DNA of 64,000 nucleotides, taken from contig NC_019904.1 in the NCBI RefSeq assembly GCF_000325705.1, positions 3,102,001 through 3,166,000 on the forward strand, read 5' to 3'. Origin of the DNA: Echinicola vietnamensis DSM 17526 (GTDB taxonomy: Bacteria; Bacteroidota; Bacteroidia; Cytophagales; Cyclobacteriaceae). The position numbers and the translations under genes are program-made. A model generated the notes under the pieces. That model had not been told where the DNA came from and did no database searches. It was given only the letters and a program-made list of their open reading frames with translations. This document shows positions 1-64,000 of this stretch, in pieces (positions within the stretch are counted from its first letter, which is position 1; every line of letters begins with the position of its first letter).

Positions 1-392
1 CCGAGCTGTTGTAAATCAGCTTCCATGGTGATGTTTAAGTTGGTTTGGTCTCCTACGGATACTTCCTGCTTGACAAAACCAATGGAGCTAAAAATCAATA
101 CCGCTCCTTCGTCGGGGACTTCGAGGGTGAATTTTCCGTCGATGTCGGTGACCGTGCCTGTTCCGGAGCCTTTCAGCAAAATGCTTACACCCGGAAGGGG
201 ACTGTTGTCTTCACTGGAAACCACCGTGCCGGTGATTACCTTTTCCATTGCATGGGTACTACGGATGGTTGTAACGTTTTTCTCGACCGAGGGGGTCGCC
301 AGGGCATCTGTTAGGCCCAAACTACAGATCGTGGACAGCAAAGCAAACATACCTTGCCTCCAAGACATTCTTAGGGTAATTACTTCTTTCAT
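1..392 (-). CDS. SusC/RagA-type TonB-dependent receptor, N-terminal part (runs off the left edge)
   Basis: Reading the minus strand from an ATG at 392 gives about 130 codons open to the window edge. A signal-peptide-like start is followed by a CarboxypepD_reg-like domain with the typical VITGTVVSSEDNSPLPGVS and GTVTDIDGKFTLEVP stretches, ending near ADLQQL just before where the plug would begin. That layout is the standard N-terminus of SusC/RagA outer-membrane glycan importers. No STN domain precedes the CarboxypepD_reg domain in what is visible. The rest of the gene and any SusD partner lie outside, so the substrate cannot be inferred. Confidence 0.85.
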   Translation of the reverse strand, partial: MKEVITLRMSWRQGMFALLSTICSLGLTDALATPSVEKNVTTIRSTHAMEKVITGTVVSSEDNSPLPGVSILLKGSGTGTVTDIDGKFTLEVPDEGAVLIFSSIGFVKQEVSVGDQTNLNITMEADLQQL

Positions 393-732
393 TGGTTAAT
401 TGGGTTTAATGATAATGACTTAACCTGTTACTCACTCCCAATGTATCCAATGATTTTCAAGAATCTGTTCTGAACTGTGATGCATCATAAATGCTTATAA
501 ATGGTAAAAAATGAGTTTTTATGGTTCTATTACGATGTTAAAGGAGTAGGGCTGATTTGCTCTTCGGGGGCTTCTTTTCGTGCGTTTTTGATGTTGCTTG
601 TTTTATGGTCAAGGTAGGGATCAGGGATGGTTTGTTAGCGTCAGAGGTATGGCATTAGCCATTACCTGACATTCGATGTTCAGGACGAGTGGAGTCGGTT
701 TCCTGGAAAAACAGTTAATCGTAAGACGTGCT
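393..732. other. Intergenic region upstream of the SusC gene
   Basis: About 340 bases without a convincing gene. It contains the leader of the leftward SusC gene and the downstream flank of the leftward membrane protein gene. I see no strong hairpin or operator in it. Confidence 0.5.
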
Positions 733-1869
733 TTATTCTTTCTTCATCATTCCGGCTCCCACCAATAGCGGGAAGAGCATAAAAAGGCTTTTCATGCGCA
801 TGATGATGCCCAAATTGCTGAGGATATTGATATATACCAGCGAAGAGGCCAAAAAGAGGACAATCCCGAATTTTAAGTACAACGGGAGAGGTTTCCAGCG
901 ATGCCATTTGACCGTTAAGGCCAATCCCGTGGTGCCAGTAAGCAATATGAGATTTTCCAGAGAAGCCAGAAAGGAAGTAATATTATGCGCGTCCAACAAA
1001 AGGGGACGAAACCAATAAGTGAAAAGCCGCATGGGCCAAGCATAATCAGCCATGGGTACGGAAGATCCCACATCCTTTCCTGAAAGCAGGGAGAATTGCT
1101 GATGGATGATTTGTTGGATACCTTCCAAGTTGAAGTGGTCCATGCCCACATACCAAAGTAATGCGGGAAAGGCCGCCAGTGCAGCCATGATACATGGAAT
1201 TCCCCATTGAAGCTGGTACTTTTTGGAAGGGCCAAATAGAAGTGCCGCAATGCCAAAACTAATCAATACCAGCCATGCCAAGTAGGTCCTGACCATAAAG
1301 ATCAGAAATAAGCCGAGAAGCCCACTGGCCCATTTCTGCTGATCGATATGCTGAAGGATCAAGATAATGGCCACAAAGCAAAGTGCCTCTTTCCCAATCC
1401 CTCCGGTCCAGAAGTGCAAGTTGGGCAGGTAAAGGAAGTATACGGGCCACGGGATGCCCCAAAACACTTTTTTACCATCATATTCCCGTATTAGCCGGAT
1501 AAAAAGCCACCTAAAGCCCAGAAAGCTAAGCATGGCGTAAAGGAAAAATCCAGAAAGCATGTCCCAGCCCAAAAATCGGGAAGGGATATAATTCAGCCAG
1601 TACATAAAGGGATAGCCTATGCCAAAATAATCCCACCAGCCCGTGGCATTCGGGTCGGCAAGTGGGCCGTTCAGGTTCCAATATACCACGGCGTCTCCGC
1701 CAAAAGCCATGACATATTGATAAAAGAAATAGCTGAATCCCAGGTGATAGCTCAGCAAAACATGTAAATGGCGGATTTGGATGTTTTCAAGCCCCTTTTT
1801 ATTCCCCACAAAGTGGTTGGTATAAAAAAGGAGCAAGGTCAAACTACATATTACTATTACTTGGATCAT
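733..1869 (-). CDS. Polytopic membrane protein of unknown function (EpsG/glycosyltransferase-like topology)
   Basis: Hydrophobic protein of about 378 residues with roughly ten predicted membrane segments and short aromatic-rich loops such as GDAVVYWNLNGPLADPN and WWDYFGIGYPFMYW. Conserved loops between many helices are typical of polysaccharide polymerase (EpsG/Wzy) or GT39-like integral membrane proteins, but no signature settles this. The frame extends to a TTG at 1896; I prefer the ATG at 1869, which places the first membrane helix directly at the N-terminus. The divergent acetyltransferase gene starts only about 100 bases away, so the two may share a control region and an envelope-glycan role (inference). 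Confidence 0.7.
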   Translation of the reverse strand: MIQVIVICSLTLLLFYTNHFVGNKKGLENIQIRHLHVLLSYHLGFSYFFYQYVMAFGGDAVVYWNLNGPLADPNATGWWDYFGIGYPFMYWLNYIPSRFLGWDMLSGFFLYAMLSFLGFRWLFIRLIREYDGKKVFWGIPWPVYFLYLPNLHFWTGGIGKEALCFVAIILILQHIDQQKWASGLLGLFLIFMVRTYLAWLVLISFGIAALLFGPSKKYQLQWGIPCIMAALAAFPALLWYVGMDHFNLEGIQQIIHQQFSLLSGKDVGSSVPMADYAWPMRLFTYWFRPLLLDAHNITSFLASLENLILLTGTTGLALTVKWHRWKPLPLYLKFGIVLFLASSLVYINILSNLGIIMRMKSLFMLFPLLVGAGMMKKE

Positions 1870-1966
1870 GGTCAGCAGCGAAAACACCTTGTACAAAAAT
1901 CAACTATTTGAGGGGAAAAAAATAATATGGGCTAAAAATTCCCCTGTTTCCGCCTAATTTAGTCCC

Positions 1967-2932
1967 ATGCAGTTGAGAAAAGCAAAACCAACCGATCAGG
2001 AAGCCATCGTTGCTTTGCTGAAATGTTCGCTGGGAGAAACCCTTTTGCCTAAGAGTGTGAAGTTATGGCAGTGGAAACACGTAGACAATCCTTTCGGGAA
2101 GTCACCGGTGTTGGTGGCAGAATCGGGAGGAGAAATTGTCGGTGTGCGGGCGTTTATGCCTTGGCGTTTTGCCCGTGAGGGGCAATCGGTCAAGGCACTG
2201 AGGGCGGTGGACACAGCGATTCATCCCAGCTTTCAGGGCAAGGGTATTTTCAAAAAACTCACCCTTGAGCTGCTCCACGAATGCATGGAAGATGACTTCC
2301 AGTTTATCTTTAATACCCCAAATCCCCAAAGCCTGCCCGGTTACCTGAAAATGGGCTGGCAGAAGCGGGGTAGGCTGCCGCTCAGGTTGGCTGTGGTGAG
2401 GCCGCTGGAGATGTTTTTGGGAAAGGGGAGAAGTCCTAAACAGGAGGTTGCCCTCCAAGAGTGGCCCAAGGACGTATTTAACACTGTTTCAGAAAACCTG
2501 GCACCGGAAGGATTGATGACAGCATTGTCAGATGAATATTTGCTTTGGCGGTATGCGCAGAATCCACTGTTTCGGTACGGATGGTTTTCGGACGGTGAAA
2601 GTTACCTGTGCATTTTTAGGGTGAAGGCCCATCAGCGGTTTAGCGAATTTAGGATATGCGAACTGCTGCCATTGGGCAATGAGATGGCGTACAATATCCC
2701 GGAATTTAACAAACAGTTGAAAAAGCAGGTAGGCCAATATGGGGCCTCACTCATTTCCATTTCGGGAGAGTCCAAGGTGCCCCTGCAGTCCTTTGGAATG
2801 TATCGATTTTTTAAAGCCCCCAAAGGCCCTATGGTAACCCTTCGTAATCTTGGAAGGGAACAGCAGGCTATTGAGCGCTTATTTGATCCAACAGGATTGG
2901 CGTTCAGCTTAGGGGATTTAGAGCTTTTTTAA
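1967..2932 (+). CDS. GNAT-family N-acetyltransferase
   Basis: The N-terminal half carries a GNAT fold. MQLRKAKPTDQEAIVALL is the usual first strand and helix, and DTAIHPSFQGKGIFKKL is motif A with the acetyl-CoA pyrophosphate loop (Q-G-K-G). IFNTPNPQSLPGYLKMGW matches the motif B region of the family. The C-terminal ~170 residues resemble the second half of bipartite GNAT proteins, possibly a degenerate second acetyltransferase domain. The substrate is unknown. It starts at an ATG divergently from the membrane protein gene. The general class is secure, the role is not. Confidence 0.8.
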   Translation: MQLRKAKPTDQEAIVALLKCSLGETLLPKSVKLWQWKHVDNPFGKSPVLVAESGGEIVGVRAFMPWRFAREGQSVKALRAVDTAIHPSFQGKGIFKKLTLELLHECMEDDFQFIFNTPNPQSLPGYLKMGWQKRGRLPLRLAVVRPLEMFLGKGRSPKQEVALQEWPKDVFNTVSENLAPEGLMTALSDEYLLWRYAQNPLFRYGWFSDGESYLCIFRVKAHQRFSEFRICELLPLGNEMAYNIPEFNKQLKKQVGQYGASLISISGESKVPLQSFGMYRFFKAPKGPMVTLRNLGREQQAIERLFDPTGLAFSLGDLELF

Positions 2933-3322
2933 GCAGGGGGGCCAATCGTAGAAGGAGGCTTTATGGTGTGAGGACACACACTATGGAAGTATAGTTGGGG
3001 TCAAGCAGAAAAACTGGGGGAAAGGCTGGCCGGATGGAGATAATGATGAATGATTGACGTTTCTATCCCCAAAGCTCCCACCCGCTGCCAAGTCGGCCTC
3101 CCCGCATTTATCGATTTCAACTTTTTCTCTTCTCTCAGCAGCGGTTTTTCCACCACCGGTGGACAGGTTTTGGTTACTTTTTTCACCAGCAGAAAAAAGT
3201 GACAACGTCAAATAGAGAAATTCCCCCTAAAGAGGAGTTTTTCTCCACTTCCCAATCCTTAGGCCTGGTCGGAAATCCCTCGCCCCCCAGAAATATGGCT
3301 TGATCCCTGTTTTTCCAAACCG
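2933..3322. repeat. Intergenic segment made of dispersed repeats and hairpins
   Basis: No gene. Around 2999-3021 lies a copy of a ~23-base dispersed repeat (core AGCAGAAAA then a G run) also found near 12310 and, inverted, near 40453. A 5-bp stem with 3-base loop lies at 3150-3162 (CCACC-ACC-GGTGG). A long imperfect hairpin at 3173-3203 (GTTACTTTTTT ... AAAAAAGTGAC) could terminate transcription in either direction. Confidence 0.5.
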
Positions 3323-4075
3323 CTAACCTCCCAAAAGGGTATCCAGCTTATTTTTGGCCGTGAGTTTTTGGAAGCCCATTTTAAAAAGGATATCGGCTCT
3401 TGTTTTTTCCCGATGATCCAGTGACGTCATGGTTTCAAGAATGGCTTCTCTAAAGCCGGTGCGATCATATCTTTTATGAATAGCCTTAATGAAGGTCAAA
3501 GGGAGCTGGAAGGTGTGCGCGCCAATGACGTCCATGGCCGCTCCTTTGGATAAAAGGTAGGCTTCATTTCCAAATGTTGCGCGGTCAACATGCGGGTTTA
3601 GGTGCAGATCAACGGCAGTTTGCATCTTGCTGGCCTTAAGCGTATCGGTTCCGTTTTTCAGGGCAAAGTCCTTGACATGATGCCCGCCATAAACAGCAAA
3701 ACATTGTTTGCTGCAAACATGCTGATGCTTTTCCGTAAGGCCAATGTCGTGTAGAATAGAAGTGGTAAATAGAAATTCTTCGTCCACTTTTAACCCTTGG
3801 GCTAATGCCAATCCCGCACTAAAGAAATACGTCCGGTAACAATGCTTCAGGAGGGAAGGGCTGTAGACATCGTTGGCTTCTTCTATGGCAAGTGTGGCTA
3901 GTTTGGAATCAGGTATGCCGATATGGGCTATATCTGCTTCCCGGTATGATTTAATCCCTAGCCATGTGAGAAGCCTGTCTTTGTTTTCCGTAAGCTTTGC
4001 CGTCAATAGTGCTCGTTTGAACTGTGAGACCTCCCTGCTGTTCAATATCCCCAAGTCATTGTAAATGCTTTTCAT
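3323..4075 (-). CDS. HD-domain protein (cyanamide hydratase / HD phosphohydrolase-like)
   Basis: 250 residues. The HD metal-binding pattern is visible: H in LLKHCYRTYFFSAG, the HD pair in SILHDIGL, then GGHH further on. HCYRTYFFSAGLA followed by FLFTTSILHDIGL is the arrangement of the cyanamide-hydratase-like branch of HD proteins; real substrates in bacteria are mostly unknown. It lies 71 bases downstream of a TetR gene on the same strand, with a perfect palindrome (4110-4135) between them. This suggests the HD gene is the regulated target. Confidence 0.75.
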   Translation of the reverse strand: MKSIYNDLGILNSREVSQFKRALLTAKLTENKDRLLTWLGIKSYREADIAHIGIPDSKLATLAIEEANDVYSPSLLKHCYRTYFFSAGLALAQGLKVDEEFLFTTSILHDIGLTEKHQHVCSKQCFAVYGGHHVKDFALKNGTDTLKASKMQTAVDLHLNPHVDRATFGNEAYLLSKGAAMDVIGAHTFQLPLTFIKAIHKRYDRTGFREAILETMTSLDHREKTRADILFKMGFQKLTAKNKLDTLLGG

Positions 4076-4109
4076 TGCTGTTTTGCTTTCTGATGAAGTG
4101 CAAATTTAC

Positions 4110-4135
4110 AAAAACATACTAACTAGTATGTTTTT
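4110..4135. promoter_or_regulatory. Perfect inverted repeat, probable TetR operator
   Basis: Two 12-base arms (left arm AAAAACATACTA) separated by the two bases AC form a perfect palindrome with an ACATACT...AGTATGT core, a pattern typical of TetR-family operators. It lies 35 bases upstream of the HD-gene start and 12 bases past the tetR stop. A TetR repressor bound there would block the HD-gene promoter. Confidence 0.7.
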
Positions 4136-4146
4136 AATGAAAAAAA

Positions 4147-4737
4147 TTATGTCAATGTGTTGAGATAGGTAGTGAGTTGGTCCAGGTACGCGTGATACGG
4201 GCGTTTACTATTCTCTAGTTTACCGAGGTTTCGGGCTCCCCAATACCCCGAAAGGATAAAAAGAGCTGCTGATGCGGGATTGATAGTGTTATGGACAGAT
4301 CCATTTTTCTGTCCATTTTCCAGAAAATCCGTCAATGACCGGATCCACTGATTGACAAGTTCGTTTAGGGCCTTGGAAAAGGAGGTGTCCCATGGGGTCA
4401 TTTCTTGTACTAGATTGGACGCAGGACAGCCACAAGCCACCGTTAGCGTGTCGTCTTTCAGGAGAAGATGCTGCATCAAGGCATAAATAGCATTTTGAGG
4501 ACTATCTTCGCGACCCAGTAGGGCTACAAACTTACTGGAAAGTCGAGGTTTGAGTATTTCTTCGACCATCGCAATTCCCATCTCATCTTTGTTTTTAAAA
4601 TGGTAGTAAAATGCTCCTTTGGTAACCTTAGTGGTGGCAAGGATCTCATCGATACTCGTGGCCCTGTAGCCATTGGTATAGATGAGGTCAAAGGCTTTGT
4701 TGAGAATGGTCGAACGCGTTATTTCAGCTTTTTTCAC
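4147..4737 (-). CDS. TetR/AcrR-family transcriptional regulator
   Basis: 196 residues. The N-terminal helix-turn-helix reads RSTILNKAFDLIYTNGYRATSIDEI, then TKVTKGAFYYHFKNKDEM, the family hallmark. The C-terminal part is a helical ligand-binding domain containing CGCPASNLVQEM, which is common in the TetR_C subgroup near YxaF/LmrA-type regulators. The start is a GTG at 4737. The palindrome at 4110-4135 just downstream is the likely operator for the HD gene. The inducer is unknown. Confidence 0.9.
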   Translation of the reverse strand: MKKAEITRSTILNKAFDLIYTNGYRATSIDEILATTKVTKGAFYYHFKNKDEMGIAMVEEILKPRLSSKFVALLGREDSPQNAIYALMQHLLLKDDTLTVACGCPASNLVQEMTPWDTSFSKALNELVNQWIRSLTDFLENGQKNGSVHNTINPASAALFILSGYWGARNLGKLENSKRPYHAYLDQLTTYLNTLT

Positions 4738-4887
4738 GTGAATGTTGTTTGGCCTTTACAAAGAAACAAAATTAGTTGGACATGGGCTTTTTATACTTCC
4801 CACCAAAAGGGCACCGCATTCCATGGAATGCACCGTCACGTTCGACCAAGATCAATTCATGATTGGTCAAATGAAATGGAGAGTTTT

Positions 4888-6039
4888 CTAATCATGCTTT
4901 TCGACTATTTTCGTGATTTCCACATCAAACTGATCCGGCTTCAATGAAATTCCATAGTGGTCAAGAAGGTAACTTCTGGCTCCATCAAAGGTTTTGAACG
5001 GGAATTTTAACTCAAAATATCCATTTAATTTGGTCCTATCAGTGACATAAATTTGGAACCTGTTTTCCAATTCATCCACTAAACCTTGCATGGGGACACC
5101 ATTTCCTTGCCAATAGTTGCCGCTGGTGGAGGTTCCTCCTCCTGAATAAGCTTTTGTCGTATCCACGGCATGTCGAATAAAGAGGCTGTCATTTGCTATA
5201 TCCAAGGCATAGCCTGCTACTTCCTTTTGCTCCTGGATAAGGTCATAATCCAGTTCATGCAATAAAGATCGGACGATGGTGGGCCTTCTTTCATTTGGGG
5301 GCAAATCCTTAGGGAATTTAAAGCGAACATCATAGTTGTTTTGATCGTTAACTGAAATCCTGCTTTTACTTTTTTGGAGGAGGAACGTGAGGTTTTCAGC
5401 CAGGGTTTGGTTGACTAGGCTGTATTCCCTAAGGTTAAACTGGAAGCCGACTACTTCCTCGTCCATGTAATCATTTTTAGTGACAGTGATGGGGTAGATG
5501 TGGTTGAGACGTAGTTCTTTGTTCAGGGGAGCTGCTGGATTGTTTGTCACTACTTGCGGATCATGTTTTTTATGGAGCAACTCATCTATCATATCATTGG
5601 TAAGTAGTGATGGATGTCCTTTCCATTTCAAAATTCCCTTTTCATCGATCAAAAATGTCGTTGGATAAGCATTGACTTCGTATTTGTGGATCGTTTGATA
5701 GCTTGTATCTGTGCCTACATGGGCCAAATACTCCTTTTTAGACAGAAATGTGGAAATATCTTCCTCCTTTTCATACGTTATGGCTATAAATGAAATATTG
5801 TCATTTTTGTATTCTTCAGTAAGGTCGTTTAGATGGGGAATCGTATAGATACAAGGAGCGCAGCTCGTAAACCAGAAGTCCAAAACGATTGCTTGGCCTG
5901 TTGTTTTTGGCACATCACCATTATCATGATTTACCCATGTATCCACCTCAATGGCTGGAGCTTTTTCCCCAACCGCCACCTGAGCAATAGCCTTGAATAA
6001 AAGGAGCATCAATGGGATGGTTAAAAGTGTTTTTTTCAT
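4888..6039 (-). CDS. Periplasmic thioredoxin-like (TlpA/AhpC-TSA) protein with TIGR03435/DUF3738-like C-terminus
   Basis: 383 residues. Residues 1-20 form a signal peptide ending FKAIAQ. Residues ~22-165 are a TlpA-type redoxin: LDFWFTSCAPC gives the CxxC pair at C60/C63, and NAYPTTFLIDEKG holds the cis-proline. Residues ~180-383 resemble the soli_TIGR03435 domain: YDLIQEQKEVAGYALDI, then VTDRTKLNGYFELKF and LDHYGISLKPDQ, a pattern seen in secreted Bacteroidota/Acidobacteria proteins. Such fusions are often encoded near BlaR1/BlaI or ECF loci; none is seen here. It probably acts as a periplasmic thiol reductase of unknown target. Confidence 0.8.
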   Translation of the reverse strand: MKKTLLTIPLMLLLFKAIAQVAVGEKAPAIEVDTWVNHDNGDVPKTTGQAIVLDFWFTSCAPCIYTIPHLNDLTEEYKNDNISFIAITYEKEEDISTFLSKKEYLAHVGTDTSYQTIHKYEVNAYPTTFLIDEKGILKWKGHPSLLTNDMIDELLHKKHDPQVVTNNPAAPLNKELRLNHIYPITVTKNDYMDEEVVGFQFNLREYSLVNQTLAENLTFLLQKSKSRISVNDQNNYDVRFKFPKDLPPNERRPTIVRSLLHELDYDLIQEQKEVAGYALDIANDSLFIRHAVDTTKAYSGGGTSTSGNYWQGNGVPMQGLVDELENRFQIYVTDRTKLNGYFELKFPFKTFDGARSYLLDHYGISLKPDQFDVEITKIVEKHD

Positions 6040-6192
6040 AAAAGGTTAATGATTAAAATCTGATTATCTGAGATTTTGTACCAATATTAATAAAACAATA
6101 AACTTAGGGAAAATAGCATTGACCCTATAGGTTTTGGTTACGTGCAACAGTGCGAATATAATTAATGAAAAATGCGATTAAATATATGATAT

Positions 6193-7173
6193 TTAATCCA
6201 TATGAGCTTGTGCGGGCAGCTTTACGTCCTCATGATGCTTATTGATTAGTTCTTCAGGTAGATTTAAAAATCGCGCGGCATTATTATATAGAATATCTCT
6301 TTTCTGTTTGTCTGTTAGCCAATCAATTTCAAAGATGATTTTGAGATTTTTTTCGACCGTTCCAAAATAGTCTGATCCAAACATTAAGCGGTCTCCTAGT
6401 CCTGCTTCGTATAATTTTCTGAGATTTGGTTCCCATATTACTTTGGGCAAAAATATACTGACTGCGGATATCTCACAGTAAATTTGTGGATACTTCTTCA
6501 TAATCTGGATAGCTTCGTCCGAATATTCGTTTCCGAAATGCATCAAATAAATCTTTAAGTCTGGATACTTTTCAAGTATAGGACTTAATAAGGCAGGGTT
6601 AGCATATTTAGGATTATAATTGGGGTTTTCTTCAATTACCTGTTTGGTAGGAGGTCCTGAGTCCGAATGGATACCAATTGGGAGATTAAATTCGGAAGCA
6701 ATTTTCCAATAATGCGATAACCTTTCATCAGTAGGGGGTACTCCGTAATAGTTGTATAAAGATTCCCCCATACTTCTAAATTTTTCATTTTTATAAATTT
6801 CACGTAGTTCGTCTTCCGAAAAAAAAGTTTTGGTACATGGTTCATCCTGCTTTACCGTACCTCGACAAGGAAATATTAACCCTGCCCATATTCTATCATC
6901 AGCCTTTGCATACATATTTGCATACTTTAGGTTGCCACCCCCGATTACCAATACTATATTGTTTTTATTGAAATTTTCAATTGACCATTTAAGTTTTGCT
7001 TTATCAATATCAGTATCCATCGCATTATATATTTCATTATCTTTATACCCTTTGGTGATATGGTAATGCATGTCAATAATAGGCTGATTTTTAAGGAAGT
7101 GCTCCATTGATTCTTGAGCATATCCAGTAGTACTATACACCATTAATGTAATCAAAAGTATTTTATTGATCAT
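6193..7173 (-). CDS. Secreted amidohydrolase-family (Amidohydro_2) metal-dependent hydrolase
   Basis: 326 residues with a signal peptide (residues 1-20, ending TGYAQ). Metal ligands of the TIM-barrel amidohydrolase family are visible: HxH at H36/H38 (IIDMHYHI), LPIGIHSD, IYLMHFGNEYSDEA and the aspartate in RLMFGSDYFG. The pattern fits the Amidohydro_2 clan (ACMSD/OMP-decarboxylase-like hydrolases); the substrate cannot be told. Base composition is clearly more AT-rich than its neighbours, and it is flanked by a 690-base AT-rich gap, which suggests recent acquisition. Confidence 0.8.
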   Translation of the reverse strand: MINKILLITLMVYSTTGYAQESMEHFLKNQPIIDMHYHITKGYKDNEIYNAMDTDIDKAKLKWSIENFNKNNIVLVIGGGNLKYANMYAKADDRIWAGLIFPCRGTVKQDEPCTKTFFSEDELREIYKNEKFRSMGESLYNYYGVPPTDERLSHYWKIASEFNLPIGIHSDSGPPTKQVIEENPNYNPKYANPALLSPILEKYPDLKIYLMHFGNEYSDEAIQIMKKYPQIYCEISAVSIFLPKVIWEPNLRKLYEAGLGDRLMFGSDYFGTVEKNLKIIFEIDWLTDKQKRDILYNNAARFLNLPEELINKHHEDVKLPAQAHMD

Positions 7174-7861
7174 ATTGATATAATTTTTTAGGTTCTTTCA
7201 TTTTAAAATAAACTGCTTTAGAAAGCCAAGAACTATAATCAAAAAAGCCTCTTAAGCTGTTGAATCATAAAGGTAAATATAGGACCGGTATGCTGGGATG
7301 CTATTATGACAATCTCTGTAGAACTAATCGTCCATATTTATTATAGAGTTAGAATAGTTGAAGTTTTCCATCAATAACACTACGAAACTAAGATACTAAA
7401 ATATTTGAATGGATGAAAGTGCCTGATAATCAGTTGATAGATCGCAAGTTGTTTTTATGGAAGTAATAAAGGGAGTAAGTAAGATTATTAATCCTGATTT
7501 TATGAAGAGGAAATCTATTTGGGGCTTGTGGCAGATAATAGATGAGGAGAATGAGGATAGCGACGTCTTAAATGTTCTTTAAGGGGGGTAAGTGAATTCA
7601 AGAAATAACTATGTCTATGCCTTATCGGATCTTGAGAAATATTCCATTTTAAACGGGATCATAGCGTTAATTTAGTTTGAGCCAAAGAGTATATCAGAAT
7701 CTTAGTGTTTTTCCCTGATTCTAAAACTCAAAATGGAGTGTTTTTTATCTTTAGTAGTACATTATCATATTAGAATCCCATTAGAAATGAACCATTTTTT
7801 GCCATTTCCCGTCAGTAATATTTAATATTGATTGGAATTATATACCCTTTAAAATAGATCA
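7174..7861. other. AT-rich intergenic region, one dubious 41-codon ORF
   Basis: About 690 bases with no recognisable gene. A short ATG-to-stop frame at 7457-7582 encodes 41 residues beginning MEVIKGVSKIINPDF. It has no features I recognise and may be chance. The 3' part carries the leader of the two-component operon that starts at 7862. Confidence 0.4.
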
Positions 7862-8557
7862 GTGAAAAAAATATTGCTAGTAGAGGATGATAGCCGTGTC
7901 AGTGCATTTATCATAAAAGGCCTGCAAGAAGAAGGTTATGACGTGGCCCTGGCCATGGATGGCAAGACGGGGCTCCAGATGGCCCTGCAAGGCAATTATG
8001 ACTTGGTTATTTTGGATATTATGATTCCTGAAATGAACGGGATAGAGGTCTGTAAAGCTCTTCGCAAACAGCATACACACGTACCAGTGCTGTTTTTGAC
8101 GGCATTGGGGAGCACCGAAAATGTGGTGATGGGCCTGGACAGTGGGGCAGACGACTACCTTTCTAAGCCGTTTAAGTTTATCGAACTGCTGGCCAGGGTG
8201 CGGACCCTGATGAGAAGGTCCACATATAGCAGTGGAAGTGAAAGCAAAACGGAAAGTACTTATCAGTTTGGGGACCTTGAGCTGGATGATGAGACCAAGA
8301 CGGTGCTTCGAAACGGGATGGCCATCAGCCTGACCTCTACCGAATACCGCTTGCTGCTGATGTTTATGAAAAACCAGCGCAGAGTACTCTCGCGGATCGA
8401 TATTTTGGAAGAGGTCTGGGGGATTGATTTTGATATGGGTACCAATGTGGTGGATGTTTATGTAAATTACCTGCGGAAGAAGCTGGAGAAATACCAAGGC
8501 CCTAGGTTGATTCAGACCGTCATCGGAATGGGGTACGTGCTAAAAGAAGCCGAATGA
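7862..8557 (+). CDS. OmpR/PhoB-family response regulator
   Basis: 231 residues starting at GTG. The receiver domain (1-120) has the acidic pair in ILLVEDD, the phospho-acceptor D52 in VILDIMIPEM, the switch threonine region in FLTALGS and the lysine in YLSKPF. The winged-helix effector domain (~130-228) contains LTSTEYRLLLMFMKNQRRVLSR and VDVYVNYLRKKL. It overlaps the histidine kinase start by four bases (ATGA), so the pair is one operon. The signal is unknown. Confidence 0.95.
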   Translation: MKKILLVEDDSRVSAFIIKGLQEEGYDVALAMDGKTGLQMALQGNYDLVILDIMIPEMNGIEVCKALRKQHTHVPVLFLTALGSTENVVMGLDSGADDYLSKPFKFIELLARVRTLMRRSTYSSGSESKTESTYQFGDLELDDETKTVLRNGMAISLTSTEYRLLLMFMKNQRRVLSRIDILEEVWGIDFDMGTNVVDVYVNYLRKKLEKYQGPRLIQTVIGMGYVLKEAE

Positions 8558-10011
8558 AAACACAGAACAAGATCGTTTATGTCCTGCTGATCGTTTTTTT
8601 CAGCTATACCTTGCTGTTCAGCGGGTTTATCTATTATTCCATTTCCAATTATGCCTTTACGGATTTTTATAAGCGGCTTGAAATCAGGGCAATTACCACT
8701 GCAAAGTCCCAGTTGGAGAATGAAGGGGAAGGGAATATCATCCGTGAGCTACGGCAGGAATACTTGGAGGTGCTTCCTGATGAGGAGATTAAAATGTATA
8801 AGCTTCCGGAAAGCGGTGACTGGCGGGGAATACGTGAGCTTGGAGAGTTTAAAGATGGCTTTATTGATGAAATCCTCGAGGACGGCACCAGTATGTACAA
8901 TGACAGCAGGACCTTCTTTTACGGTACCACGTACACAACGGTGGGCAAGGCCACTTATTTGGTAATCATTTCAGCCGAAAATTACTTTATTACCCATCAC
9001 GTGCACTATTTGCGAAACTTGCTTTTCACCTCTTTGGCGATTGCCTTTGTGATCATCTTGGTAGTGGCCTTTTTGTTTACCCGAAAATACATCCAGCCGA
9101 TCAACGACATCATCGAAAAGGTAAAGGAGATCAGTTCGGAAAACCTGCACCTCCGGCTCAATCAGCAGTCCAAAAACGACGATACGATCAGTCAGCTATC
9201 CCAGACCTTTAATGATATGCTCAACCGGTTGGAGACTTCGTTTGAGACCCAGAAGAATTTTATCAGCAATGCGAGCCATGAGCTGAACACGCCGCTGACC
9301 AGCATCATTGGTGAGGCAGATGTGACGCTCAGCAAGGTTCGCAGACCAGAGGAATACATCATGGCCCTGCAGACCATTTTGGAAGAAGCCGAAAAGCTGG
9401 ACAAGAAAACCAAGGCCCTGCTGATGCTGGCACAAACGGGGTTTGACGGGAAGCGGCAAAAATTCCAAATGCTGCGCACCGACCAACTGATCATGGACGT
9501 TAAGGATACTGTGGAGAAGATCTATCCCGGGAGCAAGATTAGCATCGATTTCAGCCTCTTGCCCGAGAATCCCTACCGGCTAAAAATCAATGCCAACGAG
9601 GCACTCCTTCACCTTGCCCTTTCCAATATCATCTTGAACGGTTGTAAATATTCGGATTTTAACCCCGTCCATGTTGCCTTGGGTGTGTCAGACGGAAAAG
9701 TGATCATCATTGTAAAAGACGAGGGCATCGGCATTCCGGATTCGGAGATGAAATACATTTATGACCCTTACTTTAGGGCCTCCAACACCAAGAACCATGA
9801 GGGATATGGCATCGGGCTTCCTTTGGCCCGCAACATCGTCAGGATGCACCGTGGTGAACTGGTGGTGAATTCTACCGAGAATGAAGGCACTACCGTCCAG
9901 ATCACCCTTCCTTGCTTTTTCACCAATCAAGAGATCAAAGAGGGCAAAGCGGAACAGATCGTAAAAGCCTATCGTGAAGGCCGTACCACCCAAGTGTCCA
10001 GTAATCTTTAA
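8554..10011 (+). CDS. Membrane sensor histidine kinase
   Basis: 485 residues. TM1 spans ~9-29, an extracytoplasmic sensor runs ~30-155 and TM2 spans ~156-175. A HAMP domain follows (IQPINDIIEKVKEIS), then HisKA with phospho-acceptor H242 in SHELNTPLTS, and HATPase_c with an N-box (NIILNGCKYS), G1 (DEGIGIP) and G2 (GYGIGLPLARNIV). It is coupled by a four-base overlap to the upstream response regulator. The sensed stimulus cannot be read from the sequence. Confidence 0.95.
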   Translation: MKTQNKIVYVLLIVFFSYTLLFSGFIYYSISNYAFTDFYKRLEIRAITTAKSQLENEGEGNIIRELRQEYLEVLPDEEIKMYKLPESGDWRGIRELGEFKDGFIDEILEDGTSMYNDSRTFFYGTTYTTVGKATYLVIISAENYFITHHVHYLRNLLFTSLAIAFVIILVVAFLFTRKYIQPINDIIEKVKEISSENLHLRLNQQSKNDDTISQLSQTFNDMLNRLETSFETQKNFISNASHELNTPLTSIIGEADVTLSKVRRPEEYIMALQTILEEAEKLDKKTKALLMLAQTGFDGKRQKFQMLRTDQLIMDVKDTVEKIYPGSKISIDFSLLPENPYRLKINANEALLHLALSNIILNGCKYSDFNPVHVALGVSDGKVIIIVKDEGIGIPDSEMKYIYDPYFRASNTKNHEGYGIGLPLARNIVRMHRGELVVNSTENEGTTVQITLPCFFTNQEIKEGKAEQIVKAYREGRTTQVSSNL

Positions 10012-10039
10012 TTCCCCCTACCTAGCCTACTACCGTCAA

Positions 10040-10064
10040 AAGCCCGCATTTGTAATGCGGGCTT
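10040..10064. terminator. Hairpin downstream of the two-component operon
   Basis: A ten-base perfect stem (AAGCCCGCAT with ATGCGGGCTT) and a five-base loop lie 29 bases after the kinase stop. There is no long T run, so termination may be weak; the hairpin may instead protect the mRNA 3' end. Confidence 0.6.
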
Positions 10065-10244
10065 CAAGCAAGGTAATTATAATGCCCTCTGTCATTCTCC
10101 AAGGACAATCCTTGGCGATATATACTGAAAAAATGCTGGGTTGATGAAGCCCTAATCAATTCTAATCTCATCCTAATCTAATTCTTAATCCCCTCTAATA
10201 GGTGGTGTGTAGTTTTGCTTACGATCATTAAAAAAGCGGGATAG

Positions 10245-10748
10245 ATGAGAAAAACAGTACTAATACCAACTGATTTTACGGTGAAGTCATTAAACCTCGT
10301 AAAATCAGCTTTGAATGCAAATGAGGAATGTCAGCTGGAAATCATTCTTGTACACGGTTTGTACCTTCCGGATTCTATTACCGAAATGCTTTTTTTTAGA
10401 AAAAAAGAAGCCATTAGGAAATTGGAAAACCCAGCATTTGAAGAATCCTGTCAGTTGCTATTGGGAAAATACGGCTCTCGTATCGAAAGTTTGAGTGTGG
10501 ACTTGTTTTCAGGTTATAACAGGGCAGCGTTTGAAAATTACCTGGAGGGAAATCGAGTAGATGAGATCTATGCATTTTCGGACCACGATTTTAAGGCCGT
10601 CCATAAAAGGAGTTTTGACCTGATGCCCTTGATCGAAAAAACAAGCGTCCACTTGACGAAGGTAAAATGGGTAGACCACGGCAGAAGGCATGATCTGGAC
10701 CGGAACCAACTTGCCGCCCTCTTTTTTGGGCATTTCAGTCCATCCTAA
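10245..10748 (+). CDS. Universal-stress-protein-like cytoplasmic protein
   Basis: 167 residues beginning KTVLIPTDFTVKSLNLVKSAL, the first strand and helix of the UspA fold. It continues with IILVHGLYLPDSITEM, where USPs have their second strand. The family's C-terminal nucleotide-binding G-2x-G-9x-G-S/T motif is not clear, so it may be a non-ATP-binding member. It is the first gene of a tight co-directional cluster with a small membrane-anchored protein (12 bases downstream) and a DUF1275 protein. Confidence 0.7.
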   Translation: MRKTVLIPTDFTVKSLNLVKSALNANEECQLEIILVHGLYLPDSITEMLFFRKKEAIRKLENPAFEESCQLLLGKYGSRIESLSVDLFSGYNRAAFENYLEGNRVDEIYAFSDHDFKAVHKRSFDLMPLIEKTSVHLTKVKWVDHGRRHDLDRNQLAALFFGHFSPS

Positions 10749-10759
10749 ATAAAAAGAAG

Positions 10760-11227
10760 ATGAAGATAAAAATAATGTATGTCGGCGTATTTGTGCTGCT
10801 GTTTGGCGTAGTGGTCACATTGGTGGCCAATGATGTGAGTCCAGAGCGGAAATTGATCGGAAAATGGGAAGAGGTGATGTGGAAGTATGAAAAATTGGAT
10901 AGCTCGGAAGGCAATGTATTCGATTCTTTTCATATCAACGACCAACTTAAGCAAGAAATCAGTCGAGAACTGGTCATCCATAAAGCAGAGACCTGGGAGA
11001 TCAAGCCGGAAGGGGAACTGTTGCTGCATAAAAAAAATGGGGCCAGTGAACACTTGCACTGGCGGTTGAAAGGGCGTGGTCATGTGTTAAAGCTTTTTGG
11101 GCATGGAGACAGCCTAGAGCATTACCAGATCCAAAAACTTACCGATGACACGATGGAGATTCACTTTAATTCAGACTTACAAGCACGGGGAATCATCAAG
11201 ATGACCTTCAAAAAAGCCAAAAGTTAA
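10760..11227 (+). CDS. Membrane-anchored small protein, lipocalin-like style, unknown function
   Basis: 155 residues. One N-terminal hydrophobic helix (~3-24) serves as anchor or uncleaved signal. A beta-rich body follows, with KLIGKWEEVMWKYEK near the start and TMEIHFNSD and GIIKMTFKK near the end, reminiscent of lipocalin-like domains in Bacteroidota. I do not recognise a specific family. It sits between the USP-like gene and the DUF1275 gene with gaps of 11 and 5 bases, so it is clearly co-transcribed. Confidence 0.6.
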   Translation: MKIKIMYVGVFVLLFGVVVTLVANDVSPERKLIGKWEEVMWKYEKLDSSEGNVFDSFHINDQLKQEISRELVIHKAETWEIKPEGELLLHKKNGASEHLHWRLKGRGHVLKLFGHGDSLEHYQIQKLTDDTMEIHFNSDLQARGIIKMTFKKAKS

Positions 11228-11232
11228 CATCG

Positions 11233-12027
11233 ATGCTCAGAAAATTCAGCAATAGCAGGACACTAAGCGATAACATTAAACTGGGAAGCCTAACGGCTTT
11301 TTCGGCAGGGATGGTGAATGTGGTCTCAGTAATGTTGTTTTTCGCGTTTACTTCGAATGTAACGGGCCATTATGCGGTTTTGGCAGAGGAGATAGCGAAA
11401 GGTAACTGGTACCAAGCTGGTGTGGTGGCGGCATGGATCATGCTGTTCTTTTTTGGTGGGTTCACCTCCAATTGCATCATCATCCATTTTAATAAACGCT
11501 ACACTTATTTGGCGCATGCCGTCCCCGTGTTTTTGGAAATCCTTTGTCTTTTGGTCGTAGGGACTTACGTGCAGTTTTATTATGCCGAGACCTTATTGGA
11601 GACGGAATGGTTGGTAGGGCTGATGCTGTATGCCATGGGCATCCAAAATGGATTGACGGCGAGTATTTCCAATTCTGCAGTGAAAACGACCCACTTGACG
11701 GGCTTGACCACAGACTTGGGCATGCTCTTTTCCATGTTTACCAAGAAAGAATACCGTGAAAATCCCCAATTGCGGGGCAAGCTTAAGATACAGTTGTCGA
11801 TTATGGTCAGTTACATGTCCGGAGGCATCACTGCAGGCTTCATTTACATGACCATTGCTTACAATGTGTTTTATATCGTTTGTCTTTTCTTGCTGATTGT
11901 CATTGGCTATGACTATTACAAATTGAAGTACTATGAGCTGGTCAATAGACGCGACCGCAAGAGCAAAAAGGATTTTTACCGGTATATAGGAGTCAAGAAT
12001 AAAAAGAAAATCCTCGAAAAAGCCTGA
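11233..12027 (+). CDS. DUF1275 (YoaK-type) integral membrane protein
   Basis: 264 residues with six or so membrane helices. Family features are GSLTAFSAGMVNVVSVMLFFAFTSNVTGHY at the N-terminus, LMLYAMGIQNGLTASIS in the middle, and TTHLTGLTTDLG, the conserved T-H-x-T-G-x-x-T-D motif of DUF1275. It is the last gene of the USP-like operon and is followed by a terminator hairpin at 12067-12101. Function in the family is unestablished. Confidence 0.85.
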   Translation: MLRKFSNSRTLSDNIKLGSLTAFSAGMVNVVSVMLFFAFTSNVTGHYAVLAEEIAKGNWYQAGVVAAWIMLFFFGGFTSNCIIIHFNKRYTYLAHAVPVFLEILCLLVVGTYVQFYYAETLLETEWLVGLMLYAMGIQNGLTASISNSAVKTTHLTGLTTDLGMLFSMFTKKEYRENPQLRGKLKIQLSIMVSYMSGGITAGFIYMTIAYNVFYIVCLFLLIVIGYDYYKLKYYELVNRRDRKSKKDFYRYIGVKNKKKILEKA

Positions 12028-12864
12028 GAATATGATGGTGGTAGTCAAAAGACAGGCTTAGTTCAGACACCTACAGGTTATGTTACTTGTGGGTGTTTTT
12101 TATGCTATTTTTAATCGTTTGCGATGATCACGGATCAGGTGAAATTTCTGGAGAGATAAATTTCTTTTTTATAGAACAAGGTTACGCCACCAAGGCTCTA
12201 AGACACAAAACAATAGTAAATTCCTTTCTATGCAGGTTACAGCATCCACTTGATGCCTTTGGCACTTTGTGGCATATCTCGTTTCCATGGTGTTTCCTTT
12301 AAGTAAACTGGATCTAGCAGAAAAGTTTGGGGTAGCCTATTTCGATGGGTAAATATGTTCTTCGCCACCTTTGGTTGCTATTTGGCCACGGATGAACACT
12401 GATAAACACAGATAGGATGCTTAAGGCGTTTCAAAACTTTTATCAATAGTTTAACTTAAAAGATTACGATGCCCATGCCTTTGGCAATGAAGAGGACTTC
12501 TCGGCAAAGTTTGGATTCATCCAGTTTATAGATGAAATAGCATCCTTTTAAATAAAGTTGCCCTCAGGAATATTGCTTGATCCGTGATATTGTGTATGAT
12601 GTAAACTCGAAAGATAGCCCCAAAAGTGAGGCACATTCATAGCCATGGGTGAAGCCCATGGTAAATTAACCCATTCAACGTTTTCCGTTTTAGCCGCACT
12701 GACCGCCTTATTCTCCACAAGTTCCCGCTAAAACCCATTCGATCGGATGGTGGAAAAGCAACATTTTAGCGGTATGGAATTTTCTTTCATAAGAGCATAT
12801 CGAAAATCATTCCCAGAAATATTGCTAGATTCCATAGTTTGGAGTAGGCTAGAATAGGTCCGAA
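12028..12864. repeat. Gene-free stretch packed with dispersed intergenic repeats
   Basis: At 12184-12210 lies a GCCACCAAGGCTCTAAGACAC-type repeat, with its inverted partner at 12249-12273. A GGATC(A/T)AGCAGAAAA copy spans 12310-12332. A GCCACGGATGAACAC / GATAAACACAGAT repeat lies at 12385-12413. At 12643-12661 a perfect stem-loop has 7-bp arms (CCATGGG, CCCATGG). Segment 12762-12801 matches 40404-40443. Similar repeats are scattered between genes in many Bacteroidota; no product is known. Short frames here are translations of the repeats. Confidence 0.6.
12067..12101 (+). terminator. Rho-independent-type terminator of the USP/DUF1275 operon
   Basis: ACACCTACA pairs with TGTGGGTGT (one G-U), with a twelve-base loop followed directly by a run of T residues, 40 bases after the DUF1275 stop. 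Confidence 0.65.
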
Positions 12865-13101
12865 ATGGAAGCGTTGAAGATCGGGCATTTCAAGGTGGAA
12901 GTCCTGCAGGATGATGCTTGGGTGACGGTGGCTACAGGCAAAGTACGTCCGCTTCAGCCGTTTGAAACGGGAAGGGTACGGCTGAGCCATCAGCAGACCA
13001 CTGCACCATTACATCGTGCCACAGAAATCAAGGTTTACGTAGACGGCGAACAGGTGGGATGGTTTCACGGTAGCAGTGATGAAGATGGAGTTGTTATTTG
13101 A
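12865..13101 (+). CDS. Small conserved-looking hypothetical protein
   Basis: 78 residues from an ATG. The sequence is compact and mixed beta-like, with VEVLQDDAWVTVATGKVRP and EIKVYVDGEQVGWFHGSSDEDG. Codon use is normal for this genome, which supports it being real. It converges on the antiporter gene with an eight-base overlap of the two 3' ends. I do not recognise the family. Confidence 0.5.
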   Translation: MEALKIGHFKVEVLQDDAWVTVATGKVRPLQPFETGRVRLSHQQTTAPLHRATEIKVYVDGEQVGWFHGSSDEDGVVI

Positions 13102-14557
13102 TTCCCAAAGCCTCTTTGACCAATTGGTCCTGATCAGGATCGTCGACCATGATCATCAAGATATCTTTTTCTAGGAGTTCGGTTTCACCATTGGGCGTGA
13201 GAAATTTTCCGTTTCGGTGGATAAGTACGATGAGACAGGAATTTGGAAAACCTATTTCCAGTATTTTATTTCCAGCAATGGCTGCCTCTTTGGGGATTTC
13301 AACTTCTATCAGCGCATTTTTGACATCGTCAGAGAGTTCGATGTCCAGCAGCGATTTTTTCTTCAGTCCTTCTGGAAGGGCCAAATCCAGCAGCTTGGCA
13401 GCTAAAGGAAGGGTGGTTGCCTGAAGAGCTACGGAAGTTAGCACAATAAAGAATACGATATGAAAAATCACATCGGACATTTCCACACCATGGATCATTG
13501 GAAAGGTCGCAAAGACAATGGGCACTGCACCTCGGAGACCTACCCAAGAGAGGAACAATTTTTCTTTAAAGGAATAGCGGAAGGGGATAAGGGTTAGGAA
13601 AACCCCCAATGGTCTCGCTACCAGAATCAGGAATAACGCGGCAGAGAGGGCTAGTCCGATTACAGGCAGCATTTGTGATGGAAACACCAATAAGCCCAAG
13701 GTAATGAACATGACCACCTGCATGAGCCAAGCCACACCATCAAAAAACTTCATCATGCTTTTTTTATGGAGTATCTTTGCGTTTCCAACGGTGAGGGCAC
13801 AGATATACACGGCCAGAAAGCCATTTCCCCGGAGGAGATCGGTAAGTGTATAGGTGAGCAGGACGAGAGAAATCATCAGCACTGGATACAGCCCTTCTGC
13901 ATCCAAGTTTATCTTGTTGATCGTGAGGACTGCCACACGTCCGATCAGCCAGCCCAAAACGGCGCCGACGATCATTTGGATAAAAAACAGCGGAATAATT
14001 TCGATGATTGAGAAATCATCTAGGGTGATGAGGCTGGTCATGGCTATGGTAAGAAAATATGCCATGGGGTCATTACTACCGCTTTCCAGTTCCAGCAGCG
14101 GCCGGAGATTACCCTTAAGTCCAATACTCTTGCTTCTCAAGATGGAAAATACCGCAGCCGCATCTGTGGAGGAAACGATTGATCCGAGCAGTAGACTTTC
14201 CAACAGGGTCAGGTCCGAAACCCAATATACAAATCCTCCCAAAGAGAAACTGGTCAACAGCACCCCAATCGTGGATAGTCCTATGCCTTGGGCCAAAATG
14301 GGTTTCACAGAAGGCCATTTGGTGTCAAGACCACCCGAAAAGAGGATAAATGTCAGTGCTATTATTCCCAGAAATTGGGTCATGGAGGGGTCGTCAAAGA
14401 CTATTCCCCCTATGCCGTCCGATCCCGCCAGCATCCCAACGCCCAAAAATATCAAAAGGGCAGGAATGCCTGTTTTGCCAGAAGTTTTGCTCGCTATCAC
14501 ACCTGCAAAAAGTAATATTGAGCTGATCAAAAGGATATTTTCAGCAGTCAGAATCAT
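13094..14557 (-). CDS. Potassium/proton antiporter (CPA1, NhaP2/CvrA type)
   Basis: 487 residues. Residues ~1-390 form a cation/proton antiporter domain with about 12 helices. Signature stretches are [49 protein letters not shown] (the conserved ND pair of CPA exchangers) and [16 protein letters not shown]. Residues ~405-487 form an RCK_C/TrkA_C domain ([21 protein letters not shown]), the regulatory module that distinguishes K+/H+ NhaP2-type proteins. It acts in the inner membrane in K+/pH homeostasis. Confidence 0.9.
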
Positions 14558-14679
14558 GGAAGGAAAGCTTTGTTCAGAGTGAATTTAATAAACTGCAGGG
14601 GCAAAATGCCTTTCGAGGAATTGTTTTTTTTAAATGGATGTTTAAGCTTCAACGATTTTTACCTAAAACGAAAAAGGTT

Positions 14680-15303
14680 ATGGAAGATAAATGGTTGGAA
14701 AAGTGGAATGAACGCTATAGTGACCCGGCTTTTGCTTATGGCGAGGAGCCTAATGAATACCTAAAGGAACAATTGGAGAAGCTAGATCCTGGCAAAATAC
14801 TGTTCCCTGCAGAAGGAGAAGGGAGAAATGCCATTTTTGCTGCCCAAAGCGGTTGGGAGGTTTCTGCTTTTGACATCAGTAAAGTAGGCAGGGAAAAGGC
14901 CAAACAATGGGCGACTAGGCAAGGAGTGGTCTTGGACTACCAGGTAGGAGAGCTTCCCCGACTGGATTATCACGAAGGGCAGTTTGACGCCATAGCTCTT
15001 ATTTATGCCCACTTTCCTGCGACCATAAAGTCAACCTATCATAAGATTTTAGTAGATTATCTTCGCCCCGGCGGCCATGTGATTTTTGAGGCGTTTGGAA
15101 AGAACCATTTGGCCTTAAGGAACCAGAACCCTAAAGTAGGAGGACCAAAGGATGTGGATACCTTGTTTTCTGTTGCGGAGTTAAAAGCTGACTTTAAAAA
15201 CGTTGAGATGCTGAATTTGGAGGAGAAGGTGATTTCACTGCGTGAGGGATTGTACCATAATGGGGAAGGTTCTGTCATCAGGTTTGTCGGAAAAAAGAAA
15301 TAG
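14680..15303 (+). CDS. Class I SAM-dependent methyltransferase (TehB/UbiE-like)
   Basis: About 207 residues from the ATG at 14680. The frame extends upstream to 14638, but [21 protein letters not shown] is the usual family N-terminus and AAAAAGG precedes 14680, so I prefer this start. Motif I reads [17 protein letters not shown], where the usual GxGxG is altered to [21 protein letters not shown] is motif post-I, and [16 protein letters not shown] is motif III. This is the small-molecule methyltransferase group that contains TehB; the substrate is not known. Confidence 0.8.
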
Positions 15304-15616
15304 CATTGGCTTTTTTAGCATTCGAATCATTGTTAAGGTAACGGTTTTGTCCTATTAATGCTGTATTTCATATGACGGATAAGCTAACGTGGCAAAAACC
15401 AACTTTTAGTGGGGGCGTTTATTATTAATCATTTCTTAATGACATTTCGGTAAGCTGCGAAAGCGAGTCGGATATCTTTGTATCTTTATTTTACTGGAGC
15501 ACATCGATTGCGGTTACTTGCAAAAGCACTTTGGAAGATGGTTTACGAAGCGTCTTGCCTTATTTCAGGGGATTGCAAGCGGGTGGCCGTGATTTGGGAT
15601 CCAATACGAAATTATA
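15304..15616. other. Leader region of the phosphatase gene
   Basis: 313 bases without a gene. It includes a candidate promoter element near 15473. No strong hairpin was seen. Confidence 0.4.
15473..15480 (+). promoter_or_regulatory. Candidate Bacteroidota -7 element (TAnnTTTG)
   Basis: TATCTTTG matches the -7 consensus of the Bacteroidota primary sigma factor. A TTTC/TTTG-like -33 box is only approximate. It lies about 140 bases upstream of the phosphatase fusion gene. Confidence 0.3.
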
Positions 15617-17446
15617 ATGAATAAAAGCACTATCATCTGTTTCCTTGTTTTTCTCTTTCCTTTAGTAGTTAAGGCACAAGGGGAATACCAATTCCACTCC
15701 CATAATGATTACCTTCAGCCGGTTCCTTTTTGGACAGCTTATGCCAATGGCGCAGCTTCCATAGAAGTGGATGTTATTCTTCAGGAGGGGAAATTGATGG
15801 TGGCCCATGAGAAAGAAACCATCTCGGCAAACAAAACCCTCGAATCCCTATACTTAGCCCCAATGCGGCAAGCAAAGGCATTGGGGATCGGCGAGTTGAC
15901 CTTTCAACTGCTGATCGATATCAAGACCGATGCTGACGCAAGCATGGAGGCCATAGCTGCTGTTTTAGAGGATTATGAGGAGCTGTTGGCAGTGCCTGGC
16001 CAACAACATGGTGTTACGGTAGTGATTTCCGGAAACAGACCTCGCCTGGAAGATTACGATGATTATGCGCCATACATCCTTTTTGATTATCAATCCTTGG
16101 ATTTTCCAAGCAATTTACCTTGGCACCGGATTGCTTTGGTGAGCCTTCCCTTTCAGCGGTTTTCCGTTTGGAACGGGAAAGGGCGCTTGGTCCAAGAAGA
16201 GAAGCAAAAGCTGGAGGGGATAATCCAGAAAGTCCATGCGGTAGATCGGCCTATCCGGTTTTGGGGGGCACCGGACAGCAAAACCGCTTGGAAGGCTTTT
16301 GCCGACATGGGGATAGATTTTATCAATACAGACATGCCCTTCGAGGCCAGTAGATACCTGAGCAGCCTAAACGGTAATGTGGTCAGTAGTCAGCATCGGC
16401 ATGAAATATACCATCCACAATTCAAGGTGGATGGTGCAGCAGTACCGGTCACACAAATCATTCTGATGATCGGGGATGGGAATGGGCTGGCACAGATTTC
16501 GGCCGGAATGTATGCCCATGGCAATCAACTCAACTTGACACAATTAAGGCATATTGGCTTGGTGAAGACCCAGTCTGCAGATGACTTTACGACGGATTCA
16601 GCAGCAGGAGCCACCGCTTTGGCCACAGGCCAAAAAGCCAACAATAGGGCAATTGGCGTTTCTCCCGATGGAAAAGCAATGGCCAATTTACCGGAAGTGT
16701 TGGAGCAGTATTCATTTCGCTCTGGGATCGTAACGACTGATCACATAACGGGAGCTACTCCGGCATCATTTTATGCCCACAGGGAAGATCGGGGAATGAC
16801 CGCGGGCATCGCAGAAGACCTGCAAAAAAGTCCGCTTGATCTCTTTATTGGAGGCGGAAAGAACGATTTTCTGCTGCATGACAGGGAATTGATCGAGCCC
16901 CTTGAGGCTGCTGGTTTTACGCTTATAAAGCGGCTAGAATCACTACAGACATCCACCGCGTCCAAGGCAGGGTATTTTGCCAGTAATCAAGGCTTACCGA
17001 CTGTGGAGAAGGGGAGAGAGGGTTTTTTGAAGGAAGCCACCTCAGGTGCGCTGTCATTTTTGAGCAAAGAAGAAGCACCATTTTTCTTATTGATAGAAAG
17101 TGCCATGATTGATACAGGGGGACACTGGAACAGTGCGGATACGGTAGTGGAAGAGGAAATTGATTTTGATGATGCGATCGGAGAGGTTATTTCCTTTGCA
17201 GACGCCCATCCGGGGACATTGGTGCTGATCACTGCCGATCATGAAACAGGAGGAGCTACCTTGCCACAAGGGAATCTAGAAAAGGGAGAAGTGGAGATCA
17301 ATTTTGACACCAAAGATCATACTGGGATTATGGTGCCCATTTTTGCCTATGGTGCCCATGCTGACAAATTCATCGGGGTATACGAGAACACGGCGATCTT
17401 TGATAAGGTCATGGAGCTCGTAAAGCAGTACCATGACGGTAAATAG
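15617..17446 (+). CDS. Secreted GDPD/PI-PLC-like domain fused to alkaline phosphatase
   Basis: 609 residues. Residues 1-21 are a signal peptide. Residues ~24-250 are a glycerophosphodiesterase-like TIM barrel (FHSHNDYLQPVPFWTAYANGA, ASIEVDVILQEGKLMVAHE, FINTDMP). Residues ~275-609 are an alkaline phosphatase: the first metal Asp is D287 (IILMIGDGNG), nucleophile S328 sits in TTDSAAGATALATG, and ADHETGGA and the late H residues complete the site. The two activities in one periplasmic protein would release phosphate from glycerophosphodiesters in sequence. The expected E and H residues of the GDPD half are partly present, so that half may be a binder rather than an enzyme. Confidence 0.85.
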   Translation: MNKSTIICFLVFLFPLVVKAQGEYQFHSHNDYLQPVPFWTAYANGAASIEVDVILQEGKLMVAHEKETISANKTLESLYLAPMRQAKALGIGELTFQLLIDIKTDADASMEAIAAVLEDYEELLAVPGQQHGVTVVISGNRPRLEDYDDYAPYILFDYQSLDFPSNLPWHRIALVSLPFQRFSVWNGKGRLVQEEKQKLEGIIQKVHAVDRPIRFWGAPDSKTAWKAFADMGIDFINTDMPFEASRYLSSLNGNVVSSQHRHEIYHPQFKVDGAAVPVTQIILMIGDGNGLAQISAGMYAHGNQLNLTQLRHIGLVKTQSADDFTTDSAAGATALATGQKANNRAIGVSPDGKAMANLPEVLEQYSFRSGIVTTDHITGATPASFYAHREDRGMTAGIAEDLQKSPLDLFIGGGKNDFLLHDRELIEPLEAAGFTLIKRLESLQTSTASKAGYFASNQGLPTVEKGREGFLKEATSGALSFLSKEEAPFFLLIESAMIDTGGHWNSADTVVEEEIDFDDAIGEVISFADAHPGTLVLITADHETGGATLPQGNLEKGEVEINFDTKDHTGIMVPIFAYGAHADKFIGVYENTAIFDKVMELVKQYHDGK

Positions 17447-17475
17447 TAAAAGGCCATGATCAGGCCTATTTTTGG

Positions 17476-17898
17476 CTACATGTTGGAAGTCCCCTTTAGT
17501 GCCAGTCTATACCCGAAGTATGCAAAAGGGATATACGCCAGCCCCATGTCCAATATTCCATACCAAGCGGGGAAGGGCAGCAAGAAGATTTGGAACAAGC
17601 CTCCTAACAGAAAGCAAAAGCCAATGGTCAGTGCCGACTTCTGCTTTTGGTGAAGGGAAATTAGTGCCGAGGTGAAAGCCCCGGCGAGGGTGCCTGTGGC
17701 GTGTGCGCCAAGGAAAATCAGCAAATGGCCGGTGGTGAACCCATGCAAAGAAGATTTGAAGCCTGCGATAGAAGTCAAGTCCATTCCACTCGGAAGGGAA
17801 ACCACCATGCCGGTGATCAGGATTAGCCCCATCTGGATCACCCAGCCAATGATCAGCCCTGCAAAAACACTTATGGTATTGGTGGAGTCAGATTTCAT
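17476..17898 (-). CDS. Small integral membrane protein, unknown function
   Basis: 140 residues with about four hydrophobic helices (VFAGLIIGWVIQMGLILITG, GHLLIFLGAHATGTLAGAF, a third around SALTIGFCFLLGGLF and a last near MGLAYIPFAYFG). It resembles short DoxX/DUF-type membrane proteins of Bacteroidota but has no motif I can name. ATG start. It converges with the phosphatase fusion (30-base gap). Confidence 0.6.
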   Translation of the reverse strand: MKSDSTNTISVFAGLIIGWVIQMGLILITGMVVSLPSGMDLTSIAGFKSSLHGFTTGHLLIFLGAHATGTLAGAFTSALISLHQKQKSALTIGFCFLLGGLFQIFLLPFPAWYGILDMGLAYIPFAYFGYRLALKGTSNM

Positions 17899-17948
17899 GG
17901 GAAGGATGTTGCCAGGTCGTTAGTAAGAATCACAGAAAGAAGTAACCA

Positions 17949-18722
17949 TCATTTGAAGAGGGTTTCGGTGTAATGCAGTAAGGTTTTGTCGCCCCAATTG
18001 CCATGTCCTGGAATGACTAGCCGAAGGTTTGGATAAGCGGTACTGATTTTGTTCACGGTGACCGGCCAAGCCTCGACATTGGCATCTTCGAGGTTACCTT
18101 TTCCAGCACCATTAGCTTTGATGAGACACCCGCCAAACAGCACTTGGTCATCAGGGAAGTATCCAATTACATTGTCTTGGGTATGTCCTTCCCCAAAATA
18201 GTGAACAAAGACTGCTTTAGTGCCTACTTTTAAGGTCAGCTCGTCAGAAAAGCCCTTTTGGGGTTGTGGGAAGTCATGCTGAGATGCTAAAGATAGGGTG
18301 TTTTTAAAGGCATATGACGGAATGTTCCTGGCGTGAAATGCTTCAAGTCCACCCAGGCAATCCAAGTGAAAATGTGTCGCTACTACAGCGTTGACCTGTA
18401 GCTTCTCCTCTTCCAAAAATGAAAGAAGTTCACTGGTCTCATTTGAGGTACTTGGGGTGTCGAATACGACAGCTTCTCCATCACTGATGACGATCATCCC
18501 GTTGCAGGCTACTTTTCCGAAGGTGTCGGTGTCCAGAAAGGAAACGTGAACATAAGTATGGGGACTGACTTGTTTGATAATGAGTTTATCCGATGAATAG
18601 ACCTCTTTTTCAGTAAAAGTGGAGGTTTGCTCAGCAACAAGATGTTCCTGTAATTTTTCACTTTTTCCTCCGCAAGCGGATATGGATAAGAGAAATGCTG
18701 AAATAAGGAGGCTGTAATACAT
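17949..18722 (-). CDS. Subclass B1 metallo-beta-lactamase, lipoprotein
   Basis: 257 residues. A lipoprotein signal (SISAC, C17) suggests membrane anchoring. The full B1 zinc set is present: H117, H119 and D121 (VVATHFHLDCLGG), H180 (GEGHTQDN), C199 (LFGGCLIK) and H240 (IPGHGNWG). K202, the B1 carboxylate-binding lysine of the GGCLIK motif, is also present. These features match chromosomal B1 enzymes of Bacteroidota (BlaB/IND/CcrA type), which hydrolyse beta-lactams including carbapenems in the periplasm. Actual substrate range is unproven. No regulatory gene is adjacent. Confidence 0.88.
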   Translation of the reverse strand: MYYSLLISAFLLSISACGGKSEKLQEHLVAEQTSTFTEKEVYSSDKLIIKQVSPHTYVHVSFLDTDTFGKVACNGMIVISDGEAVVFDTPSTSNETSELLSFLEEEKLQVNAVVATHFHLDCLGGLEAFHARNIPSYAFKNTLSLASQHDFPQPQKGFSDELTLKVGTKAVFVHYFGEGHTQDNVIGYFPDDQVLFGGCLIKANGAGKGNLEDANVEAWPVTVNKISTAYPNLRLVIPGHGNWGDKTLLHYTETLFK

Positions 18723-18816
18723 TAAATCGACATTTATTAGTTATTGGTCAATGATATGCCCTAAAAATAACACCTCCAACCAGTAGAAAATAATATGCTG
18801 CGAAAAAAAGATAAAA

Positions 18817-18842
18817 AAACCATCCGCCTTGGCGGATGGTTT
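18817..18842 (-). terminator. Intrinsic terminator of the proCBA operon
   Basis: A perfect 12-base stem (AAACCATCCGCC and its complement) lies 28 bases past the proA stop. On the minus strand it is followed by a run of T residues interrupted once. It is the clearest terminator in the left half of the window. Confidence 0.85.
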
Positions 18843-18870
18843 GGTGCATTATTGTATGATGTTTGAGGTC

Positions 18871-20070
18871 TTAGTCACGGATTTGACCACTACCAAATAC
18901 ATAATATTTGTTGGTTACCAATTGCTCAAGTCCCAATGGGCCTCTGTGGTGCAATTTGTCGGTACTAATGGCCAACTCTGCGCCTACTCCCATTTGCCCC
19001 CCGTCCGTAAATCGGGTGGAAGCGTTATGGTATACAGCAGCACTGTCCACCTGCTCCATAAAGGTAGCCGCTTTATCCTTATCAGTGGTCAAAATGGTAG
19101 CAGAGTGCCCTCCGCTGTATTTGTTTATTTTTGCAATGGCTTCATCAAGGCCATTTACTTTGCCAATAAGAGCCTTTAAGGCCAAGAACTCCTCATACCA
19201 AGTATCTTCTGAAGGGACTTCTTTTGCTCCCTCTATGGCAGGAACCAGTTCTTTTTCAGCAACCAGCTCTACTTTATAGGAAGCAAGGCTTTTGGCCAAG
19301 TCCGCTAATTTGGATTCAAAGTCTGGCAGTTTTTCATCCACCAAAATTTTATCCAGTGCATTACAACCTGAAATTTTATTGGTTTTGGCATTGATGATCA
19401 CTTTTTTGGCCAGTTCCCAGTCGGCATCTTCAGCGACATAGGCGAAATTGTTTCCCCTTCCACTTACCAGTACGGCACATTGAGCATGTTCTTTTACAAA
19501 AGCAATCAACCTTTCGCCACCTCTCGGCACGATAAGGTCAAGCTTTTCGGATGGATTTTTCAAGAACGCTTGGGTTTGCTCCCTGTTTAGGGTAAACAGC
19601 TCGATCCAATCTTTGCTAAGCCCATTTTCCTCAAGGGCTTCATGCCAGCATTCCACCAAAACTTTATTGGAATTTACGGCTTCTTTTCCTCCTTTGAGAA
19701 GGATTTTACTGTTGGCTTTAAAAGCCAAAACAGCTGCTTCGATGGTCACATCCGGACGGGATTCATAGATGATCATAATGGTCCCAAATGGAGCTGTTTT
19801 GTTCGTGATATCCAGCCCATTGGCCAAGGTTCGCTTGGAAATTTCCTTACCTACGGGATCATCTTGGTCTTTGACCTCTTGGACCGCTTGGATCATGCCA
19901 TCTATTTTGGCGTCATTCACGACCAGTCTGTCATAGAGTGCTTGATCATCACGCTGGAATGCATCGAGATCTGCTTTATTGGCGGTCAGAATTTTCTCAC
20001 GGTTTTTATCAATGATCTTGATCATTGATGCCAACACGTCGTTTTTTTTCTGTGTGCTTAATATTTTCAT
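18871..20070 (-). CDS. proA: Glutamate-5-semialdehyde dehydrogenase (gamma-glutamyl phosphate reductase)
   Basis: 399 residues, normal for ProA. Recognisable stretches include TAPFGTIMIIYESRPDVT, LLKGGKEAVNSN and NAKTNKISGCNALDKILVDE, which contains the catalytic cysteine. The C-terminal motif TRFTDGGQMGVGAELAIST and LHHRGPLGLEQL are diagnostic of the family. The enzyme reduces gamma-glutamyl phosphate to glutamate-5-semialdehyde with NADPH, the second step of proline synthesis. It is the last gene of the proC-proB-proA operon. Confidence 0.97.
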   Translation of the reverse strand: MKILSTQKKNDVLASMIKIIDKNREKILTANKADLDAFQRDDQALYDRLVVNDAKIDGMIQAVQEVKDQDDPVGKEISKRTLANGLDITNKTAPFGTIMIIYESRPDVTIEAAVLAFKANSKILLKGGKEAVNSNKVLVECWHEALEENGLSKDWIELFTLNREQTQAFLKNPSEKLDLIVPRGGERLIAFVKEHAQCAVLVSGRGNNFAYVAEDADWELAKKVIINAKTNKISGCNALDKILVDEKLPDFESKLADLAKSLASYKVELVAEKELVPAIEGAKEVPSEDTWYEEFLALKALIGKVNGLDEAIAKINKYSGGHSATILTTDKDKAATFMEQVDSAAVYHNASTRFTDGGQMGVGAELAISTDKLHHRGPLGLEQLVTNKYYVFGSGQIRD

Positions 20071-20146
20071 GTCAAATGATTTCTTTTTATGGTGTTTAGG
20101 GTTTCTGGATTACGATACGATCGGCAAAAAGATACCGTTTCGTATT

Positions 20147-20935
20147 TTAATCGTCCGAAACCTTGGTGCCCACCTCTTTGCCATCGACGATGTCGAGAAT
20201 CATATTGTCGACATTACCATTGGCGATATAAGTGGGGATATTTTTTCTGGCGGCCTCTTTGGCTACATTGAGCTTAGATTTCATGCCGCCTCTACCTTCT
20301 GCTTCACCTTTCGTAGATTCCTGAATGAAGTGTTCTACTTTTTCATCCGTACCCACATGGGCGATCCTTTCGGTGTTTTCGTCATCAGGATGACCGTTAT
20401 AGAGTCCATCTGTATCGGTCAGCAGGATAAGCATGTCCGCTTTGGTCAATTCAGCCACCAAACTGGCCAATTCATCATTGTCCGTAAAGGTGGACATGGA
20501 GAGCGAAACGGCATCATCTTCATTTGCGATCGGAATGATTCCTTCAGAAAGGAGTCCTTCGTAGCAATTGATCATGTTTTCACGGTGTTTTCCGGGATCA
20601 AAGTCCCTTTTGGTGGCCAAGACCTGCGCACACCGCATACCGTAATCTTGAAAGATATTGTAATAATGCCTCATCATTCGAGGCTGACCCACGGCAGAGA
20701 AGACTTGTCTTCGGATGATTTTATCTTTGATGCCTACTTTGCTGCCGAGGACTTCCTTACCAGCGATGACGGAACCAGAAGAGACCAGGACAGACATGAT
20801 GCCGCGTTCATAAAGGATGGCGATTTGATCGACCATTTTCCTTAAGACAGTATTGACGATACGGTTATCCCTGTTGGTCATCACATTGGTTCCTACCTTT
20901 ATGACGATCCTTTTTGGTCCTTCGTTATTATCCAT
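20147..20935 (-). CDS. proB: Glutamate 5-kinase without PUA domain
   Basis: About 262 residues from the ATG at 20935; a TTG at 20959 would add eight residues. It is an amino-acid-kinase fold: KRIVIKVGTNVMT, LVSSGSVIAGKEVLG, NEDDAVSLSMSTFTDNDELASLVA, LLTDTDGLY and GRGGMKSKLNVAKEA. The C-terminal PUA domain of the E. coli enzyme is absent, giving the short form. It phosphorylates glutamate, the committed proline step. Its ATG overlaps the proC stop (ATGGATAA), so translation is coupled. Confidence 0.95.
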   Translation of the reverse strand: MDNNEGPKRIVIKVGTNVMTNRDNRIVNTVLRKMVDQIAILYERGIMSVLVSSGSVIAGKEVLGSKVGIKDKIIRRQVFSAVGQPRMMRHYYNIFQDYGMRCAQVLATKRDFDPGKHRENMINCYEGLLSEGIIPIANEDDAVSLSMSTFTDNDELASLVAELTKADMLILLTDTDGLYNGHPDDENTERIAHVGTDEKVEHFIQESTKGEAEGRGGMKSKLNVAKEAARKNIPTYIANGNVDNMILDIVDGKEVGTKVSDD

Positions 20936-21743
20936 TTTGGTATTCTTTTCCAAGTTCAACAGCTCTGTTAAATGCAGCGTAAGCAGCTTCTTTGATCATC
21001 TCCTTGACATTATTGTCATCCATGGAGTCCAATGCTGCTCTGGTGGTTCCACCTTTGGAAGCTACTCGGTTCATCCATGCTTCTGGATCCAGATCGGAAG
21101 AACTAAACAATTCTACTGCCCCGGCAAAGGTTTGCTCTACCAAGACCCTGGAGTCGTGCTTGGAGAAGCCCATTTTTAGAGCCGCTTCCAACATGGATTG
21201 CATGAAATAGAAGATATAGGCTGGTCCACTTCCAGAAATACCCGTGGAAGCATCAATATCATTTTCGGTATCGAGTCTAACAGAACGTCCGGTAGTATCC
21301 AGCAGGTTTTCTATGGTGGACAATTCCAATCTTGAAACCTCATCTGATGCTGTAAAGGAAGTCAATCCTTTGCCTACTTGGGCTGGGAGGTTTGGCATTG
21401 CCCTAACCACCTTTTTCCTATTAAGTCCTTCTTGAATAGCTGCTATGGTCACCCCAGCCATCAAGGAAATGAAGATCTGCCCTTCGGAGGTCAAATCCTT
21501 CATGGTTTCCATCAATGCATTTGCATGATACGGTTTTACAGCAATAAAAATCACATCCGCTGCTGGAACGCAGTCCTCAAGCTTTTCAAACACAGCAAAG
21601 TGACTTCTTTTTCTCAGCTCTTCTGTTTTTTCTTTAGAGTTGTCAAGGATCATAAGATCCTTATCTTTTAAAAATTTTGAGTTTGCGATAGCTTCAGCGT
21701 AGGTTAATCCCATGTTTCCACCACCGATTACAAGAACTTTCAT
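20928..21743 (-). CDS. proC: Pyrroline-5-carboxylate reductase
   Basis: 271 residues. The Rossmann motif is MKVLVIGGGNMGLTYAEAI. Family features are VIFIAVKPYHANALM, GQIFISLMAGVTIAAIQ, VVRAMPNLPAQVGKGLTSF, GISGSGPAYIFYFMQSMLEAA and the C-terminal SKGGTTRAALD. It catalyses the last step of proline synthesis. It heads the operon and its 3' end overlaps the proB start. Confidence 0.96.
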   Translation of the reverse strand: MKVLVIGGGNMGLTYAEAIANSKFLKDKDLMILDNSKEKTEELRKRSHFAVFEKLEDCVPAADVIFIAVKPYHANALMETMKDLTSEGQIFISLMAGVTIAAIQEGLNRKKVVRAMPNLPAQVGKGLTSFTASDEVSRLELSTIENLLDTTGRSVRLDTENDIDASTGISGSGPAYIFYFMQSMLEAALKMGFSKHDSRVLVEQTFAGAVELFSSSDLDPEAWMNRVASKGGTTRAALDSMDDNNVKEMIKEAAYAAFNRAVELGKEYQNG

Positions 21744-22394
21744 ATTTTTTAGAAAGGTTTTTTATTTAAGAACAGGGACTATCCCTGTCAGTCTTCTATG
21801 CCCTGTATGCCACAATCATCGTGCAGGGATCATAATTTACGAAAAAAGTTAATGACTACCGCTAAATAATTGTTAAATCAGCATGAATGGCATAGTTTAA
21901 TTGAGAAAAAACTGCAGTTATTATTTTATTTTGGGATTATATCTAAAAGGTTTTGTACTGAACAGGGAAGTATGGCAGGACTGTAAATTCGTCAGTGCTC
22001 TCAGACAAATGGCAGAAAGAAAGGATAAACTTACGGACATTATGTCATTTGTAGAGGAGAATGGTAATTAACGGCTAGTAATTATCCAAGGAATGGGCTG
22101 TTGGTTTATTGGGTCCCCTCTATAATGATAAGGTTAAACGTGCAGACACAAGATGAATCGTCAAAGCCTGCGCGGGAGGTTACTGTTGGCCACGTTCGGT
22201 AAAATCCGCTATGTGATAGGATTCCAGTAAGACTACCACGACTCATCTCCTAAAGTAGAAATAATGCGTATTCCTCCTATCAAGGCTATAGCCAATCGCC
22301 GGGCTACACATGAATAACTGAGGGAGCGTTTATGTTCCTGATGTCCGCCATACTGCCTTTTGCGATCCCCTGAATCAGGTAAAGGACGGAGCTA
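21744..22394. repeat. Intergenic region with a decayed REP-like array
   Basis: 650 bases with no confident gene. The stretch near 22310-22345 (AGGGAGCGTTTATGTTCCTG) resembles the REP array flank near 40004 (GGAGCGCTTAAGTTCCTG). A short frame ending at 22071 (containing MAERKDKLTDIMSFVEENGN) may be a gene remnant but is too short to call. Confidence 0.4.
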
Positions 22395-23216
22395 TTAAGG
22401 ATAAAAACTTAGCCCCACCTTTAAGTCAATCCTTAAAAGGCCTTCTTCATTACCTGCATCCAAATCAATGGTCTGTTTGTTTCTCCCTTTTTCTATCGTA
22501 ATTTTTTCGATCACACCTGAGGTGACCGATAATCCCAGTCCGAGTGCTAAGTTTTCGGATAGCCCAATGTCATAAGTAGCATCCAACATAGCACCTAAAG
22601 TGGCTCCCTTTAATGTGAAATCGCCATTTGAATGAGAATAGGCCTGGTCTTTATAGCTCAGGTATCCAAATGAACCTCCTAGCAAAAAGGAGTTATTGTT
22701 TCCGCTTGGCATTTTTGCATATAAGGTCGGTCCCAAAAAGGAAATGGTAATGTCATCCATAAGGCTCTGGCTTTCACTTTTGGCGTGAAAGCTGCTATAG
22801 ACCAGCCCTATGCCTGTCTCAGAAGGAAAAAAGTATTGCCCTTCCAATGTGATATGATATCCGTTTTTCAAGCCTCTTGCATAGCTGGTTCCTGCCAATG
22901 ATTCATGCGTTTTGGATAACCTCCTGCCGTATCCACTACTAATGCCTAATCGCCAGGGCCTTTGTCGTGGGACGGATAGGGCTGGCTTCTGATTTTTTTT
23001 AGTATAGAATCCCTCCTCGAAGGTAGAAACCTTTTGGGGTGGCATCAATGTCTGGACGGTTTGACCATTTCTATCTAGGGTAAAATGAACAGTGCCATTT
23101 TCTATTGAAGTGATTTTACAAGAAATGGAATCCCCCTCACTGGTGACCAATAGGTCTTGGGCCTGTGTGAAAAAGGGAAATAAGCATAATAATCCCATTA
23201 ATAAAGTTGTTCTCAC
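22395..23216 (-). CDS. Outer-membrane beta-barrel-like exported protein
   Basis: 273 residues with a signal peptide ending FFTQAQ. The first ~60 residues after it form a small beta domain (VTSEGDSISCKITSIENGTVHFTLDR), a common Bacteroidota module. From ~85 onward alternate hydrophobic strands with turn residues suggest an 8-10-strand barrel, ending in aromatic residues (LKVGLSFYP). GTG start at 23216. Function unknown; no neighbour suggests a partner. Confidence 0.65.
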   Translation of the reverse strand: MRTTLLMGLLCLFPFFTQAQDLLVTSEGDSISCKITSIENGTVHFTLDRNGQTVQTLMPPQKVSTFEEGFYTKKNQKPALSVPRQRPWRLGISSGYGRRLSKTHESLAGTSYARGLKNGYHITLEGQYFFPSETGIGLVYSSFHAKSESQSLMDDITISFLGPTLYAKMPSGNNNSFLLGGSFGYLSYKDQAYSHSNGDFTLKGATLGAMLDATYDIGLSENLALGLGLSVTSGVIEKITIEKGRNKQTIDLDAGNEEGLLRIDLKVGLSFYP

Positions 23217-23515
23217 GTAGTTTCTTTTCTGTTAAAACAAAAGTCAGGTAAAGATAAACTAAAATTTAATTCCACTTTTAAATGACCCTGGCAATTCAAT
23301 ATTATTTTGAGCCATAGTAATGATGAACAGGGGAGACCCTAAAGTGCAGGACTTAAAATCATTGTCCACTGTAGTTTCTGCGGGTTTAAATGAGGAGAGG
23401 TCCAATAGGCAAAAATGCATCATAATTTGATTGAAATGTATTTTTAAATGCCTTACAGGTGTTTCAAAATCAATCTGTTTTGATTAGATTTAGATGACCT
23501 GACTTTTGAGCCAAC

Positions 23516-25858
23516 ATGCACCATAAATCATTCTTTTTTACGGGGTTATTCTGTTTGTTATTTCCTTTTGTCCTGTTTGCCCAACAGCACGGGGAGAGTC
23601 CTCGGCCAAAGATTGGCTTGGTGCTCAGCGGAGGAGGTGCCAAGGGAATTGCCCATGTTGGTGTGATCAAGGCCATGGAAGAGGCAGGACTGCGGCCGGA
23701 TTATATTGTGGGCACCAGCATGGGGGCAGTCATCGGTGGTCTTTATGCGATAGGGTATAATGCAGATGAGTTGGAGTCGATCGTGCTTAAGGCTGATTGG
23801 GACCTGATTGTTTCCAATAGGGTGAGCTTTAATACCATCGCTTTTGAAGAAAAAGAATATTATAACCGGTATGTGTTTGAGCTTCCGGTCATCAAGGGTA
23901 AAATTGCGGTACCTGCTGGCCTCATAGAGGGACAGAAGCTGACAGAAACCTTGCACTATTATACCTGGCCGTCTATTCAGTATCAAGATTTTGATGCGTT
24001 TCCCATTCCTTTTCGCTGCGTGACCACAGACCTAAAGACCGGTAAGGGAATCGTCATTGAGTCTGGTTATTTGGCAGATGCGTTGCGATCAAGCATTGCT
24101 ATCCCTTCTGCTTTTACTCCTTTCGAATTGGACAGTACCCTTGTGGTGGATGGGGGGGTGGTCAATAATTTTCCGGTAGATGTGGCCCAAGACATGGGAG
24201 CAGATATTATCATTGGCGTCAATGTGGGCGAGGAGGATTTTTTGGATCCCAAAGAACTGGACTCCTTTTCCAGCATCCTTATGCAAATTGCCATGGCCAG
24301 CTCCTACCGGAAATTATCTACGAATATTTCCGGTTGTGATATCTACATCAAACCAGACTTAAAAGATTACAATACGGCTAGTTTTAGCAGTTTTAAAGAA
24401 ATCCTTCAGTTGGGGCATCAAGCGGGGGAAGAAAATTTCCCTGTTTTTAAACAGCTGGCTGACAGCTTGGATTCGCACCGAAAGAGTGCTGGGATAGGCC
24501 TTGGGGTCCAGCCGGTGCGGATCAGTAACATTTCCATAACGGGTAATCGGCTTTTTTCAGATGAGCTCATCCGGTCAAAATTAGGCATAAGCCCAAAGGA
24601 TACCGTTACGCGTGAAGATGTGCAGTCCGGGGTAGATCGGGTTTTTGGGGTAAATGGCTTCCGAAAGGTGGATTATAACCTTAAGCCTGATGGGGCCGGG
24701 GAGTATGAGCTGTTTCTAAAGGCCAAAGAAAAACACAATACCATTTTGCGCGGAGCATTTCACTATGATAATTTATTTTCTGCAGGGATATTGCTTAACC
24801 TTACCGTTCGTGATCTTTTAGGAAAACCTTCAAGAACGGTGGGGATATTGGATGTTTCCCAAAATCCGAAGTTTAGGCTGGACCATTATAAGTACCTTGG
24901 AAGTAACAAAAAGTTTGCTCTAAACCTCCGTTACAATTACCTCTTTCAGCAGATTCCGGAGTACGAGGATGGCGTCAGGCAAGATCTCTTTCTAAACCGT
25001 GAAACCCATATAGGAGCGAATATCCTGACGACGCATTCGCTGAAACAAAGTTTTTGGTTTGGGGGCTTTTATGAACGGTCCAGGGCGCAGTCAAGCTTTA
25101 ATATCTCCATTCCCTCTGAAATCCGTGGCGCCTACTATACCTACATGGGGGTGAGGTTTATGCATACTCGAAATTCACTCAATGACAGGAATTATCCTAC
25201 CAAAGGAGCGGAAACGATTTTCGAGGGGTTGTTTCGGGCGTATAGCGATTACCGGATAAAACTACGTCCAGGTGTGGATACCTTGACCCTAGGGCAGGGT
25301 GGTGAGACGGTCAAAATCCCGAAGGAGGTTTTGGATGAGACACTGGAAGGCATTACTCCGAGTGGTTTTGTATCGTTGTATTTTAATTATGTCAAATATT
25401 TTCCCATAAACGATCACTTTCAGGTAAGCCCTACGATAGCCATGGGCCTTACTTTGTCCGGCCAAGGAGATGATTATAGTTATAGTGAATTCACCCTTGG
25501 TGGGTACCAGCGGGTAGATTTTAACGATACTCCGATATGGGGGCTGAATTATGCGGAATTGACTGCGGAAAATTTCGGGAAACTAGGCGTCAATTTCCAA
25601 TGGCTTCCAACCAAGAAACTGTATTTAAGAATGGGGACTAACCTCCTTGGACACGGCTACCATTCTCCCTTGGGAGACGGGGATGGTGTCGATTTTGATG
25701 AATTTTTCGAGGATAGATTGATTTGGGGATACGGTATTGATTTAACGCTGGATTCTTTCCTGGGGCCGATCACCGGAGGGCTTTCTTCCAATGCTAAAGA
25801 CGGTGTGATCCGGCCATACCTTTCCATTGGGTTTTCATTTAACTATTCCGACCGGTAG
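23516..25858 (+). CDS. Patatin-like phospholipase with POTRA and BamA-type barrel (outer membrane)
   Basis: 780 residues. Residues 1-22 are a signal peptide. Residues ~30-320 are a patatin domain with oxyanion loop GGGAKG (38-44), nucleophile S68 in GTSMG and the catalytic aspartate D212 in VVDGGVVNNFP. A POTRA-like unit follows at ~335-410 (ISNISITGNRLFSDELI). Residues ~420-780 are a 16-strand bacterial surface antigen barrel ending FSFNYSDR. This is the RssA/PlpD-type layout of type Vd-like proteins found widely in Bacteroidota. The predicted action is phospholipid hydrolysis at the cell envelope. Confidence 0.9.
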   Translation: MHHKSFFFTGLFCLLFPFVLFAQQHGESPRPKIGLVLSGGGAKGIAHVGVIKAMEEAGLRPDYIVGTSMGAVIGGLYAIGYNADELESIVLKADWDLIVSNRVSFNTIAFEEKEYYNRYVFELPVIKGKIAVPAGLIEGQKLTETLHYYTWPSIQYQDFDAFPIPFRCVTTDLKTGKGIVIESGYLADALRSSIAIPSAFTPFELDSTLVVDGGVVNNFPVDVAQDMGADIIIGVNVGEEDFLDPKELDSFSSILMQIAMASSYRKLSTNISGCDIYIKPDLKDYNTASFSSFKEILQLGHQAGEENFPVFKQLADSLDSHRKSAGIGLGVQPVRISNISITGNRLFSDELIRSKLGISPKDTVTREDVQSGVDRVFGVNGFRKVDYNLKPDGAGEYELFLKAKEKHNTILRGAFHYDNLFSAGILLNLTVRDLLGKPSRTVGILDVSQNPKFRLDHYKYLGSNKKFALNLRYNYLFQQIPEYEDGVRQDLFLNRETHIGANILTTHSLKQSFWFGGFYERSRAQSSFNISIPSEIRGAYYTYMGVRFMHTRNSLNDRNYPTKGAETIFEGLFRAYSDYRIKLRPGVDTLTLGQGGETVKIPKEVLDETLEGITPSGFVSLYFNYVKYFPINDHFQVSPTIAMGLTLSGQGDDYSYSEFTLGGYQRVDFNDTPIWGLNYAELTAENFGKLGVNFQWLPTKKLYLRMGTNLLGHGYHSPLGDGDGVDFDEFFEDRLIWGYGIDLTLDSFLGPITGGLSSNAKDGVIRPYLSIGFSFNYSDR

Positions 25859-25944
25859 TCTTTTTCCCAATTTTTAGATGAAGGAACATCTATCTCTATG
25901 GGGGTTGCTAGTAAGTCTGTTAACGGCATATTCTGCTTTGCTTG

Positions 25945-26973
25945 CTACTCGTACGGTATGGCCGCAGGGAAAAGTTTTATGGAAGTATATTCTTGGTAGT
26001 GTTTGATCAGGTTTCTGACCAGTGGATTGGTACAATTGGATAATTCAAATCCAGTGGAAAAATGGATGTTGATTTTCCGGAGTCGCTCCAGACTTCTGAT
26101 CGTGATGATGTCTTTGAGATTTTGTGGGTCAAAATCCATGAGGGTGACCTCTTTTAGGTTTTCCAATGAGAAGATCACGTTATAGTCTTCGGTTCGGTTG
26201 GCGTGTTCAATGGTAAGTTGACGGAGAGCAGGGAGATCCTTGATGGATAAATGCTCCTTTGGCCACCTACATTTTGGGCCTTTTCCTATTTTTAACGCTT
26301 GGAGTTGTGGCAAAGCGGCTAATTCATTGAATTCTGTTTCGGTGCTTATTTCTCCTTTGATCTCCAAACTGGCAAGTTCTTTCAACATACCAATACCTTC
26401 CAAGCGGTTGTTTTTGAAATGAGCCAGCGGTTCAAGACTGAGGGAAAGCTGCGTGGTATGTCGAAAGTGGGCGGGCGAGAAGCCCTGTTGGTAAAGACGC
26501 TTCTGGATAGTAGCGGACAGACTGAGCCAATCTGGTTCAAAGGCCTTAAATCCTGTTTTTTTCAAGATCAGTAAGGTGGTTTCAAGTTTATTGAGCTGGA
26601 TCTCCATTTCCGGTATCATTTCATAGAGTTCTTTCAGGAAATCTTTTGCAGGGAGCAATCGGGCAAAAGGTGTGTTTGGAGTGTGGATATAAAAGCTGTT
26701 TTGTCCTGACCTTACATTAAGGTAGCTGCTTAGTTTTTCATAGATCGCCGAGACATTATTGGATAATGATGGAATGGGAGTGTTTTTTGGGATTATGTGT
26801 GATAATCTTTTGGCTTTCTTCTGAAGAAGGCTAGCCTTTATAGTGGTTTCTGCTCCTCCCGGTAGGTCTTGGAGCAATTCCAACCCTACAGTGTGTAGCT
26901 GATTTTCAGTGTGATTGGAGAGTTGTTCTTCAATCCAATCACAAACAGATGTTCCGAACACAGTTAATTTCAT
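25945..26973 (-). CDS. LRR-like hypothetical protein
   Basis: 342 residues, no signal peptide. The C-terminal half (~190-330) is built of leucine-rich repeat-like units: LKELASLEIKGEIS, LPQLQALKIGKG, LPALRQLTIEHAN, LENLKEVTLMDFD and LERLRKINIHFS. The N-terminal half is helical with two stretches of predicted coiled coil. It is probably a cytoplasmic interaction protein; no family name can be given. Confidence 0.65.
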   Translation of the reverse strand: MKLTVFGTSVCDWIEEQLSNHTENQLHTVGLELLQDLPGGAETTIKASLLQKKAKRLSHIIPKNTPIPSLSNNVSAIYEKLSSYLNVRSGQNSFYIHTPNTPFARLLPAKDFLKELYEMIPEMEIQLNKLETTLLILKKTGFKAFEPDWLSLSATIQKRLYQQGFSPAHFRHTTQLSLSLEPLAHFKNNRLEGIGMLKELASLEIKGEISTETEFNELAALPQLQALKIGKGPKCRWPKEHLSIKDLPALRQLTIEHANRTEDYNVIFSLENLKEVTLMDFDPQNLKDIITIRSLERLRKINIHFSTGFELSNCTNPLVRNLIKHYQEYTSIKLFPAAIPYE

Positions 26974-27200
26974 AACCCTAAACAGTTAAGTTAAAAGAAA
27001 TACTTTACGGGAAGTCGGTAAGGTCGCTGAATATAAATGCAGTTGATGTCAAAAAAGACTCTAAATCATTAACTACATAAATATTTGTTTCAACGATATA
27101 AATTTACGCATAAAATTATAGTAAAATGAAAAGAGGAGTTGTAAACGTTATAGAGTAGTAAGTTTATGTTTTGCAATGTCAAGAAATGGTCACCCATCTA

Positions 27201-28307
27201 TCAGGAAATCATAAATGGTTTAGGCGTGAAGCAAAGGATGAAAATAAGGATCGCCAGCCAGCCTAGGATTTTTCGGCCGGTACTCAGTTTGGCGGTATCT
27301 CGGACCGGTGGATGCTCAAGTCCCAAGACTCTGCCCAAAATAAAAGCGTACAATAGCCATCCTTCGTATCCTTCCAGATGGGGAAAGAAGAAGAGCAAGG
27401 TATACTGTAAAGCAACGATGGTAACGGCAAGGGCGAGTTTTGTTTGGGCCTTGAATATGGATTTTTGAAAGCAGATATAGATAAATCCCACGTATAGTGG
27501 CAATGCGATGAGCAAGTAGCTGGAGTCCATGTAAGGATTTACCACTCCCAATCCCGCAAAGAATATAAAGGCAATATAAAAAACATGGGAGATCGGTTTG
27601 TGATATTTTGGGAACAGGCCGAATATAATGTGTCCTCCATCCAACTGTCCTATGGGAAGGAGGTTTAGGGCGGTAAAGAACAAGGCGAGATAGCCAGCAA
27701 ATAGATAAGGGAAGTGGATGACTTCCATCATATTGGGCATTTTGTCAGGATCAGCCAGCGTTTTTTCCATGGCATAGAAGAGGAGGTTTTGGCCAAGTTC
27801 AATATTCAACACCCCTTCTTGGTCTGGGGAGTAATCTGGATCCAGGTATTCCGGGTGGATTTCGTAAATGAAGTCAGCTTCGGGAAGGTGGGTAAAGCCA
27901 TAAAATAAAACCCCTAGTGCTACCAAAAAGCCTGCAATAGGGCCAGCCACACCAATGTCGAAAAACTTCCGCCTGCTATTGACGAAAGTTTTCATTTTAA
28001 TAACAGCACCCATGGTGCCGATGGATGGCGCGCCGATAAAGCCAAACCAGAAAGGGATGAAGAATGGTAATGAGGCTTTGACATTATGCTTGATGGAGGT
28101 AAACAGGTGTCCTAGTTCATGGATGAGCAAAATCCCAATAAAGGGAATAGAGAATGTCATGGACTGAAGAAAGTAATTCCATGTCAGCGGTTTTTCACTG
28201 GATATCACACTTCTTCCGAAGAGCCATTCTCCTCCTGCCAATGTCGTACAAATGAAGGTTAGGATGAAAAATAATGTATGTTTTAAGTACTCTTTTTTAG
28301 TGTACAT
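27201..28307 (-). CDS. Site-2-type (M50) intramembrane metalloprotease
   Basis: 368 residues. Multiple helices carry the zinc motif HELGH (H63, E64, H67) and the second conserved motif NLLPIGQLDGGHI, with the aspartate ligand. GPIAGFLVALGV is typical of the S2P family. Rather than RseP-like, it resembles the plant EGY/bacterial group without PDZ. It probably cleaves membrane-bound regulators; no anti-sigma factor is adjacent. Its start overlaps the HAD gene stop by 11 bases. Confidence 0.87.
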   Translation of the reverse strand: MYTKKEYLKHTLFFILTFICTTLAGGEWLFGRSVISSEKPLTWNYFLQSMTFSIPFIGILLIHELGHLFTSIKHNVKASLPFFIPFWFGFIGAPSIGTMGAVIKMKTFVNSRRKFFDIGVAGPIAGFLVALGVLFYGFTHLPEADFIYEIHPEYLDPDYSPDQEGVLNIELGQNLLFYAMEKTLADPDKMPNMMEVIHFPYLFAGYLALFFTALNLLPIGQLDGGHIIFGLFPKYHKPISHVFYIAFIFFAGLGVVNPYMDSSYLLIALPLYVGFIYICFQKSIFKAQTKLALAVTIVALQYTLLFFFPHLEGYEGWLLYAFILGRVLGLEHPPVRDTAKLSTGRKILGWLAILIFILCFTPKPFMIS

Positions 28308-28929
28308 CCGAGAAATAATCCATTAATGCATTTGGGTGATTGATATGGACTGTGCGCAGCCCCACTTTTTCGGCTCCAATTAAGTTGGGAGCCGTATCAT
28401 CGAAAAATACACCTTTTTCGGCTGGCATCCCTATTTTTTCCAGCACTTTTTCATAAATGACTGTGTCCGGTTTTCGGCAGCCCATTTCATGGCTTAAAAA
28501 AAGGTGGTCGAATAGTCCAGAGAAGCTTGTTTCTCCCGTGTCTGCCAGCAAAATTTCCTCCACCCTTTTGAAGTGGATACTATTGGTATTGGAGAGCATG
28601 TACACCGGATGTGTCTTTCGGAGGTCTTTTAGGAGCTTGATTTTTTGTAGCGGGATGTTTTTCAGCATTCCATTCCAAATTTGATCGATTTCCTGATCAG
28701 ACCATTGTTGGTTAAACGTTTTTCTGATTTCATTCCTAAAGACAACATCGCTAATCTCTCCCTTCTCAAAAGCGTGGTGCACTGGGTGTGCCATGAAGTC
28801 TATAGACTGATGGTTACCATTGCTTTCCAGTAACTTTCCTAATTGGTTGACGGTAAAGGGAATGTCCAAGTCAATGATGACACCTACAAGGTCAAATACA
28901 AAAAAATCGATGTTTTTATCTATTTTCAT
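28297..28929 (-). CDS. HAD-superfamily hydrolase (YihX/haloacid dehalogenase-like)
   Basis: About 210 residues from the ATG at 28929; a TTG at 28986 would add 19 residues of unlikely sequence. Motif I is FFVFDLVGVIIDLD with nucleophile Asp and no second Asp at +2, as in the YihX/epoxide-hydrolase N-domain branch. Motif II is VYMLSNTNSIH, and motif III/IV is GCRKPDTVIYEKVLEK then GVFFDDTAPNLIGAEKVG. It is probably a sugar-phosphate phosphatase. It overlaps the downstream protease gene and so is co-transcribed with it. Confidence 0.87.
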   Translation of the reverse strand: MKIDKNIDFFVFDLVGVIIDLDIPFTVNQLGKLLESNGNHQSIDFMAHPVHHAFEKGEISDVVFRNEIRKTFNQQWSDQEIDQIWNGMLKNIPLQKIKLLKDLRKTHPVYMLSNTNSIHFKRVEEILLADTGETSFSGLFDHLFLSHEMGCRKPDTVIYEKVLEKIGMPAEKGVFFDDTAPNLIGAEKVGLRTVHINHPNALMDYFSDVH

Positions 28930-29064
28930 AAGGGCAATTGTTGTTGTTTTGGAATCAAATATGTAACATTGCAGTCCCAAAAGCAAGGAAAAATGTTTGA
29001 AGCTTCCAAGAGGTTAAAGACATGAGGTTTTTACGGAAAACCAGACCAAAAGATTTGCTTTATC

Positions 29065-29138
29065 GGGCCTATAGCTCAGCTGGTTAGAGCACTTGACTCA
29101 TAATCAAGGGGTCCCTGGTTCGAGCCCAGGTGGGCCCA
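29065..29138 (+). tRNA. tRNA with CAU anticodon (Met or lysidine-modified Ile2)
   Basis: A complete cloverleaf: acceptor stem GGGCCTA/TGGGCCC with discriminator A, D-arm GCTC...GAGC, anticodon stem CTTGA/TCAAG with loop CTCATAA, and T-arm with TTCGAGC. The CAU anticodon leaves elongator Met versus Ile2 open. The 3' half (29097-29139) is supplied by the integrated element and exactly matches the copy at 39583-39625, so the gene stayed intact after integration. CCA is not encoded. Confidence 0.95.
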
Positions 29139-29139
29139 C
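29097..29139 (+). repeat. attL: 43-base direct repeat (tRNA 3' end)
   Basis: Identical to 39583-39625 over 43 bases, starting inside the anticodon loop and running one base past the discriminator. Flanking bases differ on both sides, so these are the exact limits of identity. Confidence 0.93.
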
Positions 29140-29147
29140 TGAAAATC

Positions 29148-29183
29148 AGCCACTTACGATTAAAAATTGTAAGTGGCTTTTTT
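29148..29183. terminator. Hairpin terminator behind the tRNA(CAU)
   Basis: Perfect arms AGCCACTTAC and GTAAGTGGCT are followed by a T run. It belongs to the element side of attL and could end both the tRNA transcript and, in reverse, the HTH gene at 29227. Confidence 0.7.
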
Positions 29184-29209
29184 ATTTGCACACGATTTGC
29201 ACACAAAAT
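29184..29209. repeat. Left arm-type repeat (recombinase/excisionase site)
   Basis: 26 bases identical to 39444-39469, itself two tandem TTTGCACAC units. Its position just inside attL and the copy just inside attR are what is expected of the arm sites of tyrosine integrases (inference). Confidence 0.6.
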
Positions 29210-29226
29210 AGGGTCAAAAAATATTT

Positions 29227-29568
29227 TTAAATTTTCTTAAAACTCCTGTCCTTGAGGCGACCATTTTGGTGATACCTCACTCCTCTTAACTTGGATGCTG
29301 TTGGTTTGGAAGTAACCCACTCCATGATTTCATCTTTGATAAAATAGAGTTTTCCGGCCTTCTTATAATAAGGAATTTGACCTTTGGAAACATAACTATA
29401 GATGGTCTGTTTTTTAAGCTCTAGAAGCTCACAGATTTTGTTTAGTGTAAGAACCTGACTATCGGTCTGATTCGTCAATTCTGTACCTTGTATAGCCTCT
29501 AAAATAAGCTTGTTTTGTTCTATAAGGTGGGTAACGGCTTGAGGTAGGTCTTCGAATTTTAGATCCAT
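29227..29568 (-). CDS. Excisionase-like helix-turn-helix protein
   Basis: 113 residues. N-terminal helical stretch (~1-35), then a MerR/HTH_17-type winged helix: VLTLNKICELLELKKQTIYSYVSKGQIPYYKKAGKLYFIKDEIMEW. This is the domain used by Xis-like proteins of Bacteroidota integrative elements. The C-terminus is basic (KLRGVRYHQNGRLKDRSFKKI). The gene lies immediately inside attL, opposite the end that holds the integrase, and probably controls excision directionality. Confidence 0.75.
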   Translation of the reverse strand: MDLKFEDLPQAVTHLIEQNKLILEAIQGTELTNQTDSQVLTLNKICELLELKKQTIYSYVSKGQIPYYKKAGKLYFIKDEIMEWVTSKPTASKLRGVRYHQNGRLKDRSFKKI

Positions 29569-29850
29569 AGAATATTATATTTTTGGGGAAGGCGGATAGT
29601 GCAAATTTTATGATTGAAAAATTCACCAGTTCAACAGTAGTAGGGTGAATTTTTCAGGGTAATATAAAAATGGCAATTCAGAAATAATCACACTGGGATC
29701 AGTGGAATGGAATTCGATATTATCCAAAATCAATTTGATAGGGTGCAACAATAATTAGGATGGACCTAGGCTTAATTTATTTGACTGATTTTAAGTTTAA
29801 AAAAATAAAACACTTATATCTATAATGTTACGTTTTTCCCAATAAACTTT
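29569..29850. other. Short gene-free stretch in the element
   Basis: 282 bases holding the inverted repeat at 29615-29656 and AT-rich sequence. No ORF of note. Confidence 0.4.
29615..29656. promoter_or_regulatory. Long inverted repeat upstream of the excisionase-like gene
   Basis: 13-base perfect arms (TGAAAAATTCACC and complement) separated by 16 bases lie 47 bases upstream of the HTH gene start. It may be an operator, a recombination accessory site or an RNA hairpin in its leader. Confidence 0.5.
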
Positions 29851-31005
29851 TTAGATGAAAAGTTGCATAAAAACATTATTCCATTCTACTTTTTTCCAAT
29901 CAATTTCAATTTTAATGTTTTTCACGCACCATTGTCTAAGTTCATCAACATCTACCTCACCAGGGCTAAAATCCCATTTACAAATACCATTAATCAGGAA
30001 ATTTAATTTATCCCCATTAACAAGAAACCACTCAATTATCCGGTTCGTTTCACTATTTTTTAGTTCTAAAGCAACAGTTTTAGCAAGATTTTTAAACCTT
30101 TCAAATTCAATAGGGTGGTGATCAGGAGAATAAAGTATGTCTACTACCGAATTGATGTTCATTATCTCAACGAAATCACCATGTGTTTCTTCTTTAAACT
30201 CCTTAGTAAGCCATGGTAGAATAAAATAATGGCAACCATTAGTATTATTATTAATTTCCTTCCCATGCCTAATTACTCTATTAGGAGAGAAAACCCAATC
30301 TTTTTTACTGTCCAGAGTGATAAAAATTGCATTTTTTGATTCACGCAACTTACAGTTTTCAATAACTTCCCTCCAGATCATTAAATCTCCAAATTTATTT
30401 TCTGTTTTTGATTCATCTTCAAAACCAGGTGGTATTCTATGATTGTATCTGAACTCATTATATTCTAAGTTTTTAACTAATTCTGAAATGTTGCAGTTAC
30501 TTTGAGCATTTTCCACTAATTTCTCTATAAAGCTTCTTCTTTTTTCATTCTTATAGTTGTTCTTATGTGTCAAAAGGTTGATCTTTTGTCTTAAAGATTC
30601 AGTTTCGGATTTTATTTCGGACATGAAATTATGCTTATTAGTAAATCCATTCCTTTTTGAAAATTCATTATCTGCTATTAAAAGCCCCATCTCTTCAAGA
30701 TAAGAAATCTCTTTTTCAAGGGATCGTAACCTCTTCTTAAATGGGTAAAATACATGTTCAGAATAATTGTTCAACAATGAATTATATTCATGAATTACCC
30801 AATTTGGAATAACTAACCTTTTGTTAGATATTAGGTTACCTAAAAATATTTTAAGTTCTTTAAATGATTCTGTGTTTAATCGATAAATCCAGATTAAAAT
30901 GTTTGTATCTAAAAAGACAAGATCATTTCCATCTCCCGTTAGAAGTATTCTAGAAACAATTGATTGGCGCTTATCATGATCTACGATTTCAGGAATTACT
31001 TTCAT
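29851..31005 (-). CDS. PIN-like domain protein (PIN_8/DUF4935 type), probable nuclease
   Basis: 384 residues. The PIN acidic residues are visible: LVFLDTNILIWIY (first strand DTN), VIPNWVIHEY (second acidic), PPGFEDESKTENKFGDLMIWREVI and AIFITLDSKKDW (third and fourth). The insertion PPGFEDESKTENKFGD is characteristic of the PIN_8 (DUF4935) clade, which occurs in phage-defence and related loci. The middle (~85-190) is a coiled-coil. The C-terminal ~100 residues are an extra domain of unknown type. It would cut RNA or DNA using metal ions; the target is unknown. Confidence 0.75.
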   Translation of the reverse strand: MKVIPEIVDHDKRQSIVSRILLTGDGNDLVFLDTNILIWIYRLNTESFKELKIFLGNLISNKRLVIPNWVIHEYNSLLNNYSEHVFYPFKKRLRSLEKEISYLEEMGLLIADNEFSKRNGFTNKHNFMSEIKSETESLRQKINLLTHKNNYKNEKRRSFIEKLVENAQSNCNISELVKNLEYNEFRYNHRIPPGFEDESKTENKFGDLMIWREVIENCKLRESKNAIFITLDSKKDWVFSPNRVIRHGKEINNNTNGCHYFILPWLTKEFKEETHGDFVEIMNINSVVDILYSPDHHPIEFERFKNLAKTVALELKNSETNRIIEWFLVNGDKLNFLINGICKWDFSPGEVDVDELRQWCVKNIKIEIDWKKVEWNNVFMQLFI

Positions 31006-31174
31006 TTTATTTTAAAAAAAGATTTCTACAATTAATATACTGCTAAAGATTATTTGATATATCATATTTACTTTTTTTTAAATTCACACCATCCGTACCA
31101 CCGATTTGTACAACAATAAATTAATGTTTACCTACGGACTTAAATATGTTCAGCTATTCTCTTCCCATAATTGC

Positions 31175-31744
31175 TTAGTTTCTATTGTATTGCATTTTAA
31201 TTTTTTCAAGTCCATTATATAATTTAGTTATTTTTGGATATAGCTTTTGTGTCATATATTCATCAAAACCTCTTTCAAAACCATGTTTTAATATGGTTTC
31301 ACTAAATTCTTTGTTTAATTTATCTATTAATTTACCCTTTCTTTTTGTGATAATTTTTCCTTTGTCAGTAATTCGTTTTTCGTAGTGATTTTGAAAAATA
31401 TGAGAACAACTGTGTCTTTTGTATTCTATAAATTCAAATTCAGACTCAGAGAAGAGTAATTTCAAAATTTTAAGTCCACCTATAAGTTCCGAGTAAAATT
31501 CTTTCTTCTCATGATTTTCACTGTTTTGTAGAGATTCAAATACTTTTTTTGAGTATTCCAATCCTGCAGTTACTAACTCATAAAAAACCACATAAAATGA
31601 ACTTTGGTAGATTGAATCATATTCTTTATTCAACTCACTATTCAAGTAGAAAAACTTTCTTAACCATTGACCAAATAATTCCTCATTTGCATGAGTTTGC
31701 AAAATATAGTCAAGCTTTAATCTTTCATACTCGATTTTATTCAT
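31175..31744 (-). CDS. Helical protein with Rx4H motif (HEPN-like?)
   Basis: About 189 residues from the ATG at 31744 (a TTG at 31774 would add ten residues). It appears all-alpha. RHSCSH within IEYKRHSCSHIFQ gives R-x4-H, the pattern of the catalytic motif of HEPN RNases, though the residue after R is H rather than the common N/D. It lies 169 bases upstream of the PIN-like gene, on the same strand. HEPN assignment is a hypothesis; otherwise unknown. Confidence 0.5.
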   Translation of the reverse strand: MNKIEYERLKLDYILQTHANEELFGQWLRKFFYLNSELNKEYDSIYQSSFYVVFYELVTAGLEYSKKVFESLQNSENHEKKEFYSELIGGLKILKLLFSESEFEFIEYKRHSCSHIFQNHYEKRITDKGKIITKRKGKLIDKLNKEFSETILKHGFERGFDEYMTQKLYPKITKLYNGLEKIKMQYNRN

Positions 31745-31842
31745 TATTCCGTTTTTGTCAAATCCAATACGCAACTAAAATGAGTGAGGGCCATGAGGAA
31801 GGATTTCTGAGGCTTACTTGTTGTAGATTTGATTGTGTCAGC

Positions 31843-32610
31843 CTAAGATAATATTTTTTGAGATATCCAGTTCTTAAGCTCTTTTGGATTTAATTTATTT
31901 CCTGATAGATATTCATTGACAGTCAAGTAGCCCCAAAACTCACCATTTATATATATTTTAGGAGGTGTTGTAGAGTATTCATTGAAAGGGCTTTGTGAAG
32001 AATATGTTCCCCCATAGGTTCCATATTCATTAAAAATTGATGTAGTTGAATATTGGCTACCAAAGTTTCCATATTTATTTAATACAGACTCACTATCATA
32101 TTCATTTGATGTTAACTTTCCTAAGAAAGTACCATCATCAGCTTCCAAATAAGAATCCTGCCTATTAAACTCAGATTCGAAGTTAGAATTACTTCTTAAT
32201 CTTAATATGCCACTTGGATCTGTTGTGAGTTTAGAGATAAAATTATCTGGATCAATTTTCGGATTTAAATGTCTATTTTTGGTGATATATGCAATAATAT
32301 CACCATTAATTACCAATTGTGGTGGCTGAGTACTATGTGGGTTATTTATACTATAACTACCATATCTGCTTCCGTAGGGTGAATATTTATTGAAAATGCT
32401 TGTATTACTGTATCTACTACCAAATGGTCCATATTTATTTAAGATTGAATCATTATCATATCTATTGGTTGTAATTTTGCCCAAATATTGACCATCCTGA
32501 GCCTTTAAAAAGGATTCTCTTCGGTTCTCCTGAACGTTTGACTGCTCTTCATAAAGCTCACCTAGTAGGTGCTCAAGTAACTTTTTTGTTTTATCCCCCT
32601 TATCTGCCAT
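31843..32610 (-). CDS. Internally duplicated protein with N-x-Y-G repeats
   Basis: About 255 residues from the ATG at 32610, which has a rare clear GGAGG just upstream; the frame also has a GTG at 32616 inside that SD. The N-terminal ~30 residues are helical. Two ~95-residue copies follow (roughly 36-130 and 150-255). Each has a start like GxYLGKITTNRYDxxS, then two ~15-residue units of the type NKYGPFGSRYSNTSIF, then PPxxxINGxxxxYLT and a helical end. It looks like a repeated beta-structured module. The family is unknown to me. The gene overlaps the upstream membrane-protein gene by 11 bases. Confidence 0.75.
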   Translation of the reverse strand: MADKGDKTKKLLEHLLGELYEEQSNVQENRRESFLKAQDGQYLGKITTNRYDNDSILNKYGPFGSRYSNTSIFNKYSPYGSRYGSYSINNPHSTQPPQLVINGDIIAYITKNRHLNPKIDPDNFISKLTTDPSGILRLRSNSNFESEFNRQDSYLEADDGTFLGKLTSNEYDSESVLNKYGNFGSQYSTTSIFNEYGTYGGTYSSQSPFNEYSTTPPKIYINGEFWGYLTVNEYLSGNKLNPKELKNWISQKILS

Positions 32611-32938
32611 TTTCACCTCCGTAAATATGTTCTAATAACTTTTGTATTTCTTCCGCTGCTTTATCTGGTGGTAGTTGCGTTATTATTATTGGAGCTGTAG
32701 CCAGTGCAACGTTTTTGTTTCTCAAAACTTTAATTTCTTTTAGTGGAAAATAAAGAAATCCGGTAGTTACTGCAGAAGGGGTTGACCATACTAATTCACC
32801 TGTTACTAATGCTGTAATAATACATGCAATACCAGATAGAAATAATAAAACAGTTAAAAAGAGATAAATGTTCTCTGTCCTTTTATTATCTCTCAGAACT
32901 TTATCAATCCTATCTAATATTTCTTTAGTATCTGCCAT
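32600..32938 (-). CDS. Two-helix membrane protein
   Basis: 112 residues. A short cytoplasmic helix (1-22) leads to two membrane segments (~24-47 and ~52-66). A C-terminal tail (~75-112) contains ITQLPPDKAAEEIQKLLEHIY. It overlaps the following repeat-protein gene by 11 bases, with that gene's SD within its last codons, so the two are translated together and likely interact. No family recognised. Confidence 0.7.
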   Translation of the reverse strand: MADTKEILDRIDKVLRDNKRTENIYLFLTVLLFLSGIACIITALVTGELVWSTPSAVTTGFLYFPLKEIKVLRNKNVALATAPIIITQLPPDKAAEEIQKLLEHIYGGENGR

Positions 32939-33126
32939 TTAAAAGATTAATGTGCCACAACAACACTTCTATATCGTCACCTAGAACTAGTGCGTGGTAT
33001 ATCTTATATTTTTATTTCTATCAAATCAGTCCCCCCTATCACTAAGCCATTTGTGTAAAATAAAATTTTATTTAAACATTTATAATTGAATATATTCTCT
33101 AAATCTAAGCAATGCCTAAAACATAA

Positions 33127-33149
33127 AAAATACCCATATAGGGTATTTT
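33127..33149. terminator. Bidirectional hairpin after the XRE gene pair
   Basis: AAAATACCC-ATATA-GGGTATTTT with T or A runs on both sides works as a terminator in either direction. A second hairpin (GTTAAAAAC ... GTTTTTAAC) lies at 33162-33193. Both lie between the HTH operon (ending 33229) and the membrane-protein gene. Confidence 0.55.
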
Positions 33150-33228
33150 CGTTAAAATCATGTTAAAAACTTTCTATTGTTGTGGTTTTTAACATTTTTA
33201 TTTTCATAATTGATTTAAAAGCATAAAA

Positions 33229-33501
33229 CTAATTCTCATCCTTTCCCTCGAAATAATTCTGCGTGTAAATTGTCCGGCTGTGTGACCCAAAATTATAATT
33301 AATACTTTCAGCAAGTTCTAAAAGGTATCTCGGGTTAATATTATACAAATCCCCAAGCTTGGCCGCTTGCAAAATATCTAATCTTTTTCCTCCATTTTCA
33401 ATCTCTAGGTAGTCTTCTACACTTGAATCAATCTTGGCGGCAACTTGATCGAGATCGTACTTAAATTCTTCTCGTAGCTTTCTTAAAAGTGTTTCTTTCA
33501 T
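33229..33501 (-). CDS. Small XRE-type helix-turn-helix protein
   Basis: 90 residues. EFKYDLDQVAAKIDSSVEDYLEIENGGKRLDILQAAKLGDLYNINPRYLL is a Cro/CI-type HTH with a shortened N-terminus. The tail INYNFGSHSRTIYTQNYFEG is shared with the upstream neighbour (INYNSGKYSRSIIAANTY). It lies six bases downstream of that neighbour, so the pair is one operon. It may modulate the repressor or respond to a shared ligand. Confidence 0.65.
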   Translation of the reverse strand: MKETLLRKLREEFKYDLDQVAAKIDSSVEDYLEIENGGKRLDILQAAKLGDLYNINPRYLLELAESINYNFGSHSRTIYTQNYFEGKDEN

Positions 33502-33507
33502 TCTTTA

Positions 33508-33927
33508 TTATTTTATTTTCTCTGTAAGCGCTGTTATTAAATTGATAAGGTTCTCTCTTTCTTTTCGTAATTGACTTAACTCCTTTACCAAATGGTCAAT
33601 CTGAATTTCCTTTTCCTTTATAATACGCTTAAAAAGTTCTTTTGAGTCTGTTTTATTAACCTCTTTATAAGTATTTGCAGCAATTATGGATCTGCTATAT
33701 TTTCCTGAATTATAATTAATGGTGGGTAATTCATCCGAAAGAAAATAATCCGGTCCTACTTGGTAAAACTCAGCCAATTGCTTTATCCGATCAATCGTCA
33801 ATTTGGTTTTTCCAGATTCAAGATTAGAATAGGTTCGCTGATGCATATCTAGCTTATTGGCTACATATTCTTGACTAAAGTCCTTGGACTCCGGTAGTAT
33901 CCGCATGATTTTTTGAGCGTTTTGCAT
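33508..33927 (-). CDS. XRE-family repressor with coiled-coil tail
   Basis: 139 residues. The HTH spans ~15-70 (FSQEYVANKLDMHQRTYSNLESGKTKLTIDRIKQLAEFYQVGPDYFL). Then comes the INYNSGKYSRSI motif shared with the next gene, and a coiled-coil tail (~100-138) probably for dimerisation. It is divergent from the XRE gene at 34119, with a palindromic operator at 33964-33982 between them. This layout suits a switch regulator for the element. Confidence 0.75.
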   Translation of the reverse strand: MQNAQKIMRILPESKDFSQEYVANKLDMHQRTYSNLESGKTKLTIDRIKQLAEFYQVGPDYFLSDELPTINYNSGKYSRSIIAANTYKEVNKTDSKELFKRIIKEKEIQIDHLVKELSQLRKERENLINLITALTEKIK

Positions 33928-33963
33928 AGCGAGATCGATAAAAGTTGCTAAACCTGAAAAGAA

Positions 33964-33982
33964 ATGTTCTAGGTTAGAACAT
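33964..33982. promoter_or_regulatory. Palindromic operator between divergent XRE genes
   Basis: ATGTTCTA-GGT-TAGAACAT, a perfect inverted repeat, lies 37 bases upstream of the leftward repressor start. Half-sites (ATGTTCTAGG) recur at about 34848-34857, after the rightward operon, and ATGTTCTA occurs again near 32628 just upstream of the repeat-protein gene. Confidence 0.65.
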
Positions 33983-34118
33983 ATTCCTTATTACAAACTA
34001 AGCCCATTCTTCTGATCTTTATGAATAAGGAAATCTTTAAGCTAAAGATAACAAAGAAATTTAAGTATTGGAATTTATCAGGCAACAATGAACCAAGCAC
34101 TATCCAAATTTAGACATT

Positions 34119-34526
34119 ATGAATGATGGTAATCCTTTCCAAGATCAGCTTCTTGACAATCACTCGATTGGTCAAAACTTGATGGCCTTTAGAAAGCTAA
34201 GGAATCTTAAAGCCTTAGAGGTTGCCGATCATCTGGGCATGTCAGAAGGCAATTATACAAAGTATGAGCGTGGGGAGAATAAAATCACCACAGAAATCAT
34301 TAAACAATTTTCACAGTTTGTGAAGGTTAACCCAATACATATCCTTACCATCGAGCCTGGTCATATAATTGATTTTTTTTATGGACTTGAAAAGAGAAAA
34401 GATATGATGGACAAGAATCAAATAGAATCCTTGATCCTTATTTTAAAGGAGCTTAAAGAGAGTAACGATTCATTGAAAGCCATGTTAACAGATCCCTTAG
34501 TTTCACCTTTAATAAACCAATCATGA
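34119..34526 (+). CDS. XRE-family helix-turn-helix regulator
   Basis: 135 residues. The HTH runs ~18-75: IGQNLMAFRKLRNLKALEVADHLGMSEGNYTKYERGENKITTEIIKQFSQFVKVNPIHIL. A helical tail follows (~90-130). It is divergent from the repressor at 33927 and overlaps the next gene by four bases (ATGA). It is likely the counter-regulator in a bistable switch or a cargo-specific regulator. Confidence 0.75.
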   Translation: MNDGNPFQDQLLDNHSIGQNLMAFRKLRNLKALEVADHLGMSEGNYTKYERGENKITTEIIKQFSQFVKVNPIHILTIEPGHIIDFFYGLEKRKDMMDKNQIESLILILKELKESNDSLKAMLTDPLVSPLINQS

Positions 34527-34849
34527 TCAATATCCAAAAAGACGAACTTATCAAAACCCTAATACTCCAAGACCTTAAGCATTGCCAATTACTTTTCGGA
34601 TTGGATAAACTTAATCTGGATGCAGGTTATTGCCATTTTCTTAGTATACTGGATCTGATCTCTAAGTTGATGGAAATATCAGATGATGATATAAATGATT
34701 TTAATGAAACCTATATGATGTTTATGGATAGATGCATTCACTATCCCCTATCTACTATGGGTGAAGAACTAAAGCCTTTAGCTGAAGAGTGCTATATGGC
34801 CTTGACTGCAATTCAAAAAGAGGTGCCTACTGGAGAACTAAAGCCCTAA
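34523..34849 (+). CDS. Small acidic helical protein, unknown function
   Basis: 108 residues, all-alpha by appearance, acidic, no motif I recognise (DLKHCQLLFGLDKLNLDAGYC, DDINDFNETYMMFMDRC). Translationally coupled by ATGA overlap to the XRE gene, so it is probably its partner or antagonist. Confidence 0.6.
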   Translation: MINIQKDELIKTLILQDLKHCQLLFGLDKLNLDAGYCHFLSILDLISKLMEISDDDINDFNETYMMFMDRCIHYPLSTMGEELKPLAEECYMALTAIQKEVPTGELKP

Positions 34850-35568
34850 TGTTCTAGGATAATTATTTTTTCAGAGGTAATATTTCCCTGTACTATTTAA
34901 TTGACCCTACTGTTTCTTTTTACCTCTTGGATGCCACCTTATGAAGCGAAGGGTATTGGTCAAGGGTGCTGACGTAAGGAGGCATTTACCTGCCCTTGAG
35001 GAATAGCCTAAGCAAAATACCTTTGCATTCTAGAGGGAAAAGATCGAAAAATATTCACTTTTAAATAATAGAGAAAAATCCGCCGTTGAAGGATTTTGTT
35101 CCCATGATAGAAATGGGAAATGCAAGATTGGAATGGCGTCAGACATTCCTACATCTTGCTGATGTCCTGAACAACTCCGTGTAATACCATAAGGTTAAAA
35201 GTTCTCTTTGTTGACCAAGGTTCAGATTCTGGTAAAAATGAGAATGGTTTTCAATTTTACACTCTCCCTAAACGCTTGAGAATTTGAGTATTTGGGAACT
35301 TGATTTTTCTAATTTATCTCAGGTTTTTAGCCATCAAAAGGCTGCGAGTCCCGAGCACCTTTCCCCGACTTTGGAAGCTGAAAAGATGGTTTTGTATACA
35401 AAACTACATCTTGCTGTAGCCATAATTCAGGATTATTTTTAACTTCATTCTCAATCTTACAGACAGTTTATCTTTAAATGTAGCTGGCTTTTTTTCATCA
35501 TACCATGGTTAATTGCAAGAAAATCTAAAAGATTTTCTTGAAGAAATGATTGTATCGGTTATTAGCTG
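34850..35568. pseudogene. Gene-free stretch with probable decayed coding sequence
   Basis: 720 bases without a complete gene. On the plus strand three short open frames read like protein but sit in different frames. 35065-35184 contains MGNARLEWRQTFLHLADVLNNSV. About 35192-35277 contains KVLFVDQGSDSGKNENGF. 35272-35442 contains HQKAASPEHLSPTLEAEK and ends HLAVAIIQDYF. I cannot name the parent gene; this may be a frameshifted remnant or coincidence. Confidence 0.3.
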
Positions 35569-37011
35569 TTAAACATTTGTTTTAAGAAAAAAATCATCTA
35601 AAGCTTCTTTCATTTTTTTATTATCTACTGTCAACACTTCCTTCCTGATGTCACTTGGTCCAAAATAATTCAAGGAGAATTTTGTTGAATTGTCTTTCAT
35701 GTTCTTGAGCATCGAAAGTGCAACACTTGAAAAACCACCAATTGACCAATACTCAAATTTTATTTTTTTCTTTCTCCATGTCTCTTGTTTCGAAACCCAT
35801 TTTCTAAATGCAGGTAGTTTTACTCCTAACCATCTATCAATAGTTTCCGAATCAATCATCGATTTAGTTGCTTTACATTCCGCAATTAGCACTTCATCAG
35901 GATATACGGCAAGTACATCGATTTCGTGTCGAGCCTGGTCTACTACTATTTCTCTTCCAATATCTATGCTGCTATTTGTTTTAGTTGAATGGATATGTCC
36001 AACCAAAAATTCAAACAGGGCTCCCCTTATATTATTTACTAGGCCTTCGTTGTATTTTTTTAATTCTTTAAGAAGATCCAAATACTTATCAGGAGTCTTT
36101 TTCAAACTGGCTCCTGCGTTGTTTAAAATTGAGATTAATTCGTTTAATGATTCACTGTACTTTTGCCCAAATAACTCCTTTACAATACCAACAACAATAC
36201 CGTTTCTTTTCAACTGTATTAGTGCTTCCTTACTCAAATCATCAACTATTAAAAAGGGTAATATATTTGATGAATTCTGAAATGAGTTGATTTTTTTTAA
36301 TTTATCAACAAAAAACAGGATGTCATTTTCATTAATTGAGGTTCCAATTACAATATCAGCTAATAGAAACCCACTTTTTTTATTTTGTGTCAATCCCGAA
36401 ATAGCAGAAGTGCCCTTAAATGCCCACCTGAACTTTCCAAATTCAGAGAATTTTTCACCAGAGTTATAAGAGATCATTCCGGTGTTTCTAGTAAGGGAAT
36501 GAAAGTTATCTAAAATATCAACCTTAATTGCTTCAATAGTTCTTAAATAAAAAGTATTGGGAAACTGCTTTAAGAGTTTTGGAGAAAAATAATAGTCAGT
36601 GCCATCAAATACTAAGATATCTGATTTTACAAAATTCTGCATAACCTCTTTGAAGGGGATATGACTTTTTAATGGAGCAACTGGATAGTTGGTGTAACAT
36701 TCGAGGAACCTTTGACTAATCACCCCTCCATGAAGGTTTACAGCGTTTAAGCAATACCAATACTTTCTTCCGGAATCATATAAATTTGTACTCAATGACT
36801 TTAATAAAGTATCAGTTAATGCATGCTCTTTAAGAAAGCATAAAGATTGGCCACTTACAAAAAAACCCTTAATGCGTTCGATTTCTGAGCTTCTGACTAT
36901 TCTTTGGCTAGCGGTGTTGTAACTAAGAGACTCTTTTGATGCAATCTCTTTGGAAAGCTCACTTGATAACAATGGCCCCTTTGATTTTAAAATGGCTTCT
37001 ATCGATGTCAT
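35569..37011 (-). CDS. Winged-helix protein with C-terminal PD-(D/E)xK nuclease domain
   Basis: 480 residues. The N-terminal ~140 residues look like two winged helices (IEAILKSKGPLLSSELSKEI, SYNTASQRIVRSS), as in AbiEi-type or restriction-associated DNA-binding proteins. Residues ~330-400 contain GALFEFLVGHI, then ARHEIDVLAVYPDEVLIAECKATK: an E, a D after HEI and E-C-K, the catalytic pattern of PD-(D/E)xK nucleases. WLGVKLPAFRKWV follows. A perfect palindrome 17 bases upstream of the start suggests autoregulation. It may be a stand-alone defence nuclease. No methylase is nearby. Confidence 0.7.
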   Translation of the reverse strand: MTSIEAILKSKGPLLSSELSKEIASKESLSYNTASQRIVRSSEIERIKGFFVSGQSLCFLKEHALTDTLLKSLSTNLYDSGRKYWYCLNAVNLHGGVISQRFLECYTNYPVAPLKSHIPFKEVMQNFVKSDILVFDGTDYYFSPKLLKQFPNTFYLRTIEAIKVDILDNFHSLTRNTGMISYNSGEKFSEFGKFRWAFKGTSAISGLTQNKKSGFLLADIVIGTSINENDILFFVDKLKKINSFQNSSNILPFLIVDDLSKEALIQLKRNGIVVGIVKELFGQKYSESLNELISILNNAGASLKKTPDKYLDLLKELKKYNEGLVNNIRGALFEFLVGHIHSTKTNSSIDIGREIVVDQARHEIDVLAVYPDEVLIAECKATKSMIDSETIDRWLGVKLPAFRKWVSKQETWRKKKIKFEYWSIGGFSSVALSMLKNMKDNSTKFSLNYFGPSDIRKEVLTVDNKKMKEALDDFFLKTNV

Positions 37012-37367
37012 ATGGCGCTATATATAAATAACTCTTTAGAGTTATGCAAGATTTTCTTTTTTTTAAATTTTTATTGATTCAGGAACTGCATGAGGTCTAT
37101 TCGAATTTTGAAACTAGCGAAAAATAGTAAATATCCTGTCATATCAATTTTTAAAATCTACATATAATATCATTGAAATGCTGCTATGCGATAGATTTTT
37201 ATAATCACTTAATTGTAGATTATTTTCTGGCACAACCTAATAATCAAACTAGAATCAATGTTAAAAACCATGAACTTACGCTAAATAAGCAATAGGAGGC
37301 ATGGGGCATTTTAGCTACCAATTTTTGAATTTTCATCCATTATACAGAAAATAATGATGTTTGTAAT
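37012..37367. other. AT-rich intergenic region in the element
   Basis: 356 bases with no ORF of note. Apart from the palindrome at 37028-37045 I see nothing distinctive. Confidence 0.4.
37028..37045. promoter_or_regulatory. Perfect palindrome upstream of the nuclease gene
   Basis: ATAACTCT-TT-AGAGTTAT, 17 bases before the ATG at 37011. The position over the leader or promoter fits an autorepressor site, possibly bound by the winged-helix half of the nuclease (inference). Confidence 0.55.
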
Positions 37368-38102
37368 TTAAAATTCATCTATTGTTATTGGGTCTAAATT
37401 AAGCTTAACTGCTAATTTGTTGTATATTTTTAATGAGTTATGCCAGTTACCACAACATTCAGGACTAAGTGCAATCGTTAAAACTTCAATTTTATCTCCC
37501 TCCAAATAGCTATATTGAATTTGATCAAAAAGGATGTCTATAGCTTCATCTGAAAAGCACTGAAAATAGGAGTTGTTATAACTCAGAAAAAAGTAATCAA
37601 TATCAAGGTTTAGGATTATTTTATCCTCTGTATTGCTTATTACAAATTCTAAATTTTCAAAGATTGAAAATGCATTCAACTCCTCAACCTTACCTGGATA
37701 AAATGCCTTTATTCCTGAGGTACCTTTACGATGTGTGTAGAATAAATAGGAGGTGACATTTGAACCACAAAGCCTTTCGAAAATTGGGAGGTAATTGTCC
37801 CATCTAATTGTCTGAAATTCAGAAGCTCCTAAATTGTGCTTTATTTCATAAAATTCATTAATAGTTAAATCAGTAACATTATCGGGAAGGGAATTCATCC
37901 AAAGCTCCATATTGGAAGCAAGAGTGTCATAATGTTTGTCAATATGAATTACTGTATACTTCTGATTAGGGTTAAAGTGCTGCAACCAACACCATAATGC
38001 TGCTCCATGATTATCCATCACATAAAAGTTAAATGATTTATGAAGTATGTTAATGTCGTAACATCCAGAATAATCAAATTTTTTATGAATCAATTTTATC
38101 AC
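37368..38102 (-). CDS. UPF0489-family protein
   Basis: 244 residues starting at GTG. Conserved points of the UPF0489 (C5orf22-like) family are FYVMDNHGAALWCWL, YTVIHIDKHYD, IILNLDIDYFF and ALSPECCGNW. The family is thought to have an arginase/deacetylase-like alpha/beta fold, with His/Asp clusters that could bind metal; no activity is established. It lies 69 bases from the integrase gene end, on the same strand, as cargo at the int end of the element. Confidence 0.8.
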   Translation of the reverse strand: MIKLIHKKFDYSGCYDINILHKSFNFYVMDNHGAALWCWLQHFNPNQKYTVIHIDKHYDTLASNMELWMNSLPDNVTDLTINEFYEIKHNLGASEFQTIRWDNYLPIFERLCGSNVTSYLFYTHRKGTSGIKAFYPGKVEELNAFSIFENLEFVISNTEDKIILNLDIDYFFLSYNNSYFQCFSDEAIDILFDQIQYSYLEGDKIEVLTIALSPECCGNWHNSLKIYNKLAVKLNLDPITIDEF

Positions 38103-38170
38103 AAAGAGAATAACTGTTTAAGGTTAATGATAAATTAATTAAATTATATTCATGTAATCATATATAAAAT

Positions 38171-39427
38171 TCACCCAAAATCCACCAAATTCCCTATCAT
38201 CTTCTTATCGCTTTCATCGTCCAAGAAACTCTTAATATACGCCTTAGTCGTCTTAATATCCGCGTGTCCTAAGGATTCTCCCACATATTCGATGGAGGCG
38301 TTATTTCGAATCGCCATTGTTGCAAAGCTATGCCTGGCAGTGTAAGTACTAACATTCTCCTTAATTCCCAGTTTTTCAGCATACCGCTTCATATGCTGAT
38401 TGACTAATCGGGTAAAGTTTTGTTTTGCTTTAAGCTTTTCTCCTTCCGCCATTTCTTTGTGAAGAATTGGAAATACATATTCTTCTCGATCGCCACTGGT
38501 TACTCCATACACTTTGATTACCTTCTTGGAATGTTCCATTAGAGGTACGCGAATAACGATTTGTTCGTCAGTAGTATCCTTGGTTTTTTCCCTCACAAAT
38601 TCCAAGAAATCACCATTAACGTTTTTCCACTTGAGATACAAGATATCCTTCATATTCATCCCTTTACATAGGTAGGAGAAAAACCAAAAGTCTTTGGCTC
38701 TTTGTTGGAATTGGTTCTCAGGTTTACCTTCAAATAATAATTTTAATTGGTGCTTATCCAATGCCTTCTTTTTATTAGTTCCCTTGGGAATAACATAGCC
38801 ATTTTTACCAAAAGGATAATGATCAGTTTTGATGGTGTTAAATATATGTCTAAGGGTTCTTAAGTAGTAGCCTACAGTAGTTTTGGAATTGCCTTTTTCA
38901 AGCATCCACTTTTCAAAATTCTTTAGCCATTCCACTGTGATATCTTGGACGAAAAGATGTTTGGGATCCCTTTTTCGATTAGCTTTAAGGAATTTCTTTA
39001 TCGACTTCACACTGGCTTCATATGTGTGTTTAGTAGCTTCCCTTTTTTCTAATTCTAAGGTCTTTATTTTTTGCTGGTACAGATAGAAAACATCTTTGAC
39101 ATCACCCTCAGGTTTAAATAAAAGATTCTCGAAAGATTCAAAGGTGAAATTGTCCAGCCTATTCGCCACCTCAATGTATTTATGTAGAAGGCTTTCTACT
39201 TGAATGCGGATTTCCTTTTCTGCTTTTCTTGGTTTTACTGAGAGGAATACCTTTTCATAGGTTTCCTTGTTCATATCTATTCCTACAGAATAGTATTTCC
39301 GTTTTTTGGGTTTTGGAGTATAAACCTTTATTTTTAAGGGATAATATTCATCTGCTTTAGTTCTTCTGGTGTCTAGGTAGATGGACATTTCGAACTGTTT
39401 TCCAGACTTGGCAAATTTCTTTTCCAT
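38171..39427 (-). CDS. Tyrosine recombinase/integrase of the element
   Basis: About 418 residues from the ATG at 39427. The frame runs open to 39490, but the extra 21 residues would translate the arm repeat, so I reject them. There is an N-terminal arm-binding domain (~1-90), a SAM-like core-binding domain (~100-200), and a catalytic domain. The catalytic domain shows box II TARHSFATMA (R365), H388 in LGHADIKTT and nucleophile Y397. At the usual box I arginine I read YLCKGMNMKDILYLKW, a lysine, as in some Bacteroidota integrases. It integrates the element into tRNA(CAU). Confidence 0.9.
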   Translation of the reverse strand: MEKKFAKSGKQFEMSIYLDTRRTKADEYYPLKIKVYTPKPKKRKYYSVGIDMNKETYEKVFLSVKPRKAEKEIRIQVESLLHKYIEVANRLDNFTFESFENLLFKPEGDVKDVFYLYQQKIKTLELEKREATKHTYEASVKSIKKFLKANRKRDPKHLFVQDITVEWLKNFEKWMLEKGNSKTTVGYYLRTLRHIFNTIKTDHYPFGKNGYVIPKGTNKKKALDKHQLKLLFEGKPENQFQQRAKDFWFFSYLCKGMNMKDILYLKWKNVNGDFLEFVREKTKDTTDEQIVIRVPLMEHSKKVIKVYGVTSGDREEYVFPILHKEMAEGEKLKAKQNFTRLVNQHMKRYAEKLGIKENVSTYTARHSFATMAIRNNASIEYVGESLGHADIKTTKAYIKSFLDDESDKKMIGNLVDFG

Positions 39428-39443
39428 GGTTAGTTGATTTGAG

Positions 39444-39469
39444 ATTTGCACACGATTTGCACACAAAAT
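39444..39469. repeat. Right arm-type repeat
   Basis: 26 bases identical and in the same orientation as 29184-29209, in the integrase leader, 16 bases before its ATG. A recombinase bound here could also repress its own gene. Confidence 0.6.
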
Positions 39470-39582
39470 GATATCAAAACTTGTAAGCAAAGTAATAAGA
39501 AAAGCAGTAAAAACAATATAAGTAACTCATTTACAGTAGTAAACAAAGTATGCTGATAATAGAAAAGTATTCAAAAATTTAT

Positions 39583-39625
39583 CTCATAATCAAGGGGTCC
39601 CTGGTTCGAGCCCAGGTGGGCCCAC
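39583..39625 (+). repeat. attR: 43-base direct repeat (residual tRNA 3' end)
   Basis: Copy of the 3' half of the tRNA(CAU), left by integration. It is followed immediately by a GC-rich terminator (AAACCCCGG-CTTG-CCGGGGTTT, 39626-39649), probably the tRNA's original terminator. Confidence 0.92.
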
Positions 39626-39649
39626 AAACCCCGGCTTGCCGGGGTTTTT
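39626..39649 (+). terminator. Original terminator of the tRNA(CAU) gene, now stranded after attR
   Basis: Nine-base perfect stem with loop CTTG and a T tract, directly abutting attR and about 10 bases before the next tRNA. Confidence 0.75.
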
Positions 39650-39657
39650 ATTTTCTC

Positions 39658-39732
39658 GGGAAATTAGCTCAGTTGGTTTAGAGCACTACCTCGACAAGGT
39701 AGGGGTCACTGGTTCGAGCCCAGTATTTCCCA
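39658..39732 (+). tRNA. tRNA-Val (GAC anticodon by position)
   Basis: Cloverleaf: acceptor GGGAAAT/ATTTCCC plus A, D-stem GCTC/GAGC, anticodon stem CTACC/GGTAG with loop TCGACAA, T-arm ACTGG-TTCGAGC-CCAGT. By position the anticodon is GAC. Position 33, almost always U, is C here. CCA is not encoded. It would have been tandem with the tRNA(CAU) before the element inserted between the 3' end of that gene and this one. Confidence 0.88.
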
Positions 39733-39740
39733 CTGATAAA

Positions 39741-39777
39741 AAGCCGCCTACAACGTAAGATTGTAGGCGGCTTTTTT
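39741..39777 (+). terminator. Terminator of tRNA-Val
   Basis: Perfect 13-base stem AAGCCGCCTACAA ... with loop CGTAAGA and a T tract. Confidence 0.8.
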
Positions 39778-39978
39778 ATTTGCACTCGATTTGGGATTAA
39801 GCCGGATAGTTGGGCATTTTACTCCAAAATGAAAATTGGCAGTTCCCCCAGGGCAAACAGTTTTAAACTATTAGTAAAGAGATGTCAGCCTGAATTAAAG
39901 AACTTCAAGTGGCTAAAAGCGATTTCCCTGATGGATATCAACATTTAGTACTAATTTCGTGTAGAGGAGCTATCATCC

Positions 39979-40339
39979 GTGCCGCTGGCACTCCTTCGGG
40001 AGGTTGAGGAGCGCTTAAGTTCCTGCGGATGAATCCGCAGGTTACAAAATTTATCGTGCCGCAGGCACTTTGCCCCGATTTGTACATTGGAAACCGCAGT
40101 AGCCTATGGTGCCGAATGGCGGAATAGGCTGAGAGAATGAGTTGTTGATTTGGACCGTACAAGCCGTCGCAGCTATCTGCTCAGGAATAGTGGTTGGCTT
40201 GGTTGAATTTATACCCTGCATATGCGCTGGCAACTGGGCATCCTGCCTAATCCGCCTTTGGCGGAGGGTCATATAGAAGGTGCAGGTGACAACCTGCACC
40301 AAGAATGATTACACACAAAAGGGTAAGTTCCGTAGGAAC
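39979..40339. repeat. REP-like array of short hairpins
   Basis: At least six perfect small stem-loops lie in 360 bases: GTGCC-GCT-GGCAC (39979-39991), CCTGCGGA-TGAA-TCCGCAGG (40022-40041), GTGCC-GCA-GGCAC (40056-40068), TCCGCC-TTT-GGCGGA (40251-40265), GGTGCAGGT ... ACCTGCACC (40279-40300) and GTTCC-GTA-GGAAC (40327-40339). Arms of 5-9 bases with 3-4-base loops are typical of REP elements moved by RAYT/HUH transposases; no such gene lies in the window. Confidence 0.6.
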
Positions 40340-40452
40340 GGCAGATACAAATGCAAATAGGAACATTTGTTTTAAAGGCGTTTGCCCTGTGGAGGATGCC
40401 CATCGTTTTAACGGAATGAAATTCTATTTCATAAGACCATGTCAACATTCGT

Positions 40453-40475
40453 CCCCCAACTTTTCTGCTTGATCC
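40453..40475 (-). repeat. Dispersed 23-base repeat, inverted copy
   Basis: Reads GGATCAAGCAGAAAA then GTTGGGGG on the minus strand. Sister copies lie on the plus strand at 2999-3021 and 12310-12332. Confidence 0.5.
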
Positions 40476-40787
40476 CATTTTAAATGATGCCTCACCCTAT
40501 TAAGTTTGAATCCAGCTAATTTGGAAGTAATTGTTCATCGTAGTTTATAACAGTTATCATAGTGAACAAAGGCATAATAGGTGTGCGTATAAAATGCGAG
40601 CAACTATGATAAACTTGATTATTCATTAAACCTATTTCATGCTTGATGTAGGATGAAACATGTGTTTTTGCCTGTCTTCTGGAAATAGGGGAGTAATCCA
40701 ATCGGGAATTTTATTTTTGATATGATAGAAAGGATTGAGATTATTTTTTGTGTTAATATCCTGATTATCAATGTTTTCATTTAAGCG

Positions 40788-40830
40788 AAACACACTTTTA
40801 GTCACGGAGCTATTCAAAAGTGTGTTTTTT
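40788..40830 (+). terminator. Orphan terminator-like hairpin
   Basis: 12-base perfect stem (AAACACACTTTT with complement), a 16-base loop, then a T run. No ORF precedes it, so it may end a small RNA or be left from a lost gene. Confidence 0.5.
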
Positions 40831-41375
40831 ACAGGTTATCTATTTTTAGCTTGCTGTATTCCCGTGGGAATAAACGCAATAAGTTATGTAATACATTGAA
40901 AACCAGTATTTTGCGTTTGTATTGTTTGCTTCTGTTTAAGAATATTTGGTTATAAATTAGGTTTATCGATTAATTATAAACCCATCATTGAACATGAAGA
41001 ACTATTTACATTCAAAACGCAGTTTTCATCAAATTGAACCTTCCTTTAAAAGGAAGAGGAATTGGAACTTAATGTTAAAACCAAGGGCTATTCCCCTGTT
41101 ACGTACCATCACCTGAGATGTATTTTTTCTAGTACCCACGCAAACAAATTCAAGAACCACAGGCTTTCCGATTGAAGTGAATTTTCATTAGTGGACTGGT
41201 ATGTCTACATGATGTTTTCTCCTGATTGTTGATGCATGTGCATTTGTTTCGGTGGGTAATACCTAATTCGGTAATCGTTGATTTTGTCAAAATAATTAAA
41301 TGTAAAATTCTGAGGTTGTTTTAACAGCCCATCTTCTCTTTATAAGTGAAGAGTCAAAAAGTTGACTGCTCCATC

Positions 41376-42029
41376 ATGAAAAAGACCCAAACCACTAACC
41401 TTGACCCTAATGCTGAGTTTCCGATGCTATTAATGAAACACAGTAAAATAATGATTGTGTATGCCGATAAGAGTGACCTAGAAGTGTGGAACTCCTTTAA
41501 AAATGGTGATGAATCGGCCTTTAACTTTATCTATCGCAAGCATGTCAGGGAATTATATAATTACGGTATGCAAATCTGTAAGCAGCATGAATGGGTAATG
41601 GATTGCTTGCAAGCCATGTTCGTCGATTTAAGGAAAAGGTGTATTCGCTTAGGAGATGTCCGTAGTATCAAGGGGTATTTGTTCACTGTTTTTCATAGAG
41701 AACTCTTCAAACTGATTCGGAAAAAGAGAAAAGGTGAGTTTGTGGCCATTGATGAAAGCACTGATCAGTTTTTGATCGAAGCTTCACCAGAGACCAAACT
41801 GATTGCCCAAGAGCTTTCTGGAGAAAGGAAAAAGGAGTTGGAAGAAGCCCTAAACCAACTGACCAAGCGGGAAAGGCAGGCAATATTACTGCTTTACCAA
41901 GAGGAGTTGAACTATAAGGAAATAGCAGATCTGATGGAATTTAAAGAAGTCAAAACAGCCAGGTCTTTGGTCTATAAGGCCATGGGCAAACTGAAGGAAA
42001 TATTTAATGTCAATGGATGCCTCAAATGA
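41376..42029 (+). CDS. ECF-type RNA polymerase sigma factor of the xylan locus
   Basis: About 217 residues from the ATG at 41376; a GTG at 41346 is possible. Region 2: DESAFNFIYRKHVRELYNYGMQIC and VRSIKGYLFTVFHRELFKLIRKKRK. Region 4: LEEALNQLTKRERQAILLLYQEELNYKEIADLMEFKEVKTARSLVYKAMGKLKEIF. This pairs with the adjacent FecR anti-sigma and the STN-containing SusC: substrate at the receptor should release the sigma factor to transcribe the locus (family knowledge). The 3' end overlaps the fecR frame. Confidence 0.92.
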   Translation: MKKTQTTNLDPNAEFPMLLMKHSKIMIVYADKSDLEVWNSFKNGDESAFNFIYRKHVRELYNYGMQICKQHEWVMDCLQAMFVDLRKRCIRLGDVRSIKGYLFTVFHRELFKLIRKKRKGEFVAIDESTDQFLIEASPETKLIAQELSGERKKELEEALNQLTKRERQAILLLYQEELNYKEIADLMEFKEVKTARSLVYKAMGKLKEIFNVNGCLK

Positions 42030-43074
42030 GCATATCCCATCAATGATTATGATGTACCATCAATTCAATATGGAGGATTTTCTAAACGATGAGTTCTTTA
42101 TCAAATGGGTGAAAAGCCCTGATGAAGAAACCGACCATTTCTGGTTGAAATGGATTGCTGAGCATCCTGAAAAAGTCCAACTCATTCAACAGGCTAAGGA
42201 AATAATCCTTATGGTGGATTATAAGGAAAAGTATTTTCTCTCAAACAAAGCCTATACAGATCTTTATGAGAATATCATAAAAGATACCAAAACCAAGGAA
42301 TCGAGCAAAGTAAACGCCGTCAAGTGGAGAACTTGGCATAAAGTGGCGGCCATCCTACTTGTGCTGTTTTCGAGTGTCTATTGCTTCAAATATTCTTTGG
42401 AATGGGGAAAGGACATTTCCCTGTCCGAAGAGGAAATGATCATCAAATGTAATCCTGCAGGTCAAAAGTCCAGTTTCAGGTTGCCTGACGGTACGGTGGT
42501 CTACCTCCATGGTAATAGTAAACTGTCCTATCCACCATTCTTTTCCGATGATGTCAGAAAGGTCAAAATGGAAGGAGAGGCGTATTTTGAAGTAAAACAG
42601 GACCTTGACAAACCCTTTATTGTAGACTTAGGGAAAGATCAGATCAGGGTAACAGGAACCGCTTTTAATATATGTTCCCATAAAGGATTTGTCTCTTTAG
42701 CCTTGGTGGAAGGGAGTGTTACTTATGCCCCCGAAAATGGAACTTTCGAAAAGTTAGTTCCCAATCAGATGCTGACAAAAGTTCCCACCGGAAAGGTGAC
42801 CAAAAAGCAGTTTGATCCCCTGGAAGTATGTGGCTGGAAAGATAAGTACCTCATTTTTAAGGATGACTCCTTTGCCATGATGGTGGCGAAGTTGGAAAGG
42901 TGGTATGGTGTCACCATTTCCGCTCACTTAAAACTAGAGTCCGACTGGTCATATTCAGGAACTTACCATGATAAATCATTGGAATATGTTCTCGACGGAA
43001 TTGGCATAGCTTCACAGTTTGCCTATGAGATAGAAGGAAAAAACGTAACAATCTATAACCCAAACCAACCCTAA
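42007..43074 (+). CDS. FecR-type anti-sigma factor
   Basis: 355 residues as the longest frame; an internal ATG at 42070 (MEDFLNDEFFIKWV) may be the real start, since FecR proteins of Bacteroidota often begin so. A short cytoplasmic sigma-binding part (~1-108) precedes one membrane helix (~112-130, VAAILLVLFSSVYCF). The periplasmic FecR domain (~150-250) contains CNPAGQKSSFRLPDGTVVYLHGNSKLSY, MEGEAYFEVKQD and VTGTAFNICSH. The C-terminal domain (DUF4974-like, ~275-355) binds the receptor's STN domain. It overlaps the sigma factor gene. Confidence 0.92.
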   Translation: MSMDASNEHIPSMIMMYHQFNMEDFLNDEFFIKWVKSPDEETDHFWLKWIAEHPEKVQLIQQAKEIILMVDYKEKYFLSNKAYTDLYENIIKDTKTKESSKVNAVKWRTWHKVAAILLVLFSSVYCFKYSLEWGKDISLSEEEMIIKCNPAGQKSSFRLPDGTVVYLHGNSKLSYPPFFSDDVRKVKMEGEAYFEVKQDLDKPFIVDLGKDQIRVTGTAFNICSHKGFVSLALVEGSVTYAPENGTFEKLVPNQMLTKVPTGKVTKKQFDPLEVCGWKDKYLIFKDDSFAMMVAKLERWYGVTISAHLKLESDWSYSGTYHDKSLEYVLDGIGIASQFAYEIEGKNVTIYNPNQP

Positions 43075-43216
43075 AACATGAGAAAAAATTACCAAAATAC
43101 CAGTTGAAGGAAAGGGCAGAGAAGCATCCTTTTCTGCCCTTTGGGCCTTTGATCCAATCGCCAAACCAGACAAAGGCCAATTTCAAGTTTTATGCACTTA
43201 AAATCCTAAACAAAGT

Positions 43217-46200
43217 ATGGAAAAAAGAATACTAAGGCAAATCATTATGCTTTCCAGATATTTTGTGGGTGCTTTTATCTTTCAGTTGTTTTTTACGGCT
43301 GTATTGATGGCAAACACAGGCAATGCCCAGTTTAAGCGTTTGGATGAGGTGAAGGTGACCATTCAGGTGGAAGCCACAGGCCTTGCCCAGATCATAACCG
43401 AACTGGAAGAGCAGACTGGCTTTCAGTTTAGCTATAACAAAGCCAAGATCTCCTTTAGGGATATTCAATTGGATATTGACCAAAAAGGAGCAGCTTTAGC
43501 GGATGTTCTTAGAGAAATATCACAAGAAACATCCCTGAAATTTGTCCGGGTGGACAATACCATTCATATCACCAAGAAAAAGTCCGGTGATATCTCCGTC
43601 AAGGAAACCCCGTCGACTGCGGAAGTGATAAAAGTGACCGGAAAGGTGGTCTCCGATACGGACGGTATGCCGATTCCCGGGGTTACTGTTCGCATAGAAG
43701 GAACCACACGGGGGACGGTGACCAATATCGATGGAGCATACACGATTGATGTGAATGAGGGCGAGACACTCGTGTTCAGTTTTGTGGGTTTTGTAGAAAA
43801 GAAGGTTGTTGTTGGTTCGCAGAGTACCATTGACATTTCTTTAGCAGAAGATCTACAGTCCTTGGACGAAGTGGTCGTGGTGGGCTATGCAGAACAGAAA
43901 AAGGAAACCATCGTGGGCGCAGTGACCCAGACCGACGGGGAGGTGCTCAAGCGCACCGGAGGAGTTTCCAATGTGGGACAGGCCTTGACTGGGAACTTGC
44001 CCGGAGTGATCACGACTTCCAGTGTGGGAACACCCGGGGAAGAAATGCCCCAAATCGTCATCCGGGGCCAAAACAGCTGGAATGGTAATTCCCCTTTGAT
44101 CTTGGTGGACGGGGTAGAGCGGCCGGAGTTTTTTGCCAATATGGACATCAATTCCGTGGAATCCATTTCAGTACTGAAAGATGCCTCGGCTACAGCAGTA
44201 TTTGGATCCAGGGGTGCAAACGGTGTGATCATCGTAACCACTAAGCGGGGTCGAGAAGGCAAGGCAGAAATCACTGCCAATATCAGTACCACTATGAAGT
44301 CGGTTTCCAAATTGCCAGGGAAATTGGATTCCTATGATGCAATTGGCGTTAGAAACTGGGCCATTGAGCGTGAACTCTCCCTGAGCCCAAACAGCTGGGA
44401 TGAGATGATCCCACAGGCCATGCGGGAGAAGTACCGGTTTCCTGCCAACCTGGAGGAAATGGAGCGATATCCAAACGTGGATTGGCAGGATGTGGTCTTC
44501 AAGGACCAAGCCATGGCCTATAATGCCAACGTGGGCGTAAGAGGAGGAACGGATTTCGTCAAATATTTTACCAGCATCGATTACCAGTACGAAGGTGACC
44601 TTTTTCGGAAATTTGAAACAGGAAGGGGCTACCAAGCTGGATTTAACTTCAATAGAATCAACTTCAGAAGTAACCTTGATTTTCAGTTGACACCGACTAC
44701 CAAATTGGGAGTTAACTTGGGCGGGACTTATGGCGTTCGCCAATCTCCTTGGGCGTATAACTTCCCGGAAAGTTACTGGAACTCTGCCTATCGAAGTCCA
44801 CCAGACGTCTTTTTGCCCCGGTACTCAGATGGGGCATATGGCACGTATAGTCCTGATGATTATGCGGTTACCAACTCCTTGTTGAACTTGGCCATCAGCG
44901 GCATCAATTACATTACCACAACAAGGCTTTCCACTAATTTTTCGCTTGAGCAAGACCTCGGCATGATCATCAAAGGATTGAACTTCAGGGGAACCCTGGC
45001 TGTGGACAATTCTTTTCAGGAAACCAATAGGGGGGTAAATGATGATAATAACAGTCCCAATACCAAGTGGATCAACCCTTTTACAGGAGAGGAGGACTTT
45101 ACAAATATTCTAAATCCCAATACCCGATTTGATTACGTGGAAGCAATCACATGGCAGGACCAAGCAGGGAGTGTAGACAATAATGCATCTCAAAGAAGGC
45201 TTTTCTATCAGCTACAACTGAACTATGCGAAAAGCATTGAAGGAAACCATAATTTTTCACTGATGGGACTGCTGAACAGGCAGGAGGATGCAAGAGGAAG
45301 TGTGATCCCTAGTTATCGTGAGGATTGGGTATTTAGGACTACCTATGATTATAAAAACAAGTACTTGATCGAATATAACGGTGCTTATAATGGCTCTGAA
45401 AAATTCTCTCCCGAAAATCGCTTTGCCTTTTTTTCCTCTGGGGGAATAGGCTGGAATATTACCGAAGAGAACTTTATGAAAAACATGTCCTTCGTGGACC
45501 GGTTAAAGTTGCGGGCTTCTTACGGGGAAGTAGGGGATGACAATATCGGCGGACGCTTCCTGTTTATGGACCAGTGGGTCTATGGGAGCACTTCCCAAAT
45601 GGGGGTAATTGGTCAAGCTGGAGAAGACAGTCCTTACACTTGGTACAGGCAAAATGCCGTGGGCAATCCCAATGTGCATTGGGAAACGGTTTACAAGTAC
45701 AATGCGGGGGTGGAGTTCGGATTTATGAATGGGCTGATCAACGGTAGCGTGGACTGGTTCAGGGACAATAGGGTAGATATCCTAATGGGTAGCGGCCGCT
45801 CGGTTCCCAGTTATTATGGTGCCACAGCCCCAGCTGCCAATCTTGGCCGTGTGGAGACCGAAGGCTATGAACTGACCATTGGGCTGAACCACACCTTTGA
45901 TAGCGGGATCAGGCTTTGGGGTGATTTTTCCATGACCCATGCCATTGATCAGGTGATTGATCGAGATGATCCAGAGCTGCGTCCTGATTACCAAAAGAAT
46001 GCAGGCTATCAATTGGGACAATACAGAAGTCATATCAGTGCAGGATATTACAATACTTGGGACGAGCTGTATGGCAGTCCCCAGCACAACACCAACGACA
46101 TGGCCAAATTGCCTGGGAACTATTATATCGTGGATTTTAACGGTGATGGTGTCGTAGATGCCTTTGATTCTGCTCCTTATGGCTTTTCTGGCGTTCCCCA

Positions 46201-46663
46201 AAACACCTATAGCACCAACTTGGGTATAGAATGGAAAGGGCTGAGTCTGTACGTACAGTTTTATGGTGTGAACAACGTGACCCGGGACGTTTCACTCAGT
46301 AGTTTGGGCGGAGGCTTGAACCTGGTCTATGACGAAGGAACCTATTGGTCCAAGGAAAACACCTCGGCTGATTCACCTTTACCGAGATGGCGTTCCCAAC
46401 CTGCCAGTTATAATTATGGTCCCAGGTACCTCTACGATGGTTCTTATCTCCGGCTAAAGAATGCTGAAATCGCCTATAATTTCCAGTCCGACTGGGTGAG
46501 AAGTATGGGGATGAGCAATATGCGACTTTACATCAATGGCAACAACCTCTTGCTGTGGACCGATATGCCAGATGACAGGGAATCGAACTTTGGAGGGCCA
46601 TCCTGGCAAGGAGCCTATCCAACAGTAAGGAGGATCAACTTGGGTCTAAATGTTACATTCTAA
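43217..46663 (+). CDS. SusC/RagA-family TonB-dependent transporter with STN domain
   Basis: 1148 residues. Signal peptide ~1-37, STN signalling domain ~45-120, CarboxypepD_reg-like domain ~139-210 (VTGKVVSDTDGMPIPGVTVRIEG), TonB-box/plug entry DEVVVVGYAEQKK (217-229), plug to ~345 (FGSRGANGVIIVTTKRG), then a 22-strand barrel ending LGLNVTF. It imports xylan-derived oligosaccharides with its SusD lid; the STN domain makes it the receptor that signals to FecR. It is the only one of the two SusC proteins here with STN. Confidence 0.95.
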   Translation: MEKRILRQIIMLSRYFVGAFIFQLFFTAVLMANTGNAQFKRLDEVKVTIQVEATGLAQIITELEEQTGFQFSYNKAKISFRDIQLDIDQKGAALADVLREISQETSLKFVRVDNTIHITKKKSGDISVKETPSTAEVIKVTGKVVSDTDGMPIPGVTVRIEGTTRGTVTNIDGAYTIDVNEGETLVFSFVGFVEKKVVVGSQSTIDISLAEDLQSLDEVVVVGYAEQKKETIVGAVTQTDGEVLKRTGGVSNVGQALTGNLPGVITTSSVGTPGEEMPQIVIRGQNSWNGNSPLILVDGVERPEFFANMDINSVESISVLKDASATAVFGSRGANGVIIVTTKRGREGKAEITANISTTMKSVSKLPGKLDSYDAIGVRNWAIERELSLSPNSWDEMIPQAMREKYRFPANLEEMERYPNVDWQDVVFKDQAMAYNANVGVRGGTDFVKYFTSIDYQYEGDLFRKFETGRGYQAGFNFNRINFRSNLDFQLTPTTKLGVNLGGTYGVRQSPWAYNFPESYWNSAYRSPPDVFLPRYSDGAYGTYSPDDYAVTNSLLNLAISGINYITTTRLSTNFSLEQDLGMIIKGLNFRGTLAVDNSFQETNRGVNDDNNSPNTKWINPFTGEEDFTNILNPNTRFDYVEAITWQDQAGSVDNNASQRRLFYQLQLNYAKSIEGNHNFSLMGLLNRQEDARGSVIPSYREDWVFRTTYDYKNKYLIEYNGAYNGSEKFSPENRFAFFSSGGIGWNITEENFMKNMSFVDRLKLRASYGEVGDDNIGGRFLFMDQWVYGSTSQMGVIGQAGEDSPYTWYRQNAVGNPNVHWETVYKYNAGVEFGFMNGLINGSVDWFRDNRVDILMGSGRSVPSYYGATAPAANLGRVETEGYELTIGLNHTFDSGIRLWGDFSMTHAIDQVIDRDDPELRPDYQKNAGYQLGQYRSHISAGYYNTWDELYGSPQHNTNDMAKLPGNYYIVDFNGDGVVDAFDSAPYGFSGVPQNTYSTNLGIEWKGLSLYVQFYGVNNVTRDVSLSSLGGGLNLVYDEGTYWSKENTSADSPLPRWRSQPASYNYGPRYLYDGSYLRLKNAEIAYNFQSDWVRSMGMSNMRLYINGNNLLLWTDMPDDRESNFGGPSWQGAYPTVRRINLGLNVTF

Positions 46664-46676
46664 ACGAGCCAATCCT

Positions 46677-48575
46677 ATGAATAGATATATAAAACCATTA
46701 ATGAGAGGATCGATTTGGATAGCGATGCTTTTAATTGTCTCCTCTTGCGAAGACTATTTAGAAAGGGCACCGGAATCCATTATTTCCGAGGAGCAGGCCT
46801 TCCAAAACTTTACTAATTTCCAAGGTTATGTAGAGGAGTTGTACCACTGCGTGCCCAATTTCACCTTGTCCGGATATACCAGTTCCTGGAATTGGGGTGA
46901 GGATGAAATCGAGTCCACTGCAGGTACCTTTCATTTGTCCTATAATATCGACCGGGGCAACTTCTGGGCCTGGCAGGTAGAAAATGGCGCTGGAAACAAT
47001 GGCTGGCTGGATGCAAACGGAGCCAATACGGACAGGGACCATAAAAACAAGGGGCTCTGGCCGCTTGCGTGGTATGGTATCCGCAAAGCCAATATGGGAC
47101 TGGAAAATCTCTCGTTGATGACGGATGCCACCCAGGAAGAGCGGCAATTGATCGAAGGACAGCTCTTGTTTTTCAGGGCTTGGTTTCACTTTTCACTCAT
47201 TCAGTACTTTGGAGGCTTGCCTTATGTGGACCAAGTATTGCCCAGTGATGAGCAATTGACGTTACCACGCTTAAGTTACCATGAATGTGCAGACCGTATA
47301 GCCCAAGATCTACAAAAGGCTGCTGATCTGCTCCCAATAGACTGGGACGATACGACTGCCGGAAGACGAACCTTGGGCAAAAACCAGCTGCGAATCAATA
47401 AGATCATGGCCTTGGGCTATTTGGGTAAAAATTACCTGTGGGCGGGGAGCCCGTTGATGAATTCGGTCTCTACAGGAAGCCAAACGTATCACGCGGAATA
47501 CTGTAAGCAGGCAGCTGATGTTTTTGGAGAACTACTACAGCTTGTGGAAAGCGGGGAAACCCAATATGCCTTGCTGCCTTTTGACAAGTATAATGATAAT
47601 TTCTATACCATGGGGCAAAACTGGGCGCTGGCCGGAGGAACAGAGGCGATTTTCAGGTCAACCTATTATGTTGCCAATGATACCCACTGGCGGATTTCAA
47701 AGCAGTATAAGCCTACTTTCATGGACCAAGGTGACCCGACAAATTTCTACCCAACTGCCAACTATGTCCATGATAATTTTGGCATGGCCAATGGCCTACC
47801 GTTACCGGATGATGTTACCCAAGCTGATCCGGCATCAGGATATGATCCAAACTACCCTTGGAAAGGTCGTGATCCACGGTTTTACAAGACTATCGTGTAT
47901 GACGGTGTAAAAGTGGTTCAGGGGGCCATCCCAGATGCTAATCAGGAAGTCAACCGATATGCCAACCTGTATACGGGAGGGAGTTATAGAGAAGTGGTGA
48001 CAGGGAGCTTATCGGGATATGCTTCGCGTAAGTTCTCCCCACTGTCAGCCAATGAATACGATAGGGCTTACGATTGGGGTTCTGCCCTACATATTAATGT
48101 GCCCTATATGAGGCTGGCTGATGTTTATTTGATGTATGCAGAAGCTACATTGATGGGATACAATAGTCTTGGAGCATCATCCTCTAATTTCTCAAAAACT
48201 CCTGTGGAGGCAGTAAACACCATCAGGGAGCGTGCGGGAATGGCACTTGTCCAAGACAGGTTTTTGGGATCGGTAAGTGATTTTCTCCCCGAGCTGCGAA
48301 GGGAAAGGGCTGTGGAGCTGGCTTTTGAAAGACACCGTTTCAATGACCTCCGTAGGTGGATGCTCCTAACAGAAGAGCCATATACCATCAAGACTTCATT
48401 CGAATTTGACCGGGCGGGGGAATTCAATACCGATGATCCTACCGAGAACAGAATTGTGAACATGAGAGAGGAAGTAATCATCGAACGGAATTTCACCTCC
48501 AAGCATTATTGGCTGCCGCTAAAGCTGGCCGATGTAAGCCTCTATCCGGAATTGTATCAAAACCCCGGATGGTAA
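46677..48575 (+). CDS. SusD/RagB-family glycan-binding lipoprotein (first pair)
   Basis: About 632 residues. The frame begins at an ATG at 46650 overlapping susC, but MNRYIKPLMRGSIWIAMLLIVSSC from 46677 is a proper lipoprotein signal (VSSC), so I prefer that start. RagB/SusD features: AEGQLLFFRAWFHFSLIQYFGGLPYVD, LRINKIMALGYLGKNYLWAGSP, VPYMRLADVYLMYAEATLMG and the C-terminal ELRRERAVELAFERHRFNDLRRW. It sits on the cell surface as the lid of the upstream SusC. Confidence 0.95.
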   Translation: MNRYIKPLMRGSIWIAMLLIVSSCEDYLERAPESIISEEQAFQNFTNFQGYVEELYHCVPNFTLSGYTSSWNWGEDEIESTAGTFHLSYNIDRGNFWAWQVENGAGNNGWLDANGANTDRDHKNKGLWPLAWYGIRKANMGLENLSLMTDATQEERQLIEGQLLFFRAWFHFSLIQYFGGLPYVDQVLPSDEQLTLPRLSYHECADRIAQDLQKAADLLPIDWDDTTAGRRTLGKNQLRINKIMALGYLGKNYLWAGSPLMNSVSTGSQTYHAEYCKQAADVFGELLQLVESGETQYALLPFDKYNDNFYTMGQNWALAGGTEAIFRSTYYVANDTHWRISKQYKPTFMDQGDPTNFYPTANYVHDNFGMANGLPLPDDVTQADPASGYDPNYPWKGRDPRFYKTIVYDGVKVVQGAIPDANQEVNRYANLYTGGSYREVVTGSLSGYASRKFSPLSANEYDRAYDWGSALHINVPYMRLADVYLMYAEATLMGYNSLGASSSNFSKTPVEAVNTIRERAGMALVQDRFLGSVSDFLPELRRERAVELAFERHRFNDLRRWMLLTEEPYTIKTSFEFDRAGEFNTDDPTENRIVNMREEVIIERNFTSKHYWLPLKLADVSLYPELYQNPGW

Positions 48576-48615
48576 GTGGGATGACTTTTTCAATGGTAAA
48601 ACTTAACGAATTTAA

Positions 48616-51600
48616 ATGATGAAATATATAAAATTCATTTCGGTATGCTATGTCCTTCTAGTGCTATTTCCATTGCACCTGAGGGCGCAGGATGCCAAGA
48701 AGATAAACATTGAGCCTGTGGTCAGGGCCAGTTCCGGGGATCCTATCCGTGGAGCCATCGTGACCAGTGATCTGGATGACTACTCGGCCGTATCCGATAG
48801 CTTGGGCACCGTAAAGCTGGCAGTGACCACCAATGCCTATCTGGCAGTGGAGGCTCCAGGCTACGAGACCAAAATCCTTCAGGCACATGTGGGACTGGAA
48901 GAAATCGTACTGTATCCTTATCTGGAGGGAGAGGAAGTCTTGGTGGCTTTTCAATCCAAAGATAAGCGAGATATCATGGGTGGTGTATCGTATGTCAATA
49001 TGCCCGAAATCCTCAATAAGAATTACATAACCTACCCTTTGGATGGGATGGAAGCTTTTGTGGGAGGATATAACGGTAATCTATGGGGAAACAATAGCTA
49101 CCTCACGCTAGTGGATGGTGTACCCCGCGACATTGGCAGTGTGATGCCTACGGAAATTGCGCAAATAACATTTCTGAAAGGCGTAAATGCCATTGCACTC
49201 TATGGAAGCCGAGGGGCAAAAGGGGTATTATTAGTCACTACAAAAAGAGGGGTGGCCAATACCCAGACGATCGATGTCCGTACCAATGCCGGTGTCAATG
49301 TTCCCAAAAGCTATCCGAAATACCTGGGATCGGGTGAATACATGAGTCTCTACAATGAGGCCAGGGCCAATGATGGACTCAGCCCTCTCTATACCGAAGA
49401 GGACATCTATAATCATTCCTCAGGAAACAATCCTTATCGTTATCCCAATGTCGACTATTATTCGGACGACTATCTACAGAAAGCCTATACGCGTTATGAT
49501 GCCACCATGGAGATTTCCGGTGGCAATGAAAAGGCCCGATACTATACCAACCTGGGTTTTTGGACAGAGGGTTCCGTGCTGGATTTTGGGCAGGCTGCCG
49601 AAAACGGCAATGAGCGGTTCAACGTGCGTGGAAATGTGGACATCAACTTGAACGACTACATTTCCGCAAAAGTGGATGCCGCAGCCATTTTTTACAATGG
49701 AAGGGGGATCAATGCAGATTATTGGGGAGGATCCACCACCTTGAGACCTTACCGCTTCACGCCGCTGGTGCCGATCGATATGCTGTCGCCCGATGATGAG
49801 GTTTCGCAGAGTTATGTACAGAGCAGCCAGCACCTGATTGATGGCAAGTATCTGCTTGGCGGTACCCAGCTGGACCAGACCAATCCCATTGCGGGCAGTT
49901 ATGCTGGAGGATCGTCTAAGTATACCAGCAGACAGTTTCAGTTCAATGCCGGAGTCGATGCAGATTTGAGCAATGTTTTGGAAGGATTGAGCTTTAACTC
50001 CCTGTTCGGACTGGACTATGCCACTACCTATAACCTTTCTTTTAATAACGATTATGCAGTTTACCAGCCCACATGGACAAACTTTAATGGCATCGATGAA
50101 ATTGCCAGCCTTGCCAAATATGGGCAAGATGCCAGCTCCAAAACGCAAAATATAAGTAATAGCTGGTTCAGGCAGACACTTTCCTTTTCGGGACAATTCA
50201 ACTATCAGAAAAACATCGACAATAGGCACCATATTTCTACGATGCTCATTGCCAATGGGTTCCAGACTTCCGAGTCCGCCATTTACCACAAGGCCAGTAA
50301 CGCCAATTTAGGGCTTTATGGAAGTTATAACTATAAGGAAAAATACTACTTGGACTTTAGCGGTGCCATTGTTCATAGTGCCAAGTTGGCACCGGGCAAT
50401 CGGAATGCTTTCTCACCCACCGTGTCCCTTGGATGGCGGCTCAGTGAAGAGGATTTCTTGGTCTCATCCAGCGTATTGGACGACCTAAGACTGTCCGTAT
50501 CCGGAGGGATTCTCCATACCGATCTGGACATCGAGGAGTATTACCTGTATAAGGGGATCTATACTGATGAGGGTTCTTGGTACGAATGGAAGGATGGCCT
50601 GAACAATTACGCCACTGATGTGAGAAGAGGCGAAAACCTGGAATTGGCCATGCCAAAGCGAGAAGAGATCAGTGTGGAGTTGGATGCTTCCCTATTTGAT
50701 AAGTTGATTACGCTAAATGGTTCCTTTTTTACCAGCAAGATGACCGGCTTGTTTGTTCAAAACGATAATATCTATCCCAACTATTTCAGCACGGGATGGC
50801 CAGTATCCTCTTGGATTCCTTATATCAACTACAACAACGATCAGCGCACAGGAGCGGACTTCCAGCTGAACCTGAACAAACGGATTGGGCAGGTCGATTG
50901 GAGCCTGGGATTCTCGGGCATTTACTATACGACCAAGGCCAGCAGAAGATCGGAGAATTTCGAGTTTGATTATCAAAGTCGAGTTGGAAAGCCTTTGGAT
51001 GGACTATGGGGATTGGAAAGCATGGGATTTTTTACGGGTGTCGATGACATCGAAAACAGTCCCCAGCAAGCATTTGGTGAAGTCAAGCCGGGGGATATCA
51101 AGTACAAAGACCAAAACGGAGATGGCATCATCAACGCTCAGGACGAGGTATACCTCGGCCGGGGAGGATGGTCCGGAGCGCCATTGACCATGGGGGTAAA
51201 CATCACAGCCAGTTATAAAAACTTTACCTTCTTCGCCTTAGGAACCGCCCGTACCGGGGGGTATGCCATGAAAACCAATGATTACTTCTGGGTAAATGGC
51301 GATGATAAGTATTCCGAAGTGGTCAGGGGGCGTTGGACAGAGTCCACAAAAGACATGGCTACCTATCCACGACTGACCACCTTGAATGGAGCCAATAATT
51401 TCCGGAATTCGGATTTTTGGATGTACAGCACCAACAGGTTTGACCTTTCTCGCGTCCAGCTTTCCTATACCTTCCCAAGCAACATGTTTGGTGAGCGTTT
51501 CCTGAAAGGACTGGACATTTATGCCAATGGCGCCAACCTGCTGACCATTTCACCCAACAGGGAAATTCTCGAGATGAATATTGGCAGTGCCCCACAGACC

Positions 51601-51636
51601 AGGTTTTATAATGTTGGTATCAAAGCGAAGTTTTAA
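48616..51636 (+). CDS. SusC/RagA-family TonB-dependent transporter (second, without STN)
   Basis: 1006 residues. Signal peptide ~1-24, a degenerate CarboxypepD_reg-like domain (~30-100), a plug with AITFLKGVNAIALYGSRGAKGVLLVTTKRG, and a barrel ending FYNVGIKAKF. It lacks an STN domain, so it is a transporter only. Together with the following SusD it forms the second import pair; tandem SusCD pairs are known in complex-xylan loci of Bacteroides, where each handles different oligosaccharides. Confidence 0.93.
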   Translation: MMKYIKFISVCYVLLVLFPLHLRAQDAKKINIEPVVRASSGDPIRGAIVTSDLDDYSAVSDSLGTVKLAVTTNAYLAVEAPGYETKILQAHVGLEEIVLYPYLEGEEVLVAFQSKDKRDIMGGVSYVNMPEILNKNYITYPLDGMEAFVGGYNGNLWGNNSYLTLVDGVPRDIGSVMPTEIAQITFLKGVNAIALYGSRGAKGVLLVTTKRGVANTQTIDVRTNAGVNVPKSYPKYLGSGEYMSLYNEARANDGLSPLYTEEDIYNHSSGNNPYRYPNVDYYSDDYLQKAYTRYDATMEISGGNEKARYYTNLGFWTEGSVLDFGQAAENGNERFNVRGNVDINLNDYISAKVDAAAIFYNGRGINADYWGGSTTLRPYRFTPLVPIDMLSPDDEVSQSYVQSSQHLIDGKYLLGGTQLDQTNPIAGSYAGGSSKYTSRQFQFNAGVDADLSNVLEGLSFNSLFGLDYATTYNLSFNNDYAVYQPTWTNFNGIDEIASLAKYGQDASSKTQNISNSWFRQTLSFSGQFNYQKNIDNRHHISTMLIANGFQTSESAIYHKASNANLGLYGSYNYKEKYYLDFSGAIVHSAKLAPGNRNAFSPTVSLGWRLSEEDFLVSSSVLDDLRLSVSGGILHTDLDIEEYYLYKGIYTDEGSWYEWKDGLNNYATDVRRGENLELAMPKREEISVELDASLFDKLITLNGSFFTSKMTGLFVQNDNIYPNYFSTGWPVSSWIPYINYNNDQRTGADFQLNLNKRIGQVDWSLGFSGIYYTTKASRRSENFEFDYQSRVGKPLDGLWGLESMGFFTGVDDIENSPQQAFGEVKPGDIKYKDQNGDGIINAQDEVYLGRGGWSGAPLTMGVNITASYKNFTFFALGTARTGGYAMKTNDYFWVNGDDKYSEVVRGRWTESTKDMATYPRLTTLNGANNFRNSDFWMYSTNRFDLSRVQLSYTFPSNMFGERFLKGLDIYANGANLLTISPNREILEMNIGSAPQTRFYNVGIKAKF

Positions 51637-51653
51637 CTAGACCCAAAAGAGTG

Positions 51654-53429
51654 ATGAAGATAACGATTAAAATAAAACTGGCCATTACTGCCTTGGTATT
51701 GATGGCCGGCTGCAGCGATCTGATCGACCCGGCGGTGGAAAACATCCAAAGCAAGGACATGATCCGGGAAAGACCAGGAATGGTACAAGGCCTATTATTG
51801 AATGCCTATTTGAGGATTCCCACCAATGGCTACAATTTTAGTGAAATGGCCACGGATGATGCGGTCAGCAATGACCTGGACAATGCCTACCTGAACATGG
51901 CCACTGGACAATGGGCATCCAATTTTAACCCCGTGGACAGGTGGAATGCTGCTAATTCCGCCATCCAATACCTCAATGAAATGCTGACCGAAGTGGGGAA
52001 TACCGAGTATGCCTCCAATCCACAAGTAAATCAAATGTTTTTGGACCGATTGACGGGCGAAACCTACGCATTGAGGGCACTCTTTATGTATTACCTGTTG
52101 CAGGCACATGGAGGAATGGCCGGAGGAGAGCTTTTGGGCGTTCCCATATTTTTGGAGCCACAATCGGTAGATTCCGATTTCAATATGCCCAGGGCCACTT
52201 TTGAGGATTGTATGGCACAGCTGTATTCGGACCTAAATACTGCGATGGATTTACTTCCCATGGATTATAACAATATCGGGGATGCATCGATGATCCCTTC
52301 CAAATACCAAGATGGCGGGATTGGAGTCAATGATTATAACAGGGTTTTTGGGGATGATGCCAAGCAATTGGTATCTGGAAGGATCGCACGAGCCATCCGA
52401 GCGCAGGCTGCCTTGCTGGCTGCCAGTCCTTCTTTTAACCTGGACAATGACCAAGCCAAATGGGCCGATGCTGCTACCTATGCAGGTCAATTGCTCAACG
52501 ATATCGGAGGCATAAGTGGGTTGGATCCCAATGGCGTGACCTGGTACAATAACAGGTCGGTAATCGACGGACTGGGAGCCGGAAACAATCCTCCAGAAAT
52601 CCTCTGGCGGGGGTCTATCGGTGGCCCTTCCAATAACCTGGAAACGCAGAATTATCCCCCAACACTGTATGGCGAGGGCTTGGTAAATCCCACACAGAAT
52701 TTAGTGGATGCCTTTCCTATGGCCAATGGCTATCCCATTACCGATCCTGCCGCTGGATATTCGGCTGCGGCACCTTATGCAGACAGGGATCCACGATTGG
52801 CTCAGTTCATTCTACTCAATGGAAGCACTGCCGGTCCGACGGGGGAGACCATCAATACCGCCTTGGATTCGGATACCAATGATGGACTGAACAAGGTGGA
52901 AACATCCACGCGTACGGGGTATTACATGCGCAAACTTCTGCGTCAGGACGTAAACCTGGACCCAGTGGCCACCACGGGTCAGCGGCACCTACAGCCGAGA
53001 ATGCGCTATACCGAGTTCTTTTTGATCTATGCCGAAGCGGCCAATGAGGCTTGGGGCCCCATGGCAAGCGGGAGCTTTTCCTACTCCGCCTATGATGTGA
53101 TCAAGGCGATCCGTCAGCGCGCTGGAATAGGATTGGACAATAATGATGCTTACTTGGAATCCATCAAAGGTGATCAGGAGGCCATGCGCCAATTGATCAG
53201 AAACGAAAGGCGATTGGAGCTGAGCTTTGAAGGGTTCCGTTTTTGGGACTTGAGAAGATGGGGCGCAGACCTGACCGAAACGGCCCAGGGAATGCGGATC
53301 CAAAATGAGGATGATTATTCCGTTATAGATGTGGAAAACCGTGTGTATCAAGACTATATGATCTACGGTCCTGTTCCGTATAGCGAGATGTTAAAGTTCA
53401 GTGCCCTCCAGCAAAATACAGGCTGGTAA
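51654..53429 (+). CDS. SusD/RagB-family glycan-binding lipoprotein (second pair)
   Basis: About 591 residues from the ATG at 51654 (a GTG at 51651 adds one codon). Lipoprotein signal ALVLMAGC. SusD features: ALRALFMYYLLQAHGG, LYSDLNTAMDLLPMDY, GRIARAIRAQAALLAASPSFN, RYTEFFLIYAEAANEAWG and RRLELSFEGFRFWDLRRWG. Partner of the upstream SusC. Confidence 0.94.
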   Translation: MKITIKIKLAITALVLMAGCSDLIDPAVENIQSKDMIRERPGMVQGLLLNAYLRIPTNGYNFSEMATDDAVSNDLDNAYLNMATGQWASNFNPVDRWNAANSAIQYLNEMLTEVGNTEYASNPQVNQMFLDRLTGETYALRALFMYYLLQAHGGMAGGELLGVPIFLEPQSVDSDFNMPRATFEDCMAQLYSDLNTAMDLLPMDYNNIGDASMIPSKYQDGGIGVNDYNRVFGDDAKQLVSGRIARAIRAQAALLAASPSFNLDNDQAKWADAATYAGQLLNDIGGISGLDPNGVTWYNNRSVIDGLGAGNNPPEILWRGSIGGPSNNLETQNYPPTLYGEGLVNPTQNLVDAFPMANGYPITDPAAGYSAAAPYADRDPRLAQFILLNGSTAGPTGETINTALDSDTNDGLNKVETSTRTGYYMRKLLRQDVNLDPVATTGQRHLQPRMRYTEFFLIYAEAANEAWGPMASGSFSYSAYDVIKAIRQRAGIGLDNNDAYLESIKGDQEAMRQLIRNERRLELSFEGFRFWDLRRWGADLTETAQGMRIQNEDDYSVIDVENRVYQDYMIYGPVPYSEMLKFSALQQNTGW

Positions 53430-53483
53430 GTGGGTGAATTAGGAATGATGAATAAACGATCAAGGTAATAACGAACAAACAAG

Positions 53484-54509
53484 ATGAAGAATAAAATATA
53501 TTTAATCCTAGTATTCTCGTTGGTTTTCAGCGCTTGCGAAAACCAGGATTGGGATTTTCCCGATTTCGAATACCAAACGGTTTATTTTGCCTATCAGTTT
53601 CCGGTGAGGACGATCACCTTTGGGGAGGATATCTTTGACACCTCTCTAGACAATGAAGGCAAATTCAAGTTAATGGTGACCACAGGAGGCGTTTATTCCT
53701 CTCCAACTGATGTGACCGTTCAGATAGAAGTGGACGAATCTCTGGCCGAGGGGCTGCTGTTTGAAGAAGGTGGGGAGGAAATACAAGTGCTTTCTTCTGA
53801 ATATTACCAGCTAAATTCCGAAACAGTGACCATCCCCAAAGGCACAGTGGCCGGAGGGGTGGAAGTACAGCTTACCGGAGCATTTTTTAGCGATCCCCGA
53901 GCAGTGAACAGAACTTTTGTCCTTCCTGTAAGGATCACGGAAGTGATGAACGCGGATTCGGTATTGTCCGGCACTCCCGTGGTAGAAAATCCCAAAAGAG
54001 CGATAGCGGATGACTGGTTTCCTGCTCCCAAGGACTTTACGCTTTATGCCGTCAAATACATCAATGAATGGCACGGCAATTACCTGCGTAGGGGCAGGGA
54101 TGTCATTACGGGTAAAAATCCAGCCATTATAGATGAAACGTTGGTCCGCCATGAAGAAAATGTGGTGGATGATGAAATCAATGAATTGGTAACGCGGTCC
54201 ATGACCGAAGTGGTGTTTCCGCTTACCTTGACCGGAGAGGGAGGAGTGAACGTTTCCGCGGATCTCCTGCTGACTTTCAATGATGAGGGAAATTGTACCA
54301 TTTCTGCTGCTGAGGACGGTTACACGGTTACCGGAACAGGACGTTTTGTGAAAGATGGCGAGAAGGCCAGCTGGGGAAACCAAGATCGGGATGCGTTATA
54401 CCTCGAATATGAGATCGATATGGAGCAGATGCACGTGGCCACCGTGGATACTTTGGTTCTCAGGGATCGTGGTGTGGGTATGGAAACGTTTAATCCTGTG
54501 CTTAAGTAA
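53484..54509 (+). CDS. Surface lipoprotein, DUF1735/DUF5627-like (glycan-binding candidate)
   Basis: 341 residues. Lipoprotein signal VFSAC. Residues ~25-165 form a DUF1735-like beta-sandwich (YQTVYFAYQFPVRTITFGEDIFDTSLDNEGKF, then the LPVRITEV strand). Residues ~185-341 resemble DUF5627 (LYAVKYINEWHGNYLRRGRD, YLEYEIDMEQMHVATVDTLVLRDRG). Proteins of this build follow SusCD genes in xylan loci and probably bind the glycan at the surface (SGBP role; inference). Confidence 0.75.
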   Translation: MKNKIYLILVFSLVFSACENQDWDFPDFEYQTVYFAYQFPVRTITFGEDIFDTSLDNEGKFKLMVTTGGVYSSPTDVTVQIEVDESLAEGLLFEEGGEEIQVLSSEYYQLNSETVTIPKGTVAGGVEVQLTGAFFSDPRAVNRTFVLPVRITEVMNADSVLSGTPVVENPKRAIADDWFPAPKDFTLYAVKYINEWHGNYLRRGRDVITGKNPAIIDETLVRHEENVVDDEINELVTRSMTEVVFPLTLTGEGGVNVSADLLLTFNDEGNCTISAAEDGYTVTGTGRFVKDGEKASWGNQDRDALYLEYEIDMEQMHVATVDTLVLRDRGVGMETFNPVLK

Positions 54510-54547
54510 AATGGAGAATGATGAATTAAGAATGGGCAAGATCGGCT

Positions 54548-54609
54548 TTGGTAGCTCGAGAAGCCTTTCCTGAGGGATACTTTCCCGATTTCAAATCCGG
54601 AGCTACCAA
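54548..54609. other. Intergenic hairpin between the lipoprotein and GH10 genes
   Basis: TTGGTAGCTC and GAGCTACCAA form a perfect ten-base stem around a 42-base loop, 39 bases after the lipoprotein stop and 45 before the GH10 start. It could attenuate or stabilise parts of the operon mRNA. Confidence 0.4.
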
Positions 54610-54653
54610 GTAATCGGGATTTGACTTTCCTCAATAACCAATAACCTAAGAAT

Positions 54654-56792
54654 ATGAAAACAAGATATATCAATATACTGGGAATACTCGCTCTGGGGCT
54701 CGGTACATCTTGTGTGGACTATGTGCCCACAGATGAATACCAAGTGGAAAAACCTGAAAGTATTGCCCTGCAGGAGGAATTGAATGCGTATTTGCCTCTA
54801 AAGTCCTATGTGGACAGTATTGCCCATCCTGATTTTATCCTTGGTGGAGCAGTAAGCCAGTCCGAATATGCGGATAAGGGAGTCATGTACCGCTTGATCA
54901 ACAGTAATTTCAATGAAATCACGGCCGGCTATGGTATGAAACATGGAGCTGTCGTACAAGCAGATGGCAGCCTTTTACTGGATGGAGTAAACGCTATGTA
55001 CGAAGCTGCAGCAGCGGCGGGAACCAGCATTTATGGTCACACGCTCTGTTGGCATGCCAATCAAAATGCGGGGTACTTGAATGGTTTGCTGGAACCGCTC
55101 GTGGTCAATTCCCCTGCTTTTGCCAATGAACTGGACCTTTCGCCAGCGTTGGAAGGTGACCTTTCCGGATGGGATACCCAAGGGGAAGTGGCTATCGCCC
55201 AAAATGAAGGAATGGGAACGGGAACGCCTGCCTTTAAGCTAAGCGCAGGGGAGAGCGTTTCGGAGCCTTCAAACCTGCAACTGGTCACCCCTGAAATGAC
55301 CATTGTCCCTGGAAATGAATACGAGATCGTGGCCTATGTCAAATCTGATATACCTGCAGAGGGAAGAATCAGCTTTGAAGGCTTGGAGAACAACGAGCCT
55401 GAAATGGATTGGATGTCCACCGGTGAGATCTCGGCGACTTTTCAGACTTCCATGTCTTGGAAAGAGATTCGGATTAGGGTAAACGATTTCCAAGGGGAAA
55501 CCTTCAAGATCAAATTTGACCTAGGCTATACGCCCGGTGCCACCACCTACCTGGATATCAATAACCTGTATGTCTTTGACCCCAATGGAGAACCAATGAT
55601 CAATAACCTTGTCGTGGACGGGGATTTTGAGGCAGGTACCGGCTGGGGCGGCTGGGGCAATGGCTCCACCCGTGGCATTACAGAGGACGGAATGGGTTTT
55701 GGTGGAGAAGGAAAGGCCTTTTTCGTGACCAATCCATCGGTGACTGGCGGTTTCTGGGAAGTGCAGACCTCCTATGAGTTTGCTGAGCCACTGGAAAATG
55801 GCGAAGCTTACAAATTGTCCTTCTGGGTAAAAGGTGATGCCGAGGGCATCATCCGTCCTGAGCTCCAGAGTCCGGATTATTCCTCCAATGGTTATGGCCA
55901 GGTGATGGTGACGAAGGAATGGCAGCAGGTGGAGCTCACTACGACGGCCACTGCTGATGATAGAAGCCGGTTGATCTTTAGTTATGGAGAATTTGCCGGC
56001 ACAGTTTACATCGATAATGTGGTCCTGAGCAGTGCCTCTTTTTCCGGTGGTTCTACCACGCTGGTACAAAAGACACCTGAGGAAAAAGAAGCCATCATTT
56101 CAGGTGAACTTGAGCGCTGGATAGCCGAAATGGTGACCAACAGTAAAGCACATGTAAAAGCTTGGGATGTGGTGAACGAACCCATGGATGACGGTAATCC
56201 TCACGAACTGAAAACGGGCATTGGCAAGACCGATATGGCATCAGATGAATTTTACTGGCAGGACTATGTGGGCAAAGATTACGCGGTCAAAGCCTTCCAA
56301 TGGGCCAGGGAATATGGAAATCCCGATGACCTTCATTTTATCAATGACTATAACCTGGAATACAACCTGGACAAGTGTCAGGGCATTATCGACTATGTGG
56401 CCTATCTGGAAAGCCAAGGCGCGCAAGTGGACGGCATCGGTACACAGATGCATATCGGCATTGATTCCAACAAGCAAAATATTGCCAAGATGTTCGAAAT
56501 GCTGGCGGCCACGGGCAAGCTGATTAAGGTCTCCGAGCTGGACGTAAGGGTCAATAGCTCCACACCGACCGCGGAAATCCTCCAACAGCAATCTGAAATG
56601 TACAAATACGTGGTGGACATGTACCTGCAATACGTGCCGGAATCGCAACGGTACGGCATCACAGTCTGGGGCATTACCGACAGTCCGGATGATGCCAATT
56701 GGCTGCCGGGAGAACACCAGGGGCTTTGGGACCTTGACCTCAATAGGAAACCAGCTTATGTTGGTTTTGTGGAGGGAATTCAGGGATTGTAA
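54654..56792 (+). CDS. Lipoprotein GH10 endo-1,4-beta-xylanase with two inserted CBM4/9-type modules
   Basis: 712 residues. Lipoprotein signal LGTSC (C20). The GH10 barrel starts at ~45 (FILGGAVSQSEYADKGVM, SIYGHTLCWHANQN at ~125-137). It is interrupted at ~155-465 by two beta-sandwich modules (around ~160-310 and ~318-460) of CBM4/9 style (VDGDFEAGTGWGGWGNGS; YKLSFWVKGD). It then resumes with acid/base E509 in WDVVNEPMD and nucleophile E628 in VSELDVRV. The inserted-CBM GH10 layout is known from human-gut Bacteroides xylan loci. It cuts xylan at the cell surface. Confidence 0.93.
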   Translation: MKTRYINILGILALGLGTSCVDYVPTDEYQVEKPESIALQEELNAYLPLKSYVDSIAHPDFILGGAVSQSEYADKGVMYRLINSNFNEITAGYGMKHGAVVQADGSLLLDGVNAMYEAAAAAGTSIYGHTLCWHANQNAGYLNGLLEPLVVNSPAFANELDLSPALEGDLSGWDTQGEVAIAQNEGMGTGTPAFKLSAGESVSEPSNLQLVTPEMTIVPGNEYEIVAYVKSDIPAEGRISFEGLENNEPEMDWMSTGEISATFQTSMSWKEIRIRVNDFQGETFKIKFDLGYTPGATTYLDINNLYVFDPNGEPMINNLVVDGDFEAGTGWGGWGNGSTRGITEDGMGFGGEGKAFFVTNPSVTGGFWEVQTSYEFAEPLENGEAYKLSFWVKGDAEGIIRPELQSPDYSSNGYGQVMVTKEWQQVELTTTATADDRSRLIFSYGEFAGTVYIDNVVLSSASFSGGSTTLVQKTPEEKEAIISGELERWIAEMVTNSKAHVKAWDVVNEPMDDGNPHELKTGIGKTDMASDEFYWQDYVGKDYAVKAFQWAREYGNPDDLHFINDYNLEYNLDKCQGIIDYVAYLESQGAQVDGIGTQMHIGIDSNKQNIAKMFEMLAATGKLIKVSELDVRVNSSTPTAEILQQQSEMYKYVVDMYLQYVPESQRYGITVWGITDSPDDANWLPGEHQGLWDLDLNRKPAYVGFVEGIQGL

Positions 56793-57057
56793 CACACCAA
56801 TGATTAGTAAATTAGCAATCAATGGTGTTTCGTTATGGACTGTTAGATAGTATCAGGTAAGGCGTGGTCGAGGTTCAATACCTAAACTGGGGCTTTAGCT
56901 TATGAAGAGCTGGGCGTTGTTTCAGGCAGGAATCGCTCTATTGATAGGTTAAAGGAGATTACCGTGCGGCAGTTGGATCGGCCTATTCCGTTTGATACTA
57001 TTTAAATATATCCTACAATTATTGATTGCTGCAAAATGCAAATTAACCAGTAATTTA

Positions 57058-58218
57058 ATGACTATGTCGAGGACTAAACGAATGGCAGGCGTTTTTCAAA
57101 CTTCCATAAAGTGCCTGTTGGCTTCTGCGCTATTGTTTAGCGCATGCAAAGGCAACGCACAACATGAAGAAAATAGCACCCTGAAAACCGCCTTTGAAGA
57201 TAAATTTGCAATAGGCACAGCCATGAATGCCTGGCAGATTTCCGGCAGGGATTCTGCCGCCACCAAGATTATTAAAGACCAGTTTAGCGCTATCGTGGCG
57301 GAGAACTGCATGAAGAGTGGCCGCCTGCAGCCAGAGGAAGGGGAATTTACGTTTGACCTAGCCGATCAGTTTGTGGAATTTGGGGAGCAAAATGATATGC
57401 TCATCAATGGCCATACCTTGATCTGGCATTCCCAGGCACCAAGGTGGTTTTTCACAGATGCAGAAGGGCAGGACGTATCACGCGAAGTGCTGATCGAGCG
57501 GATGAAAACGCATATCCATACCGTGGTCGGAAGGTACAAGGGCCGAGTGGATACCTGGGATGTAGTCAACGAGGCCATCTTGGACGATGGCAGTTATCGG
57601 GAAAGTAAGTTCTACCAGATTATCGGAGAGGATTTTATCAAATTGGCCTTTCAGTTTACCCATGAGGCTGATCCTGATGCTGAGCTGTATTATAATGACT
57701 ATTCCATGGCTGAGCCCGGGAAAAGGGAAGGGGTCGTTCGCATGGTCAAAAAGCTCCAAGCTGAAGGCGTCAAGATTGATGGGATCGGCATGCAGGGGCA
57801 TATTGGCCTGCACCATCCTGAAATCAGAGAATTTGAAAAAAGCCTTGAAGCCTTTGCCGATTTGGGTGTGGAAGTGATGGTCACCGAGCTGGACCTTACC
57901 GTGCTTCCTTCCCCTTGGGATGACCAAGGGGCTGAGGTCAGCAAAAACTTTGACTATGAGGACAAAATGAATCCTTTTCCCAATGGGCTCCCCGACGAGG
58001 TGAGGGATGCTTTTGATGCGCGTTACCTGGAGTTCTTCGCTTTATTCCTTAAGCACCAGGACAAGATTTCTAGGGTTACCCTTTGGGGAGTGGCCGACCA
58101 GCATTCCTGGAGAAACGGCTGGCCGATTCGAGGCAGGACAGATTATCCCTTGCTCTTTGATCGGGAAAATAAAGCAAAACCAATAGTGGAAAAGCTTATA
58201 AAACTAACCAAGCAGTAA
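57058..58218 (+). CDS. GH10 endo-1,4-beta-xylanase, compact form
   Basis: About 386 residues from the ATG at 57058 (the open frame runs back to a TTG at 56992; another ATG lies at 57064). The signal SALLFSACKGNAQ suggests a lipoprotein or secreted form. GH10 barrel: FAIGTAMNAWQISG, NCMKSGRLQPEEGEF, GHTLIWHSQAPRW, acid/base Glu in DTWDVVNEAI, DGIGMQGHIGLHHP, nucleophile Glu in VMVTELDLTV and VTLWGVADQHSW. It has no CBM insertion and probably acts on shorter xylo-oligosaccharides. A 265-base gap separates it from the first GH10 gene. Confidence 0.93.
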   Translation: MTMSRTKRMAGVFQTSIKCLLASALLFSACKGNAQHEENSTLKTAFEDKFAIGTAMNAWQISGRDSAATKIIKDQFSAIVAENCMKSGRLQPEEGEFTFDLADQFVEFGEQNDMLINGHTLIWHSQAPRWFFTDAEGQDVSREVLIERMKTHIHTVVGRYKGRVDTWDVVNEAILDDGSYRESKFYQIIGEDFIKLAFQFTHEADPDAELYYNDYSMAEPGKREGVVRMVKKLQAEGVKIDGIGMQGHIGLHHPEIREFEKSLEAFADLGVEVMVTELDLTVLPSPWDDQGAEVSKNFDYEDKMNPFPNGLPDEVRDAFDARYLEFFALFLKHQDKISRVTLWGVADQHSWRNGWPIRGRTDYPLLFDRENKAKPIVEKLIKLTKQ

Positions 58219-58602
58219 ATATTATTCATGATTAAATATCAAATATGTGTATCCGCAATCTTGCACGTACTTGTATATAAGCAGAATATGGTATCGAAGT
58301 ATAAGGAAGGTCCTTGGTGGGGCAGGTTTTAAGGAAATGGGCAGGTCGTTAAGAAAATGAGCTAGCTCGCGTCGTGGAACAGCGAGATCCGCTCATTTTT
58401 AGGTCTGAACAGTTTTCTTAAAATTAAATTGTGCTATAGAATTTCTATATAAATATAAATCGATATTCCCAATTTAAAAGCCGTACCACAGGCCTAGATT
58501 TTTGGTCCTTTTCATCAATGGAAAAGGACAGAAAAGGGATCATAAAAGCAAAACCGAAGAATATATAGCTATGTGCAACATACCGAATAGTCATAATATC
58601 AC
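58219..58602. other. Intergenic region between GH10 and GH43 genes
   Basis: 384 bases with no gene. It includes a terminator-like nested hairpin (58354-58400). The rest is AT-rich leader for the GH43 gene. Confidence 0.45.
58354..58400 (+). terminator. Nested hairpin after the compact GH10 gene
   Basis: Outer stem AAAATGAGC/GCTCATTTT with inner stem CTCGC/GCGAG, ending in a T run. It may split the locus into two transcription units. Confidence 0.5.
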
Positions 58603-60174
58603 ATGAGAAAAATTAACAGTTTACTCCCTGTAATTACTTTAGTGATGGCTTTTTTAATGAGTCATACCGCGATGGCACAGGCCCAGGCCGCAAAAAATCC
58701 CATCATCCATGCGGATGTACCGGACATGTCCATGGTACGCGTAGGCGATACCTATTACATGAGCAGTACCACGATGCACATGAGCCCAGGCGTTCCTATA
58801 ATGAAGTCAAAGGATTTGGTCAATTGGGAACTGATCAATTACGCTTATGACCGTTTGGGAGAGGTGGATGCCATCAATATGGAGAATGGTAAGAATGCCT
58901 ACGGGGCAGGATCTTGGGCAAGCTGCTTGAGGTATCATGAGGGAATGTACTATGTCAGTACATTTTCTTCCACTACCGGCAAAACCTACATTTTCACTAC
59001 CGATGACCTTGAAAATGGTCCTTGGGAATCGCATTCCTTTTCTCCTTCCTATCATGACCACACCCTATTTTTTGATGATGGTAAGATTTACCTGATCTGG
59101 GGTGGAGGAAAGCTCAGCATGGTGGAGGTCAAGGAAGATCTGTCTGGCGTCAAACCCGGCACAGAGCGGGTTTTGATCGAGAATGCTACGGCTCCTTCCG
59201 GTCCGGATGTGATGCTTCCTGCTGAAGGTTCCCAACTCTTCAAGGTGGATGGTAACTATTACCTTTTCAATATTTCTTGGCCACAGGGTGGCATGCGCAC
59301 CGTTATCGTGCATCGCGCAGATCAGATAAACGGCCCTTATGAAGGGAGGGTCATGCTTCAGGACAAAGGTGTGGCCCAAGGAGGGCTGATCGATACGCCA
59401 GATGGTACATGGTATGCCTATTTATTTAGGGATTATGGGGCCGTAGGAAGAATTCCCTACTTAGTGCCTGTCCAGTGGCAAGATGGATGGCCTGTGCTGG
59501 GAGCAGCCGGAAAAGTACCCGATCAATTGGATCTTCCTGCTAATAAAAGCCTGATTCCAGGAATTGTAGCCTCGGATGATTTTGACCGGAAAAAGAAAGA
59601 CAGAGACTTGCCCTTGGTCTGGCAGTGGAACCATAACCCGGATCCTGAACATTGGTCTGTGCGTAAGCGAAAGGGCTTTCTACGCCTGACCACTGCAAGA
59701 GTGGACAAGACGTTGGTGGATGCGAAGAATACCCTGACCCAACGGACTATTGGGCCATACTGTGAGGGAATTATCAAGATGGATGTTTCTGACATGAAGG
59801 ACGGTGATTTTGCAGGCCTTGCCCTGCTCCAGAAGCTGTACGGCCAAGTAGGGGTAAAGGCAGTCAATGGTGAAAAGGTCCTTGTCATGGTCAATGCCGA
59901 TGCGGGAGAACCGGAAGAAATCGAACGAATTCCATTCCATGCCAACACTGTTTACCTGAAAGCCACCGGTGATTTTACCGAACGAAAGGATGAAGCCAAC
60001 TTCTATTACAGCTTGGACGGAAAAGACTGGAAGCCTATCGGATCCACTTTGCACATGAAATATACCCTTCCCCATTTTATGGGTTACCGGTTTGGGTTGT
60101 TTAACTACGCCACCAAATCGCCAGGAGGCCATGTCGATTTCGACTTCTTTCACATTACCGATACACGACGCTAA
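58603..60174 (+). CDS. GH43 glycosidase (subfamily 12-like; beta-xylosidase/arabinofuranosidase)
   Basis: 523 residues with signal peptide (ending AMAQAQA). A five-blade propeller (~30-310) begins NPIIHADVPDMSMVRVGDTYYMSSTTMHMSPGVPI, with the catalytic base Asp in the HADVPD segment. GSWASCLRYHEGMYYVSTFSS and YHDHTLFFDDGKIYLIWGGG are further blades. The C-terminal ~200 residues form a beta-sandwich of the GH43 C2 type (GDFAGLALLQKLYGQVGV). It trims xylose or arabinose from xylo-oligosaccharides in the periplasm. Confidence 0.87.
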   Translation: MRKINSLLPVITLVMAFLMSHTAMAQAQAAKNPIIHADVPDMSMVRVGDTYYMSSTTMHMSPGVPIMKSKDLVNWELINYAYDRLGEVDAINMENGKNAYGAGSWASCLRYHEGMYYVSTFSSTTGKTYIFTTDDLENGPWESHSFSPSYHDHTLFFDDGKIYLIWGGGKLSMVEVKEDLSGVKPGTERVLIENATAPSGPDVMLPAEGSQLFKVDGNYYLFNISWPQGGMRTVIVHRADQINGPYEGRVMLQDKGVAQGGLIDTPDGTWYAYLFRDYGAVGRIPYLVPVQWQDGWPVLGAAGKVPDQLDLPANKSLIPGIVASDDFDRKKKDRDLPLVWQWNHNPDPEHWSVRKRKGFLRLTTARVDKTLVDAKNTLTQRTIGPYCEGIIKMDVSDMKDGDFAGLALLQKLYGQVGVKAVNGEKVLVMVNADAGEPEEIERIPFHANTVYLKATGDFTERKDEANFYYSLDGKDWKPIGSTLHMKYTLPHFMGYRFGLFNYATKSPGGHVDFDFFHITDTRR

Positions 60175-60189
60175 CCACATGCCAACTAT

Positions 60190-61545
60190 ATGATGCCTAA
60201 ATTAACTGCTAACAAATGCTACCGATGGATATTGATTTTATTCTCTTTTTATGGAAGTACTGTCCACGCCCAAAACCCTCTGGTAAGGGATCAGTTTACC
60301 GCTGATCCATCAGCCATGGTGGTGGGGGATAGGATTTATGTATATCCTTCTCACGATATTTATTGTGAAGAAAATAACGGAAGGGAAAACTGGTTCTGCA
60401 TGCAGGATTACCATGTTTTTTCTTCTGATAACCTCACGGAATGGACGGACCATGGCGTTATCCTCAGCCAAGAAAATGTACCTTGGGGCAATCCCTCCGC
60501 CAACAGCATGTGGGCGCCGGACTGTATCGAGCGGAACGGAAAATACTATTTTTATTTTCCTGATCACGGCCAGGAGTCCAGCATTAATGGCAAGGGCTTT
60601 ACCATAGGAGTGGCCGTGGCCAATCATCCCGCAGGCCCCTTCGTTCCCCAAGATCAGCCGATTGAAGGAGTGAAGGGAATAGATCCCAATGTGTTTATTG
60701 ATGATGATGGCCAAGCCTACCTTTATTGGTCCCAAGAGCATATTTATGGAGCAAAACTTAAGGATAATATGCTTGAGCTGGCGGGAGATCCTGTAATCCT
60801 GAAGGAACTTCCAGATCAAGGGTTAAAAGAGGGACCGTATATGGTCAAGAGGAACGACACCTATTACCTCACCTATCCCCATGTGGCCAATAAAACCGAG
60901 CGTTTGGAGTATGCGATGGGAAGCAGTCCATTGGGACCTTTCGATTTTAAAGGTGTCATCATGGACGAATCTCCCACAGGCTGCTGGACCAACCACCATT
61001 CGATCATCCCGTTCAAGGGGCAGCATTTCTTGTTTTATCATCATAATGATTACTCGCCGGGATTTGATAAAAACCGCTCCATCCGTGCGGACAGCCTTTT
61101 TTTTGAAGCCAATGGTGAGATTAGAAAAGTGCAGCCGACCCTTAGGGGAATTGGGGTGACCCAAATGACCGATCACATTCAAATGGACAGGTACAGTGCA
61201 CTTGGAGAACAAGGAGCTTCCATAGCCTTTTTGGACCCATCACAGCCTTTTATGGGATGGAAAGTCACTTTGGCAGGTGGAGCTTGGGTGAAGTATAACC
61301 GTGTCGAATTCCATCAAGGTGTCCAAACGGTACGCCTCCGCATCCAAGCCAAAGATGCGGGGAAATTGGCCTTGCGATCAGGAAAGGAGGATGGACAGGT
61401 CATGGCGGAGATCGGATATTCGGAGAGTGAGGACTGGACAGTAGTCCAAGGAAAAGTCAAAGGAAACCCTTCCGGCATCCATGACCTCGTATTGGTGAAT
61501 GAAAATGGAAAAAGGGTGGCGGTCGATTGGATCAATTTTGAGTAA
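60190..61545 (+). CDS. GH43 glycosidase with CBM6-like module
   Basis: 451 residues with signal peptide (ending STVHAQ). Propeller domain: [25 protein letters not shown] with the base Asp in [44 protein letters not shown], and [19 protein letters not shown] with the acid Glu. The C-terminal ~130 residues (~320-451) resemble CBM6 ([27 protein letters not shown], then [20 protein letters not shown]). It starts 15 bases after the preceding GH43 and is clearly co-transcribed. Confidence 0.87.
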
Positions 61546-61559
61546 GGAAAGTAAAGGAA

Positions 61560-64000
61560 ATGAAGCAAATCAATTCATTTAGTAACTTCAGGCCAATGGA
61601 GTTTTGGTGGAAGTCTTTGGTGTGGTGCATGGTGAGCCTGTATGGGAGCATTATATGTCCTGGGCAAGTAGCCGGTCAGGAGCTCAAACTCTGGTATGAT
61701 GATCCCGCAGCATCTTGGGTGGAAGCCCTTCCGATAGGAAATGGAAGGTTGGGTGCCATGGTTTTTGGTGACCCCTATGAGGAAGTGATCCAGCTGAACG
61801 AAAACACCCTCTATGCTGGCCGTCCACACAGAAACGATAATCCCGACGCAAAGGAAGCGCTGGCCGAAGTGCAATCGATGATTTTTGATGGTCAATATGG
61901 TGCTGCCCAGCATCGGATCAATGAGACATTTTTTTCGGGAATCAATGGAATGCCCTATCAGACAATGGGGCAATTAAAGCTTTATTTTGACGATGAGCGA
62001 GAGGTGAAGGAATACCGGAGGGAACTTGACCTTAAAAAGGCCCTTGTCACCACGCATTATAAGAAGGGCGATACCCACTTTACCACACAAGTTCTCGCCT
62101 CGCATCCCGATCAGGTCATGGTTATTCACCTGACTGCCGATAAGCCTGGAGCCATTCATTTTACGGCTTTGGTGGACAGGCCCGGACCCTTCCAGCTGCA
62201 GCACGCCGCCAATGGGGAATTGCTTATGACAGGCACTTCCGGTGATCATGAAGGTATCAAGGGCGGGGTGGAATTTGCCACTAGGGTAAGGGTCAAACAT
62301 TCAAAAGGGGAGATGGTCAAGACAGGTGAGGGAATTGCAGTGAACAATGCCAATTCAGCTACCATTTATATTTCCATGGCCACTAATTTCAAGCAATATG
62401 ATGACATCAGCGGTAATGCAGTGGAATTGTCCAAGCAACACCTCGAAAAGGCCTTGGGCAAGTCATTTGATCAAATCAGGAAATCACACGAGGAAGATCA
62501 TCGCCGGTATTTTGACCGTGTGTCGCTTGATTTGGGGGAAAGTGAAGCAGAAAAGGATCCAACTGACAAAAGGGTAGAAAACTTTTCGAAAAGAGACGAC
62601 CCAGGGCTGGCTGCTTTATATTTCCAGTTTGGACGTTACCTGCTGATTGCCGCCTCCCGGGCAGGAGGCCAACCGGCCAACTTACAGGGGATATGGAATG
62701 ACCAGCTCAACCCGGCCTGGGACAGCAAGTACACGGTAAACATCAATACAGAGATGAACTATTGGCCGTCTGAAATCACCCACCTTTCTGAGATGAACGA
62801 GCCGCTAGTGGAGATGGTCAGGGAACTTTCCCAAACAGGAAGAAAAACAGCCAAGGACATGTATGGCGCCCGTGGCTGGGCAATGCACCATAATACCGAT
62901 CTTTGGCGGATCACCGGTCCAGTGGACGGCGCATTTTGGGGTATGTGGCCCATGGGAGGAGCTTGGCTCACCCAGCACCTTTTGGACAAATTCGATTTTT
63001 CTGGCGATACAACCTATCTAAAATCCATTTATCCCATACTAAAAGAGGCCTGCTTATTTTATTTGGATATCCTAAAAGTAGCTCCGGAAACGGGCTGGAA
63101 GGTGGTGGTACCATCGATTTCTCCAGAGAATGCTCCTTATCTGGACCATGATGCTTCTGTAGGTGCCGGACATACAATGGATAACCAGCTGCTGTCAGAC
63201 TTGTTCCAGAGAACTTCCCGTGCGGCCAGTATCTTGGATGATAAGGCATTTGCGGAGCAGTTGAAGGATAGTTGGGCACTGCTTGCACCCATGCAAATCG
63301 GACGATGGGGCCAGCTGCAAGAATGGATGTACGATTGGGACAATCCAGAAGACCATCACCGTCATGTTTCCCACCTGTATGGGCTTTATCCCTCCAACCA
63401 GATTTCACCTTACCATACACCTAAGTTATTTCAGGCAGCCAAAACTTCCCTTATGGCAAGAGGAGATGAATCTACCGGATGGTCCATGGGATGGAAAGTC
63501 AACCTTTGGGCCAGATTACTTGATGGAAATCACGCACTCAAGTTGATCAAGGACCAATTGTCCCCGTCCATCCAGGCGGATGGCAAACAAAAAGGAGGTA
63601 CCTATCCGAATCTATTTGATGCACATCCACCATTTCAGATTGATGGCAATTTTGGCTGTGCGGCGGGAATTGCAGAGATGCTGGTTCAAAGCCATGATGG
63701 AGCCATTCACCTTTTGCCTGCTCTGCCCGATGCATGGGAGACAGGAAAGGTGAGTGGGTTGAGGACAAGAGGTGGGTTTGAGGTGGAAATGGCCTGGAAG
63801 AATGGAAAACCGCAAAAAGTGACCATCAGCTCTACATTAGGAGGCTATTGTAGGATTCGCTCTTATTATCCCCTGAGCGGAGAAGGACTTCAACCAGCTA
63901 CCGGGGAAATCAGCAATCCGTTCTTTCAGACGCCTGAAGTAAAACCGGCTTTGGTTGCTTCAGCATCTACATTATTGCCACTGGTTTTGGATGAAATATA
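61560..64000 (+). CDS. GH95-family alpha-L-fucosidase/galactosidase, truncated by window end
   Basis: Open from the ATG at 61560 to the edge (813 codons); 61597 is an alternative start. A signal segment precedes [26 protein letters not shown], the GH95 N-terminal domain start. Family motifs: [36 protein letters not shown], with the catalytic-site Asn pair (NIN region); [30 protein letters not shown]; and [16 protein letters not shown] with the Asp of the water-activating triad. GH95 enzymes remove alpha-1,2-linked L-fucose or L-galactose. Its place in a xylan locus suggests a substrate with such caps. Confidence 0.9.

Follow-up and report, generated by a model that had tools for sequence, protein, structure and literature searches.

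The analyzed window, the whole 64-kb stretch of Echinicola vietnamensis DSM 17526 DNA, contains a 10.5-kb island, mobile DNA sitting in a bacterial tRNA gene. Features of the island and its borders are given by window position, followed by strand, description and evidence; compared genomes carry G-numbers.

29065..29139, +, intact tRNA-Met(CAT) (ARAGORN, Rfam tRNA, repeat search)
29097-29139, +, attL core, the last 43 bases of tRNA-Met(CAT) (repeat search)
29148..29182, +, element-supplied terminator-like hairpin downstream of tRNA-Met (read from sequence, BLAST)
29184..29209, +, putative left 26-bp arm-type site (exact copies at both ends)
29227..29568, −, Xis-like helix-turn-helix protein, 113 aa (HTH_17, 1.4e-12; PHROG excisionase families)
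29851..31005, −, cargo, PIN_8 domain protein, 384 aa (PF18476, 4.3e-50)
31175..31774, −, cargo, RHxxxH (Rx4H) protein, 199 aa (homologues; no Pfam match)
31843..32616, −, cargo, beta-repeat protein with an internal duplication, 257 aa (Pfam, nothing above cut-off)
32600..32938, −, cargo, 112-aa protein with hydrophobic stretches (ORF; membrane nature read by eye)
33229..33501, −, backbone, XRE-type HTH protein, 90 aa (HTH_3, 4.1e-6; 40% in the G005 element)
33508..33927, −, backbone, XRE-type HTH protein, 139 aa (HTH_3, 6e-13; 58% in the G005 element)
34119..34526, +, backbone, XRE-type HTH protein, 135 aa (HTH_3, 5.8e-8; 83% in G005, 87% in G009)
34523..34849, +, backbone, p108, 108-aa partner of XRE (in 20 of 245 family genomes)
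34850..35416, +, conserved non-coding oriT-like region (DNA about 83-91% identical to that in G005 and G009)
34924-35027, 35074-35178 and 35331-35416, +, blocks A, B and C of this region (recurring at mob loci)
35122..35163, +, oriT-like hairpin B (nic predicted at 35158/35159)
35381..35418, +, oriT-like hairpin C (nic predicted at 35413/35414)
35569..37011, −, cargo, winged-helix plus PD-(D/E)xK nuclease, 480 aa (fold, E-D-ExK residues)
37368..38102, −, cargo, UPF0489 family protein, 244 aa (PF12640, 6.2e-9; phrog_32422, 1.8e-34)
38171..39427, −, integrase of the tyrosine recombinase type, open frame reaching 39490 (PF00589, 5.5e-16; PF13102, 4e-14; PF17293, 9.8e-6)
39444..39469, +, putative right 26-bp arm-type site (exact copies at both ends)
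39583..39625, +, attR core, identical to the 3′ end of tRNA-Met (repeat search)
39658..39733, +, tRNA-Val(GAC), right neighbor of the island (tRNA search)

As the first-pass annotation stated, the two flanking repeats (29097-29139; 39583-39625) match exactly across all 43 bp; the left copy lies within tRNA-Met(CAT). The annotation's reading of a tRNA-integrated mobile island with an integrase at one end and an Xis-like gene at the other was borne out by the att cores, by the Phage_integrase (5.5e-16) and Arm-DNA-bind_5 domains of the integrase (Pfam), by the HTH_17 match (1.4e-12) of the Xis-like protein, which is 82% identical to its counterpart in the G005 element, and by a G+C content (0.27-0.36) lower than that of the left flank (0.40-0.45); the right flank is mixed (0.33-0.51). 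The integrase probably starts at the ATG at 39427, because the TTG frame (to 39490) crosses the arm-type site. The 26-bp arm-type sequence is exact at both island ends and is also found at the ends of related elements. The proposed check of relatives at the tRNA-Met site showed that it is empty in G003, the closest relative (83% identical here), where 32 bp separate tRNA-Met from tRNA-Val with no element between them; the joined flanks of the island were aligned to this site across both tRNAs with 332 of 413 columns identical. Other relatives carry different cargo at the same tRNA. Behind tRNA-Val, a hairpin at 39742-39778 resembles the terminator-like hairpin at 29148..29182.

A 16.5-kb element in G005 has the same integrase, Xis and XRE genes and p108, with RND metal efflux as cargo. 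In G009, contig C30 carries a 90% integrase and the XRE-p108-oriT block, with SusD between them and polysaccharide-utilization genes on the contig, and contig C16 carries the left att end with Xis; the right end was not established because the 43-bp core was not found beside the integrase. Of the four genomes whose integrase is at least 90% identical, three have the XRE-p108 module, the exception being G006 (integrase 92%, p108 absent), and further copies of p108 lie in the E. vietnamensis genome at 413k and 471k. The genes for the 135-aa XRE protein and p108 overlap by 4 bases. Sequence comparison places the three XRE genes and p108 in the backbone and not among defense cargo, because both the metal-efflux element of G005 and the contig of G009 have them beside different cargo; the XRE regulators had earlier been counted as cargo, and this assignment was dropped.

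Among the cargo proteins, the PIN-like nuclease and the winged-helix PD-(D/E)xK nuclease named in the first-pass annotation were recovered as a PIN_8 match (4.3e-50) with relatives in 37 plasmid records and as a 480-aa protein with the PD-(D/E)xK fold and E-D-ExK residues. The latter belongs to an unnamed family with relatives in 307 plasmid records, including some very small plasmids, and near AbiEi/AbiEii, HEPN, TIR and DUF262 genes. It differs from AF1548 (1y88) and Card1/Can2/Cdn1 by an N-terminal winged-helix-like part; in its model, ten-residue means were below 70 throughout residues 151-350, and the middle part may or may not contain a CARF domain. PADLOC (2023), a check also proposed earlier, gave weak CARF-PDDEXK matches to residues 276-390 of this nuclease only (best CARF4--CARF_PDDEXK, 1.8e-4, over residues 276-389 of 480); no cargo protein matched a named defense protein along its full length, and the remaining matches were XRE proteins. 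For the supposed Rx4H helical protein the motif was upheld, with R120, H121 and H125 invariant in three sequences in agreement with the HEPN Rx4-6H motif, but the helical fold was not established, as the AF2 model was unusable (pLDDT 51); no match to Pfam HEPN was found for this 199-aa protein. A second genomic copy (80%, C1:4665437-4666012) adjoins HEPN_Swt1, DUF5343 and TIR genes. The best plasmid match of the beta-repeat protein, whose frame overlaps that of the 112-aa protein, is annotated '4-fold beta flower protein'. The 244-aa UPF0489 protein was missing from the first-pass annotation.

A role of this cargo in defense is plausible from sequence. That it forms a single defense or competition system is unlikely, although nuclease-type proteins are present and the second Rx4H copy and the nuclease relatives lie next to or near the genes named above for each. 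When three cargo genes were searched in 245 genomes, relatives were found in 6 genomes for the 480-aa nuclease (two weak and partial), 2 for the repeat protein and 2 for the Rx4H protein; only the E. vietnamensis genome was common to all three, so these genes look like separate units.

None of the 12 island proteins matched a relaxase, secretion-channel or replication family (Pfam; relaxase and channel families up to E 1). The earlier statement that transfer genes are absent held in this respect, but transfer is not left unexplained, since an oriT-like region is present. A hairpin model, which was built from 17 sequences including island hairpins B and C, matched strongly at two places in the 64 kb, each inside the island (B, 8.1e-17; C, 2.5e-11), the third best having an E-value of 0.12. 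Both hairpins end in CATCTTG^C (^, predicted nick), and the predicted nick sequence (CATCTTGC) has one mismatch to the MOBP nick consensus, listed as (C/T)ATCCTG(C/T) in PMC3772185. Stem changes on both sides occupied 10 cells versus 3.1 in shuffles, with 0 of 500 shuffles reaching 10, a cell count that is inflated because the rows are related; stem pairs with two-sided changes numbered 3, which was not unusual (151 of 500 shuffles). A second stem after the nick was present at 16 of 26 loci versus 3 of 78 controls and was found behind neither island hairpin. Both hairpins and the block are retained in G005 and G009 at about 83-91% identity, with no match to a mob gene in stretches L050 and L092, which suggests maintenance.

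At least seven hairpin places were found in the same genome (150 of 2,611 candidates scored): two in the island, two at 5332k, where the 20 kb examined contained no relaxase, and three beside MobC and relaxase genes. The last three (B-type; C1:4918k, 1598k and 2330k) were first located by protein search. Within the genus, mobC and relaxase genes lay within 1.5 kb of 9 of the 30 places examined (40 found), the other 21 having none at that distance. Outside the genus, 8 of 11 places were just upstream of mobC and 3 had no mobC and relaxase within 1.5 kb; the genera outside this one with such hairpins upstream of mobC-relaxase genes number three. Relaxases at hairpin loci are PF03432 MobA/VirD2 and MobC is MobC_2/NikA-like. 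Hairpin B resembles the three relaxase loci of its own genome and hairpin C resembles hairpins of sibling species, a likeness to helper loci in sequence and position alone; no C-type helper relaxase was found in the same genome, the best match to a C-type relaxase being 49%. The hairpin could instead be a regulator of mobC, but this does not account for its presence in elements lacking mobC.

Because transfer enzymes are absent yet the DNA signal matches that of other mobile elements, hitch-hiking is probable, and we consider the island likely to be a relaxase-less integrative mobilizable element, mobilized in trans. Its integrase and Xis-like protein would insert and excise it at the tRNA-Met 3′ end, MobC and a MobA/VirD2-type relaxase of another element in the cell would nick the oriT-type hairpins at the MOBP-like CATCTTG^C, and the nicked island would be sent through a mating channel; for the XRE genes and p108, a role in controlling excision or timing is probable. 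Mobilizable genomic islands (MGIs) with oriT mimicry, which copy the oriT of helper elements and have no transfer genes, are similar in that the island also lacks transfer genes and resembles a helper oriT (a comparison with MGIs by description, not oriT sequence), but the island is from another phylum, uses a tRNA-Met site and has MobA/VirD2-type putative helpers. MobC-relaxase loci of the genus (L187, L190, L193, L198-L200) have the same hairpin type beside mobC but, unlike the island, encode a relaxase. Integrative mobilizable elements without relaxase were termed iOriT in a 2024 review (PMC11389934). Such elements combine an integrase with an oriT and need a helper. The island likewise has an integrase, att sites and an excisionase-like gene and no relaxase or mating-pair genes. 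It differs in belonging to the Cyclobacteriaceae and in having two hairpins of two types, a backbone of three XRE genes and p108, and a putative cargo joint at the nick.

The island might otherwise be a decayed mobilizable element or CIME that has lost its relaxase, retains the hairpins as remnants and now moves only in cis with neighbors. In G005 the related island and a 51-kb element with its own PF03432 relaxase form a tandem, tandem elements and cis-mobilization have been described (PMC5704250), and behind the nick the island lacks intact stems. We nevertheless judge decay improbable: CIMEs, as defined in PMC5704250, have lost integration and transfer genes while keeping att sites, whereas the integrase and Xis frames here are open and conserved in related elements, and the G005 and G009 copies keep hairpins and block beside no detectable mob gene. 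Least credible, and very unlikely, is a phage satellite packaged by a helper phage. The size of about 10 kb, tRNA site and XRE regulators would fit, PHROG families without known function were matched by the PIN_8 and UPF0489 proteins, and G010 has prophage-like genes (read by eye) at the same tRNA, but capsid, terminase and packaging families were absent among PHROG matches of 10 proteins (two XRE proteins left out), the nuclease, p108 and UPF0489 protein had no match in 50,697 phage records, and the nuclease and 199-aa protein had none in viral contigs.

Hitch-hiking may be joined by exchange at the predicted nick. Loci were picked by hairpin presence, so the hairpin is common to all by construction. 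At 19 distinct C-type loci, identity was 1.00 up to ..CATCTTGC, 0.43 over the next ten bases and about 0.3 beyond. Among 247 locus pairs, 150 were alike 5′ only, 11 alike 3′ only, 22 both and 64 short or other; homology stopped 2-3 bases past the nick in 99 of the 150 5′-only pairs and 4 to 27 bases past it in 51, and likeness began 16 bases before the nick in 8 of the 11 3′-only pairs. On its 3′ side, the 5332k locus is the same as a mobilizable element of G010 over 9,847 bases with 2 mismatches, whereas the C block differs and sequence further 5′ is not alike; up to +2, the 5′ side of 5332k is 93% identical to a locus in G008. The island is 91% identical to the G005 element up to +2, with no match directly after, and its likeness to related elements stops at hairpin C (nic 35413/35414). 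Because homology ends 2-3 bases past the nick in 99 of 150 pairs and 5332k shares its 3′ side only, the oriT looks like the joint where cargo gets exchanged, with the nick as one cargo boundary.

The breaks may come from a relaxase, or mating-linked strand joining, exchanging oriT with oriT and swapping the 3′ side, a reading with roughly even chances, in which the island would be a mosaic of a fixed and an exchanged half; it extends the hitch-hiking explanation and does not replace it. TrwC and the ICEclc relaxase catalyze oriT recombination (PMC3264647), but only few relaxases are described there as doing so, and the family here would do so by analogy. An insertion mechanism preferring the 3′ side of such hairpins could produce the same breaks, only one boundary of the exchanged blocks was located, and the 51 pairs breaking 4 to 27 bases past the nick fit less well. 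Our tentative proposal, somewhat less likely than not, is that the island is one of a family of relaxase-less islands whose oriT works twice, as an address for two relaxase groups (B and C) and as a site-specific joint exchanging the 3′ part, cargo included, between hitchers and helpers.

The movement of genomic islands that lack transfer genes has long been a question, and the searchable hairpin-plus-nick model ties this one to likely helpers within its own genome. The unnamed winged-helix PD-(D/E)xK family, which is widespread on plasmids, some of them very small, is a candidate for single-gene defense. The predicted nick gives a concrete candidate place for cargo exchange, and if the double role of the oriT is true, conjugation itself would assemble new cargo combinations without a transposase or homologous recombination.

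The E. vietnamensis genome is a single contig of 5.6 Mb, on which the window occupies C1:3102001-3166000. The 43-bp repeats, intact tRNA-Met, integrase, Xis-like gene and lower G+C of the island (29097..39625) were all as the first-pass annotation had stated. Close to each end of the island (29184-29209 and 39444-39469) is an exact copy of a 26-bp sequence that also marks the ends, or the left end, of related elements from four genus relatives (G005, G006, G007 and G009); we infer a putative arm-type site to which integrase and Xis would bind. In 28000-41000, no Rfam RNA other than the two tRNAs reached the gathering score.

The tRNA-Met locus is retained in all ten other genus genomes searched (G001-G010), and the empty and differently loaded sites that the annotation had proposed to look for in relatives were both found. 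The one empty site is in G003, the closest relative (83%), where 32 bp lie between tRNA-Met and tRNA-Val; the two window flanks, fused across the 43-bp core, can be aligned to this site. Other DNA is present at the locus in several relatives: G005 has a tandem of two elements, of 16.5 kb and about 51 kb, ahead of tRNA-Val; G010 has prophage-like genes (by eye); G001, G002, G004 and G008 have other DNA, with tRNA-Val absent from the stretch fetched; and in G006, G007 and G009 arm sequence is present at the left end. The G005 tandem (L050-L053) spans C1:3047700-3122000, and its 51-kb element contains a PF03432 relaxase together with Type I R-M, SNF2 and efflux genes labeled by eye. In relatives, the labels Type I R-M, glycosidase, ATPase, NhaA, SNF2 and prophage were assigned by eye unless a Pfam accession is given.

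In G006 (C1:4042258-4281000), 238 kb separate tRNA-Met from an att core with a 92% identical integrase, perhaps through accretion of several elements or a rearrangement. Behind tRNA-Val in the window, at 39742-39793, a terminator-like hairpin and ATTTGCACTCGATTTG resemble the island left end; both are absent from the aligned stretch of G003 and may have been left behind by a different element. In a different genus, Cyclobacterium jeungdonense (G202, L150) has a homologue (55%) of the 480-aa cargo nuclease (winged-helix plus PD-(D/E)xK) at a distance of ~7 kb from an M50 peptidase-like gene resembling, by eye, the one flanking the island site, so that this region may also act as a hotspot in that species.

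The 16.5-kb G005 element shares with the island its integrase (93%), Xis (82%), three XRE genes (40-83%) and p108 (89%), the 108-aa XRE partner encoded at 34523..34849 (+), and differs in cargo, which consists of an RND efflux gene (PF00873) and its neighbours. In G009 a single contig bears a 90% integrase, the XRE-p108 block and a SusD gene, a different contig has Xis and the left end, and no 43-bp core was found beside the integrase. In G006, p108 was not found. Four genomes have an integrase of 90% identity or more, and three of them share the XRE-p108 module, which is therefore termed backbone. The XRE genes were rejected as defence regulators, being backbone shared with the G005 element and the G009 contig. 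A phage satellite was rejected on a PHROGs scan of 10 island proteins, which returned no capsid, terminase or packaging family, and p108 was rejected as a phage protein because it had no match in 50,697 phage records.

p108 occurs in 20 of 245 family genomes, and two further copies in the E. vietnamensis genome, at 413k and 471k, lie in elements with relaxase genes and, by eye, restriction-like genes. These two related elements, at C1:402k-422k and 462k-480k (L090, L091), contain XRE-p108, MobC and relaxase, as well as Type I restriction-modification and primase-like genes (by eye). Pfam was uninformative for p108, the 257-aa beta-repeat protein and the 199-aa Rx4H protein, as were an AF2 model for the 199-aa protein and viral contigs for that protein and the nuclease; absences in fold searches were given no evidential weight. 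A second Rx4H gene copy in the E. vietnamensis genome (L136, C1:4656500-4675500) is clustered with HEPN_Swt1, DUF5343 and TIR genes, adjoining an apparent interrupted gene. Two small plasmids, from Klebsiella (4.7 kb, L141) and E. coli (5.7 kb, L142), each have a homologue of the 480-aa nuclease as by far their largest annotated gene.

Coding stops at 34849, and DNA identity to the G005 and G009 copies extends from ~33.7 kb to 35415-35418. The features of this stretch are as follows.

34850..35416: non-coding, 567 bases, in three blocks (A, B and C)
35122..35163: oriT-like hairpin of block B
35381..35418: oriT-like hairpin of block C

The two hairpins share a 3′ arm ending CTACATCTTGC. Of 245 family genomes, 15, E. 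vietnamensis among them, contain parts of the blocks, and the genomic contexts of these parts were the clue to an oriT-like nature. At L187, L190 and L193 the blocks precede a small ORF, mobC and a relaxase gene by 0.25-0.5 kb; at L186 the distance to these genes is 3.8 kb, and at L196 block A is 0.4 kb and hairpin C 5.4 kb from them. Outside the genus, eight of 11 places are just upstream of mobC, the exceptions being L166, L177 and L178.

Eight relaxase loci in the E. vietnamensis genome were found by protein search alone, and the hairpin lies just upstream of mobC at three (C1:4918k, 1598k and 2330k) and not at five. The relaxases are MobA/VirD2-type and MobC is NikA-like. The elements at 413k and 471k were rejected as closest helpers, their MobC-relaxase loci (L203, L204) having no such hairpin. 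A covariance model of 17 hairpins, including these three relaxase-locus hairpins and the island's two, matched the 64-kb window strongly at two positions, each within the island (E 8e-17 and 2.5e-11, with 0.12 for the next-best match), and at least 40 places in eight of 11 genus genomes (150 of 1,693-3,078 candidates per genome scored). Among 30 places fetched, mobC and relaxase lay within 1.5 kb at nine, a small ORF only at three and neither at 18, some of the last in or near elements bearing relatives of the island integrase. Pairing was present in 88.2% of cells; shuffles gave 81.4%, and sliding gave no more than 55.2%. Two-sided changes occupied 10 cells versus 3.1 in shuffles; the pairs with such changes numbered three, which 151 of 500 shuffles reached. 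These data give modest support to the hairpin beyond plain sequence conservation. In a relaxase tree (23 rows) with open deep forks, hairpin types cluster (six changes versus a shuffled mean of 10.6), and neither the B nor the C type is a single clade; the label 'none' for L165 and L168 reflects a strict pattern, both having hairpin-like matches in the block search.

Passages of PMC3772185 give the MOBP nick consensus as (C/T)ATCCTG(C/T) and place an inverted repeat directly on its 5′ side. CATCTTGC is one base off this consensus with an inverted repeat at the right place, from which nicks are predicted at 35158/35159 and 35413/35414.

Averaged over 19 distinct C-type loci, identity stays at 1.00 as far as CATCTTGC, drops to 0.43 in the ten bases that follow and is about 0.3 thereafter. 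When 34 loci were compared two by two, 247 pairs had matches covering the nick: 150 5′-only, 11 3′-only, 22 on both sides and 64 short or other. Because the locus set was anchored on hairpins, hairpin presence is by construction; the homology end-points are not. Ninety-nine of the 5′-only matches stop 2-3 bases past the nick and the remaining 51 run on for as many as 27 bases; eight of the 3′-only matches begin 16 bases before it. As an internal control, island hairpin B is crossed without a break in comparisons with G005 and G009. At 16 of 26 loci (control 3/78, shuffles 1.1/26) the nick is succeeded by a further stem whose sequence varies; none was found behind either island hairpin.

The locus at 5332k in the E. 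vietnamensis genome is, judged by alignment, the clearest case of a putative joint at the nick. On the 3′ side it differs from a G010 mobilizable element by two mismatches in 9,847 bases (tRNA-locus DNA of the two genomes has 75% identity). Immediately 5′ of the nick the two differ in the C block, and no match was found further 5′; a G008 locus, in turn, is 93% identical to the 5′ side as far as +2. The simplest reading is that recombination or joining at oriT would explain the breaks; passages of PMC3264647 describe recombination at oriT catalysed by TrwC and by the ICEclc relaxase, and call it uncommon. The ten kb nearly identical between the two species (L184, C1:5332k; L190, G010 C1:1155k) contain cation ATPase-like and NhaA-like genes (by eye) and represent a very recent transfer.

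Among the matches listed, no earlier report of such islands in Cyclobacteriaceae was found in open-licence literature on oriT islands and Bacteroidota, on elements of Echinicola and Cyclobacterium, and on cargo-bearing oriT mosaics, nor the phrase 'anti-phage defence' in literature on small plasmids; '4-fold beta flower' was not found in the open-licence literature searched. Relaxase-less oriT-bearing islands are an already known class, and the Cyclobacteriaceae island family and the proposed nick-site joint look new within the literature searched. The first-pass observation is sound, and the element is best described, from its sequence, as a relaxase-less, oriT-bearing mobilizable island with exchangeable cargo.
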